This document shows positions 1 through 64,000 of a stretch of 64,000 nt of DNA, piece by piece. Within the stretch, counting starts at the first letter, position 1; each line of letters starts with the position of its first letter. The notes under the pieces are model-generated. The model had not been told where the DNA came from. It made no database searches and saw only the letters and a program-made list of their open reading frames with translations. A program made the position numbers and the translations under genes. The stretch spans positions 1 through 64,000 of the forward strand of contig CAKMXJ010000005.1 in assembly GCA_928724745.1 (NCBI GenBank), given 5' to 3'. This DNA is from Anthracocystis setariae (taxonomy: Eukaryota > Basidiomycota > Ustilaginomycetes > Ustilaginales > Ustilaginaceae).

Positions 1-1095
1 CTAACCCTAAGCACACCCCCTTGTAAGTCTTCCAGAGCTGCCTAACTGGGGATAAGCATTAGAACCCTAACCCTAAGTTGGACGCGTCCGGTCTAATTTG
101 TATTGGACCGTCTTAATTTGTATTGGACCGTCTTCCAATTTGAATACAGACACGTCTTCCAATTTTCAAATGGACCGTCTTCCAGAGCTGCCTAGCTGGG
201 GATAAGCATTAGAACCCTAACCCCCTACTCAGTTACCTGTACTTTGCCTAGGTTGATCATACCTGCCCGCACTTCCCTGCCGTATGTAGGTACTATGCTC
301 CAGCCCACTTTGGCTGGCCAACTTTGAACCGCCATATCTCTGCCACCTGACATGGCACAGCACTGATACTTTGCACACACACTCTCTATACACGTCCTAA
401 CACCTTTACTTAGTGGTCCAGCATCATTGGAGGTGATCCAAAAAAATATTTTTTCTCCCCGGGTGAATGACCCCATCAACTTTGACCGCCAATATCTCGG
501 CAACTGGGTTAAACGGTAACCCAGGACTTGGCGTGTGGGTAGTCCATATGTACCCCTATAACTCTCATTAGTACAGATTTGCAGTTGTAAAGCGGTTCAA
601 AATAGACACCCTTGTAACCCACCTGGGGATAAGCATTAGAACCAAACCTAAAATTAAATAGCCAAAAATTCCGGCTCTAAAATAAAGCAATTAATAAACA
701 CTGTTAGATTATGCCAGTCAACACAATCTCACATTGCAAAAAAGGAAGAATTATTCTGCCGTGTTAGATCAGCAGTGTCTGACATGGGAGGTGACCAACT
801 TTGAACCACTCCTGAGCCGTGACAAGACATAATGACGCACTGCAATGCTGGGAACATCACCGTATAACACCCCTCTACACATCCCATTAAAGCGTCAGCA
901 CCATCAGAGGTGATCAAAAACTTTTTTTTTCTTCCCCGCGTGAGCACTCCCCCACACCTTCAACGCTAAATATCTCGGAATTGGCGTTAATCGGTTACGC
1001 CAAAGTTTGCATACACCCTCCGTTTGGGTCCCTCTACAAGTTTCATTAGTACAGATTTCACGGTGTGAACGGCCTCCGTGGGAATCACCTTGTAA
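1..1095. repeat. Terminal telomere remnant and degenerate subtelomeric satellite
   Basis: The window opens with CTAACCCTAA, and short CCCTAA doublets recur near 65-77 and 209-222. The unit CTGGGGATAAGCATTAGAACC occurs three times (about 47-67, 197-217 and 622-642). Two diverged copies of a satellite-like unit of about 500 bp follow. Both carry 'CATTAGTACAGATTT' and a poly-T/CTCCCC stretch next to 'AATATCTCGG'. No convincing coding region is present. The C-rich strand is on top, as expected for a left chromosome end, so the window probably starts at or very near the tip. Confidence 0.8.
80..185. repeat. Tip copy of the GACCGTC array
   Basis: GAC[CG]CGTC or GACCGTC cores begin near 81, 106, 126, 149 and 173, about 20-25 bp apart, embedded in AATTTG/ATTGG linkers. 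The same motif and spacing occurs directly upstream of the P2 gene at 12739-12877. This looks like the remnant of the upstream region of another P2-type module, cut off at the chromosome tip. Confidence 0.65.
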
Positions 1096-1131
1096 CCCTA
1101 ACCCTAACCCTAACCCTAACCCTAACCCTAA
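1096..1131. repeat. Interstitial telomere tract, six CCCTAA units
   Basis: Six uninterrupted CCCTAA units, in the same orientation as the terminal repeats. Such a tract inside subtelomeric DNA usually marks a former chromosome end that was later extended by new DNA. Confidence 0.95.
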
Positions 1132-1135
1132 CCAT

Positions 1136-1314
1136 AAAAAAAACCCCAGGGTTATGCTTCCTCATCGACGCCCCCAGCCAAAGTGTACGCGTGGACCTAC
1201 GTTTACGTAATTTCGCAAAAAAGTATGCAAACGATTTCGCCAGAATTTTCTGATCACAATCTACAAGAAAAGAGCTTTCCAACGGTACCAAATGATCACC
1301 ATAACTCACACGGG
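1136..1314. repeat. Left copy of the ~180-bp direct repeat flanking module A
   Basis: This stretch is nearly identical to 6927-7104, with only a handful of differences by eye. Both start in a poly-A run followed by CCCCAGGGTT and end in CATAACTCACA. Both sit in the same orientation, bracketing module A. The unit also resembles the degenerate satellite nearby, so it may be a satellite monomer rather than an element end. Confidence 0.85.
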
Positions 1315-1327
1315 GACCCATATGTAA

Positions 1328-1363
1328 CCCTAACCCTAACCCTAACCCTAACCCTAACCCTAA
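1328..1363. repeat. Interstitial telomere tract, six CCCTAA units
   Basis: A second uninterrupted tract of six CCCTAA units in terminal orientation. It lies immediately left of the first TCGG-rich DNA and marks the distal boundary of module A. Confidence 0.95.
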
Positions 1364-1366
1364 GAA

Positions 1367-1785
1367 ATCATACCGAGGGAATTAATTCATTCGGAATGCA
1401 GCCCGAGGCAATCGGTGAGATTCGAAAAATTAAAAAATTGCGCCCGAGGGGATCGGAAAGATCGGGATTTTTCAAATCGCGCCCGAGGCAATTCAATTGA
1501 TCGGGATTTTCAAAGCTGCGCTCGAGGGGGTCGGAATGACTGAATTGATCACGGGAAGAGAGGTCACGCACGGAAATCATACCGAGGGAATTAATTCATT
1601 CGGAATGCAGCCCGAGGCAATCGGTGAGATTCGAAAAATTAAAAAATTGCGCCCGAGGGGATCGGAAAGATCGGGATTTTTCAAATCGCGCCCGAGGCAA
1701 TTCAATTGATCGGGATTTTCAAAGCTGCGCTCGAGGGGGTCGGAATGACTGAATTGATCACGGGAAGAGAGGTCACACACGGAAT
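1367..1785. repeat. Two tandem copies of a 209-bp unit
   Basis: The sequence starting at 1367 (GAAATCATACCGAGGG) repeats almost exactly at 1576. The unit is rich in CCCGAGG and TCGG motifs, like the rest of module A. It lies downstream of the Zn2Cys6 gene. Open frames across it repeat in register with the unit and are not taken as genes. Confidence 0.9.
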
Positions 1786-1847
1786 TTTTTCTAAGTCACT
1801 CGGGCACACACAGAAAATTCAAAGGGAAAAATTTTTGATTCGGATTT

Positions 1848-2627
1848 TTAGTCGTCCTCGTCGGAAAGCTCGGATTCCGACTCGGACTCCTCGGGCTCCT
1901 CGGGCTGCTCGGGAAGCTCCATTTCCACCACGGGATACTCGGGAAGCCTCTTGCAGGCATCGGATTCCAGCTGGTGAACACCGAGAATACCGTTGTACTT
2001 CTTGATCTTGATGTTCACATCCCGAGCCAGTCTGGCAACAACCCGAAGCCGGTTGATGAGCTCGGGACGCAGCGTGTTCACGTACTCCTTTCCGTGCTCG
2101 GGATCCACGAAAGCCAAGTCGAAACGAGTACTCACAGGGGTCGGGAATTTTCGTTTCTTGCTCGGGCTGCTTTCCGAGGCACCCGAGGCTTTCGGACGCT
2201 TCGGGGACATCGGAATCTTCGGGTTGGCATCGAGCCACGCTTGGCAGCGTTTCCGAAGCTCGGGATCTTCGGAAAGGAGACCTTGGGAAATCCGAGGGTC
2301 GGGCGACACGGGAAGCCACTCGGACTCGGGTTTTCCCTCGTTCTTGTGCTTCAGGCGGTCCAAGTAGATGTCGCGGAGGAGGAGACCGTTCTCGGTCTCA
2401 ATGTTGAATCCAGGCACTTCGGGAAAAAAAAAAAAAAGCTCGGTCAGTACGGGATACACGGAATGAGCTCGGACTGTGAAAGAAGACTTGTACTTACTGC
2501 GCATTGAGTGATTGCATCGGGAATTCCCTTCCGAGCACTTTTGACACTTTTCCGAGGTGTCGGAGGTGAGGATGCACTCAAGCTTGTCCTTGAGGCATCG
2601 GAAACACTTGTGAGTGACGACGGGCAT
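1848..2627 (-). CDS. Zn(II)2Cys6-type DNA-binding protein, two exons (module A)
   Basis: The N-terminus has six cysteines spaced C-x2-C-x6-C-x9-C-x2-C-x6-C (CFRC...C...CQKC...C). This is the spacing of the fungal Gal4-type binuclear zinc cluster, a family that typically binds CGG triplets. A basic/Ser-Pro stretch follows (PKRP...SPSKKRK, a likely nuclear signal), and the C-terminus is strongly acidic. Start: the ATG at 2627; the open frame extends a few codons upstream without an ATG. An 81-nt intron is strongly suggested at 2497-2417: donor GTAAGT, branch-like TACTGAC, 14-T tract, acceptor GAAG. It is frame-neutral and stop-free, giving 232 residues spliced or 259 unspliced. The gene sits in DNA loaded with TCGG, i.e. 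CGG half-sites, suggesting it binds its own module. No regulatory middle domain is visible, so this may not be a classical activator. Confidence 0.75.
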   Translation of the reverse strand: MPVVTHKCFRCLKDKLECILTSDTSEKCQKCSEGNSRCNHSMRSKYKSSFTVRAHSVYPVLTELFFFFPEVPGFNIETENGLLLRDIYLDRLKHKNEGKPESEWLPVSPDPRISQGLLSEDPELRKRCQAWLDANPKIPMSPKRPKASGASESSPSKKRKFPTPVSTRFDLAFVDPEHGKEYVNTLRPELINRLRVVARLARDVNIKIKKYNGILGVHQLESDACKRLPEYPVVEMELPEQPEEPEESESESELSDEDD

Positions 2628-2649
2628 TACAGGAGGATCGGAAAACAAA

Positions 2650-3440
2650 AAAGAGGAGGGTCGGAAAGCTCGGTAAGTGACGGAAAGGTCGGAAAATGAG
2701 GGTCGGAATCGAAGAACACGTTGGCAGTGAGAAGTAGGAAGGAAAGAAGTCAGAGTAACAGTTGAAAAAAATGTACCCCGAGCTAAGATCCGAATTCCGA
2801 CCGAAAAGCTTCCCGAGGTTGAAAAAGTGCTTCCCGAGGTTAATGAAGTGCTTCCCGTGTTTCTCGAGTATCTCGGGAACTCGGAAAATAAAAACCCGCG
2901 CCCGAATATCTCGGTGAGATCATAAAAAATAAAATATCGATTCCGAGGGGATCGGGGAGGTCGGAAATTCGAAAACTGATCCCGAGAAAATCGAAGAGTT
3001 CGGAATTTTGAAAATTAATCCCGAGGTGGATCGATAAGATCGGAAATTTCGACACTGATCCCGAGAGGATTGGGGAGTTCGGAAATTCGAAAATTGATCC
3101 CGAGGCTAATCGGTAAGATCGGAAATTCCAAAATTGATCTCGAGGTGTATCGGTAAGATCGGAATAATTAAAATTGATCCCGAGGGGATCGGGGAGTTCG
3201 GAAATTCGAAAATTGATCCCGAGGTTGATCGGTAAGATCGGAAATTCCAAATTTGATCTCGAGGTGTATCGGTAAGATCGGAATAATTAAAATTGATCCC
3301 GAGGGGTTCGGGGAGTTCGGAAATTCGAAAATCGATCCCGAGGTGGATTGGTAAGGTCGGAAACACGGAAAATATCCTCAGAATGCTCGGAAAGCTCGAA
3401 CAGCATCGGGATAGCTCGGGAAGCTCGGGAAGCTCGGAAA
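2650..3440. repeat. Spacer tandem array: ~39-bp unit, 119-bp higher-order period
   Basis: GATCCCGAGG / GATCGG / GGAAATTC blocks recur about every 39-40 bp. A higher-order period of 119 bp is visible: the unit TTGATCTCGAGGTGTATCGG begins at 3134 and again at 3253. The array fills the 874-bp gap between the P1 stop codon and the Zn2Cys6 start, so it forms the upstream region of the Zn2Cys6 gene. It also has clustered TCGGGAAGC repeats near 3410-3450. Confidence 0.8.
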
Positions 3441-3501
3441 GCTCGGAAAAAAAGACGGCTCCCGCGAGGCTCAGAGACCCAACCCTCAGTGCTCAACCAA
3501 G

Positions 3502-5469
3502 CTAGTCATTCCGAGGCACCGACCCAACCATGTTCCCCCGAAGGAAGGGCATCCTGTCTAAGGGCATGACCACCATGATTCCGAATTTACCGAGATCCAC
3601 GGGATAGTTTCCGTGGCTGAGCAGATCCCCGAGGTATGCCAGTGTCTCACTGTGATTCAACCGAGCTCCGCAGGTGTTGCACCGAAGCATCCACCTCTGC
3701 TTCCCGCCTACCGAGTGATACCGAGTGTCTCGGTTCACATTCCGGCAGTCCCGACACGGAAAATACAACCGAATGTGATTCCAAATTTCCCGAGGATCGA
3801 CCGACCTCGGAATGATCACCCGTACCCGTCCCGAGGGGTTGGCTGTGTTTGTCAAAGTGACCGAGGCTCCCGTGGGCTTCCGAAGCCACCAAGCATATGC
3901 ATTGTTCCACCGAGTGAGTGCCCGATAGCCAGGGTTCCACCCGAGGCTGTTGAGAGCATCTGCTGTGATGCGCCGAGCTAATTCCGTGGTTTCCAAGGTG
4001 TTTCTTGCATGTAGCACCGAGTGTCCCGAGGCAGCAGCATGCATTTCCCGAGCATTCCGAAGCATTTCCGAGACTCGTACTGTATAGAGTCGGAGCTGAA
4101 GGCCTCGGGACCACGGTCGCTCGGCATGCATATAAGTCGGAAGCGAAAGGTACGGGATGCCTTGGATTGACTTCACAGCCTCGGAAAGGGTGGCACCCCG
4201 AACCGAGACCTCCATCCGAAGCCCCCCGAGCATCTCGGGAGGCACGGAAGCCAGATCTTCCACCAACCGACGCACCGAGGTCAGTCTTTTCCGAACTGTT
4301 TTCATGCTCCGAGGTTCCGACCTTGCCATCTTGCTGTTGAATGCCTTGAGAGCATGAACTAGCCTCGGGTAGATCTTCAGCTGCATTCCGTACCCCTCGG
4401 GATGCCTGAGCTGCATGTCTACTCCTCCGAAGCCCCTCCCGAGGGGGGTCAGCATCGGGAAGCTTCGGTTTGGCTTGTTCGGGGTTCGGAATGCGACCAT
4501 CCATATGTCTGCACTGTCATAGCTGACCCCGAGGTCCCATCGGTTTGTTCCCGAGAGCGGGTGCTCGGGATTGGCTGGTTCCGTGTACACTCCCGAGAGT
4601 GCAAGCTTCATTCCGTACGCCTGGATGCGCACCGAGTCACATCCGACCTTCCCGAGTGCTTGAATGAGCATTCCGATGGTTACCGTGGGGCAACCCGCGG
4701 AAAATGCGATTCCGAACTGGTTTGGTTGTATACTGAGGTGCTGCTGCAGAGCCTGAACCATCGGAAACTTGAACCGAGGCTCAATCTTCAGGTACCCAAC
4801 CCCTTGGGCCAAGTACACCCAGTCTCGGTACTTTCCGTGGTCTCGGATGATTGGGTACGGGGCTCGGGATACCAACCGAACCAATGTGATGCTTCTTCCG
4901 TGGATCCGAGCCAGGTCCGAGGGGTATACCGTGATATTCCAAGCATCAACATCCTCGGGACCATCCTTCCCGAGCTTGTCCAAGGTCGGGATTTCGGCAC
5001 CAGGCTCGGTAAGTGGATTAGATGCATCGGGTAGGTCGGGTGCTGGTAGAGCTTCGGTCACCACCTCTTCATCACCTTCCGTCCACTCGGGATGCTCGGG
5101 ATGCTCGGGATCCTCGAGATGCTCGGGATGCTCGGGATGCTCGGTTTGCTCGGCAACCTCCATGGCCTCCTCTTCATTCTCTTCGGGATGGTCGGAATAG
5201 TCGGTGTCATACGGATTGTCCGGTGGCTCGGGGATAGGCTCCTCGGGTGGGGTCGGTAACCTCGGAAATTCGGTGTTGGGAATCAGCACAACAACCGAGG
5301 GCTCGGTGGGCTCGGGTGATTCGGAGGGGACATTCCGTGGGTCGGAACGTTTTTTCGGAGGCTTGCGCTTCTTCGGGGGCCTTCGGGGTTTGGTGACAAC
5401 AAGCTTTGGGATGTTTGAGCTTACCTTGACTCGGGCTTTGAATCGGGGACTTTTCCGTAGCTTTGGCAT
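3502..5469 (-). CDS. P1: subtelomeric zinc-ribbon protein of unknown function (module A)
   Basis: A 655-residue protein starting MPKLRKSPRF. Order of parts: basic, Lys/Pro-rich N-terminus (KPRRPPKKRKPPKKR, likely nuclear); acidic stretch with a His-Pro-Glu repeat (about residues 105-130); globular core (about 175-560); C-terminal CxxC...CxxC zinc ribbon (CRDC near 571, CNTC near 597). The core and ribbon align with P2 (10179-12677) block by block: DWVYLA/DWVYFA, EPRFKFP/EPRFKLP, GCDSVRIQAYG/GCESVRMAAYG, GRGFGGVDMQ/GRGFGSVELQ, GWNPG/GWHPG, AWW. I recognise no named domain and see no recombinase or polymerase motif. P1 stops about 160 residues earlier than P2. Single exon. A TATA-like box lies about 110 bp upstream. 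Coding DNA carries the module's TCGG/CCGA motif throughout. Nucleic-acid binding is inferred from the ribbon and basic tail. Confidence 0.8.
   Translation of the reverse strand: MPKLRKSPRFKARVKVSSNIPKLVVTKPRRPPKKRKPPKKRSDPRNVPSESPEPTEPSVVVLIPNTEFPRLPTPPEEPIPEPPDNPYDTDYSDHPEENEEEAMEVAEQTEHPEHPEHLEDPEHPEHPEWTEGDEEVVTEALPAPDLPDASNPLTEPGAEIPTLDKLGKDGPEDVDAWNITVYPSDLARIHGRSITLVRLVSRAPYPIIRDHGKYRDWVYLAQGVGYLKIEPRFKFPMVQALQQHLSIQPNQFGIAFSAGCPTVTIGMLIQALGKVGCDSVRIQAYGMKLALSGVYTEPANPEHPLSGTNRWDLGVSYDSADIWMVAFRTPNKPNRSFPMLTPLGRGFGGVDMQLRHPEGYGMQLKIYPRLVHALKAFNSKMARSEPRSMKTVRKRLTSVRRLVEDLASVPPEMLGGLRMEVSVRGATLSEAVKSIQGIPYLSLPTYMHAERPWSRGLQLRLYTVRVSEMLRNAREMHAAASGHSVLHARNTLETTELARRITADALNSLGWNPGYRALTRWNNAYAWWLRKPTGASVTLTNTANPSGRVRVIIPRSVDPREIWNHIRLYFPCRDCRNVNRDTRYHSVGGKQRWMLRCNTCGARLNHSETLAYLGDLLSHGNYPVDLGKFGIMVVMPLDRMPFLRGNMVGSVPRND
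5087..5150. repeat. In-frame 9-bp repeat inside P1
   Basis: TCGGGATGC units repeat in tandem and encode His-Pro-Glu (HPE) on the minus strand. The module motif has expanded into a coding microsatellite. Confidence 0.9.
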
Positions 5470-5579
5470 GATCGGGAGGCTCGGGAGGCTCGGGAGGCTC
5501 GGGATGTTCGGAATAAGGGGGTCAGTAACCTCGGAATGGATGGTTCCGTTAGAGTTAGGGTTGAAATGAAATGGGTCTG

Positions 5580-5588
5580 TATTTATAT
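5580..5588 (-). promoter_or_regulatory. TATA-like box of P1
   Basis: On the minus strand this reads ATATAAATA, about 110 bp upstream of the P1 start codon. The interval between contains four TCGGGAGGC repeats (5473-5510) and a degenerate telomere-like TTAGAGTTAGGG (5549-5560, opposite orientation to the chromosome end). Confidence 0.45.
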
Positions 5589-5659
5589 GTTTTTGCCTCT
5601 GTGTGAAATCTGAGTCAGACGCATTGCCGAGGCAACACCGTGTTGTCCCGTGCTTCCCG

Positions 5660-6050
5660 AGGTGCTACTATGGTCAGACCAAGCTACCCTAACCCCCCGT
5701 GCCTCCCGTGCCTGCCCGTGGAATGTCTGAAATTTTCAAACTGGGCCCTGGCTTCCGAGCACATTCCCGTGCTCAGGCCAAGCTACCCGTGCCTCCCGTG
5801 CCTGTCCGTGGAATTTCTGAAATTTTCAAATTGAGCCCTGGCTTCCGAGCACATTCCCGTGCTCAGGCCAAGCTACCCGTGCCTCCCGTGCCTGTCCGTG
5901 GAATTTCTGAAATTTTCAAATTGAGCCCTGGCTTCCGAGCACATTCCCGTGCTCAGGCTAAGCTACCCGTGCCTCCCGTGCCTGCCCGTGGAATTTCCGA
6001 AATTCCGAAATTGGACCCTGGATACGGAACGCGTTTCCGTGCTTCCCGTG
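5660..6050. repeat. 90-bp tandem repeat array upstream of P1
   Basis: The unit containing ACATTCCCGTGCTCAGGC begins at 5761, 5851 and 5941, an exact 90-bp period, with partial units on both sides. It is rich in CCCGTG and CTTCCGAGC. The period is a multiple of three, so an open frame with a 30-residue repeat runs through it; I regard that as a by-product. The array lies upstream of the minus-strand P1 gene. Confidence 0.9.
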
Positions 6051-6119
6051 GCCATTCCCGTGCCTTCCGATCCTGCCGACCATTTCCGAGGGTCGGGAAC
6101 CTTGGGGAAGTATATAGTC

Positions 6120-6926
6120 AACTCGACTCGTCACAGGTGGCCCCTAGCCATCTTCCTGTGCTCTGTTCTCTTTCCCATCCTTCCTCGCCAGACCATGCAG
6201 CAACACGAGCCAAGTCTTGATCGGTATGCTGGCAGTTCAAATGTTGCTATGCAACCCTAAGGCAAGCCATCACACAAGAGGACCGCCATAGAAGCTTCGT
6301 TGCCCGCTTCAAAAAAGCTCGCTTGCCAAGGCACGCAGCTACCATCCTCGTCTTCCAAACACGCCGTTCTCAGTGCTCTTTGGCGACACCGGATGTGTTC
6401 GATCAACGTCATCGACACAATCCGACACCGCAAAAAAGCGAGGATTTTGGACGTTCTTGAACATGTTAGATTGCGTTGAGTAACACGTTCTGCATTGCAA
6501 AAAAAAGCGGAAATTTTCCGACATTTCCAGATTTGTTAGATTGTGCCAATTAACACAATCTGTCATTGCAAAAAACCAAAAAAATTTTCCGACACGGAAA
6601 CTCGGAAAATTACCTCGGGGAGCTCGGAATGCGTCGGAATAGCTCGGGAAGCTCGGGAAGCTCGGGATCCTCCATGAGTCAAACTTGACTCCCCATCTGC
6701 GGCCCCTACGCTGCAGCTACTGCACCAAGCCTTTGCATGACAAAGTGTACCCATATAGTGCACACACTGACCCCAAGCAGCCCCCAAAGTTTGGCTTGCT
6801 CACCGTCGCCACCAGCCAACATGTACGCGCAGACATACATTTACGTCAACTACGCCCGCTACGGTGCAGCCACCGTGCCTGGTGTTTGTGTTCCCAAGTC
6901 TATCTATATACTGCACAAACTGACAT
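6120..6926. repeat. Subtelomeric non-coding stretch with palindromic units
   Basis: Near 6400-6590 a unit of about 75 bp recurs: GTTAGATTG, a short spacer, CACAATCT, then CATTGCAAAAAA. The best copy has a perfect inverted repeat AGATTGTG/CACAATCT around 6538-6562. A related copy lies at about 704-742. From 6593 to 6675 the TCGG motif returns. At 6690-6926 there is a diverged copy of the unit at 6927-7104. No gene seen. Confidence 0.6.
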
Positions 6927-7104
6927 AAAAAAACCCCCAGGGTTTTGCTTCCTCATCGACGCCCCCAGCCAAAGTGTACGCGTGGACCTACGTTTACGTA
7001 ATTTCGCAAAAAAGTATGCAAACGATTTCGCCAAAATTTTCTGATCACAATCTACAAGAAGAGAGCTTTCCAACGGTACCAAATGATCACCATAACTCAC
7101 AAAG
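6927..7104. repeat. Right copy of the ~180-bp direct repeat flanking module A
   Basis: Nearly identical to 1136-1314 and in the same orientation. It marks the proximal boundary between module A and module B. Confidence 0.85.
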
Positions 7105-8050
7105 GATACCCCTATGTAAGTTCAAGCAGATGTACGCTGCCAGCATCAAACACATGGCACTGATCCTGCTACAGGGCAGGAGACACACGTGCAGACACGC
7201 ATGCACAGAACAGAACTGTAGGAGTCATTGGTTAATTGGTGCTCCTACACAAAGGGCAGATAGAAAAGCAGACGGAAGGATCCACTCCGGTAGACAAAGG
7301 AAGATGGAGGCATTGGCTCTGGTGGACAAAGGGAGATGGTGGTAGTGCCGGCAAAGTGTTTTGCGGTGAGCTGTCACACAGAACAGCATCAGGAGACAAA
7401 GGTATGTTTGGAGTTTGCCGCTAACAAAGAAACTTGACTGTGCAGTGAAAAATTGCTAACCTGGCATAGTGGGCAGCGTCACAGTCCTCCAGAATTTCCT
7501 GGCGTGTCTCCTGCAGCCAGAATCTATAGTCTCTTGCTCTGCATCCCACGCTCAAATACCTTTTGTCTCCCCAACCGCAGCTTCCATCCACACTGCACCA
7601 CTGTCTCCTGCGCACAAACTCTGTTGTCTCCCATGCTCAAGCATCTTTGTCTCTCACTCTGCTACCTGATTGGCGTGTGTGCATGTCCTAGCATTGAGTG
7701 AACCAACGCCAAGGTTGCAGCTGCTGCAGTGAGTGTCTCCTGCCTTTGTCTCCCGTCTCCTGTCCCTGCTCTCCTGTCCGCTGCTCCTGCCCTCTTTCAT
7801 GAGTGTGAAAAGTTGAATTTGTCCGCTGAGCACTTCAGCAGTCTGGCCAAACACGTGAACCACCCAACCAATTTCTGCCAATTTTGACGCGTCTCCCAGG
7901 GTCCAACCTGCCGCTCAGCCAAAAAATATTTGATTCTCCTGCGGCACTTGAGCAGTGTAATTTGGCTTGTCTCCTGGGGGTGGGAGACAAGACGCGTCAG
8001 GTCAATTTGGCAGGGGAGATTTGTCTCCCGCCAGCCATTGGGGACAACCG
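7105..8050. other. Module B flank rich in TTGTCTC/GGAGACAA, no gene
   Basis: About a dozen copies of GTCTCC, TTGTCTC or GAGACAA are scattered here, for example near 7176, 7392, 7504, 7561, 7622, 7648, 7733-7770, 7968, 7986 and 8019. Short open frames exist but show no protein-like composition or family resemblance. This is the 3' side of the dioxygenase gene. Confidence 0.55.
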
Positions 8051-8064
8051 CCTAGGGCTAGGGA

Positions 8065-8345
8065 GGGGGACTTGTCTCTCAGATTCAAAAAGTAGATCGA
8101 AGAGACAAGTCCCCCACTGTGCTGTGCTGCCTGAAAAATATTTCAAAGCAATTTGGCTTCGAACTTCTAGGAAAGGGGGACTTGTCTCTCCAAGCAAAAA
8201 TCTGATTCTCAGAGACACATCCCCCTACTGTGCTGTGCTGCCTGAAAAATAATTTCAAGCAATTTGGCTTCGAACTTCTGGCAAAGGGGGACTTGTCTCT
8301 CCAAGCAAAAATCTGAATCTCAGAGACACGTCCCCCACTGTGCTG
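8065..8345. repeat. Three ~110-bp inverted-repeat units 3' of the dioxygenase gene
   Basis: GGGGGACTTGTCTCT starts at 8065, 8175 and 8286 (110-111-bp period). Each is followed about 40 bp later by its complement AGAGACA[AC][GA]TCCCCC, so each unit can fold into a stem of about 15 bp. Each ends in ACTGTGCTGTGCTGCCT. Confidence 0.9.
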
Positions 8346-8430
8346 TGCTGCCTTGGAAAAAATCAAGCAAATTGTCAATTTTGTCAAGAAACAATCTCGT
8401 GCCAAAATTCTCAACAACTTGCAGCTGCTA

Positions 8431-9450
8431 CTATTTCTGAGACTCGCCGAAGATATCATTCAGCCTCTTCTGGCTGATGCTACATACATGCTCTTTCAAG
8501 TAAATGGATTCTCGAAAGAAAGAACTGAATGCCCATCTATCATGCTTCAAGATGGAAAGATCAAAAGGTGATGTTCTGTGGTAGAAAGATTGAGAGTTGA
8601 GGATGACCAAGTCGAGAGGCTCAATAAGCACCTTCACCAAGAACTCGGGTAGTTCCAGCCAAGCCGCTTCGCCAAAGTTGAACAGAAAAGAGGGAATACA
8701 GTCATCCTTGTCAAGATGGACACCACCAGACTCTGGGAAGTTCGAGAAGAGTGCAATAGTTGTGCTCCAGGGGTGAAGTAGCTTGATGCTTTGCTTTCCA
8801 AAGATCGAGATCAACCAGTCCATACCAGATTGTCGAGAGCCAATGTTGCCAGTGAAGCTGGGATGAATCAGAGTGTTTGCTTTCGAAAAGGCTAGGGTGG
8901 TATGTCGACATGCCCAGTTCAGTAAGTCCAGAGCTTCATCTTTGTATCGATAGTTGGTGGTCTCCTTAGTAAAGTCAAGTGTGTTCCTGCCTCGAGAATG
9001 CCAGATGCCTAGATGGTGTTCAACTACTCTTCGCTTGGTAGTCAGTTGACTTGAGTTGTAACTGGGGGCTGTTGATGGATTCTTCTTCGAAAGATACTGG
9101 TCATAGTGTGCTTTGCCTTCGAGAGCACTTTTCTGCAGTTTGAGCTTGACAGCATAGCTTGTTGGTCTGATCCTTTGAAGAATGACTTGATGGCTGCCTG
9201 TATCCATAAGGGTGACGTTGCATCGAACTGTTTGGTCTGTTTGTGAGTGATACTGAGCATTGCCGACCTCTACATACTGGATACCTTCGAATTGGGTGGG
9301 TTCCTCTGGGTTTGTGATTGTGTGCTTTTGTTCTAGCTGAATAGTCTCGTGATTGTGCTGCATGAAGCAATATTGATGTCGTCTGGCTGCTGCTTTGATG
9401 TTGTCATTGTGTCTCTTTTGATCCAACACTGGTTGAGAAGTTGAAGGCAT
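8431..9450 (-). CDS. TET/JBP-like 2-oxoglutarate/Fe(II) dioxygenase (module B)
   Basis: 339 residues from the ATG at 9450 (MPSTSQPVLDQ); the frame is open further upstream but has no ATG. The C-terminal half shows the order of the double-stranded beta-helix dioxygenase core: HxD iron ligands in GGVHLDKDD (H245, D247), a short FNFGEAAWLELPEF segment, LDLVILNSQSFYHR with the second His ligand (H291), and RWAFSSFF with the 2-oxoglutarate-binding Arg (R305). This resembles the TET/JBP oxygenases that are expanded in basidiomycetes, often next to transposons, and that oxidise 5-methylcytosine or thymine in DNA. Substrate here is inference; AlkB-like or another 2OG family cannot be excluded. Single exon. 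CpGs within the gene fall mostly in TCGA contexts. The gene is bracketed by TTGTCTC inverted-repeat arrays. Confidence 0.7.
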   Translation of the reverse strand: MPSTSQPVLDQKRHNDNIKAAARRHQYCFMQHNHETIQLEQKHTITNPEEPTQFEGIQYVEVGNAQYHSQTDQTVRCNVTLMDTGSHQVILQRIRPTSYAVKLKLQKSALEGKAHYDQYLSKKNPSTAPSYNSSQLTTKRRVVEHHLGIWHSRGRNTLDFTKETTNYRYKDEALDLLNWACRHTTLAFSKANTLIHPSFTGNIGSRQSGMDWLISIFGKQSIKLLHPWSTTIALFSNFPESGGVHLDKDDCIPSFLFNFGEAAWLELPEFLVKVLIEPLDLVILNSQSFYHRTSPFDLSILKHDRWAFSSFFRESIYLKEHVCSISQKRLNDIFGESQK

Positions 9451-9496
9451 GGCGGATATGATGATGTGAGAAAAAGACACGTAGAAATCATGACAA

Positions 9497-9668
9497 GGGG
9501 CGTTGTCTCTGACTCCAAATTTGGCTGGGAAATTTGGCTGGAAACTCAAAGGCAGAGACAACGCCCCCAACTAGATCTGCAACGAAGCTCCCAGCAAGGG
9601 GCGTTGTCTCTGATCATGCTTGTTCCACTATTTTTCTCTGCCAACTAGATAGTACCAGGCAACGCCCC
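9497..9668. repeat. Inverted-repeat pair upstream of the dioxygenase gene
   Basis: GGGGCGTTGTCTCTG at 9497 pairs with CAGAGACAACGCCCC at 9553-9567. A second GGGGCGTTGTCTCTG at 9598 pairs with a shorter GGCAACGCCCC at 9657-9667. Same core as the downstream array (TTGTCTC) but a different arm (GGGGCG instead of GGGGGAC). It lies just upstream of the start codon on the promoter side, so it may be an operator-like site. Confidence 0.85.
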
Positions 9669-10178
9669 TTTTTGGACTTGCCATTTTGCACTTTGGCAGA
9701 CGTTCTTACCACAAACCGTGCTGTCTGTATGGGATATTCATCAAGCATATCCTGCAATGTCTCATCATAGCCTGAAAGTGAATTAGAAGGCAAGCAGAAC
9801 GCACTTTTGTTCACAGAAATTGGTTGAGCGTAGACTGTGTGGCAGCATTTCAAAGGCGACGTGAGTTTAAGTGGCCAAAATGGGCAGATAAAGTAGCGTT
9901 GCCTTTGAAATTCAACAGAGCCGTAACAGCTGGACCAATTGTCATTGTGTTTACACCAATGCATTCAGCTTGTGATTCTCTACACTGTACAGTGATCAAC
10001 TGGTCCAGCAGTCCACTCTGGCATGCCATCGATACAGTTCAAAAGCAACATTGGTCAAAAGGCCCAAATCTGGGGTTTTTCACACATCACCTTCAAACCG
10101 CAATTGCTGGTGCACAACTCAGTGTTTTGCTGTCATTCTTGTACCGTTATGCTTCTGATGATATTCTTTATGCTACGC
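9669..10178. other. Intergenic stretch between dioxygenase gene and P2
   Basis: About 510 bp with no recognisable gene, no module B motif and no tandem structure. It is the upstream side of the dioxygenase gene and the 3' side of P2. Open frames on the plus strand running from here into P2 are antisense shadows. Confidence 0.5.
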
Positions 10179-12677
10179 TCAAATTTGCTGGGTCAGAATC
10201 TCGTATCCATTGCTGTCCATCTTCACCAGCCCAAAGTAGGGACCACGTCCACCTACAGGAATCATCTGGCATGAGTAAGACCGCCGTAACAGATGCAGAT
10301 GCACAATGTGGATATCAAATGCACCCGCTACACCATGCAGAAGTACTATTTCTTCCTCATTTGTCAACTCTGCATGCCGTGTGCCAATCTTTTCCAAACA
10401 GACCGCTACTGCTGGTAGACTCTGTGTACCAAGATGATCCTGCACTGCCTGTGGGTGCCGTTGCAGCCATTCCACAGCCTGCTCTCTTATGTCTACTGGA
10501 TCTGGGTTGCCACGTCTCTCCTCCAGCAATGCAGTCAGACACTCCAGCATGGATTCCTGCATATCTGCATATTCACGGGTCCTTGCCAGCAGAGTCAGGT
10601 CTCTCCGCTGACTGAGTCTGATCAGTGCTGTCTCTTCTGGGACTGTAACAAAGATCAAAGCTGCAAGGTCAACCACAAGTGACTCCAAGCTCACACCCAG
10701 TTGCCGGTTCACCACCAAAGTGGCTATGTGTGTACGGAACCGCTGTGCACTGAGTTGGTTCCTACACTGGCTGCACCGGAGTCGAAACTGACTGGCTCCT
10801 CCTGACAGAGTATATGTGCCAACAAGGTGACAGCCTTGACACCGCAAGTGCAGCTGGATGTGCGTAAACAGCTGTCTGCACTTGACAGCAGTACTGAAAT
10901 GCTCAAGCCGCTGTGCTACGTCCAGTGTTGCTTGACTTGACTTCCACCATGCAGTGGGACTGTCTAGCGGTGTGGGCCTTCTGCCTGGATGCCAACCCAT
11001 TGCATTATAGAGGTCCACCACCATCTGCCGCTGTACCTGTGTAGACGGCTTGCTGTGGTTGCCACGTGCAATCTGTTTCTGTTCCACTACAGTCAGCAGT
11101 GCCTCCACATCTGCAAATACATCTCTGTGCTGCACCGTGTGTGTGAGCAGCTGCTGATCTCCTGCTGCCTCTGTGAACAGAAAGCTGGGATCCAGATACC
11201 GGCTAGCATCGGCTGCTTTCTGTGCATCTGCAAGCGTAGGTGCTGTGACTGTCACTTCCAGACGTAACCCTGTACCAAGGCTGGGATCTGCAGCCAGCAT
11301 ACGCTCCTTCCATCCTTTCAGTGTGATGATGCGGTCCTTCACTGCTTTCACAATCATTGGTTGACCAGCCTGGCCTGCACGCATTGCACTGGCCTTGAGC
11401 AGATGCGTAAACACAGAATACCCTTTGAAATGGGAAATTCCATCTGCACGCCGCTTCCACTGCAGCTCCACACTGCCAAAGCCCCTGCCAACGCGTAGCA
11501 TACTGGGATATTGCTTGTATTTTCCCTTTTTAGACTTGGGTGCAAGCAGACTGATGTGATGCGTGTCCACCCTGACTCCAACATCAAACACATTGAGTGC
11601 ACGCATTGGATGCTGGCTCAGCATGGCTGGATCCATGAACCGGTCTATAGGTGTCTTGAAACCGTATGCTGCCATGCGTACACTCTCACAGCCAATTTCC
11701 TGCAACGCTTCCACCACAATACCAACATCCATCCTCAGCTCACCAAAGGTGACTGACAGTGGGTAGTGAGACGGTATCACAACTGATTGTTGAGGTGGTT
11801 GCTGAAGGTGTGCGATGAAAGGAAGCTTGAAGCGTGGTTCAAACCGCAAGACCACCTTGAGCTCTGCAAAATAGACCCAGTCCTTGAATGCATCAAGGTC
11901 TTTGAAGTCTGGTACACATCCAATCAAAGACAAAATTGCACCAGGAGGATATACGCGTAATAGATCAGCTGGAAAAATGGTGACTGCAAAAGAGTCTACA
12001 TCTCTGGCCAGCTCCGTATCCCAGTCATGTACTGGTGACAGGTCAGGAATGGGTCCCAGTGCTGGAAGCTCTGGTACAGCCATATCCATCAGCATAGCTG
12101 GACCACTGCTGCTTTCTTCCTCTGTTACGGTGGGCAGCAACACTACAATGCCATCCTCTGGCATGTTGTCAATGTCCTGATTTGGGTCGGTGTCTGGCTG
12201 AAGCGGTGCTGGGTCAGGCTCTGCTGACAGAGGCAGATAGGGGAGTGTGTCTCCATCCTCTGACTCTGCTGCTCCGTCTGTGATTGCTGAGAGTGCTGGA
12301 GAGGGAGTGCAGTCTGCTGGCACCTCAGCCCAGGTTGGAATTTCCTGAATTTCAGGCACTGGGCAAGAAGACGCATCTGGCAGGAAATTACCCTGAAATT
12401 CCAAGTCCAGTTCAGGGTTGAGCCTTGGTGGCAGTGGCTCTGCCTCTGGCTGAGCCACAACTGACTGACTCTGTCCGCTCTGGCATTTTCTGATCCCCTG
12501 GTGCGTCTTCAGAGCAGTGACATTCAACACCACCTGACCGCAGCTGCAGGCAACCAGACCAACTGCTGCTGCTGCTTCCTGACTGACCTGCTCACCACGA
12601 TGTGCCTTGCGGATGTGGTTGGTGATGTTGGTTGCTGCATAGCTGAATGAACAGACTGGACAGCTGATTTGTGCCAT
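10179..12677 (-). CDS. P2: paralogue of P1 with C2H2-like fingers and C-terminal extension (module C)
   Basis: 832 residues from the ATG at 12677 (MAQISCPVC). Two zinc-finger-like units lie at the N-terminus: CPVC-x12-H-x3-H, and a degenerate CSC...H...C unit. An acidic Pro/Ser linker follows. The core (about residues 235-600) and CxxC...CxxC ribbon (CQGC near 610, CSQC near 637) match P1 in order and spacing. Beyond the ribbon P2 has about 160 residues that P1 lacks, ending PYFGLVKMDSNGYEIL. That tail faintly recalls an OTU-fold peptidase without its catalytic Cys and His. Coding DNA is CpG-poor and rich in CTG/CAG, quite unlike P1. The fingers may replace the DNA-binding role that module A assigns to a separate Zn2Cys6 gene (inference). 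Function unknown. Confidence 0.8.
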   Translation of the reverse strand: MAQISCPVCSFSYAATNITNHIRKAHRGEQVSQEAAAAVGLVACSCGQVVLNVTALKTHQGIRKCQSGQSQSVVAQPEAEPLPPRLNPELDLEFQGNFLPDASSCPVPEIQEIPTWAEVPADCTPSPALSAITDGAAESEDGDTLPYLPLSAEPDPAPLQPDTDPNQDIDNMPEDGIVVLLPTVTEEESSSGPAMLMDMAVPELPALGPIPDLSPVHDWDTELARDVDSFAVTIFPADLLRVYPPGAILSLIGCVPDFKDLDAFKDWVYFAELKVVLRFEPRFKLPFIAHLQQPPQQSVVIPSHYPLSVTFGELRMDVGIVVEALQEIGCESVRMAAYGFKTPIDRFMDPAMLSQHPMRALNVFDVGVRVDTHHISLLAPKSKKGKYKQYPSMLRVGRGFGSVELQWKRRADGISHFKGYSVFTHLLKASAMRAGQAGQPMIVKAVKDRIITLKGWKERMLAADPSLGTGLRLEVTVTAPTLADAQKAADASRYLDPSFLFTEAAGDQQLLTHTVQHRDVFADVEALLTVVEQKQIARGNHSKPSTQVQRQMVVDLYNAMGWHPGRRPTPLDSPTAWWKSSQATLDVAQRLEHFSTAVKCRQLFTHIQLHLRCQGCHLVGTYTLSGGASQFRLRCSQCRNQLSAQRFRTHIATLVVNRQLGVSLESLVVDLAALIFVTVPEETALIRLSQRRDLTLLARTREYADMQESMLECLTALLEERRGNPDPVDIREQAVEWLQRHPQAVQDHLGTQSLPAVAVCLEKIGTRHAELTNEEEIVLLHGVAGAFDIHIVHLHLLRRSYSCQMIPVGGRGPYFGLVKMDSNGYEILTQQI

Positions 12678-12738
12678 GGTGAGTGAGTGAGTGAAGGTGC
12701 TGAAGGAGCACCGCACTGGCTGGCTTGGATTTGTAGTT

Positions 12739-12877
12739 GACTGTCCCTCCAGTTGAAGTAGACCGTCCCTTGGCTTGAAGGAGACTGTCCTTCCATTTGA
12801 AATGGACCGTTCCTCCTTTGTATCAGACCGTCCTTGAATTTTCTTTGAAATTCACGCAAAATTGTAATAGACCGTCC
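12739..12877. repeat. 22-bp-phased GAC[CT]GTCC array upstream of P2
   Basis: GACYGTCC cores begin at 12739, 12761, 12783, 12805 (GACCGTTCC), 12826 and 12870. Spacings are 22, 22, 22, 21 and 44 bp, i.e. about two helical turns, putting every site on one face of the DNA. Linkers share TTTGAA/TTGAAG. The array lies 60-200 bp upstream of the P2 start codon, the usual place for protein-binding sites. A related array is at the chromosome tip (80-185). Confidence 0.85.
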
Positions 12878-12969
12878 TCTGGCTGAATACAGACGCATCA
12901 AATTTCTGAATTTCTTTTTGAATTCACCAGACCCTTTCTGGCCAGCCCAAGCCTTTGACGTGACTGGAA

Positions 12970-12981
12970 CCCTAACCCTAA
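12970..12981. repeat. Short interstitial telomere tract at the copia breakpoint
   Basis: Two CCCTAA units sit exactly between module C and the broken end of the copia polyprotein. Orientation matches the chromosome end. This fits a broken copia end healed by telomere addition, then capped by module C. Confidence 0.85.
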
Positions 12982-12982
12982 G

Positions 12983-15900
12983 TGTTTTGGCGAAGATTAA
13001 GATGTCGTCGACGTACAGGGTTAAGATGATGGGTTGATCTTCAACACGCGGGCCCGCGTGTTTGAAGTAGAGGGCGGAGTCATGTTCACTGCGCTTAAAT
13101 CCCATTTCCCGGAGCGTGATGTCGGCCTTGTGGTACCATGTCCGACCTGCTTGCTTAAGTCCATAAAGCGACTTATTTAGCTTGCACACTTGACCTTGCG
13201 GGGTTCCTTGAGACTCTTCGATTGTGGGGGGTGGCCTCATGTATAAGTCTACGTCGATCTCCCCGTTTAAGTAGGCTGTGGCCACGTCCATTTGGTAGAT
13301 ACTCCATCCCATTTGTAATGAGATGATCATGAGTAATCGCAATGTGGACAGTTTTACTACCGGAGCGAAGGTCTCGTTGTAATCAATGCCATGCTTTTGA
13401 GCAAAGCCTTGTGCTACAAGACGAGCCTTGTACTTATCTATCGAACCGTCGGACTTGCATTTTACTTTGAAAACCCATCTGCTCCCAATGATGTTGGCCC
13501 CGCTAGGTGGCGTTACCAGATGCCATGTGTCGTTCTTGCTGTGAGAGTTGAGTTCTTTATTGATAGCCTCCTTCCATAGCGACCAGTCTGGGCGTTGAGA
13601 GGCTTGCTTGATTGTTTGAGGTTTGTTGTCGAGTAATCCAACGATGTCTGGTTCGTCAACACGCAATGTCGCGTGCTCCAACTCATCATTGAATTCTTGA
13701 ATTGCGAGGGCTTGCAGACGCGGCAACGTTGGTGGGGAACCTGGCGGGGTTGTCAGCCCTTGTTCTCTCTCTTGTTTGGTGAGGTACGGCCACCTGCTAA
13801 GGCCGCCATTGTTCCCTTCGTCATTTCCTTGATTTGGAGCCTGTGTGAGCGGGGTAGGCTGTTGTTCCAAACTCCAGACGTCGCGTGTTGGCAATCCAAG
13901 ATGTTTTTTGGGAGATCCCTTATAAGGAAAAGATTCTTCATCGAAAGTTGCATGTGCTTGTGTAAGGTACCTCTTTTCAGCTGGATTGTACAGCTTATAG
14001 GCTTTAGTTCCTGCCGCAATTCCTAGGTAGACGCACGAGACAGCTCTGTCATCAAGTGCGGACCTCCTCTCCGCTGGAATGTGAGCGTACGCTGCACAGC
14101 CAAAGGTTTGTACGAGAGAGAGGTCTGGCGTCTTGTCGTACAAGACTTTGATCGGGATCTTGTCGCCATTGCCTTTCGTCGGTAGTCTATTGTTCAAGTA
14201 GGTCGCATGAAGCAAAGCGTCGCCCCATAGTGTGTCAGGAGCATGGGATTGTATCAACAAGCAACGTACAGTGTTGAATAACGTCCTGTTCATCCTTTCC
14301 GCAACGCCGTTTTGCTCAGGTGCAAACGGGGAGGTGAACTCATGCAAGATTCCGTGGGAAGTGAGGAAGGTATTCATTTCTGTGCTTGTGTATTCCCCTC
14401 CATTATCGGATCTGAGCCTTTTGAGTGGGTATCCGGTTTGCTTCTCCATGGTCGTCTTATATTCCTGAAGGCAGCCGAACACCTCACTCTTGCAAGTGAT
14501 CAGGTATACCATCGTGTGTCGAGAAAAGTTGTCAATGAATGTGACCGCGTACTTGTATCCTTGAGGAGTTTCGGTGGGAATTGGTCCCTTGACGTCTGTG
14601 TGGATTAATCCAAGTGGGTGTTCAACACGCGACGTTGCGTGCTTGAACGACTGCTTGTGGGACTTGGCAATCTCGCAAGTCTCGCAAAGTTGATGATTTT
14701 TCTTTGCACTCAACGTGATTGCTGGAACTTCTCTTGCAATTTCTTCTAGGCGACGTTCTCCAGGGTGGCCAAGACGCTTGTGCCATCGATCAGGTTCTGC
14801 CTTGTGTTCTGCGGCTAGCCCTGCGAAGTCAACACCTGCTTGATCAACGTACGTGAGCGGCCCAATGTGTACACCCCTGCAAGTGATGCGGCCACTCTTT
14901 GTCCTTGCTATGGTCTCTTTATTGTTGGTGGTGATCTCCGCCTTCTTCCTCATCACTCCTGTGGATAGGAGGTTGACATTGAAGGATGGGATGTAAGCGA
15001 CGTTCGTTAGCATGATCTTGTTGACGTCTCCTTGTCCGACGTTGACATCTAGGTGTACCGTCCCGACGCCCTCTACCTGGACGGGTACGTTGTTGGCCAC
15101 CCAGATAGGCTTCATTGACACACCTGTACGGAGGTCTGTGAAAAGAGAACGATTGCAACAGATATGCCTGCTGGCTCCTGAGTCCATGAGCCACATGGTT
15201 GAACATGGATGGGTAAACTCGCTAGCGGAGTAGGCGTTTTCGTTGTTGGCGTTGCCGTCTTTCACGCAGCCTTGCGTGTTCTCTTGCTTCGTTTTCTTTG
15301 GACACTTGTTTTGGTAATGTCCCTTTTCGTTGCAATTGAAGCAAGTTATTTCTTCGATGGGAGTTCTTTTTCTACGACGTTGCGTGTTTGGCCTCTTTGT
15401 TTTCTTTCCATTGCTGGCGAAATAGGCTGACTGGTTTTGCTTTGTTTGTTGGTCCAGACCGTGTGAGTGGAGTCCGAGGCGTAGTTCTTTGCCACGCAAC
15501 CTTGTGACTATGGAGTCAAACTCCACTTTCTCGTCAATGTGTGCTTTTGCCATCATGAACCTCTCGTTTTCATCCCCTTTGCGGTGGATGATCATCTGAG
15601 TTTGTTCACGGCAAGCTCTGTACGTTTCCATGATTTGCAACGCAATGTTCTCGTACTCCTTTTGTAGTCCCTTCATGAGGATGCTGTATTTCTTGTGATG
15701 GCTTATGTCATAGCCTGCCAACGTCAGTTGTTCAGCAAGCTGCTTGATTCTGCCAACAAAGCCGTCGATGGTCCGTTTTTCTTGTCTGAGACTGTTGAAC
15801 TCGGTCTCCATTTCCTCGAGTTGCCATCGCATCGACTTGGCAAATCGGTCTTTGAGGGTGATCCAGATGGTCCTGGCATCCTCGAGATTGCTGATCGTGT

Positions 15901-16306
15901 GCTTTATGTCAATTGACATGCAGCTTCGAAGCATTCCGCATGCTGTGAGGTCGGCGTTGAGCCATTCCATGTATGTGGGGTTGGACTCTGGAGGCTTGGG
16001 GAAGATCCCCTTGATGATTCCATAGATGCGGATGCCCTTTTGCATGAGTACATCTATAGTTCTGTCCTTCCACATGTAGTAATCCTTCGCTTGCTCGAGT
16101 TTTGGCAAGTGAAGTTTCGTTTGGTCAATCTCCATACCCATCGTAAACGCAACGTTGCGGGTTTGTACTGCAGGGGATGGAGTTAGAGATAGGGTAGATT
16201 CTTCGTCGTCTCCACTGGGTGTTCCAGTAATCGAATCGGAGCGACGGGTTCGCAATCGGGTTCCTTTGTAGCTACCTTCCGAGTTTACAGTAGGCTTTGG
16301 GCTCAT
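12983..16306 (-). pseudogene. Copia gag-pol polyprotein, 3'-truncated
   Basis: Start MSPKPTVNSE at 16306. Order: Gag core with UBN2-like sequence; CCHC knuckle CFNCNEKGHYQNKC (near residue 320); aspartic protease WLMDSGASRH (near 375); integrase with HHCC zinc region and D-D-E core (HTDVKGP, SDNGGEY, PEQNGVAERMN); then RT with RWVFKVK, QMDVATAYLNG and YVDDILIFAKT. The order protease-integrase-RT is diagnostic of copia. The frame is intact and stop-free up to the breakpoint, so loss of the 3' part looks recent. Past 12983 the frame reads through telomere repeat and module C DNA to 12524, giving a meaningless tail. The palindromes encode recurring HA-x-x-RV peptides (HATLRVDE, HATSRVEH, HAGPRVED). 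Confidence 0.92.
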
Positions 16307-17340
16307 AACCTATTAGATTCTGCAAACGTCTAATCACTGTGGTGTGGTGGGCAGACGTTCGAGTGTGATTGCAAACACGCAAGGGCGCGTGTTTGCCGCG
16401 TCCCTTGATTCACTTCAAGCAGCGATCTTGGAAGTGCGTTTGGAATCACTAAGTTAATTGTCAACCCCTTTTGGCGATAAAGCCAACGAGAGCGAAGTGA
16501 GATTGACCGCACTCGTCTGAGTGGGCGCTGTAGGCTAGGAAGCTTGGTAGGTTACCACGTGAGAGACAAACACGCAAGCCTGCGTGTTGGTGTACTTGGT
16601 TGGGTGTTTAGGAACACACTTAGTTAGTTGATGATTCGATGATATTTCAATCACTGTGGGGTGTCTTGCGGCCTCTATATATACATGTGACGCTGATTCT
16701 CAAATACGGCTAAGTGACTACTCTTGTCGCTGTAGCCGTACTTCATGACGTTCCATGTCGACTGAGATTGTGCTTCCACACACGCAATCTTGCATGTATC
16801 CTCGCCATTCCGGGACTTTTCCTTGACGGTCCATTAGTAGCTTTCCTCTGGTTTGTTTGGGGCAACGTTGTCCGCAAGTGGGGTTCACCCTTGATTATGA
16901 GGGTGGCCCATCGTGACCCTCAAGTGTTGTTTGTATTGTGGGCTCCATCGTGAGATGATTGGTTGATCGTGTAAAGGGTGACCGCGAGTTGTCTTCTTGA
17001 CACTCGGCGTCGCGTGTGACTGGTCCAGCTTGACTTGATGTACGCGGCATGGCGTTTCGAGGGTTTACCCCTATTTTCCAAGTGCGGGTTTGCTTATTAT
17101 TTCCCGTTATAACGCGCGCGCGTTGTTTTCGTGATTTATTTCTTGTGTCTGAACACGCAAGCCTGCGTGTTAAGCGCCGGTAAATGAAATACTCTAAGTG
17201 CGAGATGACTCCTGGATCCGTATGATCCAACATGTTGTGTGCCGATATGTGATGTGCCCAATTGCGAGATGAAAAGCTGATTCGTACGACGAATCCAACA
17301 CCTCTCTTAGAAACCGTTGGCTTCTTTTTAGGAGGGGCAG
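16307..17340 (-). other. Copia 5' leader with palindromes
   Basis: About 1 kb between the candidate LTR and the gag start. It holds several ACACGCAAG...GCGTGTT palindromes, an alternating CG tract (17111-17124) and TATATATA near 16675. No gene. A tRNA primer site could not be assigned. Confidence 0.5.
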
Positions 17341-17525
17341 TGTTACGCCAATGCGTAACCTCTTGCACAAGACATTATTGTGCGAGCCCATTCACATGCC
17401 TTCGGCATGTAGAACGCATGTAGTTATGCGCAGCTGGCCTGTATATAGACTCACATTGCCGTTCATCCCTTCTTAGCAATCATCATCTTGTTATCGTATG
17501 CCACCGAGTGTGTGTACGTGTAACA
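17341..17525 (-). repeat. Candidate copia 5' LTR
   Basis: 185 bp beginning TGTTACGC and ending GTGTAACA, i.e. with TGTTAC/GTAACA inverted ends as in LTRs. It contains a TATATA stretch near 17441 and a hairpin CATGCCTTCGGCATG (17395-17409). The 3' LTR is missing, so the boundary cannot be confirmed by comparison. A run of 15 C follows at 17543-17557. Confidence 0.5.
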
Positions 17526-18646
17526 TCCTGTCTCCTCTCGCACCCCCCCCCCCCCCCAACCACATTTTCAGGCTATGGAAGCAGTCGATCCCATGAGCTT
17601 CGCAACTCAAGTTCTCGGACTCCTTTTCACATCCCAACCTCAAGAGCTAGAAGGGTTATAACGGCCGCTTAATATTGATTGCTGCGGTGCCATTCATCTT
17701 GGTTGACAACCACTTTCTCAAGGCCAATGAGCTTGGGAACTTTTTGCCGTTGAGTCCATCAACATTATGATGTTGTGGAGCTTGGATGTCAAATTGTCGA
17801 ATAACAGAGGCAGGACCGTACAATGAAACAGCGTAAGCCGTGTGACAATCTGTCGAACAGCGTCAGAATCTAATTCCATGCTCGTTCGTGTGCTGGGCTG
17901 ATAGTGATGGGGACACACTTGTGAGGCTCGATTTGAGCGTTGCAGGTCAGCCTTGGCAAGATCATACGCAATCTCAGAAGCAAAAGAAGCGCTTGACGAG
18001 CCGAAGATCGTTTGCCGGCCCATCGAAGACTGTTCAATCTTCCGCCTGTCCGTTTCCGTTGCCATGCATCTGAACATTGTACTGAAAAAAGTGATTCAGT
18101 GCTGTCGGCTGCCTCAGATGTGGGGTTTGGATCGGTTTCTGCACCAGACGAGAGCCACAACTGAGAGTGATGAATGTACTGACCTGTCCCCACCTTTTAC
18201 AATGCGGGGGATTCAGGATTCAACGTGACCCGTACGTCAGTCTCCTTACTCCGCTTTTCGTCAGCTAGTCGACCCCGTATGGGATCCGCCGTCCCAGAGC
18301 CACACTACAGCTTCAGCCATGCCGTCTCACTACACCTCTCTAGTAGTTTGGTGAGGGTGGACAGACGCGACCGACTCATTCACACCAACGAGGACGTTGT
18401 CGCCACCACTGCGGTCGAGGACATGATGAATTGCAGAGCTCAAGGCGAGGCTGACGGTGGTGCGCTGTGGTGCCTGGCCTGGCCTCTCTCTCTCTCTCTC
18501 TGGCGGCTTACAACATGATCGGTCTTGTTGCAGTCAGTGTCGATGCAGTATTAAGATGAAGATGAAGCTGAACTGAAGCTGAAATGGGTATATTGCAAGT
18601 GCGATTGTATAAAAATAATGTGGATGCATGCGGGGGAAAGTGTGTT
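17526..18646. other. Transition from subtelomere to chromosome arm, no clear gene
   Basis: A poly-C run (17543-17557), then about 1.1 kb with short overlapping open frames on both strands but no family resemblance. A TC microsatellite lies near 18485-18500. Possible gene relics around 17720-18200 cannot be identified. Confidence 0.4.
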
Positions 18647-20092
18647 TTAGGACGATGGAGTTTCTAGAAATGGCTTCCAGCCGCTGCTGAGAGCTTTGGC
18701 ACAGACAGCTTGCTTGCGCCCAAGTTCGGTGAAAAAACCAAAGAGAGAGTGGCTGATAAAGTCTTGCCAGACGCGTGCCCAGAGGTTGACAATGTCGGAT
18801 CGCATGATCCAGTCGTACATGATGTAGTCTCTGATCTGATACGTAGCAACGGCTCTTGGGTTGACAAAGATCAGGGGGCGCTGTTTGCTTCGAACGTGAA
18901 TGTCGTAGCTTGGGAGAAGACATTCGGAGACCAAGCAGTCGGGATGCGTGCGGAAGCGGATGGGACCGTCGTCGACACCGGGCGTGTGAGTGGCATTGTT
19001 GGTGTCGGGAAGGAACCATTTGGCATCAAATACGGTCATGCCGTTCCAGCAGCTATTGACGGGGATGATGTCGCCTCTACGCAGATTGTCGATGTCTTGT
19101 TGACGCTTGAAGTAGGGCCACAAGGGTGTTGGGCGGATGGCGTCGACGTCGCGCATGACCCAGGTATCGTAGAAGCCGAGAGGCAGATAGTCTAGGGCGC
19201 AAACTTGGTCAAAGTTTCCATGGTTGGTGGTGAGCATCTCGTAAACCGACTCTGGACGGAAAAAGATGTCGTTGAGCCAAAGAAGCTTGGTAAAGGTGCG
19301 ATTGTTGACGCCGTGGATGCCTTCGTGGATGGGACTCAAGGCTTCGTTCCTGACCATGGCCAAGCGTTCGATGCGATCGAGGTCTTCTCTTCGAGTGTTG
19401 TCGAGCATGCGAATGCGATTCTGGATGTGGCGTTGGTCAAGTTGACGTTCGAGCTGAGAGAGGTGCAGCTTTGTGTGGTCCTTGGAATTGCTCTCGTATA
19501 TGGAAATGTAGACATTCTGCTCGCCGAGGTGATCAACCACCTCGAGGAGCGAGTCGGAAAAGGCAGGGAAAAGGTGCTCGGAATTGTAAAGGTCGACCGC
19601 GATAAAGTAGGTGTCGTCGGCGGGCAGGTGGTATGGCGCGTCGGACAGACCACGGCGGGAGCTGACGGTGAATGTTCTCCATGAGACGGTGCAGAGAAAG
19701 GCGAGAAGGATGATTGCTTTGAGCTGTTCTCTATTGGTGATGGGTTTGGACGAGATCTTGGGAATGAGAGCGACGATGGTGACAATGGTGGCGACGGGAA
19801 GGCCTATCCAGACCACGGCGAGAAAGATGTGGAGCGTGGAGAACATCTGGAAGTAGAAATGAGCAGGGATCGAGGCGACTAATGGAAGGATAATGAGCGT
19901 AGAAACGAGGCTGGCCGATGTACGTTCTGCGAGGCTGCCTAGACGAAGCGCCCATGGTGACGTATTCCATCCTTGCTTGTATCGCAGAATGCCGGTGTAG
20001 AGGTCGTCGTCGAGCTCGTCCAAGGGATAGTGTGGTGGGAACTCACCCTGCAACGGAAGCAGGGGAAGTTTTTGTAATTCTTGATACGACAT
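18647..20092 (-). CDS. GT69 / CAP59-CMT1-type alpha-1,3-mannosyltransferase
   Basis: 481 residues from the ATG at 20092 (MSYQELQKLP); the frame is open about 26 codons upstream without an ATG. Hydrophobic segments near the N-terminus (LVSTLIILPLVASIPAHF, FLAVVWIGLPVATIVTIV, LKAIILLAFLC) suggest a Golgi or ER membrane anchor. The catalytic part matches the cryptococcal CMT1/CAP59 family: SIYESNSKDHT, R-x-x-x-x-M-V-RNEAL, LLWLNDIFFRPE, CALDY...FYDTWVMRD and LWPYF. These enzymes add mannose in capsule, cell-wall or glycan synthesis. The acceptor in this fungus is not inferable. It is the first clearly ordinary gene proximal to the subtelomeric zone. Confidence 0.88.
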   Translation of the reverse strand: MSYQELQKLPLLPLQGEFPPHYPLDELDDDLYTGILRYKQGWNTSPWALRLGSLAERTSASLVSTLIILPLVASIPAHFYFQMFSTLHIFLAVVWIGLPVATIVTIVALIPKISSKPITNREQLKAIILLAFLCTVSWRTFTVSSRRGLSDAPYHLPADDTYFIAVDLYNSEHLFPAFSDSLLEVVDHLGEQNVYISIYESNSKDHTKLHLSQLERQLDQRHIQNRIRMLDNTRREDLDRIERLAMVRNEALSPIHEGIHGVNNRTFTKLLWLNDIFFRPESVYEMLTTNHGNFDQVCALDYLPLGFYDTWVMRDVDAIRPTPLWPYFKRQQDIDNLRRGDIIPVNSCWNGMTVFDAKWFLPDTNNATHTPGVDDGPIRFRTHPDCLVSECLLPSYDIHVRSKQRPLIFVNPRAVATYQIRDYIMYDWIMRSDIVNLWARVWQDFISHSLFGFFTELGRKQAVCAKALSSGWKPFLETPSS

Positions 20093-21713
20093 TGCACCAA
20101 TCGAAGAAGGGGAGACGTCTAGGGATGGTGGTGATGAAAGAGAAGGGACGTCGAAACGGAGGCTGAACACAAAATACGGAACTTAGCAGCCGATGGTCCA
20201 ACTGATCAGGTGGATTGAGCAATGATGAGAGAGATGCAGCAGCAGCAGTGGGCCGGTACAGAACAGTAGCAGGTCAAAGTTGTAAGGCGGAGACCAGACG
20301 TTCAAGGAGGGGAGGGGCCGAATGTGAGTGTGTGTGTGTGTGTGGGATACAGGGTAGAGTGCATACCGTACCTCTGTCTACTGCAGCGAATATGTATCGT
20401 ACTACTGCATGTAAATTCAATAATGGCTTTGCGTTAGATGCGGCCATGCAGGTGCAGACAAAAGGATCAAAGCAAAGCAGCGCAGCGCAGCGCAGCCTTG
20501 ATACTACTGTACTTTTTTTGCGCTCCGAAACATTTGCGGCGAGGGGAAAATACAAAACTGTGGCGAGTGTGGCGACCGGAACGAATCCAACACTTTGGGG
20601 CACGCGATTTGGAACAGCTGTCGCCTCTGACAAGTCAAGAGAAGAGAAGGCTACGATACTATACCGTATAGTAAATACAGAGTTAAATATACAGTTTGTT
20701 GATGATTGGCACTAGGCGAGGCCCGTGGTTGTTGAGGATCACACAGGTGGCATGCCCTATCAAACTCAACTCGGTTGCAGAGTGCCACACTCGCTAAATA
20801 AAGCTTTTGAAGCCCGAGCGAGTGAGGCAGCGTGTGTGCTGCTGTTGTTGTTCTTAGGAAAACGCGGTGTGGAAGAACCGCGTCTCTGACCTTTCAAATC
20901 AACACAACAAAGTGCGCAAGTGAAATTTCATGGACAATACAAAATTGGAGCAATAAGTTTCTAGGCTGGGAAAATGGGAACACAATTCAGTTGACCCTTC
21001 TCTGGCGCGATGAGTTGGTGGCTGGGGCCGGTGGGTCTTAGCCAGGGTCCAGTCTAGACTGGAAATATGTCCGCATTTCGCCACACAATAATTCCAAGGA
21101 TTTAAGAAGTCCGACTTTTGTATTTCCAAACGCACTTCAACGTGAAATAACAGATCAAAGTCAAATTGATGCCGGCGGCGGAACAGCTGTGGCTTCTCCG
21201 GCATGTGTCTCGCCACCATCGTGTCTCGCAACCACCTCACGAAAAGCCAAACGCGAAGCCCAAGAAAACTCGAATCCCACGCATCCCACGGCGTTGGCTG
21301 TTGCCCTGAGCCCTACCCATCTTTCATGCGATTCACATTTCTTTGAATTTGTACTGCATGCAATTATTTTGACACTTCACTTCGACCAAACCATCCATTT
21401 TGGCACAGTACAGACTTGGATCTGATCTGCAATTGTATCTTTCCCGATTCTAGATTTCTATGAGTGGGGTCGATCGGTTCATTCACACATCCGATGTAGC
21501 GCTCGGGCTGTACGACGGGTCTTCTTCTCATGTCAGACTTGGAACAGCCGGCCGCTTTCGCTTGACAATTGCTGAACCTCTTTTGCTTTCGCATGATCAA
21601 GGATCAAGGGGGCTGTCTATCTAATTGCCGTACCTCATGCCTGGTTGCGTTACACTACAGCATTGGACGGTAAGAACAACAATGATTCTCTATGCACCAG
21701 CCAGCAGCTGTTT
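20093..21713. other. Intergenic region, no gene seen
   Basis: About 1.6 kb between the GT69 start and the MFS gene end. It has a GT microsatellite near 20328-20343 and GCAGC repeats near 20480. Open frames are short and unlike proteins. The left part is the GT69 promoter. Confidence 0.5.
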
Positions 21714-23671
21714 CTAGAGTCTTGACGGTGACGGCTTGTCGTCGCTAGCAGTCAAGGATGCGTCCATCGACAATCTCACTTCACTTGTCACAGTGCCACC
21801 AGGAGGGATCTTGGCACCCATAGCAAGCGCTTTTTCCGTCTCCTTGGACGGTTCCCCACCACCACCTCCAGCTTGATTTGCTGCTTGTACCGCCGCTGCC
21901 GCTGCCGCTTCCTTCTTCATCCTAACAGATTCTCGCAGCTTGGCTCCGTGCATGTACAGCAACAGTGGAAGCGGCGTCAGCACCAACGCTAACCCTGCTA
22001 ACAAGCTCGTCGCTCCTTGCACAGTGATGCCCTTGCACATTTGTCGAGTGAACAGCGGCTGTGTCGGTGCAAGCATTATCGCAGAAACATCGGCAAACGA
22101 TGGCAGAACGACAATCGTCAGAAAACAGCGTCTTGACTCGGTGACATCATTTCTACCTGTATTGAGCTACTTACCAAAGCAGCTGCGAGCGCTGAACGAC
22201 AGAATCCAGCTGCCGCCAACACACTAGGCGCTGATGGCCCGCCGTAAGCCACCAGGTACGGAATCAGCGATGTGAATCCGGACATGGAACCTGCACACAA
22301 AAGTACGATTCCAATAGCTGGCACGATCCAATGGACATCTGCAGAAGCACAAAGAAAAAGAAATCATCAGCATACGTCAGCAATACCGTCCGACCACCTC
22401 GGCGACAGAGCTCGCCACCGATGTGCTACTCACTGGTGAAAGGCACCGTCCACGCGAAAAGGAATAATCCTACAGGCGCCAGCGCACATCCATAGATCGC
22501 ATGGATCAGCGATGTCTCGGGTGGTAGCATCGTTTTGCCCGTCTTGGCTCGGATGCGTCGGTTGATGGCTTCTTGCACAAACAGATAGTTGGAGGCAGCC
22601 AGTGAGAATCCGATGAACAGAGTGAGGTACATCAGCCCGATCGATTCGGGCTTGAATCCTCGAATCGTGGCGAAAGCGAATGGGATGATGACAAAAAAGT
22701 CGTAGATGATGGCGTACAGCAGCGAGGTGTAGATCGAGATGACCAACACCACACGATCTGAGATGTCGAGTAGTCCAATCCAACCCATTGCGAACGGAGC
22801 AAAAATCAGGTATGTCAGCGCTTTTGCAGATCAACAGAGTGAATGGTCCAATTGGTATCCATCGTGTCTCACCTGTAAGCAACCATTGGAAGGGGAGTTT
22901 GATGGATCGCACCACAGCGTTGCTAAACGAGCGAAGCGAGCTCGATAATCTTGACGGAAGGCCCACGTTCTCTTTCGGATTGTGCAGGTCCAGGTCGCTC
23001 TTGACACCGTATTTGGCATCGTGGAGACGCTTTAGCCTCGGGTGGTCCGTCTCTGGCACGAACAGTACACCAAAGACGGTTACGACCGCGACGAAAATAG
23101 CTTGATGCCGCAAGTTCCACCTCCACCCAGCACGTTCGTTGACAAAGGCGCCCACCAATCCACCTAGCGCCGGGCCCGAGAACGCCGAGAAGCCATAGCA
23201 AGTGAAGAAAGGGGCATACTTTTTGGGTGTGGTCATGTCGCTGTATGATGCGGGTACATTGTTGAGTGCTGAAGAGCCGGCGATGCTGCTAAGCAAACGA
23301 AACACAAGGATGACGGCCAGGTTGTCTGACTCGGACACGATGAAGCAACAGGCGGTAAACAGGATCCAAGAAATCACGTAGACGGGTCGCTTGCCGTTCG
23401 TTTGCGCGAGAGGTCCCATGAGTAGGGGGCCAAGTGCAAATCCTAGAACATAGAGTGATAGTCCCAATGTGACGACTTCGGCGCTTGCGTTGAACCTGCG
23501 CTGTAGGGCTGCGGATGACAAAGCGAATGCGGTTGAAAGATAAGTGAAGGATAGAACCATGGATCCAAGGATCAGAGTCACTCGCACTTTCTTGCGTGTG
23601 TTCCATTCTCGTGGATTCTCTACGGGGGGTATCGAGCCGGCTGCATCACTTGCTATGGTCACGTCAGACAT
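21714..23671 (-). CDS. MFS transporter, DHA1 (drug:H+ antiporter) type, four exons
   Basis: Exons by splice consensus and frame: 23671-22873, 22820-22434, 22338-22175 and 22058-21714. Introns are 52, 95 and 116 nt with GTGAG, GTGAGT and GTAAGT donors. The spliced product is 564 residues with about 12 membrane segments. N-terminal half: cytosolic tail, first helices (LILGSMVLSFTYLSTAFAL), MFS signature LLMGPLAQTNGKRPVYVIS, ARG-like helix 4 (VFRLLSSIAGSSALNNVPASYSDM) and helix 5 GPALGGLVGAFV. C-terminal half ends PLFTRQMCKGITVQGATSLL...PLPLLLYMHGAKLRE, typical of fungal DHA1/TPO1-like carriers. It probably exports drugs, polyamines or metabolites; substrate unknown. A Gln/Ala- and Gly-rich cytosolic tail follows. 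Confidence 0.88.
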
Positions 23672-24591
23672 GATGGGGCGAGGCCAGCGTCTGTGGAGTC
23701 GTAGATGGAATCGAAAAGAGTTGACTCTGACTGGCAGCTAAAATGATTTGGAAATATCTATGGTTTGAACGGTTCCATATGCGCCAAGGCTGGATGCACA
23801 GAGTCGTCGGATGGAAGGCAGCTTTTCGTATCTTTCAGCCTAGTTGATAGCGCTTTTGATTCGGTGCAAGCGATGCGTGGGCGCCTGGGTAGGATGTTGT
23901 GCGTGGTGAATGCGAGTCGGATCTACTGGGATATAGCTTGGCTGAGAGGTTGGATGCATTGGTTGGCGCAGGAGGGATGGGCTCGAAGGTGAGATCAGCG
24001 CCAAGTTGACCCATATAATAATATTGGACTCGTCTGCCGAAAGTGCACTGCTTCAAGTGGTTCTTGAAGAGGAACAGGATCCAGTGCAGCTATTTCGACG
24101 AACGATGGGATGTGGCAGGAGTGAAAACAACATGATGTAGCTGACCCCGGTTGACGGTGGACAAAGGACGGTTTAGCATCCGGCAAAGCAAATCTTGCAC
24201 AGACATATTTCCGACCAGGTCACACTGACTACACAGAGTAGCGTACTGTATCTCGACAGCAAAAGGGTCTTGACCGGCAGACGTACTCTACTGTGGTGAG
24301 CTTCAAGTTTCGCAAGTTTCGGAGCAAACGAATTTCGACAAGAATTGCCGGTGTGCTCGTGTCAAAGCTAATTTATTGCCGTATACAGCCTGTCACCATC
24401 GGATCCCGATTTGAATGTTGGGTTGCCAGCCGATGAGATCAGTCTGGAATCGGCCTTTCATTCAACGCAGGCAACCGGCACGAGTTAGGACCCTTTCGAG
24501 CTTGTGTTACTTTCTCTCCACCTACCAGCTCTCGACCATACCTTTGGCCGGCATTACGCTCCAAACAGCAGCTTGAGCTTGATACATCAAG
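23672..24591. promoter_or_regulatory. Divergent intergenic region between MFS and YeeE/YedE genes
   Basis: About 920 bp shared upstream of two divergent genes. No coding sequence, tandem repeat or identifiable site seen. Confidence 0.5.
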
Positions 24592-25998
24592 ATGTCGGCA
24601 GGTCTCGCAGCTTTCACTCCGTACCACAGCCTCGCTGGAGGGCTCATGATGGCTGCATCCTTGCATACCTTGCTCTCCAAACTGGGTTTGGTGCTTGGTA
24701 TTTCAGGCTTCTTTCACTCCACTGTAGCCTCGATACTATCCACTGGAAACAGCCGCACCAAGCATGCACCATCAACGCCATCCTCCATCTTTTCCATCGT
24801 CTCGCCCTATTTCACTGCTGGCATCTTCCTCGGAGGCGCAATTCTCGGCCTCGCCCGCCCTCAAATCGAAACCGGCCTTGGTGTTTCCATTCTTGATGAC
24901 ATAGGCGCTTCCAACAAGGCATCTTTCTTTTCGGCTGCTGCACTGGGCTCACTGGTGGGGTTGGGTACAAAGGTATGTCTCGGCTTCATCACACTTCGTT
25001 ACCGATTCGGATCCGAACCTTTTCTTGCAAGCAATTACTGACTTCATTCCTCGCTCGAGTATCGACTTAGCTCGGCAACGGATGCACTTCTGGACACTTT
25101 CTTTGCGGCCTCTCGCGCTTCTCATTGCGGTCTTTGATTGCTACCGCTACATTCTTCGGCACAGCCGTCCTCACTCATGTCTCCCTGGCTTCCCGCGCTG
25201 CTGCACCCGTATCCGCCCTCAAGTCGACTTTCACGAGCCACCTCCCCGCCTCATTCCCCAAGCCCAGCATTGAGACTCTCCTCTTCCTTCAGGCTCCGGC
25301 TCTCGTTTACCTCTTCGCTCCTTCACTACTAGGCGCAACGGCATCGACCTCTGATTTGCAAAACAAGAAGAAAAATCAGCTGCTTGCCGCAAAAGTGATT
25401 GCCCTCGCTGTTGGTGTTCACTTCAGCTTCGCGCTCGGCGTCAGTGGAATGATGCGTCCTTCCAAAGTGCTCGGCTTCCTCTCCTTGTCGCCCAATCTCA
25501 TCTCATCCGGCGCATGGGACCCTTCCTTGGCCATGGTCGCCATCGGCGGAATCATCCCTGCATCGCTCGCCTACTTTCGTCAAATCAAGCCAAAGCAAGA
25601 CGCACTCAAGCAAAAGCGCTCCAACAAGGCAGACAAATCCGACCCGCTCCTACATCCAACATTGTCACTCGCATCGCCTGAATGGCTTACTCCTCCGAAC
25701 CCTAACAAGATCGATGCAAGGCTCGTGGTTGGTTCTGTCATCTTTGGACTAGGTTGGGGAGCAACCGGCTTGGTGAGTACCAAAATACGAAAGCGTCCCT
25801 GAGAACGACAATCCGACTAACCCAGAACGAGCCACACCTCATCTTCTCCCGCCTTCATAGTGTCCGGGACCTGCGCTCGCTTCTCTGTCGTCCATGGGCG
25901 TGCAAGCAGCGACACAGGGCACCTCATCCACGCTTTCCACGCTCCTTGCCTTTGTCACTGCCATGGCAGCTGGAGGGCAAGTCGCCAGCTCTCTTTGA
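24592..25998 (+). CDS. YeeE/YedE (sulfur-transport type) membrane protein, three exons
   Basis: Exons 24592-24972, 25071-25772 and 25861-25998, all phase 0, with GTATGT and GTGAGT donors and TTAG/ATAG acceptors. Product about 406 residues. Hallmarks of the YeeE/YedE (DUF395) family are placed across the splice joints: GISGFFHS in the first half, [18 protein letters not shown] at the start of exon 2, LGVSGMM in the second half, and GLCPGPAL across intron 2. About ten hydrophobic segments. Bacterial relatives take up thiosulfate or other sulfur compounds; fungal copies are thought to do similar transport. The introns argue for long residence even if the family came from bacteria. Convergent with REC1. 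Confidence 0.87.
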
Positions 25999-26178
25999 TC
26001 CTCTTCCACCCTGATGAAGCCCTTTGAGCAATGCGTGATCGCATGTATGCATTCGGCCGACGTCCCCTCCTGAACCGAGGTCCAGCTCCTCTCTTCCTCG
26101 ACGGTGCATCTTCTTGCAGCTTTTGCGAGGTCAACCTGTACATTGTTTAGGCTTGCGTTAGGAACACCCATATTGGCG

Positions 26179-27978
26179 TCAGATGATCAATGTACTAGTA
26201 TCGAGTGGACAGCACTGAGAGCGTCCAACCGAATGGCACCGGTGTTGGAGAGGTCACAAGGTTGGGGACGCAACGATGGGCCCAAAACCCCGCACGGTGG
26301 AAGTTGAGAGGTCCAGAGCGCAAAGGTAAATCCAATGAGCGTCCGTGGATGAGGTCGAGAAGGTCAGTAATGTATGCGATGGCATTAGAAATACTGTGGG
26401 ACGAGTACATACCAAGAATTCGCAGAATGCATCTTGTTCATCCTCGAGAGTGGTCTGAGCTGCTGTGTTGGCCTGAGCTTGTCCGATGGTGCCAGCAGCA
26501 GATGGCTTACGATACTTTGGCATCATAAACTGAAAGCTGATGAGTCCCGCTTCGTCCATTCGGATCGATGTCTTGATCGAGGATCGTAGTACCGTCATGG
26601 TCCGTGAGAGAAGCGTAAAGTCGTACCACTGCTCGCTGCTGCCCGGAAGTGCCACAAACTTTTCAATGACGCCAGTCGGGTCCGAAGAAGACAGACTTGC
26701 TGGAAACTCCATCTCTGACGATCCAGTATCGGAGCTGGCTCTGAATCTCAGCAAGCTTGCTGCCCTTTGCTGGTCCGGACTGTTTGGGTTTCCTATGGAT
26801 TCATGCAGCTCGTGACGATCGTGTGTCGCTGACGAACGCGAAGTGGTCATAAAAATGGACAGCTTCTTGCAGCTGGCGTCGATCTCGGAAAAGGCAGATT
26901 GCATCAGCTCGGAGCCAACGATGACTTGGGCCACCATATCGCGTGGATCAAACACCATATCTGTGAGGAAACTCGGCTCGTAGGTGGATATAGAGCAACG
27001 CGTGACGACGTTGGCTTCTTGCTCGAGCTCCAAAACGAGCGGATGACCCTGTCCCTGATACGATAGCCTCATACTGGTGGCCTTTGCGCCAGAATGTGCG
27101 TGATTTCTGTCGAAAGCCCGCTCGACTGAGCCAGCTCGATCGGCACCGTATGGGTCTGCAGTCGCATCGCGTGAACGGCCGTATGCGCGTCCAGCTGAGG
27201 ATCCACCAGCTCCAGCGTTGTCGGAGCGCGAGCTGATCGGAGCGTGAGCGCTGCCGTGAGGTCTGGATGGTCCTACACCACCGAAAATGTTGAGGCAAGA
27301 AATCCAGGTCTGAAGATTGATCTCGAATGAGACGCTGGCGGGCTCATCGTCCAGGCCTCGGACGGGCGGCGAGTCGCCACTTGAAGCATCTGGATCACGT
27401 GCACGCTTCGCAGGTACACTGTGAGTCAGGCCAGCTTCGGCATCCGATCGATCGGATGAGTGTTGAGAGTCGGCACTGTCTTGAGTTGATTGGTGTGTGC
27501 GCTTAGGCCGCTTGTTGAAGCGGTTTGTAGGCGGATCAGGTTTTGCTGTGATTACGGTGCTGCTCTGCTCAAAGTGATAGGCGTCAAACATGTGTGAATA
27601 GAGGTATGCGTGGGCCTGGAGAGTGCGATTGAGCTCCGTGACGATCTCTAGGCCAGAACTAGAGGCAATGACGACGGCATGCTGCAAAGTTTCAGGACAG
27701 GACAAGATGAGAGCGAGCGTAAGCCTCAAGAGAAGCGCTCACAGTGTGGCAGAATGATTCACTCACTGTCTGAATAGCCACAGACTTGAGCAGATTGGCA
27801 AGCCCAGTAACATCGGAGAGAGTTGCAGAAAGTGTCTGAACGGCAAGAGCCATAGGCAACAGAGGGATCGGAGAAGTAAGGCAAAGATGAGTGATAATCG
27901 AAGGGCGAAGATATCAAAGAGGAGCGTCAAGAAACTGACCATGTCGTGAAAAGTCTCGGCCGGTGCCTCGACGGGCAT
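26179..27978 (-). CDS. REC1: RAD1/REC1, 9-1-1 checkpoint clamp subunit, four exons
   Basis: Exons 27978-27940, 27835-27767, 27681-26413 and 26214-26179; about 470 residues. The product begins MPVEAPAETFHDM, then a PCNA-like fold: SDVTGLANLLKSVAIQ, VVIASSSGLEIVTELNRTLQAHAYL, FDAYHFE, SFEINLQTWISCLNIFGG, then LSIFMTT...EMEFPASL and DEAGLISFQFMMP. RAD1 joins HUS1 and RAD9 in the clamp loaded at DNA damage; the Ustilago maydis homologue is REC1. A disordered insert (about residues 95-210) separates strands, as in smut homologues. The last exon is tiny and gives CEFLCCPLDTS at the C-terminus after a 198-nt intron; reading through it gives a longer, different tail. Donor of intron 1 is GTCAGT, a little unusual. 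Family assignment is firm; small exons are moderately sure. Confidence 0.85.
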
Positions 27979-29386
27979 CTTAGCTGGAGTCGTGACGCTC
28001 GACGGAGAAGCTTACGCTCAGGATACAAGAAGAGGCCGGTGTCAAAAGGATACTAGGCGGAGCCCACGTCCTGCTCTGGAAGTTGCGGTCGCATCTACCA
28101 GAATCTTCTTGTTTTGAGTCGATGTCTACCTCATTCGTAGTAGTTTGGAAGCCAGTTGAGCTTGGAATGCCGATAGAGCGTCGGAGGTATTGGCAAGAAG
28201 AAGCAGGCTGAACTGTCAAGTGTCCCTGTATGTCTGCACGTAGACCGTCGTACAATTGATTGGAAGCCCTGATAGCAGATGATTTTCTTGCGGAAGAAGT
28301 GAGCGAGCAGATACGCTGAACGATGGTCGCAGGTGAGGATTGGCGAGAAGGAAGAACGTGAATCAAGATCGGAAGTGTTGTGTTGGTGTGGAGGCGAAAA
28401 GCAAATCACAGAATGCTCAGTTCCGAATTCCGGATAGCCGCGCTACTGAACGTAACGATGAATTTCGAGATTATTTTCGATCCCTTTTTTTTTACCGCCA
28501 TTTCTTTTCGTCATGTCAGGTTACCCTTTTGACGATAACGTTGGCGAGTCTGCTTTCTCGTGGTTTACCATAAGTGCACAAGGTACAAAAGTTGAAGCTC
28601 GGCTATCTGCTTTGCTTCTATATCCTCGATGCCATTGCTGATGTTTGAGGTTGAGACGGCGAGACCAGATCAAAGAGGGCGGCTGATCCACGTTTGATAC
28701 CTTTGAAAAGACCCTGCATGAATTTGGAGCTCTTCGCTCTCGCTTGGCCTTGGTAACTGCTGGACGGTGCACAAATGGTTACCCTAATCAAGCATGCGCG
28801 CTGAACACATACATCGCCGCTGTGCGGGCCCCCTGCCGCGTTGCTGACAAGGTCAAGTTCGACTATGTTGCCCTTATCCTGACAGTCGAACAAGCCGTTC
28901 AGATCATTGTCGCCCATTTCCTTCCTTCCACCTCGTCTGCCCCATCTAAACACGAATTCGCTGTCACACCGATTACGGGGCCGCTCGTCGGAAGGTCGAT
29001 AACCTAATGGCCCAAAAAGAACCGTCAGCCTAGCACTCTTCATTGCCAGAAAGGCACTGGCTACTGAACTTGGTCTCGTTCGACAGCAGATCATGCTCAG
29101 TTGACGCACAGCCGTTTGCCCGCATGCGCCGTTGGGAGCTTTGCTCCCACACAGAAGGCTTCCTTCCTCTAACATCGCCGGAGACAGGCGCTTCTAGGTG
29201 CGACATTTCGGCTACAGCTCCGGCTTTGCATCCGACGCCGTTCTCATTCCGTTGAGACAGCTTCCCGACCATCGATCACCTTCGCTCTCCATTGATGTGA
29301 GCGAGCTCGTCCGGAGACCTTTCAAGTGAATATCAACCCCTCTTCTCTCCCCTCGGTTTGGCCGCTTCTTTTAGGATCAATTTGTC
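27979..29386. promoter_or_regulatory. Divergent intergenic region between REC1 and the DUF2236 gene
   Basis: About 1.4 kb. An open frame directly upstream of REC1 (about 27980-28366, minus) lacks an ATG and is taken as leader. A 185-residue frame at 28618-29175 is listed separately as doubtful. Otherwise nothing seen. Confidence 0.45.
28618..29175 (-). CDS. Doubtful small open reading frame
   Basis: 185 codons with an ATG. The final third (FMQGLFKGIKRGSAALFDLVSPSQPQ) is protein-like, but the first part is Arg/Cys-rich and looks random. No family recognised. It could be a small spliced gene, whose last exon is the plausible part, or chance. Confidence 0.2.
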   Translation of the reverse strand: MLEEGSLLCGSKAPNGACGQTAVRQLSMICCRTRPSSVASAFLAMKSARLTVLFGPLGYRPSDERPRNRCDSEFVFRWGRRGGRKEMGDNDLNGLFDCQDKGNIVELDLVSNAAGGPHSGDVCVQRACLIRVTICAPSSSYQGQARAKSSKFMQGLFKGIKRGSAALFDLVSPSQPQTSAMASRI

Positions 29387-31615
29387 ATGCCAAGTGTAGC
29401 TTTTTCATGGCTTGAAAGCCGCACGTTATCCTACCTCTACAGCCCAGCTTTCGGCTGGACTGTTGCGGTCGCTCTGCTTCTCCTTCTGGTGCCAGCAGCT
29501 AGAAGGTTGGCGACCGAAGTCGTATGCAGTGTCTATGTGGCAATATTCCACTTTCCCTTCCGCTCCTCGGTCGTTTCTTTCCTCTTTGCTGGACAGAAAC
29601 GTCCCCTTCCCCGTTCCGACTCAACCTGGTCCCGCATTCAAGCTTGTACCACGCTCAAATGGCAAGTGCAGCGAAATGGTCTCAAGAACGAAAGACAAAT
29701 CGATTGGCACCGATGCGACACGCCAAAACACGGTGACATGATCAAGTCATGGGATCGCGTAGCAGAATGGGATCATGATTGCATCCATCCAAGTAAGCTT
29801 GAACAGCTTCGTTGCGCTGGCGATCCTCTCGCTGACAGCGCCCTCGAACAACTCGAGCAGCATGCTTCCCCCAACATGCCACAAACATCCGATTCCCTGC
29901 GCAAGATTTTCGATCAGGCTTCCATCGATCGACGTGCACAAGGAAAGGCGTCTCGGCAAGACCGTGGAGCGTGCCAACTCTTCTGGAGCGCGATCGATCG
30001 AAGACCACCGCCTGGTACAGGGGCTTTGGACCTTGAATGGTACCGCTCTCGCCATTCCAAAGCCGCCACCGATACTTTGCAGAAATGGCCCGAGTCCTCG
30101 TCCACAAACACACCTGAACCTCATGATACCGTACCTGTCTGGTCGCCAACAGCTGCTGTTGCATTCGACGTCCAAGATGAGCAAGAAGAGCTTGAGGCTG
30201 AGGCCCAAGTACTTCGACGGGGTCAGGACGTCTTTTACCGCTATGCTGGCCCGATGTTGACCATCCTGCTTCACTTCAGTCTCGCCGGAGGCTTTGCATC
30301 GCCAAGGATTACAGAGGTCCTCAAACAGACGGCTTACTTGATCCCGTCTGCTAACGGAGCCCGCGCAAAGTCTTCGCCAACGTCTCGCAGTCACAGCTTC
30401 GCCCTTCCAACAGTAGACGAACTGACGAAAATGTTCAACGTCGACAAAAACAGAGCCGATCGTACGTGGGCTCGTCTCTTAGAAACCACGCAGTTCGTTC
30501 TGGATGTGGTCGAGCACGTCGACAGCTTGCGACCTCCAAGCGCAAACACCTCGTTTGGCTGTTCTTCGCCCTTCTCCGGGGGCAACAAAAAACCCGCATC
30601 ACCAGACTTGGGTGGTCAAGGATGGCAGTCGGCGATTCGCGTAAGGCTGCTTCACGCCCATGTGCGACGTCGCATCCTCCAGCTGGTGGAGAAGAACAGG
30701 GAGGGAGGCTCTACCGCTTCCGCAAATGTGTACGATCTCAAGAAGAATGGTGTACCGATCAACCAAGAAGATTTGCTCGGCACGCTGTGCGCTTTCTCCG
30801 CCGCACCGCTTGCCATGTTGCAAAGGATGGGCATTTCTCCTTCAGAGCAGGAACGTCAAGACTTTATCGCGCTGTGGAGGCATGTCGGCTTTTACATGGG
30901 TGTCGAGCCCGCGCTTCTTCGCGCCACGTTTCGTGACCCGCAAGCGGCAGATCGCACGCTCTGGTGCACTGTCCTCCATCTCTTCAGCAAAGTCGAGGTA
31001 TCGGGCGGTGAACAAGACGAGAATACGAAGGGGTCAAGGCCGATCCTGCAAGGACCTACGATTGCCGTGCTGATTGCTTGTGCGAATCGCCCGCCTTTCC
31101 ATACGCCTCTGTCAGCACACGTTGCCATATCTCGCCGTCTTCTTGGCAAATCGCTAGCTGATGCGCTCTTGTTGCCTGCGTCATCTGCCACGCGCGAGGT
31201 GCTCACGGACATTGCGTTTATCGGCATGCGGATTCCGACCTTATTTGGTGCCATCTATCCGCGCAGGTGCTGGGAGAAGCGAAGGCTAGAGCTGGCACGT
31301 CCACTGCTTCGCCGCCTTATCGTCTTTAGCTTGGATAACAGACGCACCAAGTTTGAGATGCCTGTGCCACCTACGGCAACTAATGCTGCAAAGACGGAAG
31401 GAGGATGCGATGAAGAAAAGGTCAATGTAGAGACTCGGTCGACTTGTCACCTGGATGTTGCCGTGGACAAAGAGCATGTCATGGACCTTGCTCGACAATG
31501 GCGCTGGCTCATGCGCGAAATGATGGCTGTGATTGGCTTGATCGTGTTGTCTTTCTCAGCCTTCACTGGCTTTGCGGTATACACCGCTCGAGGGTATCTT
31601 GTGCATTCATCTTAG
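29387..31615 (+). CDS. DUF2236 (mpaB / rubber-oxygenase-type) membrane protein
   Basis: 742 residues, single exon. An N-terminal hydrophobic anchor (WTVAVALLLLLVPAA) and a C-terminal one (AVIGLIVLSFSAFTGFAVY) bracket a soluble domain. The middle fits the ER-bound oxygenase mpaB/Lcp-like (DUF2236) family: PMLTILLHFSLAGGFASPRI, IRVRLLHAHVRRRIL (near 416), GVPINQEDLLGTLCAFSA (near 455), then FIALWRHVGFYMGVEP. Members include haem-dependent latex-clearing proteins and the mycophenolic-acid pathway enzyme mpaB, so an oxidase or oxygenase role at a membrane is likely. The substrate is unknown. The N-terminal 250 residues are less conserved and partly disordered. Confidence 0.8.
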   Translation: MPSVAFSWLESRTLSYLYSPAFGWTVAVALLLLLVPAARRLATEVVCSVYVAIFHFPFRSSVVSFLFAGQKRPLPRSDSTWSRIQACTTLKWQVQRNGLKNERQIDWHRCDTPKHGDMIKSWDRVAEWDHDCIHPSKLEQLRCAGDPLADSALEQLEQHASPNMPQTSDSLRKIFDQASIDRRAQGKASRQDRGACQLFWSAIDRRPPPGTGALDLEWYRSRHSKAATDTLQKWPESSSTNTPEPHDTVPVWSPTAAVAFDVQDEQEELEAEAQVLRRGQDVFYRYAGPMLTILLHFSLAGGFASPRITEVLKQTAYLIPSANGARAKSSPTSRSHSFALPTVDELTKMFNVDKNRADRTWARLLETTQFVLDVVEHVDSLRPPSANTSFGCSSPFSGGNKKPASPDLGGQGWQSAIRVRLLHAHVRRRILQLVEKNREGGSTASANVYDLKKNGVPINQEDLLGTLCAFSAAPLAMLQRMGISPSEQERQDFIALWRHVGFYMGVEPALLRATFRDPQAADRTLWCTVLHLFSKVEVSGGEQDENTKGSRPILQGPTIAVLIACANRPPFHTPLSAHVAISRRLLGKSLADALLLPASSATREVLTDIAFIGMRIPTLFGAIYPRRCWEKRRLELARPLLRRLIVFSLDNRRTKFEMPVPPTATNAAKTEGGCDEEKVNVETRSTCHLDVAVDKEHVMDLARQWRWLMREMMAVIGLIVLSFSAFTGFAVYTARGYLVHSS

Positions 31616-31777
31616 GCATCAGACGTCAAATGCGACTTGCCTCCCTCTGTCGAATCAGTACCTCTCTTCCACAATGATATCAAAAGTGGTCGTCAATATC
31701 TTGACCAGGTTTGCACTAGGGGTCAATGACATCTTGCGACAATCATGTATGCAATGATGGCACTTCAAGTACGAATT

Positions 31778-31883
31778 GGCCGGTTGGCCCAATGGTAAGG
31801 CGTCTGACTACGAAGTCAGCTTGTTTATCAAGCAAGTACGCAAGTTAATCAGGAGATTCTGGGTTCGAGCCCCAGGCTGGTCA
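31778..31883 (+). tRNA. tRNA-Arg (ACG) with 34-nt intron
   Basis: Acceptor stem GGCCGGT pairs with GCTGGTC (with G-U wobbles), D-arm GCC/GGC, anticodon stem TCTGA/TCAGG with anticodon ACG at 31810-31812, variable loop AGATT, T-arm CTGGG-TTCGAGC-CCCAG, discriminator A at 31883. The intron is 31814-31847, at the canonical position one base 3' of the anticodon. T-rich runs downstream (from about 31884) fit Pol III termination. Box B is GGTTCGAGCCC. Confidence 0.93.
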
Positions 31884-34800
31884 GTTTTCTTTTGCTCTTT
31901 GTCTTTTTTTATTTATTTATTTTTTATCTTTTTTTTTTTTTCGAAACGGGTGAGGTTCTTCTAAATGTTTCAGACGAATCAGAACTGCTGCCAAATCCAC
32001 TGTCTTTTGATTGCGGCGATGAATAAAATTGCGAAGCATTCATGCGAGCGACAATCATTGAGATGGAGTCGAGATGCGCAATAGTGAGGTGTCAGATGGG
32101 TTCATTCAGTTTGAAAGAGAGAAGAGAGACCGGTGGTTTCGGAGCGGCATCATTTATTTGTTTTCTTATTTATTTATTTATTTTTCCCCCACGCGTGTCC
32201 CGGTCTTTGGGGGCGTCTACGCAATTGCGAAGGCCAATAATTACAGTATACGACTCGAAGTGAAAAACCTCTGATCGCGTGGTCTAGAATTTGGTGTGTC
32301 AGTCAGTCGGTCAGTCAGTCGATCAGTCGGTCACTGTTACAATTATACCTTTTTTCGCTTCAGATCGTGGTTTGCAGCAATGTTATCGTGATTACTCCTA
32401 ATGTCTTTGTGATACATGTTCAAGATCCTAGCGATCTGAGCGTGATTCTACACGTTGTCATCGTGAGTGTTAATTGCTTGTCTTCGGGAGAGGTCTGTGT
32501 CGATTGTGATTAGTCAGCAACATGCGTGATCAATCTGTTCGGCTTGTCCGAAGTGCTGAGCTTCTCCTTGTTCTTGCCGAAGGGCTGAGTTCTGTCTTGA
32601 CACCATCACATCGCATCGCCAACAACACCATACAGTCCAGACCAAGAAGCAGAGCTCAGTTCCTGATTTGATCCGAGAGAAGATTGTTGACATGGTATCC
32701 TTGGTCATGTGATTTGAATGCGATCTGGTTCACACAGCATCATCCCTATACATTTGGCAGATCTTGATACTTTGTTTGACTCCCGAACACAGCCAATCGA
32801 GACTCACAATCACATCATGTAGAATCACGCTCACACAGCTAGGATCTCTAAAACTAATCACGAAGACATTAGTATGTGATCACGATGACATCAACAAGAA
32901 TCACGGTTTGAAGCGAAAAAAGGTATACTGTACACAGGATTGTCGCAATTACTTATTGTTGCTCTCAACCGTGGTTTGACACCATGCGCACCTTAGACAT
33001 TTCGGTGCTTGAGACTGACGTTGGCAAGACTGAGGTGCGACGGGCTAGGCTCAGCTTTGCTTTATGGGTGGGTGATGAGCCCAAACAGGTCTCGAAAAGC
33101 ATTCGAAGTGAAACGGTGACGAGCTACAACGGCGGAGAGCACCAACCCAACATGTGCCAAGCCTAGCGTCAAGCGCAAACACGTCTCGGATAAACCTCAG
33201 CTTGATGCTTGGACAGGAGTTTGAATCAGAGCAATCGGATGGATCGGCTAATTCCAAATGGATTACTGTAGACGCAATTCAACGCAGAATTCGGGTCAGC
33301 GGGTGCAGTCTGGACTGGGAACTGTACCAACAATCTGGAAAGCTGGAAGAGCCGGGCTATAACAATGGATTACAGTCTTATCGTCGAGCTCAGAGGTGTC
33401 CAAGAAAAAAAGAAAAAAATGAGCAAACGTAGCAGACGATTGCCATGTTCTTCCGAGGTGATTGGCAATGCAAACAGAAAGGTTCAAGTAAAGTCTCCGG
33501 CGACATCTATCGTCGATGTGATGTTGCTGGTGGTAGATCACCCTTTTGCTGTCTCACTTGAGAATTGTTGATTGATTGGCGTGGCTCGACGTATTGACCA
33601 AGTCTCGAACATACTGTAGCACAGACGTAATGCGGGTTGGAATCGACGTGCGGTGCTTGTACTGTACGCTTGTGCACCTGCATGTGATCACTTCATTGTG
33701 GCCAAGTGCAGCTATACTGTAGTTATCCAGGACAGCCGTTTGGAAGACTCAGGCGAGGTGACAGAGTGCAAGACGCGGGCCGAGGCTTTGTTCTTCTGTC
33801 ACGCTGTTCAACCCTTTATCAAAAAAATAAAAAAATTAAATTAAATCGGGACTCGACTGCTGACACCTTTGCATCAAAAAAGCTGTTCGGCTGGTCGCTG
33901 GCAAAAAAAAAGGGCGTTTTTCTCACAATTCTCTGTACAATTGCGATTCTAGATTTTGGCAGTCAGCACAATCGAGTCACTAGTTCGCCAGCCAAATCAA
34001 GCTTGCAGCTCAAATTGCTGTGTTTTGCAGTGCAGTGCTGTGCTGTGCTGTGCTGTGATGTATGCTCGACCGGCTAGTTGTCTGACTTGGGTCGCAGCGT
34101 GGGCGGATCCAAGTGCAGTCTCTGAGCGGTGACGCGCGTTCTAAGACTCGGATTTGAATCGTCAAGGTTCGGTGTTCCATTGCTTTGGTCTCACCGGATT
34201 CTCTTCTGGACCAACGTGCAGTGATGCAATTTTGTGGGAGCGATCTATCTGCGCATGCACCGTTGCAGCGGGATTGTCCGACCCTGTCGTTCGGTTGCAG
34301 ATCCAATGACCGTCGACGCCTCGAGCTGGCTGCCATTCATCTCCTTGTTTGTTCCTACTATATCCTCGTCTTTTGCATCGTCGGAACTCACGACCACACT
34401 CACACATTCACACACACAAACACACACACATAACGCCTCATGGCCCGATCAACGTACTCGTTGAGCGCTTTGTCTCGCTGTCGCAAATCAACGCTGCGTG
34501 ACCGGCGACGTTGTAACCTCTAGCTCTCACGCCCACCCAACCTCCAACGGATCTTGACTCTACCGGCACGCAACGACGCACCGGCTGCCACGCTCTCGAC
34601 GCTTTTTGTTCTTTGACCGCCACTGCGCCCTGCCTGCACTCCGTTCCGTACACTCGCATCGTTTGCCAGTGCTTTCCGTCCTCTCCACCGCCAACCGCTG
34701 TACCGCTCTATGCAACCGTACTTGCCACATGCACGCATGAACTTGGCGAAACTTTTACCACGCCTACCCATTGCTTTGGTTTTCTAGAAAAGCACGGACC

Positions 34801-35453
34801 AAAGACCCTCTTCTTCTTCCCCCTCCCCATTCCTGTTGGCCTTTTGCATCTCGCCCAAGCTTGCCTTCGCTGCAGTGCTGCCGTTCATCACTGCATGCTT
34901 CTGTCCGACACTTTCTCCGTTTCCAGCACAGCAATCTCTCGCTATTGGCTCACGTGCCGCTCTTCGGTCCCGAAAAGGGCTTCTACAGACCCAACACACT
35001 GGATCGTTAACAGACCCAACGCACTGGTTCGGCACCGTCAGCCTCCCTGCTGCTGTACGTCGGCCAAGCGACTGCCTACCACTTTGCAAGATTTAATCTG
35101 CCTCTCGGCCTGGTCCGCAAACTTTGTTCTTGCCTGAACAAACTTTCGGCTTGGGTGCCGCAGCCCAACCTTGTGTCATCCACTCTTGGCATGCCTCACC
35201 CTGCCTCGGAGCCAAAGCAATGTTTCTACACATAAACCAGCCTGACTACATTGCTATCATCTCATCAGGCGCTGGATATCGAAGCGAATCCTCACACCGC
35301 CCTGATCATTCTTCTTTGTCGGCCACCCTTCCAGTTTGCATTCTCTAATTTGCTGCATCCTAGTTCTCTACACAGTTCCACCCACCACATCCACATCCAC
35401 ACCCCGACCCGTCACCGCAGTGATCAGCCAGCTTCCTGCTCTGCCTGGCGTTG
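31884..35453. other. Long intergenic region without a recognisable gene
   Basis: About 3.6 kb. Contents: ATTT-rich runs (31911-31945, 32158-32185); a degenerate GTCA/GTCG tandem (32298-32338); a stretch rich in TCACGATT/AATCACG words (about 32380-32910); a TGTGCTG-type microrepeat (34028-34058); a CA microsatellite (34396-34430). Short open frames at 34613-35137 are Cys/Leu-rich and unconvincing. The right part is the leader of the F-box-like gene. Confidence 0.5.
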
Positions 35454-37130
35454 ATGACGACCGCTTTGCCGATCGAGGTCGTGGATCTCATTCTCTCCCT
35501 ATCGATTCAGCCAGAGGCGCCACAGCAACGAGCGCTGCCAAACTCATCGGCATTATCGTCTCGTCATCCTGACCAGGTAATCGATGTGCGCCAAGCCGTA
35601 GTGATCTGTTGCCTTTCCAAGCATCACCGATCGCGCTTTCAGCTCGAGCTGTACCGCCATGTTACTCTCCTGCACAACGAGGCGGTGATTTCATTCAGTC
35701 GTACCGTTTCCGCTCGTTCCGACCTTGGCGCTGTGGTTCAGTCTCTGATCCTCTTTGCCGATGCCATTGACCAACGTCCGCAGTCTTCGGCCCTTCCGTC
35801 ACTTGAGGCAGCAGGCCAAGTTCGGCCCCAACCGAAGCAAGTCGACGCAACAGCAGCAGACGTCATTCTCTCAGCATGCTCCAACATCACGCATTTGTTG
35901 GTATCGTGTGATCTGTTCAACAATCTGCGAACAGGAGTCTATCGTTTGCATCAACCGAAAGAAGTCACCTTGATCAACGTCACGCAAGCAGCTCAGATTG
36001 ACGGTATCGTCACTCGCCATCGTGACCTAACCACAGCTGTCCTCCGGCAAGACCCTCGCATCCAAGCCATCCTAGGTTCCACCTCTTCCCACCTCGACGG
36101 TGAAGCATCCGTCACAGCAGCACAATCTTCCAGCATAGAGCTTGCAACACCCGAGCAAGCGCAAGTCGAGCCACGCGCGCAGCGTTCGCTCTCACATCTT
36201 CACCTTGTTAACTTTGACGGTCGTCTACTCCACCATCTAGCCACCGTCTCTTCGTTGACGCATCTCGTTCTCACCAACCCGCTGATCCCGGATTCTAGGC
36301 CTGGGGTGCCAGGCTTATCCGTGATCCCACGCTCACACCTCATGCTTCTGCTCGGATCCGGCAACATAGCTTGCATCGTTATACGTGCTGATCTTGCCAC
36401 TTGCATTCGTTTGCTGGAGGAGCTTTCGCCCATCGAGGACGCCAAACTCGTTTTGCGTCCGATCTGCAACGCTGACGACGCACTGTTTGCGACTCGACTG
36501 AGTTTGCAAGTGATTGACAGCCTCAGACATCGCGTCTCCGCTCTATACGATTCGGTGGCAGCAAACCATCTGGATCTGCTCGCAGAGTTCCTTGCGCGCG
36601 TACGCCTGAGCCTTCAACGGTCAGAGCTGCTCCGGCCGACCTCTTCTGCAGATGCAGATACGAGTCGAGACTCTTCTGGTCGCGAAAGTCAAGCTCGATC
36701 GTTTGATGGCTCGGTGCGTGCCACCAGCAACTCTGGTGATGATGATTTGACCGATGACTACGACGAAGAAGTGTCGCTCGAGGGTAGTCCGGATCCGTCT
36801 ACGATGCCTTCGTCGCATCCCCCGCCCGCCAGAAATGCGACCATGATTGCACCACCTCTCAACATCCCCATCGAAGAACTTCTGCGCTCCGAGGGTTTCA
36901 CGCCCGTTGGGCTTGTCTCCAACATAGCGTCGTCACAGGCAAGCAGTACGGAGCCCAGCACCGCTTCGAGTCGACGCCAGTTCTATCGTCAACTCCTTCG
37001 TCGTGGGCCGTATGCGCTTCGTAGGACCGACCTCCGTGGCGCTGTACAGGCCAACCTCAACATTTGCGAAGAACTCTACGACGTCTTGGCGGCCCAAGCT
37101 GGCATCGAGCAGGAAATGCCCTTCTGGTGA
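35454..37130 (+). CDS. F-box-like protein of unknown target
   Basis: 558 residues from the ATG at 35454. The N-terminus LPIEVVDLILSLS...VICCLSKHHRSRFQLELYRHVTL fits the fungal F-box-like pattern (LP-E-hydrophobic helix, then a 'hxxhxxVxLxxxxxxF' run). The middle has leucine-rich segments (LTHLVLTNPLIPD). The C-terminal third is Ser/Asp-rich and disordered, with a final conserved-looking block RRQFYRQLLRRGPYALRRTDLRGAVQANL. F-box proteins link substrates to SCF ubiquitin ligases; no substrate-binding repeat is clear. Convergent with UTP10 245 bp away. Confidence 0.7.
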   Translation: MTTALPIEVVDLILSLSIQPEAPQQRALPNSSALSSRHPDQVIDVRQAVVICCLSKHHRSRFQLELYRHVTLLHNEAVISFSRTVSARSDLGAVVQSLILFADAIDQRPQSSALPSLEAAGQVRPQPKQVDATAADVILSACSNITHLLVSCDLFNNLRTGVYRLHQPKEVTLINVTQAAQIDGIVTRHRDLTTAVLRQDPRIQAILGSTSSHLDGEASVTAAQSSSIELATPEQAQVEPRAQRSLSHLHLVNFDGRLLHHLATVSSLTHLVLTNPLIPDSRPGVPGLSVIPRSHLMLLLGSGNIACIVIRADLATCIRLLEELSPIEDAKLVLRPICNADDALFATRLSLQVIDSLRHRVSALYDSVAANHLDLLAEFLARVRLSLQRSELLRPTSSADADTSRDSSGRESQARSFDGSVRATSNSGDDDLTDDYDEEVSLEGSPDPSTMPSSHPPPARNATMIAPPLNIPIEELLRSEGFTPVGLVSNIASSQASSTEPSTASSRRQFYRQLLRRGPYALRRTDLRGAVQANLNICEELYDVLAAQAGIEQEMPFW

Positions 37131-37375
37131 AAACCAACCTTTTTGCTTTCCGACCTCGCTTTGTTTTTTTTCCCCGTTTGTCACACCTCATTACAGATGC
37201 GTTACCGTTTAATACATTCATCGACTTATTCAGCGTGGTTGTCGGTGCGATTTGGGGCTGATTGAACTTGAAAGGTTCGGACTTGATCACTCTCAGGGGG
37301 CCGGGCAAAAGGGGGAAGGGATGAGTTCAGCGACGACTCGTGTCAAGTATAGCCATTGCAAAAAAATTTTTTTTT

Positions 37376-40300
37376 TTAGGTGAGGTAGGAGTCCAAGCTT
37401 TCACCGAGGGCAGCTTCGATTTGGGATCTGAAGACGTTTGCGTTGTGGACGATGGGGTGGGAGTCATCTTCGAGGAGTTCTGAAAGTTGAGCGATGGTTT
37501 CGGGGACAAGGGGGAGGAGGTGATCTTTTTGAGCTGACCACATTTGGGTGAGCAATTGAGTTGCGCTCAATCGAATCGCTGTGGTGTTGGAGGTTCGCGT
37601 GGCAGATGCCAATTGCAGTAGTTTGGAGTTGAATAGCTTCAACGTTGTTTCGTCGTTGACGTTTTTGAGCAGGCCCACCACGACGGGGCTGACGGCGGCG
37701 ACAAAGTCGTCAGCAGGAATCGACTGTCCACGGAGCAGGTTCGCCTGTTCCAGCACCGGTGGGATGATCTTGCCCACTCGGCTAGCGTTCCAAAAGATCC
37801 CCTCATCGTTCTTGGCAGACAGCTGGATCGACCTGATAACCTCGTCCCACAGCTCCCTCTGCATCGCTTTGAAGCCGCGAGGCGTCTTGGCCCACGAGGT
37901 GAGAAGCTCAATCACCTGATCCAACAACACCGCATAGTACGACGACACCAAACTACGCAACGTCTCCGACAGCGCATTGAACGTCTTGAACAGCACAATC
38001 TGCCTCGCCGCCACCCCGTCGTCCTGCGCCTCATCGTCATCCACCAAATCCAACACCGCCCAGTCGAACATCCGCATGAACAACGGCCGGAAAGACGCCT
38101 CGTTCAACTTGAGCACCATGCGCATAAACGCCGACCCGATCAAGCTCGACTCCACCCTGCCAACCGCCGACATGGGCAACTCGAAACTGTTGCGCCGCAA
38201 ATCCAGCGCCTTGAGCAGGAATCGATACACCGGCTTGTACGTCGAACCGATCGCCTCCCTATCACTCTGTCGCAGCGCTCGACCGAGGAACTCGGAAACC
38301 CCCATCAGTCGCTCCGTCTTATCCTCCACCGCCTCGTTAGCACCAAGCTCGTCGTCCCACACCTTGAACGTCGCCTCGAACAACTCCTTGGCCGGCGTCT
38401 TGCGGATCAACGTCGAAATCACCAGGTTCAACGAACGCTCGCTCGCCGTGCTCGAGCCGCTGGCACTTGCGATCGCCACTTTCAGTTCCGGCGAGATCGA
38501 CATCCGGATGACCTGCGGCACATACGACGTCATGAACGTCGACACTGAGCCGAACAGACCATTGATCGTATCCAAAGCGCCAGTGCGCAGCGAACTGATG
38601 TTCGAGTTCGTAGCTGCCACCTTCTTCTCATCCTCGTCGTCATTTGCCGAGGATGCCACCCGCGAGGACTGCGACACGACCGACAGACAGAAGGGTACCA
38701 ACGCGGCAATGTGTGGAATCAGACGAGGTCCGAGCTTGGATGCAAGACGACGCGTGATCGAGAAAACGCTGATGCGAGCGGCGGAAGGGACGGCGCGCTG
38801 TCCGCCCTCTGCCTGTGCTCCCGCTTTGCCGAGCTTGATCAGCACCGGAAGAGCCGACGCCAGCGCAGCATGTTCTGCCGGCTCGGCCGAGGTCGAGATC
38901 GTCTTGAGCGCATTCAAAGCCGCCTGGCGAAGCGCTTCGCCATCGCTGCCACCCATCGAGCCGGTCAGCGACGTCTGAATCACCTCTATCGCAGACTTGA
39001 CGATGCTGGGCGTGAAGTCGGCTACAGTCGCACGATCCTCCGTACTGGGCTGCATAACAGCCACGCGGCTTGCAAACAGCGAGAAACCGCTCGTCTTGCG
39101 AGGTACCTCCCCTTCCTGCACGAGACTCGACACGACACGCAAGACATTCGCGACGGGAGCGAAGGGCATAGCACTGTCAAGCACCTCGAGCGCAAGACTG
39201 GCGATCGTCGGTTGAATCGTACGAGTTTTCGCCACGGTATCGAGAGCGAGCTGGATGAATGTTTCGAGTTCCGGCCCGACCTGGCTGGCGGGCACACGCT
39301 CGATCTGCTCAGCGAAAGCCTTGGAGCTAAGCACTTGGCGAATAAACATGATCAGCGCCTGAATCTGGCGCAACGGCTCCGACTCGTGATCGACATGCTC
39401 CTTGTCAAGTCGGCCAGCACGATCGAGGAAGACGTTGTCGCTGAGAGAATCGGTCTGATCGCGGTGCACCCAGATGCGCAGCACCTCCTCCCAGACTTGG
39501 TGGAGAACGTGCAACTGAACCATGGCACCGTGGGGCGACACGACAGCAAGAGGCAGCTGCAGAGTCTGCTCAGCATCGCTGCGAGGCTGCCTGACGATTT
39601 TGTGCGCCGAACGGTCGACAAGGAGCATGGCGACAGCCGCAGCAAAGTCGTCCGCATCAAGGATGTCCACGAGCAGACGGAAGAACATCTGTCTACGGTG
39701 GCGAGGCACATGAGCTGCAGCATCAGTGAAGATACGAACAAAACTTCTCGCCTCGCACATGAGGGCGAACTTGCTATCCTTGGCAGCTTCTGTGGCCTTG
39801 AGCGACCTCACCAGGGCAGGGACAATGCTCTGCAACACCTTCTCGACGACAGAGAAGCTGAACGCATCATCGCGCTGAAGAACGGTGGAGCCGACAAAAG
39901 TGAAGATGGGCATCACATTGTGCAGCACCGCCTCGGGAGCAATGTTGGCGATCCTGGAAAGGAGCAGGAGAGCATGCTGGAAAGTTTGCGGATTGTTCGA
40001 AGACTTGATCGCACTGACGATCGTATCGGCTCGAATCGCTTGCGCAATATCGACGGGCACCGCGCCCTTCTTCGGCAACCCATCGAGCATCTTCTCGATG
40101 CACGACATGGTCAACTGGAGCATCTGCTCTGCATTTGTCGCCAGCAAGCCCGAGTGGAGGTCTACGGCAAGCTTAAGCACCTCGAACAGCTCGTACAGCA
40201 GCACACCGGAGCATACAAGCTTGCTGCCGACGGCAGACTCGAGCACGCAAACCAAAATGGCGCAGGTCCGCTTGACGGTTTCGTCCGAAGCCAACGAAGT

Positions 40301-43300
40301 CCTTGCGCGCTTGGCCTCCGGACCGCTCAGAGCCTTGGATGTGATTTTCTCGCGCAGCTCGGAGAAAACGGCGATCAGGATGGACGAGTCGACCTCGAGC
40401 TCGCGAAGGGCGGAAGCCACTTCGGGAGAAGCAGTAAGGGTCGGGTCGGCAACGATGCTGGCGAGGTGAAGATAGCTCTCCTGGCGCATAGCTGGGGAAA
40501 GGGCGGCGAAGAGACCGTACTTTTCGAGAGCACGAACGGCGGCCTTCTGAACGAGACTCTTGCCTTCCTTACCAGCGACAGCTTCGAAATAGACAGACCA
40601 GGCCCCAGTGGACGCATCCTCGACGATGGAACGGCAGCTCTGATCGTAAGACGCGAAGAGAAGCTCCAGGTAGAGTTCGCGTTCGTCAACAGAGCCGAGA
40701 CTCTTGATTGCTGGAACCGCTTTGTCCTCGATAGTACCGCGGATGAGCGGCAGAAGCATCTGCAATTTCGACGCATCACTGACCGTTGCAAGCGATTGCA
40801 ACAGCACCAGACGAGTTGGCAGTGAATCGGTGCAAAGGATATGGGAGAGAACGAAGCACACGACAGCATGCTTATGGCCGATCTCCTTCCTTCCATCTTG
40901 CCTTCCGGCTTGGAGCAACTCCGCGTGAAGTTGAGGTAGCACAGTGCCATCGTTCCTGAAGTTCGACTTGCGCTCCAACAGCTGCTCCAAGTAGGTGACA
41001 AGCGAGGGCAGGTCCACGTACTGCAGCTCGCTGGAAGCTTCAGCACCGTAGAACAATTCGAAACCGTAAATGTCAACGTTTTTGCTCTTCTTCTTGGACG
41101 CCTTTGAGACTTCCAGCGCTTGTTTGGACAGCTTGAGAACATCTTCAAGACAGGAAGTGGCGGCGAGGCGAATGGCAGCCTCAGCATCCGAAAGCGCAGT
41201 AAGAAGCAATGGAACAACGACCTGCATGTCCTTCGACATTCCTTGAGCTTGGATCTGGGCTTGAAGGTAAGCATCAGCGTGACGCAGGGCGGCGAGACGG
41301 ACCGCAGCGCTGTAAGAGGCTCCAGCACTGCTCCAGATGGAGGCGAGGAAAGGCAGGCTCGAGTCGCCAAGTTTGACGAGCAGAATCTGGAGGAGCAGCT
41401 TGGGAAAAGATCCGGGGAGAGGAGCAGTGTTGACGACGGAGTACAGGATACCAAGCAGCATCTTAGCGGAGGTCACCTCAGCGGAGACCTGGGAAGAGAG
41501 GAAGCTGTCAAAAGACGGCACCGTGACCTTGCGAACAATCTGGACGAGAAGATAGATGACAAGCATCTGCGCGCTCTGCTCTGTACCGGCGACCTTGTGA
41601 AGCAGAGAAAGCTGCTGGATGTGGGCAGAGGCTTCGAGGGTCGCCTCCAGAGTGGCAAATGACTGCTGAATCTGCTCGGCGTTCAGGCCGCCAGACATCG
41701 AAAGAGAGGGGAGTACGACACTCTGCAACGTGGCATCTGCCAGGGACACAAAGTCGTCTCCACGGATCTCATCGGCAAGGTGGATCAAGACCAACAGAGC
41801 GAGGTCGCGAGACATGGAGGCGCTTGCTGAGGCGGCTTCATCAGCACTGAGTCGGGCTGCAGCCCGAAGGAACGCGAGCCACGTCTTTTGGCTTGAGCCG
41901 GAGAGGGAAGCGATGTAAGAGGCGACGGCTTGCGCAATAGCATCGTTGGCCTCTGCGGGGGCCAGCGTCTCGTCAACAGATGCAGCAAGCGCTCTGGGCA
42001 GACCCTCCAAATGCTTGCTCTTTTTGATGAGAGTGATAGTAGCGGTGGTGACAGCTGCACGGGCTGGGCTTTGAAGCAGGAAGGGGAAAACAGCTCGTCG
42101 GGCGACGTCATCCTGAGCATTGCCGTGCTTCTTCAGGTATGCGTTGAGCAAAAACGACAAATGGTGGCTGAATTGCTCGACGACAATCTTGTCTTCGTCC
42201 AAAGCATCAACAACCATAGTCAGCAGGGTTGCCGCGTCGAAAGCATCGAGCAAAGCAGTTGGCTGCGAGTAGAGAACGTCGAGGACATCGACAGATGAAT
42301 CCTGGATACGAGCATGAAGGGCCTCTCGCACCATGGTGTCCTGCGGAAGAGCACGACCCTGCTGGATGTCCTTGTGAAGCTGCTTGAGTGCCAAAGCTCG
42401 CTGGGAGGCTTCGGCAGAGTGGATGGAAAGCCAGAGGACGTTGCCCTGGCCATCGTGTCTGCCAGAAGAAGCTTGTTCGAGGTCAGTTCCGGACTCGAGC
42501 GCAAGAACAGCCTGGACGACCTGCCAGATGGAAGCGATCTGAGCTTCAGACTGATCCTTGCGAGTGCAGTTGCGCAGTGCAGCGTCAAAGACCCGAGGCT
42601 TGCGGCCTCGGAGAGTGTGAAGGACGCGCAGGCGATCCTTGTGCGCATCGCTAAGGCGCTCGCTGGCGAAATGGGATTCGAATGCAGTTTCAGGAGCCTG
42701 GGATGAGCCAACGTTGGCACCAAGACGGAGGCGCAAGAGAAGATCGCAGACTTCGGTACACATGTCGTCCTGAACCGCCTGGCCGCGCACTAAGGTGCTG
42801 AGCAGATCGGCCGAAGGTGCATGAGAAAGACGGGCAACGAGAGCTGAAAGGAGATGTGCGAGGAATGCACGAGCATCGTACGTCTTTGCAAGCGCAGCGA
42901 TAGTGCTGCCAGCGTCGGCCGACGAAACGAGTAGAGCGGCAAGGCTATCTGGGATGAGTCTTGTGGCGGCAGTCGACTGCTGGATGAGCGGATCGGTGAC
43001 AGTGGTAGCGCTAGCGCAAAGTGCGAAGGCAGTGGAGATAAGGGCGCGCGTGACGGTGGCGTTGACATGCGAAGTCGAGAGCAGCTTGGCCAAGCTGGTA
43101 AAGATGCCCTGGATGGCCTCCTTACTAAGCGGGAAGGACTGGGCGATCGTGCAGAGCAGCATGAAACCTCCCATCTGGGCATCTTGACCAAAGGCAGCAG
43201 TACCAGCCACCCGGACTGCCGAGGGCAGGAGCACAGTGAGGATGGCCTGAGCATCAGCAGCTTTTGCCTTTGCGGACTTCTTGCTGTTGCTAGTCGACTT

Positions 43301-44050
43301 GGAGAGGCCGGAAACGAGCTGATTGTCATCCAGACGAGCGCGAGCAGCGCAAACTTGGACCAAGGTGGAAGTCCAAAAGTTGACAAGTGCACGGTGAGGA
43401 GCTACCTGTAGTTCAGTCGAGACACTGTTGGTCATCAATCCAGAGATCCAACGGAGGAGGTCCAAGCTGGCGGTTGTTGTGGCAGGAGCGAGAATAGCGG
43501 CATGCAGAACACCAGCAGGGAGAGGGCTGGCGGTCTTTTTCACAGCGAGAAGGAATTGGAGGTAAGGCTTGCCATCGAGCTTGCAGATGGAGAGCATACG
43601 TGCGAACTGCTGGGTGTCGTGGTAAGGCAAAAAGGCTGCAAGGATGTCGTCGACGCTGAACTCGTGGATCCTGAATCGGCGCACCAGCCACTCGAGACAC
43701 TTGGAAGCCCCCTTGGAGAGCAGAAAGGGCGAAGCAAGGTAGAGGAATTCCTTGACAGCCTTGTCGATCGCCTCGTTGTCATCCTTAGGCAGCATCAGCC
43801 TGTCCATGCTTCTGCTCTCATCGCCGAAAAGCAAAGTGGAGCTGGACCATCTTTGGAGGCTGGCATCCTGAGCGGAAAGCTCGGTCCATCCGCTGGCTCC
43901 GAGGGCGTGTACGGTGAAGAGATCCTGCTGTGCCGCAGTCTTTGGTGGGAAGAGGTACGAGGTATGCTTGACGAGAGAGGCAGAGGAAGTGAGCCTCTCG
44001 GCGTTGTGCGAGCGCACGTTGGCGAGTTGCGCTGCGAGAGAGGAAGCCAT
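37376..44050 (-). CDS. UTP10: UTP10/HEATR1, U3 snoRNP small-subunit processome protein
   Basis: 2224 residues, single exon, start MASSLAAQLANVRSHNAERLTSSASLVKHTSYLFPPKTAAQQDL. That N-terminus (SLLF/SYLFPPKxAA) is diagnostic for UTP10. The body is a long HEAT-like alpha solenoid rich in Leu/Ala repeats; the end carries the BP28CT-type region (FRPLFMRMFDWAV, LLDQVIELLTSWA, LLPLVPETIAQLSELLEDDSHPIV). UTP10 belongs to the t-UTP subcomplex needed for rDNA transcription and early 18S pre-rRNA processing in the nucleolus. Length agrees with fungal homologues. Confidence 0.95.
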   Translation of the reverse strand: MASSLAAQLANVRSHNAERLTSSASLVKHTSYLFPPKTAAQQDLFTVHALGASGWTELSAQDASLQRWSSSTLLFGDESRSMDRLMLPKDDNEAIDKAVKEFLYLASPFLLSKGASKCLEWLVRRFRIHEFSVDDILAAFLPYHDTQQFARMLSICKLDGKPYLQFLLAVKKTASPLPAGVLHAAILAPATTTASLDLLRWISGLMTNSVSTELQVAPHRALVNFWTSTLVQVCAARARLDDNQLVSGLSKSTSNSKKSAKAKAADAQAILTVLLPSAVRVAGTAAFGQDAQMGGFMLLCTIAQSFPLSKEAIQGIFTSLAKLLSTSHVNATVTRALISTAFALCASATTVTDPLIQQSTAATRLIPDSLAALLVSSADAGSTIAALAKTYDARAFLAHLLSALVARLSHAPSADLLSTLVRGQAVQDDMCTEVCDLLLRLRLGANVGSSQAPETAFESHFASERLSDAHKDRLRVLHTLRGRKPRVFDAALRNCTRKDQSEAQIASIWQVVQAVLALESGTDLEQASSGRHDGQGNVLWLSIHSAEASQRALALKQLHKDIQQGRALPQDTMVREALHARIQDSSVDVLDVLYSQPTALLDAFDAATLLTMVVDALDEDKIVVEQFSHHLSFLLNAYLKKHGNAQDDVARRAVFPFLLQSPARAAVTTATITLIKKSKHLEGLPRALAASVDETLAPAEANDAIAQAVASYIASLSGSSQKTWLAFLRAAARLSADEAASASASMSRDLALLVLIHLADEIRGDDFVSLADATLQSVVLPSLSMSGGLNAEQIQQSFATLEATLEASAHIQQLSLLHKVAGTEQSAQMLVIYLLVQIVRKVTVPSFDSFLSSQVSAEVTSAKMLLGILYSVVNTAPLPGSFPKLLLQILLVKLGDSSLPFLASIWSSAGASYSAAVRLAALRHADAYLQAQIQAQGMSKDMQVVVPLLLTALSDAEAAIRLAATSCLEDVLKLSKQALEVSKASKKKSKNVDIYGFELFYGAEASSELQYVDLPSLVTYLEQLLERKSNFRNDGTVLPQLHAELLQAGRQDGRKEIGHKHAVVCFVLSHILCTDSLPTRLVLLQSLATVSDASKLQMLLPLIRGTIEDKAVPAIKSLGSVDERELYLELLFASYDQSCRSIVEDASTGAWSVYFEAVAGKEGKSLVQKAAVRALEKYGLFAALSPAMRQESYLHLASIVADPTLTASPEVASALRELEVDSSILIAVFSELREKITSKALSGPEAKRARTSLASDETVKRTCAILVCVLESAVGSKLVCSGVLLYELFEVLKLAVDLHSGLLATNAEQMLQLTMSCIEKMLDGLPKKGAVPVDIAQAIRADTIVSAIKSSNNPQTFQHALLLLSRIANIAPEAVLHNVMPIFTFVGSTVLQRDDAFSFSVVEKVLQSIVPALVRSLKATEAAKDSKFALMCEARSFVRIFTDAAAHVPRHRRQMFFRLLVDILDADDFAAAVAMLLVDRSAHKIVRQPRSDAEQTLQLPLAVVSPHGAMVQLHVLHQVWEEVLRIWVHRDQTDSLSDNVFLDRAGRLDKEHVDHESEPLRQIQALIMFIRQVLSSKAFAEQIERVPASQVGPELETFIQLALDTVAKTRTIQPTIASLALEVLDSAMPFAPVANVLRVVSSLVQEGEVPRKTSGFSLFASRVAVMQPSTEDRATVADFTPSIVKSAIEVIQTSLTGSMGGSDGEALRQAALNALKTISTSAEPAEHAALASALPVLIKLGKAGAQAEGGQRAVPSAARISVFSITRRLASKLGPRLIPHIAALVPFCLSVVSQSSRVASSANDDEDEKKVAATNSNISSLRTGALDTINGLFGSVSTFMTSYVPQVIRMSISPELKVAIASASGSSTASERSLNLVISTLIRKTPAKELFEATFKVWDDELGANEAVEDKTERLMGVSEFLGRALRQSDREAIGSTYKPVYRFLLKALDLRRNSFELPMSAVGRVESSLIGSAFMRMVLKLNEASFRPLFMRMFDWAVLDLVDDDEAQDDGVAARQIVLFKTFNALSETLRSLVSSYYAVLLDQVIELLTSWAKTPRGFKAMQRELWDEVIRSIQLSAKNDEGIFWNASRVGKIIPPVLEQANLLRGQSIPADDFVAAVSPVVVGLLKNVNDETTLKLFNSKLLQLASATRTSNTTAIRLSATQLLTQMWSAQKDHLLPLVPETIAQLSELLEDDSHPIVHNANVFRSQIEAALGESLDSYLT

Positions 44051-44434
44051 CTTTCAGATGAACGGATGTACGAAGGGGTGTATTGAGATCCTAGAAAAAC
44101 AGCATCCCAAGCTTCCAAACAATCCTCGGTAGAAAGAAAAGTGAGAGGTAGGAATGGTCTCGCAAACTTGAACGATGGCGAGAAGCGGATGGTGTTGGTT
44201 TGGAACGACTCAGAGGGAAGAAAGCAGATCGTACGACTGCGCCTCAACAATTGACTTTTTTTTTTTTTTTTTTTTTTGGTCATTTTCTGGAACTTTTTTT
44301 GGTCGCAAAGCCGATTTCCGAAAATTGATCTTCTCGTGCGAGTTGTCGAGACTTGACAGACAGCATTGAAGATGGTTTGTCTGAGATGTCATGCTTCTAA
44401 TTTATAGCATTGTAGCGGTCAAGATAGCGACATT
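44051..44434. promoter_or_regulatory. UTP10 upstream region with a long T run
   Basis: 384 bp between two tandem minus-strand genes. It contains about 23 consecutive T near 44254-44277, whose poly-A complement on the coding strand is a nucleosome-excluding type of sequence common in fungal promoters. Confidence 0.5.
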
Positions 44435-47400
44435 CTAGTCATCAGCTGGCTCAGGCTCGCCTTTGAAATAGTTTCGATAAATCACGATCGACTGGCCTTT
44501 GCTCAGCTTCGGCGAGTCTCCTGTTGGCACCTTGTTCCCCATCCTATCCAGCTCGTAGTGAATCGGCTTGAGCGCAGGCTTGCTCTCGCACGTCTTGAGA
44601 CCATATTGTGCACCCTTGCCGACGAACAACGGACGGTACCACCGAACGCATTTGCGACCTTCCTCTTCGCCCAGCCCGTAAGCCTTGTACTTGATCGGCG
44701 TCGAGTATGGCGCCACATCGCCTTTGCCTTGTCGGTGGCTGCGGAAATCATCGATGATCGTGCACGCTTCTGGCTCGTGGTCGTGACGATCGGGGCTAGG
44801 CGGACGCTCGAACGGTCGTTGAATCTTGGTGACCTTGTAGCGCGCGAGCGTCTTCTCGTTGTGCTTCTTGTTTACCGTGTCAGCCAAGCGCAGCTGGTCC
44901 GTGAGTGAGAGAGGTACATCCACTTTGCGTGCGGCAATAATGTCGTTGAGGCTAAGGGCACGGCCTCGCGAAGGTGCCACATGAGTCGCTGAAGGTGTAA
45001 GAGACCTCGATGCGACGCGTGCCGATCGCAATGGCCGTCCTGTGGATGCGCTGGTGCCCGCCGGTGCGGTCGAGCTACCCATACCACTTTCAGCTTTTGC
45101 GGGTGAGCTGAAGGCAGCATCAGAGGTAGGTGGGCTCGATGTTGGTGCTTGCTCGACGGTACTCGCTTGCGACGACGAGTTGGAGCCTACTTCGCCCGGC
45201 TGAAGCTCTTCGGCGTCAGAGCTCGACGGGACATTGGCCTTTGTGGCACGACTTCGAGCTTTCTCTTGCATGGCTAGGCATCGAAGTCGTTGTTGTTCCG
45301 GATCCAACTTGACAGGAGGGGCTGGACGCGCCGATGAAGGTGGTCTTGCAGGCGGTACATCGGTAACTGGACTCGAAGAGCGTGCGGATGCTGCGGCCAC
45401 TTCCTTGTCGGCCCTACTAGCCAGTCGGCTCGGTTTGGGCTGTAGCGTCTGACGGATGCTTGCCGAATGTGTTCGTTGAGGAGCCTCCACACTCACCAAA
45501 GCGCTAGACTTGGCTGCTTGTGCTGTGTTTCGCCCAGCTGGGACTGGATCCTTGTTCTCTTCCACATCTTGGGCCCGAGCCTCAGAATTTGTCTCGACAT
45601 GCTCAGCTACAGGGCTGGGCGTCTTGGCTCGCGCGTGTCTTTCTACCGCATCCTCCATCGCCGTGTCCAGCAGTTCGGACGATCGACTCTCATCAGTAGT
45701 AAGCGCTGCGACCCTAGAGCTAGGAGCGGCATTGCTGGCGTCACTTCGCTGGAGTGCCTGTTGAGCCGGAGCGAGTCTAGCAATAGCCATCGGCACAGGC
45801 CTAGAGGTGCTAGGTACCCGAGCGATACTTGTTGCTGATGAAACCATAGCTGGGCGAGGAAGGCGCGAGTTAGGGCCTCCAGCTTGGACCGCTTTTGCTG
45901 CCACCGACTTTGGCCTGGGAAGGCTACTGAGGGAGCGTGCCTGTTTAGTAGGTGAGGTGGGCTTGTTGGCGAACACTGAGGATGCAGGGCGCTGGATACG
46001 GTTGGCTTTCGACGCAACAGAAGAGCTGTGAGTCGAAGATGGAACTCTCGAAGCAACACTTGTCGGCGCTGAGGAGGACGAAGTCTCAGCACTCGCACCT
46101 GGACGGGACAGCACAGAAGGAGGAAGACTTCCTGTGGGACCGCCAATTCTGCTTGCACCAGCCGCCACCGTTCGCGTTGCCTTGGAAGCTACGCTGGCAA
46201 CCCTGAGAGCGCCAGCTGCCTGCTGACGATTTTGCTTTGCGGAAACCTGTCGCGCTACTTGCAGCGGCTGCACCTGCACCCTACGTGCTGGGATTCTTTC
46301 TGCCTGGGCGCTATACTCGTTGATTCTGGCCGAGCTGTTTGCGTACGCCTTGCGCGGGGAATAAGAGGGCTTCTCTGGCGAGACCTTGACCCCGAAGTCA
46401 GCCTCGTGCTGCTTGATGGGAACACGTCGTGCCGTTTGCCTGAAGGCAGGACCGGGTGTGCCGCAGTTTGGCTCGATCGGTGCAGAAGGCGGTGTTGCCG
46501 GCACCTCTTGGACCACATCAAGTTGGCTGCGGATCGGAGAAGACAACAGCTCGGGTTGACGATCCAACACTTCCGGGGACCTTGCAGCGACCTGCTCGGT
46601 CCCATTTTTGGTGGGCGAGGAGAAACGAGCTGCGTTTTGCACGTATTCAATCTCAAGCATGGCAGTGTTGGATGGCGACGCATCTGATTCCGGTTCGACG
46701 AATCTGACCGAGGGTGTGGCTGGAGGGGGCATCGTCTTTGCTGGCGACGCATTGCGAGATGCGTTCTTCGAAATAGGCGAATGGTTTTCGCTGTCGACGT
46801 CTTGTTTCCTCGGTGAGAGATTGCGCTTAGCAGGACTGGGCGTTCGCATCTTTCTGATCGGCGAAAGAGATGGACTCTGCTGTGCTCTGGCCGTAGTATC
46901 GTTGGTGACGGCAGGTAGAGAAAAGAATTCGCTTGAGATGAAAGGCGAGGGCAGAGTCGGGGTTTGATAGGCCAAACGAATCGAGAGAGCTCTGTTGGCG
47001 GGAGTCTGAAGCACTGGATTGACCGATGAGACGTTCTGCAAGCAAGCAAACCGAGACAAGCCGGTACTAGGAGGGACTGGCTGGTAAACTGCAGGCTGTT
47101 GGGCTGGTGTTGAGTGCTGGAAGAGAGTAGAGTTTTGAACAAGCGATGCTTGTCGGAAGGGGGTAGACGGACCAAAACGAAGATTGTTCAAGCCTAGTTT
47201 TGTCGGAGACTGGGACATCTGCAACGCACGGAGGGAAAGTCTTGGTGAGCGTCTAGGGGAGCGCATGGGCGAGACGAGGTCGCGGTTGTGTGCCATTGCG
47301 GCGCCGATGAGCGTCTCGACCGAGCAAACGGGACTCTGGTTCCGTCGGGGAGACTCGATTCGGTGCTTGGATGGGCTCTGATCTCGAGCAGGACCAGATG

Positions 47401-48370
47401 GTGATGCGATAAATTGGTTGACCTCTGGTTGTGTTTCGGTCTCGGTCGTCGCCGACTGATGTTTGAGGACAGTCGAGCTCTGCTCTGGAATCGCCTCAGT
47501 CTGTATGTCCTCTTCAGCTTGGTCGGTAGGGACCATTTGGACAGTATCAACGGCTTGGACAGGTTCCGCGATGTCGGCGCTCGATTCCAACTCTGGCGTA
47601 TTGAGCGGGTTCAGCACCGACTCTCGGTGGTCAAGCATGGGCGCAGCAATTGGTGACGAGGTGCGGACGCTGCTTTTGGATGCGGTAGGCGATTCTAGGA
47701 CGAACGGAGACTGATGTTGAGAGGTAAGGACGCATCTAGACAAGTTGGAGGGCGTGGGTGTGGGTTTGGGTCTTGTCCAAACAAATGTGCTCTGATCGTC
47801 TACGAGCATGGTGTCGTCCGGGTTGAAGCTGATCGGCCTCTGCCTAGCTAGATCGAGACTGTCTTTGTGGCGTAGACGCTTCTCGAGTACGCGCTGTTCA
47901 TAGTGTATACGCTTCTTCTTCTCGGCTGAAGAGGGTTTACCAAAGAAGACGAGGGTAGAGTCGTCCGACCCTTGGTCTGAAGAGTCAATGTCATGGCTCT
48001 GATCGACGGATGTGCGGCGGAGTGGAGTGACATGGCGAATAGGCGAGCTCTTGGATTTGAGTGAAGAAAGTTGGCGTGCTAGGTTGGGCACGAGCGGAGA
48101 GCTGAGGGCTGAACCCGTGAGCTTGTGAAGAGTCGAAGGGTCGACGTCGAGGGTCTTAGCAGAGGTTGATGGCAGACTGAGAGAGTCGATGCCGAGGTTT
48201 TCCTTGTTCAAGAAGTTTTGCGGGGATGAGAGTGGGGTTGCAGATAATCGAAGGCTCCTGCGCAGACGTCTGGGCGACGCAAAGGTCGATGGTTTGGCAT
48301 CCGGCGAGCTAGCCGCACCAGCTTGGAGAGCTGGTAGCATGGGACTGAGGGTGGGAGGCGCTACCTGCAT
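44435..48370 (-). CDS. Large disordered protein with conserved C-terminal block, function unknown
   Basis: 1311 residues, single exon, start MQVAPPTLSPML. The first 1100 residues are Ser/Pro/Ala/Arg-rich with many SP and SPRR sites (RRLRRSLRLSATPLSSP, MRSPRRSPRLSLR), suggesting a phosphorylated, possibly chromatin- or microtubule-associated protein. The last 180 residues look folded or conserved: GRALSLNDIIAARKV, YKVTKIQRPFERPPSPDR, then Trp/Tyr-rich KCVRWYRPLFVGKG and IVIYRNYFKGEPEP. I do not recognise the family. Divergent from the next gene. Confidence 0.75.
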   Translation of the reverse strand: MQVAPPTLSPMLPALQAGAASSPDAKPSTFASPRRLRRSLRLSATPLSSPQNFLNKENLGIDSLSLPSTSAKTLDVDPSTLHKLTGSALSSPLVPNLARQLSSLKSKSSPIRHVTPLRRTSVDQSHDIDSSDQGSDDSTLVFFGKPSSAEKKKRIHYEQRVLEKRLRHKDSLDLARQRPISFNPDDTMLVDDQSTFVWTRPKPTPTPSNLSRCVLTSQHQSPFVLESPTASKSSVRTSSPIAAPMLDHRESVLNPLNTPELESSADIAEPVQAVDTVQMVPTDQAEEDIQTEAIPEQSSTVLKHQSATTETETQPEVNQFIASPSGPARDQSPSKHRIESPRRNQSPVCSVETLIGAAMAHNRDLVSPMRSPRRSPRLSLRALQMSQSPTKLGLNNLRFGPSTPFRQASLVQNSTLFQHSTPAQQPAVYQPVPPSTGLSRFACLQNVSSVNPVLQTPANRALSIRLAYQTPTLPSPFISSEFFSLPAVTNDTTARAQQSPSLSPIRKMRTPSPAKRNLSPRKQDVDSENHSPISKNASRNASPAKTMPPPATPSVRFVEPESDASPSNTAMLEIEYVQNAARFSSPTKNGTEQVAARSPEVLDRQPELLSSPIRSQLDVVQEVPATPPSAPIEPNCGTPGPAFRQTARRVPIKQHEADFGVKVSPEKPSYSPRKAYANSSARINEYSAQAERIPARRVQVQPLQVARQVSAKQNRQQAAGALRVASVASKATRTVAAGASRIGGPTGSLPPSVLSRPGASAETSSSSAPTSVASRVPSSTHSSSVASKANRIQRPASSVFANKPTSPTKQARSLSSLPRPKSVAAKAVQAGGPNSRLPRPAMVSSATSIARVPSTSRPVPMAIARLAPAQQALQRSDASNAAPSSRVAALTTDESRSSELLDTAMEDAVERHARAKTPSPVAEHVETNSEARAQDVEENKDPVPAGRNTAQAAKSSALVSVEAPQRTHSASIRQTLQPKPSRLASRADKEVAAASARSSSPVTDVPPARPPSSARPAPPVKLDPEQQRLRCLAMQEKARSRATKANVPSSSDAEELQPGEVGSNSSSQASTVEQAPTSSPPTSDAAFSSPAKAESGMGSSTAPAGTSASTGRPLRSARVASRSLTPSATHVAPSRGRALSLNDIIAARKVDVPLSLTDQLRLADTVNKKHNEKTLARYKVTKIQRPFERPPSPDRHDHEPEACTIIDDFRSHRQGKGDVAPYSTPIKYKAYGLGEEEGRKCVRWYRPLFVGKGAQYGLKTCESKPALKPIHYELDRMGNKVPTGDSPKLSKGQSIVIYRNYFKGEPEPADD

Positions 48371-49196
48371 TCTAGCCGATGAACAATAGGAGCTCGGTGA
48401 AGAGTTGAAGGCTGCGAGATCGATACCAACTTTGAACGACTTAGAGAATGGTCATGGACGATGGACTCGATTTTGGATCCGAAAATCGCCAAAGGAATGG
48501 TCTTCGTTCGCAGAGTCGGCTGCCCCAAAGGGCTATTCAAGGCGCCAAAGCTTCGATTGAAGAAGAAACAAGGAAGATGAAGCGTGGGCGTAAGTTGATG
48601 AGTTGATGCTAGAAGCAATAAGGTGGTGACGTTAGCGATGATGGGCAGAGAACAACAAGAATGTCTAAGGAAGCGCACGTCAGCCGACTCAAAGTCGATT
48701 CCAATGACGGATCCGATGAGGATGGGCTGCTTGGCCCCGATTGTGCAGACAAAAGTTTGGGCTGCAGAAGAGCGCTTTGGTTCAGCTATCACCCAACGTC
48801 ACTCTGATAGCCATTTCAACAGCTTTTGCCTGTGTGACATCCCAAGAAAGTCAAATTCGACATGAGCTGCAGCCTCCCAACCGCACAAATCAATATGCCC
48901 CTCACGCGCTCGGGAACCCCGCCAGTGGTGAGCGTGTCCGCGTCACGTGCGTCTCAATTCAATTTCGTTTTTCTGTGCCCGATGCTTTGGTCGATATATG
49001 TGATTTTGGGGCTTGTGGCTGCGGTGGACCTCCACTTTGCATTGTCACCTCTTGCAGCTCATGCGTACGATCAACCGCGGCCGCATGCCTCTGGTTGCTT
49101 TCTTCGCTTCCAGCACAACTACGAACATCAGCCTCGGCGTTGCATCTGAGGCGTTCACCACAGTCATGCATACCTCCTAGCTATCAGTCGCGCGGT
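48371..49196. promoter_or_regulatory. Divergent intergenic region
   Basis: 826 bp between the start of the 1311-residue gene and the next plus-strand gene. The frame of the next gene is open back to about 48741, but composition is not protein-like there, so I treat it as leader. Confidence 0.45.
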
Positions 49197-50444
49197 ATGA
49201 GGATCGACAAGCTTCTGTCTCGATCGGCTGCACGGCCGAGCCTGACGGCATTGCTGCAAGTTCCAAGCGGCGCAGCGCACGGTGCAGCCAGTCATCATGC
49301 CCATCTTCACCTCATCCAGGCCTGGACATATTCCAAGAGCACCCAGTCTTGTAGGCAGGAGTCAGAGCGGACACCATTCTCTCCCATCGGCCAGTCTCGT
49401 CTGCAGCATCCCTCATCATGTAGGACGGACAGCCTCCAAACGCACACGTTGCTGCGCACCGACCCTTGGGGTCCTTCGAAACCGTCCAATGGGCCGAGCA
49501 GCGATACACGAGGCATCTCTGACCACGAGTATCAGACAAGAGTGGGTAAAGCGTGTCGGGTGCTCGTGGATAGTCTGCCTGACTTTATGAGCAAAGGCGT
49601 TGTGGATCTGGACGATCTCGACCCTGATCACCACGCTCCGTCCACCTCCTCCACGTCACCCTCTCGGTGGAGTCCTAAAGGTCTTCTTCCCAGCTTATCG
49701 CCCTTCCTGGGACAGAGTCTTCTTCGACGCTCCACCTGGATCGGCAAGGAAAAGGTTTCGGATCATAGCGGCTCACATGAGGCGCAGACATTCGATAGCC
49801 TCTATCACCCATCGATTGCATTCGAGTTCCGTCCGCCTCTTCCTCACATTGGAATCGGAAAGTCCGAAGGTACCGAGACCGACCAGGCTACAGCCACACC
49901 AGCCCAAAACGACAAAACATCTGTGGAACTATACGACGAGCATTCTCGCGTCGGTCCAACCATCTGCTTTAATGGCAGGACCATGTACGTCGCCAGCTCG
50001 CATCTCCTACGACACGCGCTCTCGGCGCTCTTCCACGATACCTCGCTCCACCTCGAATCGGCGCGCTTTGAAGGCCGTTCAAAAGCTGGGTCGTCATGGC
50101 CTGGCATCAGCCCGTACATCCGTCGACATGATGCACAATGTGGCAAACAAGCGGACAGCTCTGGCCCGGACAAGCTGGTGATACGCCTACGCTTCGAGGG
50201 AATCTCGAGAGTCTCGTCAGCTGCGCACACGTATACGGTCATCTTCAAGTACGAATTTGATCGCAACACGGGCATGATTGCGCGCCATGTAGTGGACAAC
50301 ATCCAGCCTGTACCTGGAAGCAAGGTGTGGGCTGGCTTGACCAATGTGTGGGGCACTCTGAGTCCCGCAGGCGGAGCAGCCGCACCTGGTGGAGGTTCCG
50401 CCGCATGTTCGCCCAAAGTAGCATCCGACAGAGGCTGCCACTGA
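49197..50444 (+). CDS. Uncharacterised protein with conserved C-terminal domain
   Basis: 415 residues from the ATG at 49197 (MRIDKLLSRSAARPSL). The Arg/Ser-rich N-terminus lacks acidic residues and could be a mitochondrial targeting sequence. Conserved-looking blocks: SIAFEFRPPLPHIG, SHLLRHALSALFHDTSLHLES, KLVIRLRFEGISRV and YTVIFKYEFDRNTGMIARHVVDNIQPVPG. The last two recall NTF2-like/SnoaL-type domains (lipid-, ligand- or small-molecule-associated fold), but I cannot name the family with confidence. The C-terminus is Gly/Ala-rich. Confidence 0.7.
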   Translation: MRIDKLLSRSAARPSLTALLQVPSGAAHGAASHHAHLHLIQAWTYSKSTQSCRQESERTPFSPIGQSRLQHPSSCRTDSLQTHTLLRTDPWGPSKPSNGPSSDTRGISDHEYQTRVGKACRVLVDSLPDFMSKGVVDLDDLDPDHHAPSTSSTSPSRWSPKGLLPSLSPFLGQSLLRRSTWIGKEKVSDHSGSHEAQTFDSLYHPSIAFEFRPPLPHIGIGKSEGTETDQATATPAQNDKTSVELYDEHSRVGPTICFNGRTMYVASSHLLRHALSALFHDTSLHLESARFEGRSKAGSSWPGISPYIRRHDAQCGKQADSSGPDKLVIRLRFEGISRVSSAAHTYTVIFKYEFDRNTGMIARHVVDNIQPVPGSKVWAGLTNVWGTLSPAGGAAAPGGGSAACSPKVASDRGCH

Positions 50445-50821
50445 CATGTAGTTATGATTGTACCATAGTAGCCAGTCTCGTGTGTATCCTGCTTGGAATT
50501 GTCACCTCTTTATGCTTCTCTCTACGAGATCATGTTCTGATCGATACTGTTCTCATGAGCTTGGCGGTGTGCAGCATCGATGCAATATGTGATACTGCAT
50601 CGATCCTGGTTAGAAACAAGGCTTAACATTCTTGACAGAAATAAAATCCTCCTCTAAAACGCGCGCCTTGAGTTGACGCGCGCCGATGCAATTTGAATGG
50701 ACGCAGCGAAAGAAAGAGAGCAACACTCCTACAAACTCGGATTTTGGTGCACTCGAGCTCAGTCGGCGCATCCGACTCTGAGTCGGTGTTGGTCTCTGCC
50801 TCAATAATATCTCTTGACACC

Positions 50822-50856
<35 letters not shown>
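50822..50856. repeat. CT microsatellite in SPC19 leader
   Basis: About 17 CT units, 50 bp upstream of the SPC19 start codon. Pyrimidine tracts of this kind are common in fungal core promoters and leaders. Confidence 0.9.
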
Positions 50857-50859
<3 letters not shown>

Positions 50860-50905
50860 ACACACTTCCACCATCAACTCATCCTGCGTCAACAAACTCT
50901 TCAAC

Positions 50906-51783
50906 ATGATGATGCCAAGACAGTCTTCCTACGCTCAGCACCAAGTTATGCAGCAAGTGCCCTCACAACCACCTTACGATGCCCAAAACTATGCACACAT
51001 GCAAATGCAGATGCAGATGCAGATGCAGATGCCTCAACCATCACAACATCTCATATCGTCATTGCATACTTGTGTCTCTTCCACTGCAAGCTGCGTTCAG
51101 ACAGTGAGTAATCCCCTCCTTTTTCTGCCAGTCATCGGTTGGAATACGCAAAGTTATCAATTGCAGCGACTGACCGATCCATACCTTTTTCACCGATTGT
51201 ACGACGTAGATGAAAGAGGCGATCGACACGCTCGAGTTTGCTATTCAGGATCATCCTCGTCTCATGACTGTTCTCAAGTCTCAGCGCGTAAGTCGTCCTC
51301 CCTTCCATTTTTCACTCTTCTCTCTCATCATCCGATTGAGATTAACATCTGACCTCTGTTCCACCCTCCACCTTGTTTCATCATTAGCACTTTGACCTGG
51401 TATCCGAACGCGACATTCAAGCTGCTCGCGACCACGTTGCATCCGAAGTCCGACCGCACATCGAAGAACTCTGTCGTCGAGCAACCTCGGAAATCCAACG
51501 TCAAGACCGTCGTGCAGTCTCACTGAAAAACAAACACGAATCCCTTCAACAACGAATTCAAAACCTTCGCTCCATCGAATCACACCAATCCAAACTCCAC
51601 CATCCAACACAATCCGAACCAACCCCATCCCAACACGATTCACACCAAGACAACAACAGCAACCAACTCAAATCGCTCCTCCAACAACAAACCGTCAAAC
51701 TTGCCAGTCTCAAAGCCGAAAAGGCTAAACTCCTCGCAAGAGCTGAGGAACTCGAATCCCAACTCAACTCGTCAAATCCTTGA
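50906..51783 (+). CDS. SPC19: DASH complex subunit SPC19, three exons
   Basis: Exons 50906-51103, 51210-51287 and 51388-51783, all phase 0 (donors GTGAGT, GTAAGT; acceptors GTAG, TTAG). Product 223 residues. A Gln/Met-rich N-terminus (QMQMQMQMQM) precedes the SPC19 pattern: ISSLHTCVSSTASCVQT, then DTLEFAIQDHPRLMTVLKSQRHFDLVSERDI, HVASEVRPHIEELCRRA and a C-terminal coiled coil. SPC19 is part of the ten-protein DASH/Dam1 ring that couples kinetochores to microtubules. The match appears only after splicing. Convergent with the LAM-type gene. Confidence 0.88.
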
Positions 51784-52164
51784 TCCCTTTTGTCCGTTGA
51801 TCTTCCAGTCGAGCGACCCGGCGATTACCTAGCTCCACCGTTTGGCGAGTATGAGTTGACTTGACACTAGTTCACCTGGTCGGTCCGACGGTTCGTCAGA
51901 TGGGGTCAAACACACTCATCACCCTCCCTCCGGAGATGGAAGGATTCCACACTCCCTTAAGAGTAGGGGGAGTAATGAACACATCCACACACACACACAC
52001 ACATCCGCCTTGGCAAACGTTTATCTTTGTACCTTGCAATCAATGTATTTGTATCTAATCCCCCCCACTCTCGTCAGACCTAAAACATCGACACTAACCT
52101 AGGAACTAGCCAACCATGTGGCAACCTGTGAATGTACAGCGTCAAAGGTGAACTCGGACCTCAT

Positions 52165-55100
52165 CTACAGCTCCAACCTCTTTTCGGTTCCCTCCTTATT
52201 CGTCGCGTCGTTAAGCGCCTTCAACTTTCTCCCGATGCGTTCCAATTGCGCCTCTGTCTCTGCGAGCAATCTCTTGACCGTCTCTGGATCATCGGTACCA
52301 CTGTACGGTGTCGTACTCTTGAATCGATCCAAATTCTGCTGATACAACCTCTCCACCACCTCGGTGACCGTTTGGGCGATCGTTTCGGGCGTAGCATCCT
52401 TCCCCCCACCACCACCACCACCACCACCCGCACCCGCACCGGGAGTAATGTAAATATTAGGCGCAAAAATCCGATCAAAGATCTTCGGCGACTCGCCCTC
52501 CTTGCTCGCCCGCGGCGACATCGGCCCATAGTACCCTCGATCGTCAAAGTAGCCCCGATTCACCCCGGCAGCCTGCATCGCATCCAGTCTCTCCACCATC
52601 CTCTTGGACGAAGCCAACGTTCCAGAAGCCCTTCGATACGTATACACGTTCGACACGATCAAAACACCAATCACCACCACCAAGATCGCAACCGTGTTCA
52701 CATTCAACCATTCCGACTGCATCTCCATCACACCGCCAACAAGATCGCCCACCATATTCAAACCATCCAGGATCGTATTCATCACGCCTCCACCTCGCTC
52801 AGCGCCACCGCCAGTTCCAGCATCCCCACCCTTCTCCTGCTCCCCACTCACCACCCTATCACCCGCCGCCGCCTGCCCCTTGCGACTGTTAGGCCCCGGC
52901 GTAGCAGCACGCGCGATCTCCTCCACCGCCGCTGCATCATCTCCCTCCTCTTTGAACTCGGACGAATGCTCGGTAACATACTTGCGCACTGCCGCATCCA
53001 ATTCCTTATAGTACTGCTTCTGTCCATCCAACGACGCCTTGTCGATGATACTCTTCAACATGCTTCGCCCCGTCCATTCCACCTGACAAGTAACGTACAC
53101 GTGAGAAACATTCCCCGTCCCCGCCCACGTGATGCACGTCTTGGTCTTGACCGAAAAACTCCCCCCACTCGGAACATCCGGCGTCCGCGTCGTGGTGAGC
53201 GTCACCACATAGTTGTCAAAATCCACATGCAAGTTCTCGTCCGTGAGCAGGCACTTGGTCTGCTTGGGTCCGAACCCACCGGCGAGCGGCTTGATGTACG
53301 AAATGTTGCGCGAAAGCAGGTTGCGATTCTCCGAGTTCGGACTCCATTCCGAGATCTGCAGGTCGATCAGCTTCTGATCGTTGTTCCAGAACTCTTTCAT
53401 GAACCCCGAAGTGAAGAGCAGATTGTAGATCTTTTCCGGTACAGCCGGGTACGTGGTATCCAGCACGATCGACGAGAAATGCTCCTTCTTCTCCTCGCAC
53501 GGGCACGTCGTCTTGCGGTGTGCCACCCTCTTGCCACCCGGTCCCGGCGTTGCACTTTGAGGGATCAGCGGAGTTCCAGATCGAGCCGCTGCCGCCGCCA
53601 CTGCAGCCAGATTCTCATCGCGAACGCCCGTCTTAGTCCCTTTGAGCTTGCGCTTCAGCTTAGCGCGCTTCGACGGCTTCGACTCGCTGCCATCCTTGCC
53701 ATCACCCGCACTGGCAGCTTGAGCCGACTCGTCGCCTTCTTCGTCGATCTCGGAATACTCGTCCGAGAGTTCGGCCTGATCGGCCGCCGCGATGGGCACA
53801 CCGGGATGCGACAGTTTCCAAATGTTGACGATGAGATCGTACGTGGCGTCGCGCGACAGAAACGAGGTGAAGTTGTGCTTGGACTGCAACGTTGCGATCT
53901 GAATCGCGTTGGGAATCACAAACGCTGTCATCCGCTTTTCGATGGAAATCACCTCGGAAAAAGGTAGCACGACGTTGGTGACCCAGCCAAAGATGTTGGC
54001 TTTAAAGCAGAGGTGGTTCTCCGAGATGTAGAGACGCCCTTGGATCAGAATTTCACGAACCAAAGCGCATCCGTAATCTTCAATGAGGTAGTCGTCTTCG
54101 GGCACTTGGGCGAAGAGCTGGTGGAACTCGTGGTTGCGCTTCGAACTAGCTACGGCGAAGCCGGTAATCTGAGGACCCATGTCATCGGGCCAAGTGGTCT
54201 CGCCGTCGATATGGTCACCCTGCCCGCCTGCTGCTGCGTTTGCCTCAGGTGGAACCAGTCCGCCAGCCCCGATCGCACCCAAACCATCAGGCGTCATGAA
54301 TGGCGAGGTGATGGGCATGCCGGGAACGCCACCAACCGCGGAGAGCAGAGCGGCCGAGGCAGCACCGAATCCAGCAGCTGCGCCCAGACCACTGACAGAA
54401 GATCGATCGCTAGTGACAGAACCGTCGTACGACAAGAAGCTGCTTGAGCTGGGATCGCGCGAGGGACGTTGGCGTTGGAGTGGATTCCCATCCTGATCCT
54501 TCTCGATCATGGTGCCGGTAGAAGGATCGCGATAGATGCCACCTTGGAAACCCGTCACCTGACCGTCATCGGTCGAGCCTCCGGTGGATTTCTTCTTCTT
54601 GTTGCCGGCCGCAGCCTCGGATTCGGCCAAAGCAGCTTGAGTGTGCTGCAAAACGGCAGCATGGCCGACACCCATTCCGGCCATGCCACTGGCGGCTAGC
54701 GCACCAGCAATGCCAGCCGACGGACCCGATTTTTTGCTCTTGCTCACCTTGCTGATGTTGCTGCTATCACTGTTCTTGCGCATACGCAGCAAGTTGGCTG
54801 CGGTTAGACCCGACGTCGAGCCAGAGTCGGATGGGCGACGAGGACTGGTAGGCAGAGAGGCGGGAGTGTCGGTGGGTTTGAGAAGCGCACCGCTAGATGC
54901 GCTCTTGGTCATAGCTTGACTTTCAGGCCGACCTGGCGAAATGCTACGATTTGTCGATGTGCTTGCTCGGTGGAGTGGATTTGTTGTGGCATCGATAGGT
55001 GATGCGAAGAAGGTTTCGGGTCGCTGGGCAGGCGCATAGACGTTGCCCTGGTTGATGATCTGTTCGAGAGAATCCGACCTGGGCAGCTCAGCGCGCTTGG

Positions 55101-55685
55101 GCGCCGGTGTCACGAGAGTGGGCATGGTAGCTGAGGCAGTCATGGTTGGGGAGGCTGCGGCGGATGAGGCAGGTTGCTTGACGGGAGAGAGCGATGCGGC
55201 GCGGCCACCGCCGGCCCTGCCTGAAGCGTTGGCGTTGATCACTTGGGACTGACCCAGTGCAAAGGTGTCAATAGAGAGACTGCCACCGCCTGGACGATCG
55301 GAATGCGTATCCGATTGGGGAGCTTGCCTGACAATGATGGGAGTCGAATTGTGTGGTGGCTGTGATGGAGCGGATTGGGACGGATTGGGGCTAGCATGGA
55401 AGGTGTGGGAGTGGTGGGAAGCGGAGAAATGGTCGTCGTCGATTGCGCTTCCACTTTCGTAGCCTTCACTATCGTCGTAATCCTGGGCTGAGGCCATGGC
55501 TCTTCGCATGAGTTCGTGACGATTGAGTACCTCGGGCTTGCCATGACCATCATCGCTTCGATCGGCCTTGGAGCTACGGCGCGAACCTTTTCCTCCGTTG
55601 CTGGACTCGAAGCGAGCGGTAGGTTCGGTGCGCCACTGACCGTGACCTGACGAAGATGGGCGTCCCATGTTGCGATTTGACGGTG

Positions 55686-55717
<32 letters not shown>

Positions 55718-56106
55718 GCGGCGGCGGCGGCGGCGACCGGACTCTTGGAATCCGGAGGGGAAGATTTTGAAGCCTTGGTTGGGGTGCGGGCAGCTCGGAT
55801 GGTGGAAATGGTGGAATTCACGGGACTCTTTGTGGTGGTGTCTAAGCTGGATAGGTCGGTCACGTCGATAGTAGGTAGCTTTGTCGGTATTGACAAGGGC
55901 GAGACTGATGTAGATCCGATGTCGGAGGAGCCGCCGAGGGCGGAGGGGGGACCTTTGCTGGTCGGCTGCCCCGATGGCAAAGGCGCAGCAGCCGACGAGG
56001 ATTTGAATGGCTTGTAAGTAGCTGGCGAGACAGGCGAAGATGAACTGGAGTTGTCTCTGCTGCTGTTGTTACCGTTGTTGCGAAAGATGTTTTTAAAGGC
56101 AGACAT
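52165..56106 (-). CDS. GRAM-VASt sterol-transfer protein (LAM/Ysp family)
   Basis: 1313 residues from the ATG at 56106 (MSAFKNIFRNNGNN); the open frame upstream is taken as leader. Parts: disordered N-terminus with poly-Ala tract (55685-55732); GRAM domain (about 650-765: FHQLFAQVPEDDYLIEDYGCAL...GRLYISENHLCFKANIFGWVT); VASt domain (about 865-1050: YPAVPEKIYNLLFTSGFMKEFW...WAGTGNVSHVYVTCQVEW); one membrane helix (about 1130-1155: VAILVVVIGVLIVSNVYTY); C-terminal coiled coil. LAM proteins are ER-anchored and move sterols at ER-plasma membrane contacts. Only one VASt is seen, as in Ysp1/Lam4-like single or double forms. A Gly-rich stretch precedes the coiled coil. Confidence 0.9.
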
Positions 56107-57347
56107 GTGTTGTGAGGGAGGTGATGGTCTCGAGTAAGAGAGTTGCAACGATCGCTTCAGCGAGTCCGCCGCTTGCGCGCAAAGGTCGGCGTTGAATACT
56201 CGCCAGTGATGTGGAGCGTGCTGTACGTGGTTGAACTGGTGGGAATTTCCTGGAACAGCGTGGTGTGAAGATGGGGGTGGTGTTGGAGGGTTGATGTCGA
56301 CTGCCCTTTCTCTCTCTCTCTGGCAAAGACCAGCAAGCAATTTGGCCAGGGTGCAGGTGAAGCCAGCACTCTACTCTGCTCACTCTACTCGAGTCGATTG
56401 CTGTTCGATCCCGGATGACTGACTAATGTCAATCAGAGTGAGTAGAGTGACACGCACCAGTCCAAATTCCGCGTAATACAGCACAGTAGTAGAGTAGTAT
56501 ATAATTCGGCGCCAATACTATGCGAAAAGTGGGGTTACGACTCAGTAGTTCCCACGGTACGGTATTGTACAGCACAGCGCAGAGAGCACACACGCTACAG
56601 TACAGCACAGTGGCTGGCAGCGTGACGACAACTTGCTTCTCCCGAAAGGCACAATTAATTCGGTTAATGGAGCCTGTCCGTCGGTGCCAGAAGAGCTTAC
56701 CACAAGAAAAGTGTACTCTGTTCTGAGACCAATAATTGCTCGCCAACCTGACCCAAGTACTGTATTATTCGCGCACTACTCAGGTCCAGTACAGTACATC
56801 GTTGATGCGCCTGCTCATTCAGCGTATTCTGGCTTTTGCACTGCTCGTCGTCCATCGTCGTCCATACAAAGGTAGTGGATATCGACAAGAAAGCATGCAT
56901 GCTTGGTTGAACAAGTCACTGAGTAGAGATGGTAGTTTCAAATCAAAAGTATTCGTGTCAAAAGCGCCGTGCTCAGCATGAGTCAAGAGATGAGACGGCG
57001 TGGTAGAGCATCCATAGAGAACAGGGATGACGAGCTTACTTTTTTACGGCACAGCCATTCCACCGACAGCCTCAAAAGCAAGTAAGGTGACGTGCCGCCG
57101 TGTCCACGCAACAGTGAGACGATCTCCCACGCCACCGCCAAACGCTGTCTCTTCCGTCATACAGTATAGTCCGCTTGGTGCTCCACCGCACCAGACACAT
57201 TATATCACCTTACCCATTCTTGCAGCATGTTGACTCTTTACCAAAGGCTTGGCTGACCTAGAAGCACAGTACCAAGTGTTTCTTGTGGCCACCAAGGTCG
57301 CGTTCCGAACCACTCCCTTGGCAGCAGTAGATGTCTTGGACCAAGCA
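56107..57347. promoter_or_regulatory. Divergent intergenic region, no gene
   Basis: 1.24 kb between the LAM-type gene and the deneddylase gene. It contains a TC run (56308-56320) and several TACAGTACAGCAC-type words (about 56480-56800). No coding sequence seen. Confidence 0.45.
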
Positions 57348-58293
57348 ATGTCCAGCCAGCAGGATCCTCTAATCGTATCAACAAACGAAGCTTGCCTTCA
57401 CCAATCCGATCTCGAGGTAAGTCGCGTCCCCTGACTCCAGAGCTAGGCTGAGCCCTTACATCTCTCGGGATGGAATCGATGCTGATCGGTGACTTTGACC
57501 AGCTCTGCCTTAGACCTTGAAACATGATGAATGGGTAGGCGACAATATCTTGGCCTTCCATGCCGAGTGGCTCGACGCGCTTAGCGTTCATCTGAGCAAA
57601 GATGGTGAAAAGCCTCAAGCCAAGATGCTGCCTCCTTCGGTCGTAGAACTCGTATGCACGCTCCAAGATGCCTCTGCCGTCGATGCGGCTGCCGTAGTTC
57701 CCAAGCCGTCAGAGCGATTCTTGCTTCTCCCCGTCAACGACCGATATAGCCCGGTCAACCGTGGTTACGCATCCGACGGCAGTCATTGGAGTCTGCTGAT
57801 CGTGGATCTGGCACAAGCTGTGGGCTATCATCTGGACTCTCTCGGCGACATCAACCGCACTGCCGCCAATGCGGTGCACGAAAGCGTTCTCAAGCTGTTC
57901 GGGTCTCGATCCAACCGAGACAATGCTCGTGTAGAGCCAAGCAAGGTAGAGTGTCTACAGCATCAGCAAAACGGTAGTGATTGTGGAATCTACGTTTTGC
58001 TCCTGTCCAGCCTACTCCATCGTCACTTGTCCCCCTCCTCCTCCTCCTCCTCCTCCTCCTCCTCCTCCTCCTCCTCCTCCTCTTCCTCTTGCTCCAAAAC
58101 GCAAGATCTCGACAGCGTTGTGGAATTCGTCTGTACCGAGTCCACACCGGCCACCGTCGGTCATTTCCGACAATCGTATCTTGATTGGCTTCAAACGTGG
58201 GGCCAACTAACCCGTCATAAAGAGCACGTCGACCCAACTGATCAGATTAAAGCGCGGTTTCGGCAGCTTTTTTCGGATCTCGGCGTCGAGTAG
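57348..58293 (+). CDS. NEDP1/SENP8-like (Ulp1-fold) deneddylase, two exons
   Basis: Exons 57348-57416 and 57514-58293 (donor GTAAGT, acceptor TTAG, phase 0); 282 residues. The joint rebuilds the family entry motif SDLE|TLKHDEWVGDNILAFHAEWL. Catalytic triad: His114 (SHWSLLI), Asp131 (YHLDSLG), Cys180 (QQNGSDCGIYV), with the oxyanion Gln just before. Ulp1-fold C48 peptidases remove ubiquitin-like proteins; the SHWSLL/LDS/NGSDCG pattern and small size fit the NEDD8-specific NEDP1 group. After the Cys a poly-Ser insert encoded by TCC repeats (58031-58090) sits in a loop. An upstream exon cannot be excluded. Confidence 0.85.
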
Positions 58294-58498
58294 AAAGATT
58301 TCCTTTCAATACCCGACCATCATGCCTCTTTTGTTTGTTGTCTGCTTGTGCAATCATGTCCTTCTCCACAAATGAGACGTCAATGCTCCTTGTCCACCGT
58401 CGCCATCTCCTTTTCTTTTGAGGATCGCTGCAGCGTGAGGCATCAAAATTTGCTTCACTTTTCACACGGCTGAACTCGTCCCGATTCTGTTGACTACC

Positions 58499-59605
58499 AT
58501 GGCCAAGTCAGCCGATCCCGTGCAGGCTGCGCGCAAAGCTGCCATCAAGCGCGAGGCAAAGCGCAACAAAGAGCGCAAACAACAGGCACACGAGGCGCGT
58601 ACATTACGTCAGGATACCACCGCCCTCGAGCAACACATCCAGCGCCTCGAGTCGAGGCAGGGCACGCTCGACGACGAAACCGAGCAACAACTCCAGCGCC
58701 TACAGCTCCAAGTCGCCAATGTCAAGAGTATCAAGGAGGAGTACATCCGCAAGCATCCTGATCAGAGAAACTTTGTTCGTGGCTATGAGGACAAGCCGAC
58801 CTCTCAGCCAAGCTCAAGCAGCGTCAAAGCAGGCACCTCCACTCAAACCCACGCCACTCATCCCCAGAACCAAAACAACATCCAGCAGTCCTCAGCACGA
58901 GACCCAAGATGGAGTATCTACTACGACCCCGTCTTCAATCCGTACGGTGCACCTCCTCCAGGCATGCCATACCTGGAGAAATCACATGCACAGCTGGTTG
59001 CCGAAGGTCTATTGGACGCAGCCCAACTGCCTCCGCTCCCAGAAGAGACACAAGACTTTGCAGGATCCGATCAAGACAGCGAATCAAGTGTAGATGAAGA
59101 CCTCAAGGACATCGTCATGCCCACGGGACCACCGCCGATCAGACTTTTCCCAAGTACAGATGGAGCTGCTTCCGGTCACGCTCAAGGAGGCCACCGCAAC
59201 ATGGGCTCTCAAAGAGGGTCAGGACGAGGTGACAAAAGAGCTCCGAGTGCAAGGGGTCGCGGATCCGGCCATTTACATCGTCCAAGTGGTCGGCAGGGCT
59301 CAAATCATCAGCCTAGCTCACATGCGAGGCCGAATTACAACCCAGCTGGCCTTCCCCCAAGACCACCTAGTGGTCCGCCCTTCCGACCACACCAACCGTC
59401 AACTGCTGTTTCCAGCGCGTCTTCTGTCGGACCCTCAATTCTAGCATCTGGCTTGGCCAAACCACCTGGGCCACCGCCATCAGTACCTGACGGTGTTGTC
59501 ATCTCTGCAGAGCCACAATTGCGTGACCTAAGAAAGGAAGCGACCGCGTTCGTCCCCACAGCGCTACGCAAGAAACAACAAGAAAGGTCTGCCAGGACGA
59601 ATTGA
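58499..59605 (+). CDS. WBP11-like pre-mRNA splicing protein
   Basis: 368 residues from the ATG at 58499 (MAKSADPVQAARKAAIKREAKRNKERKQQ). The N-terminus is a Lys/Arg-rich helix followed by a coiled coil (ALEQHIQRLESRQGTL), matching the WBP11/Wbp11-N family. An acidic turn with DLKDIVMPTGPPP (the D-I-x-x-P-x-GPPP motif of the family) and Pro-rich segments (LPPRPPSGPPF, KPPGPPPSVP) for WW/PP1 binding follow. The end (TAFVPTALRKK) also fits the family. Probably spliceosome-associated in the nucleus. Confidence 0.8.
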   Translation: MAKSADPVQAARKAAIKREAKRNKERKQQAHEARTLRQDTTALEQHIQRLESRQGTLDDETEQQLQRLQLQVANVKSIKEEYIRKHPDQRNFVRGYEDKPTSQPSSSSVKAGTSTQTHATHPQNQNNIQQSSARDPRWSIYYDPVFNPYGAPPPGMPYLEKSHAQLVAEGLLDAAQLPPLPEETQDFAGSDQDSESSVDEDLKDIVMPTGPPPIRLFPSTDGAASGHAQGGHRNMGSQRGSGRGDKRAPSARGRGSGHLHRPSGRQGSNHQPSSHARPNYNPAGLPPRPPSGPPFRPHQPSTAVSSASSVGPSILASGLAKPPGPPPSVPDGVVISAEPQLRDLRKEATAFVPTALRKKQQERSARTN

Positions 59606-60172
59606 TGCTGCACCCATCTCTGAGGACATGTCCAGCCCGTCTTCATGAACCTAAAACGAGGAACCTAACCTCCTGAAATCGGTGCAGGGTCATCTTCCAC
59701 CGAGAAGCGCCAGCGTCCAAGCGGAAGGACGGAACAGCAGCGGCAGCAAGAGAAGATATGCTCATTTTCCTCGATGAAGTTGACGACCTTGTCTTAGCCA
59801 AAACTTGACCTTTACTAGCCTGGGGTTGGGTGTATGCATGTCTGCACCCACAAGTTCTTGCTCTTACGACACTTGTAATGAAGGTGAAAATTCAATCGAT
59901 TGCCGGTGCAACATCATCCCACTTACTCGCCGCCATTTCGTCAAATGAAGCAAGAGTGTGGCGTAGGACCTTGTGAAGCCGCGAGTCGTGGCTTCATAGA
60001 GTGTCTGCAGACAACGGTATCCAGCGGAACAATACGTGGGAGGATCATATTGTCAGAACGGGACTGCTGAGACTGATAAATAGGTGTCGTTGATTGTTGA
60101 AAGCGTCTTGCACACATGCCGCACCCTTGCCACTCCGCTTGCTCTCTTGCTCATCGCAGCGATACGATCAGA
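59606..60172. promoter_or_regulatory. Intergenic region
   Basis: 567 bp between two plus-strand genes. No gene, repeat or strong regulatory site recognised; it must contain the WBP11-like 3' end and the promoter of the secreted protein. Confidence 0.4.
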
Positions 60173-60797
60173 ATGAAGAGCTCGAACATGAGCGTCGTCA
60201 CCTTGCTCGTCCTCGGCGCATCGCTAGCACGGACTGCTTGGGGAGCTTCAATCTATCCTATCCGCAGAAGTGTGCTCCGATGCGATATTACAGGAGCCGA
60301 CTCACCCGAAGCTGCACTTCGACAAGTCGACCCACACGCGTTGGAATCCATGTTCTGCGCTGCTGGATGTGACTACGCCGTAAACAATGCCGTCGCTCAC
60401 CGTTACTCGACGTACATCCAACCGATCTGTTCTGTTGAGAAAGTAGAGAAGGAGATTGAGAACAAAAAGTTTGTCAAGGACGATAAGAATGACAAGCGGC
60501 AGCGCTCTTCGCAACCACGATGGTCGACCAACTCGAAAGGCAAGAGAGATATCGACGCCTACACAGTCGGCAGTGCCACAGTGACGTTCTGCTGCACAGA
60601 CCAGCATGGAGTAGATTACACGGAAGCTGTAAGTTTTTGGACAGCACCTACGATGGTTGATCAAGGTGATCTAGGAGATACAAGTCAAATGAGAAGCTGA
60701 CCTACTTTCAATTCTACTTTGGCTTCCACAGGCTGCCAAGAGGATCGGCCTCGAACTATCGATTTGCAAACAAGTTTCCGGTCGAATGCCGCTATAG
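60173..60797 (+). CDS. Small secreted cysteine-containing protein, two exons
   Basis: Exons 60173-60628 and 60732-60797 (donor GTAAGT, acceptor CACAG, phase 0); 173 residues. A clear signal peptide MKSSNMSVVTLLVLGASLARTAWG is followed by ASIYPIRR. The mature part has seven cysteines (RCDIT, FCAAGC, PIC, FCC, SIC) and a Lys-rich middle (KVEKEIENKKFVKDDKNDKR) with dibasic sites. Smut fungi secrete many proteins of this type; some act in the plant. No family recognised, so a role as effector is only a possibility. Without the intron the frame runs into an unrelated tail. Confidence 0.7.
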
Positions 60798-62103
60798 AGT
60801 GTAGTTGTATGCACACTGGAAGCCAGAATCTCGATCACGATGACGGTCGACGAGGTTGGTGATGGTGGTTCAAAGCTTGATCGGGGTGGATGAATCGATT
60901 GTCCGATCGCTGACAGGGCAAGCGGTGCAGCAGTGACGTGGAGAAGTGCGCTGACGAGCGTGGTCGAGCCGCGTTGCTCTCGGTTGGCAGCGGAAAACGC
61001 CTAAATGATCGTGTTCCCAACCATTCACATTCCATTCCCCACTTCCACGCTGTAGCTGTAGCTGTTCTGTATCCTCCTTTCGCGTCGCGGCACATGGTTC
61101 CGGTCGACCTTAGCATTTCAACCCAACCCATTTCGAACTCATACCATCACAAATGTAGGCAGGCTCTCGGTGGGCAAGTGTAGTGCAAAAATAGCGTTTT
61201 GGACCCATTCTCCTTTGAACCCTTTTAAATAAAGCGAGCTAGCTCGGGTCAAGTTCACATTTCACGCTACCGACGTCAAGCGAGTCGCAGGCGAGGGCGT
61301 GACTGCATGTGAACCCAACCGACACCTTCGGATTCTCCCATCAAGTGACATGCTCCGCGTGCGGCTGAATACAGTAGTAGTTTTTTGGCGTCGTCCCAGT
61401 GCTTGCGCGAGAGAGAGCATACCGTAAGAAGCACGTCGCGTCGAATACAGCATCATGGAAGAGTTCCGCCAATTCACTACTTCGGCGTGAATCCATGTTA
61501 GTCTATTGAACGTCACACTACACTACAGATCTTACAGCACTAAACCCTCTCTCGCTACAGAAAAAGGCTTTGCGGGGCAAGGAAGAAAAGGAAAGAAAAA
61601 AAAAAAAAAAAGGAACCAATGATTCGTTCGGGATTGGCTGCTGTGTGGGGTGTTGTGCGTGCGTAGTGTGGCTTTTTTCCTCGCCACGAAATTTTTGGCT
61701 GCAATCTGACGAGGCCGTGGTTCGTGCACGGTCAGTTTGCGCGTGGGATCGGAACTGGATGCGCTTCGGCCTGAATCAGCGTTATTGCAGCTTGGGCCAA
61801 CCCTGCTACAAGACTCTTCTTCACCACCATCATCATCCTACCCGTCCGTTGATCTGGCATATCTCGATACCCTTCTCCACTTCTTCGTGGCAATCCAACG
61901 TCGCACCGTCACAACACAGAACACGAGTGTACTTCGGCAATTCCTTGTTGCTCGCACCTCCTCAACGCAACCAGCGTTGCGCTTTGCTCCTCCGTGTTCC
62001 ACGACTCACACATCGGGGTCAGCTCCTCACTCGCTCTTCAGTCGACTGTGGATCAATCAGCGCTTCCTTGAGCCCCGAGCTGTCTCCCTCTATCGGCTCC
62101 TAA
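60798..62103. promoter_or_regulatory. Intergenic region upstream of the acyltransferase
   Basis: 1.3 kb. A TTTAAATAAAG box lies at 61224-61234 and a run of about 17 A at 61596-61612. Open frames at 61570-62120 end just before or overlap the acyltransferase start and are considered leader or chance. Confidence 0.45.
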
Positions 62104-64000
62104 ATGTCCGGCGCATCTGACAATTCACCAGCAGTTCTTCGAGATCCTGCTGCCAAATCGGCTTCACATCCGCCTACCACTTCCACAACTACGCCGGCTG
62201 CATCGGTAGCGCCACTTCCACCGTCCATCGACACCAACCCGTCCCATCTGCCTAGCAACTATTACCTCAAGAGACATCCCAGCACCGCCGTAGCTGAAGG
62301 CACCGCAGCCGAGGTTGGTTCCAAGCAGAAAGAGTATCAGCGCAAGGCTCAAAATCTTTCGCTCTCCAATCCCAGACGAGTTCCGCACGCCAGACCCGGA
62401 GACTCGGCCAGCTTTCAAGCGGTGCTCAAGGACTTTGATCGTCTGCTCAGGTCGCTTCCCGTCCCTCTTCATCGAATCGTTCCCACCATCGTAGCCAGGC
62501 TCGTCTGCCGCGTCTTTCGATCTCAGAACATCATGGCGTCCAACATCGCTTTCGACATCGCGCTCTTCTTTTGGCGCATCATCATCAACCTCTTCTTCCG
62601 TGAGATCCGTCCTCGCTCAGCATGGAGAATCCCACGTGAAGGTCCCGTCATCTTTGTGGTGGCGCCCCATCACAACCAGTTCCTCGACCCTCTTTTACTC
62701 GCATCCGAGGTTCGGCGTTCTTCAGGTCGCAGGGTCGCCTTTTTGATCGCAGAAAAGAGCATCAAGCGTAGGTTCATTGGCGCCGCCGCTCGCATCATGC
62801 AGTCCATCCCGGTTGCCAGAGCAGCCGACAACGCCAAACCAGGCAACGGCTTTATCTCTTTCCATCCTTCAGGCGACCCTCTCTTACTGCAGGGACACGG
62901 AAGCGCCTTCAAGTCGCAGCTCCAGGTCAAAGGTCAGGTCATGCTTCCCAAGGCTTGCGGAAGTGCTACTGCCGAGGTGGTCGAGGTGATCAGCGATACC
63001 GAGATCAGAATCAAGAAAGAGCTCAAGGATCCACGAGCCGTCGAAATGCTGCGTGGCAACGTCCCAACTGACCCACTCAAGACCGACAAGAAGTCCTCCA
63101 AGGGAAGCAGTGCCAGAGCCAAGGAGAAGGCCGCTGCCGATCTGTCCGAAGGCGTCGGATGCAAATATCAATGCCTGCCGTTCGTTGACCAGACGCAGAT
63201 GTACGCCAAAGTGTACGAGAAGCTTGCCGAAGGCGGCTGCCTCGGAATCTTCCCTGAAGGCGGTAGTCACGATCGTACCGATCTGCTTCCTCTCAAGGCT
63301 GGTGTCGTCATCATGGCCCTCGGTGCCATGTCGGCCAATCGTGATCTCAACGTCCGCATCGTACCTGTCGGTCTTTCGTACTTCCACCCGCACAAGTTCC
63401 GCAGTCGCGCCGTTGTTGAGTTTGGCTCTCCCATCGATGTGCCTCGCGAACTCGTCGGCCTCTTTGACGAGGGTGGAGAGGGCAAGCGCAAGGCGGTCGG
63501 TGAGATGATGAGTATCGTATACGATGGTCTCAAGGGTGTCACTCTTCGAGCTCCGGACTACGAGACTCTCATGGTCGTTCAAGCCGGCCGACGTCTCTAC
63601 CGCGCACCGGGACAGTCGCTCAGCCTGGGCCAGACGGTCGAACTCAACCGCAAGTTCATCATGGGCTACCTCCAATTCAAAGACGAACCGCGTGTGGTCA
63701 AGCTGCGCGACGAAATCTTGCAGTACAACAAGAAGCTCCGCTATGCCGGCTTACGCGATCATCAGGTCGAGCGGGCAACGCGTGCGGGATGGCGCAGTCT
63801 CGGTCTTCTTTTCTACCGTCTTGGCTTGCTTGGCTTCTGGGGAGGCTTAGCTCTGCCTGGTGCCATTCTCAACTCGCCTATCATTGTCCTTGCCAAGATC
63901 ATCAGTCGCAAAAAGGCCAAGGAGGCTTTGGCGGCTTCGCAAGTCAAAGTGGCTGGACGCGATGTGCTGGCGACCTGGAAAGTTCTTGTGTCGCTCGGTG
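62104..64000 (+). CDS. Glycerol-3-phosphate/DHAP O-acyltransferase (SCT1/GPT2 family), partial
   Basis: Starts MSGASDNSPAVLRDPAAK and runs open to the right edge (632 codons, no stop), so the C-terminus is missing. After a disordered N-terminus: membrane segment FDIALFFWRIIINLFF; acyltransferase motif I HHNQFLD (H-x4-D) near 62670; AFLIAEKSIKRRFIG with SIPVAR; a charged insert; motif III GIFPEGGSHDRTDLLPLKAG near 63247; motif IV IVPVGLSYFHPHKFRSRAVVEFG. Near the edge are two further hydrophobic segments (LGLLFYRLGLLGFWGGLALP). The insert between motifs I and III is typical of yeast SCT1/GPT2, the ER enzymes making lysophosphatidic acid for lipid synthesis. Confidence 0.93.
   Translation, partial: MSGASDNSPAVLRDPAAKSASHPPTTSTTTPAASVAPLPPSIDTNPSHLPSNYYLKRHPSTAVAEGTAAEVGSKQKEYQRKAQNLSLSNPRRVPHARPGDSASFQAVLKDFDRLLRSLPVPLHRIVPTIVARLVCRVFRSQNIMASNIAFDIALFFWRIIINLFFREIRPRSAWRIPREGPVIFVVAPHHNQFLDPLLLASEVRRSSGRRVAFLIAEKSIKRRFIGAAARIMQSIPVARAADNAKPGNGFISFHPSGDPLLLQGHGSAFKSQLQVKGQVMLPKACGSATAEVVEVISDTEIRIKKELKDPRAVEMLRGNVPTDPLKTDKKSSKGSSARAKEKAAADLSEGVGCKYQCLPFVDQTQMYAKVYEKLAEGGCLGIFPEGGSHDRTDLLPLKAGVVIMALGAMSANRDLNVRIVPVGLSYFHPHKFRSRAVVEFGSPIDVPRELVGLFDEGGEGKRKAVGEMMSIVYDGLKGVTLRAPDYETLMVVQAGRRLYRAPGQSLSLGQTVELNRKFIMGYLQFKDEPRVVKLRDEILQYNKKLRYAGLRDHQVERATRAGWRSLGLLFYRLGLLGFWGGLALPGAILNSPIIVLAKIISRKKAKEALAASQVKVAGRDVLATWKVLVSLG

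Follow-up and report, generated by a model that had tools for sequence, protein, structure and literature searches.

Helically phased TCGG words fill a subtelomeric module together with its genes: candidate sites of an element-linked DNA-binding protein

Why should a four-letter word crowd a subtelomeric stretch of DNA, genes included, and does the module encode a protein that reads it? The question is raised by the first module of the window, i.e. the whole stretch of 64,000 nucleotides that was analysed. A preliminary description had proposed that neighbouring modules (A, B, C and a copia element) each carry a private short word as a cis-mark, possibly read by an element-encoded protein. The features of module A are as follows.

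1364..6665, no strand: module A, a member of subfamily S1, about 45 TCGG/CCGA per kb, phased at about 10.0 bp
1848..2627, minus strand: small Zn2Cys6-like ORF, cysteine pattern C-x2-C-x6-C-x9-C-x2-C-x6-C at 2514-2606
3505..5469, minus strand: P1, 655 amino acids, member of the subtelomeric core family, CDS with 102 TCGG/CCGA
5086..5153, no strand: 9-bp TCGG array, in frame inside P1, encoding HPE repeats

The filling of module A by TCGG/CCGA was stronger than had been claimed. From 1364 to 6700 we counted 238 sites against 75.3 in dinucleotide shuffles, in noncoding DNA and in both genes. The 102 sites of the P1 CDS compare with 46.6 in synonymous shuffles of its own codons (z 11.3) and with 30.2 under a host-codon null (z 16.2); a 549 bp part of the Zn-cluster ORF held 30 sites against 15.5 expected. 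The word thus exceeded shuffled and codon-preserving nulls alike. Counts per kb, starting at position 1, were 3, 32, 47, 51, 50, 41, 16 and 0, with a sparse patch at 6250-6500. At the right edge nine sites in 6500-6750 were followed by none in 6750-8000; here the proposed sharp change at module borders holds. All three reading frames of P1 were used, if unevenly (CCGA 12/11/28, TCGG 16/13/22). The supposed indifference of the words to frame and coding status is largely borne out for module A, whereas the words of B and C proved to be noncoding.

P1 ends in zinc-ribbon-like CxxC pairs and has no OTU tail. Its HPE repeats are missing from the relatives P0001 and L014; among the matches listed, P0001 and P0002, both metagenomic, were the only relatives outside this genome. 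The structure model of the P1 core had a pLDDT of 39.8. Local motifs had suggested a Rep/HUH-like origin of the core; this was dropped (best PHROGs E 0.037, in one of 12 members). The Zn2Cys6-like ORF probably contains an intron near 2430-2505, and its region (1848-2636) carries 38 TCGG/CCGA with a period of 9.9.

The core gene of module A belongs to a subtelomeric family with 69 matches in ten subfamilies. TCGG fills S1 and S1b, extended by flanks to gCTCGGgA and ctTCGGna, respectively; an AAGTTC/TTGAAC-type word fills S4 and S5 less sharply. Hence, the expectation that words differ between modules and track paralogs at other chromosome ends was borne out in part: subfamilies do differ, but S4 and S5 share one type of word and no filling word was found in S2, S3 and S6. 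Six S1 loci (L009-L013 and L016, the window's own among them) have 131-209 sites each with periods of 9.9-10.0, and 75 sites lie in the main CDS of S1b, which lacks tandem arrays. Because the S1 copies are near-identical and S1 and S1b are of common descent, these are few independent replicates. In aligned columns of the main CDS S1 and S1b have 87 and 73 sites, 42 of them common, and retention was the second-highest of 37 four-mers tested. As a raw count without a null, 63 of 76 lineage-specific sites coincide with amino-acid differences. With exact-word four-mers the S4/S5 CDS (z 3.7-5.3) were little above the controls S2, S3, S7 and S9 (4.0-4.3).

The preliminary description had missed that the words are helically phased. 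Of the 241 same-orientation pairs in S1b at distances of 8-63 bp, 230 deviate by no more than a quarter turn from whole multiples of 10.2 bp. The figure is 112 of 124 for the main CDS, and 53 of 61 for the CDS once distances divisible by 3 are set aside. The mean cosine was 0.60 at 10.2 bp in S1b, with 99% of the null below 0.12; the corresponding values (null limits in brackets) were 0.57 (0.19) for the S1b CDS, 0.40 (0.10) for S1 and 0.31 (0.14) for the P1 CDS. Sites gained in one lineage after the S1/S1b split are also in phase (z 3.0-4.7). ACGG keeps the phase of TCGG in S1 as well as in S1b; therefore, CGG is the core common to them. Between opposite orientations phasing was absent in the P1 CDS. 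For S4/S5, RGTWS as the word gave marginal phasing at most. It was surpassed by 12-mer models, picked after several tries, with a same-orientation R of 0.44 at 10.5 bp in S4 and of 0.35 at 10.9 bp in S5 (second-ranked model); in the S2 control an R of 0.32 was attained by one word model, on 51 pairs. A 10-bp period beyond synonymous shuffles was absent from the CDS of P2, both dioxygenases and copia. Some 5.3-kb host windows had R 0.33-0.41 at 9.5-9.7 bp on just 22-45 pairs; taken together, the 46 kb of host DNA gave R 0.09 on 392 pairs.

Could the period stem from codon bias or from amphipathic helices of the encoded proteins? Amphipathic helices are expected to produce periods of about 10.8 bp in coding DNA, and the S5 CDS, with 11.0 bp, was not above its synonymous null (z 1.6); the same held for the S4 CDS of L062 (z 1.1). 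Yet shuffles that keep the protein abolished the period in S1 (z 8.4), S1b (z 9.1) and two of three S4 CDS (z 5.8 and 6.3), and nine noncoding or mixed stretches have the same periods with z 3.8-40. This makes a coding origin highly improbable.

The next question is whether tandem-repeat slippage, together with gene conversion, has spread short units as a functionless by-product. Module A does contain tandem units of 9, 18-21, 40, 90 and 209 bp, many with TCGG, and the 9-bp array was inserted in P1 in frame. But tandem DNA as defined by TRF makes up only 68 of the 1965 bp of P1 and none of the S1b main CDS; phasing persisted with z 9.3 when the HPE segment was omitted, and spacings take many different values near 10n. 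New sites in register require selection or a process that keeps phase. We consider slippage quite unlikely as the explanation.

Phased words might also set the rotational position of nucleosomes, and no dedicated binding protein would then be needed. The helical repeat of nucleosomal DNA is 10.2 bp, matching S1b, and coherence at this period, 0.70 at first, has dropped to 0.09 by 400-600 bp but is back at 0.24 at 1000-2000 bp. Against this, the signal is that of a single orientation-biased word (0.60 for same versus 0.23 for opposite orientation in S1b; 40 orientation runs versus 77 expected). The word varies by subfamily, with periods from 10.0 to 10.9-11.0 bp, and 4-mer autocorrelation revealed no period like that of S1/S1b in the 12 host windows or in those other family members to which it was applied. 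Rotational positioning thus appears rather unlikely.

As a candidate for a dedicated reader of the word, S1 and S1b each encode a small Zn2Cys6-like protein. Both satisfy C-x2-C-x6-C-x5..12-C-x2-C-x6..8-C; nowhere else in the window or in loci L001-L066 did the strict cysteine pattern occur. Exon 1 of S1b matched Pfam Zn_clus with E 0.0026 and 18.3 bits, under the cut-off of 21; the S1 and S5 ORFs did not match, and the 84 Zn_clus matches of the whole genome did not include the S1 and S1b clusters. Against PDB the S1 segment had five weak matches (E 0.1-2.2), all to GAL4 or LEU3. GAL4 and LEU3 bind CGG, as is typical of the Zn2Cys6 class. S5 has an accessory Cys-rich ORF with nonstandard spacing about 0.5 kb beyond the word-filled stretch; on C19 and C36 it has relatives some 1.6 kb away from S4 genes. 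The accessory ORF of S4 is at C19:20581-20784 and C36:655207-655410.

CpG content bears on what such a protein might do. The CpG observed/expected ratio is 0.08-0.48 in S2-S9 versus 0.99 in host DNA (46 kb), and every subfamily except S1 is depleted, which suggests methylation pressure on the relatives. DNA_methylase matches occur at three places in the genome. In S1b 154 of 216 CpGs reside in TCGG/CCGA, and the ratio outside is 0.30; in the depleted S4 few of the remaining CpGs are in TCGG (4 of 50). TTGG and TCAG are in phase in S1b and not clearly so in S1 (R 0.13 and 0.21). This suggests that in S1b they are decayed motif CpGs; therefore, any protection would be partial at best. A word-reading protein might instead repress, the arrays recruiting silencing or anchoring the chromosome end and so acting as a mark tied to the telomere and useful to the host. 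The phased modules are indeed close to contig ends and their relatives CpG-depleted; but the CpGs of the word persist in S1/S1b, and several S1 and S1b copies retain an open frame (L012, L013 and L016 are broken), which fits expressed modules somewhat better; nor was a repressor domain noticed incidentally. We regard a repressive role as unlikely.

Further to the right lie the other word-bearing features.

7393..9610, no strand: TTGTCTC/GAGACAA, 15 sites, all flanking the dioxygenase CDS
8434..9450, minus strand: TET/JBP-like 2OG-Fe(II) dioxygenase, 339 amino acids, HxD and downstream H
10182..12677, minus strand: P2, core family subfamily S7, CDS without filling word or 10-bp period
12739..12877, no strand: GACNGTC array upstream of P2, spacing 21-22 bp, one gap of 44
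12980..17530, minus strand: Ty1/copia element with 6 ACACGC...GCGTG dyads

TTGTCTC/GAGACAA marks the flanks of the dioxygenase gene, as had been noted (15 sites versus 0.5 expected, none in the CDS, no regular spacing). The iron triad H245, D247 and H291 is invariant in nine of nine aligned sequences; Pfam reported no family at E up to 10 for any of nine members. The model of the module B enzyme has the TET/JBP fold, and with VIA none of the matches listed was outside the 2OG oxygenases. P2 has C2H2-like fingers at the N-terminus (sub-threshold in Pfam) and an OTU-like tail of degenerate appearance. The array described upstream of P2 as phased GACYGTCC was recovered as six GACNGTC-like sites at 12739-12870, two or four helical turns apart; the word is not among the top words of the P2 CDS. 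It is not private, since it recurs at window positions 106, 126 and 173 and, with 26 sites mostly 21 bp apart, in the first 1000 bp of the S8 locus L031. One private word per module is thus not supported in the form proposed, given this sharing with S8 and telomere-proximal DNA and the S4/S5 and S2, S3 and S6 data above. B and C, too, are more plausibly a single P2 plus TET/JBP-like module: on C5 (right end), C8, C10, C12, C25 and C32 a P2-like gene likewise has a related dioxygenase gene behind it in the same orientation. The palindromes assigned to copia were recovered; all six ACACGC-N-GCGTG dyads of the window are within the element, and its CDS has seven AACACGC versus 1.3 expected.

These data are best read as self-marking through a DNA-binding protein linked to the element, which would follow the logic of VANC without being a VANC. 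The proposed pair of cis-marking word and element-encoded reader agrees with module A and its paralogs (subfamily words, phasing, a linked Zn2Cys6-like gene, CpG depletion) and not with the noncoding words of B/C. Specifically, we give about an even chance that module A and the phased paralogs are subtelomeric, probably selfish modules, selected throughout, CDS included, to carry sites for a small protein encoded by themselves or by a neighbouring ORF. In S1/S1b the reader would be the Zn2Cys6-like protein and its putative site WCGG, with TCGG best. Sites at whole helical turns (10.0-10.3 bp) in one-orientation runs would suit cooperative, head-to-tail coating along one face of the DNA. Since words differ between subfamilies, the mark set by each protein would be specific to its own kind. 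Its probable purpose would be to keep module chromatin open or unmethylated within a silenced subtelomere. More tentatively, and with clearly less confidence, one may imagine a second code written over the genes: a private word at helical turns on which the self-encoded protein polymerises as a self-marking, chromatin-shielding coat, protein and word co-evolving to a lineage-specific word and pitch (10.0, 10.2, about 10.5 and about 10.9 bp).

If true, selection on DNA-protein geometry acts through coding sequence, densely enough to shape proteins; the HPE repeats added to P1 by the 9-bp array and the amino-acid differences at lineage-specific sites (again, without a null) would be examples. 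It would also be a natural experiment on the co-evolution of element-specific DNA readers and their words, a question open after the VANC work, and the small genome of this fungus would allow binding and methylation to be measured directly. Moreover, it connects a TET/JBP-like gene and CpG decay with subtelomeric modules of a smut-like fungus. A narrow literature search (titles and abstract openings) yielded no precedent for helix-phased binding sites through transposon or coding sequence, no subtelomeric smut OTU/zinc finger gene family matching the core family and no Zn2Cys6 protein in self-recognition of a subtelomeric element motif.

How does this compare with known systems? The S1 segment resembles GAL4 and LEU3 in cysteine spacing, CGG core and best PDB matches. 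Zn(II)2Cys6 regulators act at a few paired promoter sites, whereas here about 150-240 phased sites extend across a whole module. The PATCs of C. elegans have a period of roughly 10 bp, and similarly S1/S1b are phased at about 10 bp over long stretches. PATCs are linked to escape from silencing (PMC7725773) and consist of A/T clusters in the noncoding parts of host genes; here, in contrast, a TCGG word is phased inside CDS of subtelomeric modules that bring a candidate reader of their own. TET/JBP genes are carried by fungal DNA transposons, for which the abstract names rusts, mushrooms and morels/truffles, and the main text contains neither 'Ustilag' nor 'subtelomer' (PMC12730594). The TET/JBP-like dioxygenase adjoining P2 in the B/C module would fit such anti-methylation cargo, yet its partner is a core family member, not a recognised transposase. 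The closest likeness in logic is to VANC proteins of Arabidopsis VANDAL elements, where the element encodes the reader of short, family-specific words in dense one-orientation arrays, mainly in noncoding tandem repeats (PMC5735166). General Pfam scans that covered 12 core members plus three accessory ORFs listed neither a VANC-type protein nor a Mutator-type VANA transposase. Module A and its paralogs share the high density of an element-specific motif. They differ in that the words also occupy CDS (102 sites in P1, 75 in the S1b main CDS) and are helically phased, that the candidate reader is Zn2Cys6-like and no transposase was recognised, and that the host is a fungus, not a plant.

The features of the window discussed here are:
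1364-6665, module A, belonging to subfamily S1
1848..2627, small Zn2Cys6-like ORF of module A
3505..5469, P1 gene of module A
8434..9450, dioxygenase gene (module B)
10182..12677, P2 gene (module C)
12980..17530, copia element

The word TCGG/CCGA occurred 238 times in 1364-6700; 75.3 occurrences were expected from dinucleotide shuffles. By the same null it was enriched in P1 (102 vs 26.1), in the Zn-cluster ORF (38 vs 12.1) and in two noncoding stretches (22 vs 8.8 and 48 vs 19.9). With the protein held fixed, the 102 occurrences in P1 compared with 46.6 using its own codons or 30.2 using host codons. The density was about 45/kb in module A and about 10/kb in host DNA (483 in 46 kb, 18-64 kb). 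Thus, the word fills module A as proposed in the preliminary description: every part tested was enriched, coding and noncoding, and the counts exceeded shuffled and codon-preserving nulls. At 5086-5153 an in-frame 9-bp word array in P1 encodes HPE repeats, which are absent from the metagenomic relative P0001 and from the genomic locus L014. Here the word has added to, and so altered, the protein.

The genome examined comprised 21.5 Mb in 36 contigs, the window being the left end of contig C5, with CCCTAA repeats close to that end. P1 and P2 had 69 and 65 genomic matches, located near contig ends where the extent of the contig was known. By identity the core gene family was divided into S1 (module A), S1b, S2, S3, S4, S5, S6, S7 (P2), S8 and S9. 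S1b resides on contig C11 and is about 65% identical to P1. Six S1, two S1b, four S4, one S5 and one S6 loci were read; of the others one to three each entered the tests. Locus L060 resembles an S2 gene without the N-terminal part. Twelve diverse members were alignable, and the core of the P1 family had only sub-threshold family matches and could be assigned to no recognised family. A scan of 12 members identified a C-terminal OTU protease domain in five (L019, L024, L028, L059, L061; best E 9.9e-13; PDB match OTUD5, E 3.5e-9) and none in P1. This tail looks degenerate in P2, S8 and S9.

The words are helically phased. Same-orientation TCGG distances in S1b clustered near 9-10, 19-21, 30-31, 40-42 and 50-52 bp. 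Distances of 13-17, 23-26, 35-37 and 45-47 bp did not occur. The mean cosine was 0.60 at 10.2 bp (99% of nulls below 0.12, random, or 0.13, codon phase kept) and 0.57 at 10.3 bp in the S1b core-family CDS (nulls 0.19 and 0.20). S1 reached 0.40 and P1 0.31, both at 10.0 bp (P1 nulls 0.14 and 0.16). Opposite-orientation pairs were more weakly phased, yet above null, in S1b (0.23) and S1 (0.21); those of P1 displayed no phasing. In S1b 230 of 241 same-orientation pairs 8-63 bp apart deviated by no more than a quarter turn from some multiple of 10.2 bp, half being expected, as were 112 of 124 in its core-family CDS; for whole turns in S1 and P1 it was 371/456 and 174/223. These counts are slightly flattered because the period was picked from the same data, a choice for which the scanned nulls of the mean cosine allow. 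A word-blind 4-mer autocorrelation gave periods of 10.0 (S1), 10.2 (S1b), 10.6 (S4) and 10.9 bp (S5) with scores of 4.2-5.6, except for one S4 locus (2.6). Scores were 0.7-1.9 in S2, S3, S6, the S8 CDS, S9, P2, both dioxygenases, copia and 12 host windows, 2.7 in the S8 upstream array and 2.0 in the left flank of module B.

Could protein constraint or tandem repeats generate the period? It was lost upon synonymous shuffling of S1 (z 8.4, or 9.3 once the HPE repeat is left out), S1b (z 9.1) and two S4 CDS (z 5.8, 6.3). It did not exceed synonymous shuffles in S4 locus L062 (z 1.1) or S5 (z 1.6), nor in 13 control CDS (S2, two S3, S6, S7, S8, S9, two dioxygenases, copia, three host genes; z -2.1 to 2.0). 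When 4-mer block shuffles served as the null, z ranged from 3.8 to 40 in nine stretches, noncoding or mixed, of S1, S1b, S4 and S5; tandem repeats make up some of the noncoding signal in S1. Neither chance nor codon usage nor simple tandem repetition accounts for the S1/S1b pattern.

The core-family CDS of S1 and S1b were aligned over 593 residues, 381 of them identical. The aligned columns held 87 S1 and 73 S1b sites, 42 common to both. This retention (0.53) was the second-highest among 37 four-mers (median 0.25). Lineage-specific sites mostly fell at codons with amino-acid differences (37/45 in S1, 26/31 in S1b). Counting sites at gaps as well (59 and 32), they were in phase with shared sites (S1b z 3.6-4.5, S1 z 3.0-3.6) and with one another (z 4.7 and 3.0), which indicates that newly gained sites appeared in register. 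In S1b, TTGG and TCAG, which arise from TCGG by CpG deamination, shared its phase (R 0.41 and 0.32; TTGG 0.72 in the 3' part); in S1 they had no clear phase (R 0.13, 0.21). ACGG was in phase with TCGG in both S1 and S1b (R 0.52, 0.50); therefore, the core is WCGG.

CGG is the typical site read by Zn2Cys6 proteins. The strict Zn2Cys6 cysteine pattern was confined to S1 and S1b within the set searched, which comprised the window and loci L001-L066. The S1 and S1b proteins are related to each other, with segments of 35-43% identity (best E 8.6e-13). S1b exon 1 matched Zn_clus below cut-off (E 0.0026), and the five PDB matches of the S1 segment were all GAL4 or LEU3 (E 0.1 to 2.2). Linkage and plausibility make this protein a candidate reader of the word. 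Upstream of the S5 gene, in divergent orientation, is a Cys-rich ORF whose spacing is altered; it lies about 0.5 kb beyond the word-filled DNA. It matched near S4 genes (C19:20581 and C36:655207, 42%) and at C25:20107 (43%), with no further genomic matches.

EM models yielded gCTCGGgA in S1 (234 sites), ctTCGGna in S1b (163), TTgAAcntaggT in S4 (about 146) and AagTTca in S5 (about 230). Log-likelihood gains at width 8 were 137-347 versus 44 and 58 in S2 and host controls, and at width 12 171-457 versus up to 101 in a host control (an A-rich model). In one S5 and three S4 loci RGTWS reached 56-63/kb versus 22-26 shuffled, its density falling at module edges. Exact four-mers contrasted strongly with synonymous shuffles in S1/S1b (z 6.7-8.5) and modestly in S4/S5 (z 3.7-5.3 versus 3.1-4.3 in S2, S3 and S6-S9); the filling of S4/S5 thus rests mainly on a degenerate word.

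GACNGTC forms arrays at 21-22 bp spacing upstream of S7 (window 12739-12870) and S8 (L031). The regular array upstream of P2 is real, but the word is not private to module C as had been supposed, since S8 locus L031 has 26 sites. S9 locus L043 had just 3 scattered ones. Tandem 21-bp GACNGTC arrays lie upstream of S8 genes at L031 (316-900) and L049 (744-900); that of L031 is open in frame and would encode KTVYYKS-type repeats. The palindromes previously noted in copia were recovered as six ACACGC-N6-GCGTG dyads in its coding and noncoding parts, with none elsewhere in the window.

Subtelomeric S2-S9 modules displayed strong CpG depletion (o/e S2 0.41, S3 0.08, S4 0.25, S5 0.13, S6 0.48, S7 0.35 in P2 and 0.42 in B, S8 0.45, S9 0.40) with TpG+CpA at 1.26-1.67 versus 1.17 in the host; copia (0.93) and host DNA (0.99) were not so depleted. 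CpG o/e was 1.06 in S1 and 0.77 in S1b, and 0.62 and 0.30 outside the word; 154 of 216 S1b CpGs lay within it. TCGG/CCGA held 14/26 CpGs in S5 and just 4/50 in S4. DNA_methylase matches were located at three genomic places. The module B dioxygenase is TET/JBP-like; its family (window 8434-9450) had 23 genomic matches; several of these lie close to contig ends, and six or more adjoin P2-like genes. The only source-named protein among eight relatives was uncharacterized, from Ustilago trichophora (50% identity), which makes a smut or a near relative the probable source of the DNA. From these sequence features a methylation conflict around the subtelomeric modules is plausible.

The reading we consider most likely is that the S1/S1b words are a predicted binding array for an element-linked protein which coats and self-marks its module; as a whole we give it even chances. 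Such a protein would bind the phased array, coat the module and probably counter silencing, a purpose of the coat to which we assign less than an even chance. Neither the noncoding-tandem feature of VANC nor the sequence composition of PATC is found in the S1/S1b words, and the system is therefore classed as neither. Of the VANC-like marking suggested earlier, the idea of an element-wide word with a linked candidate reader is strengthened: the marking logic, putative here, is like that of VANC.
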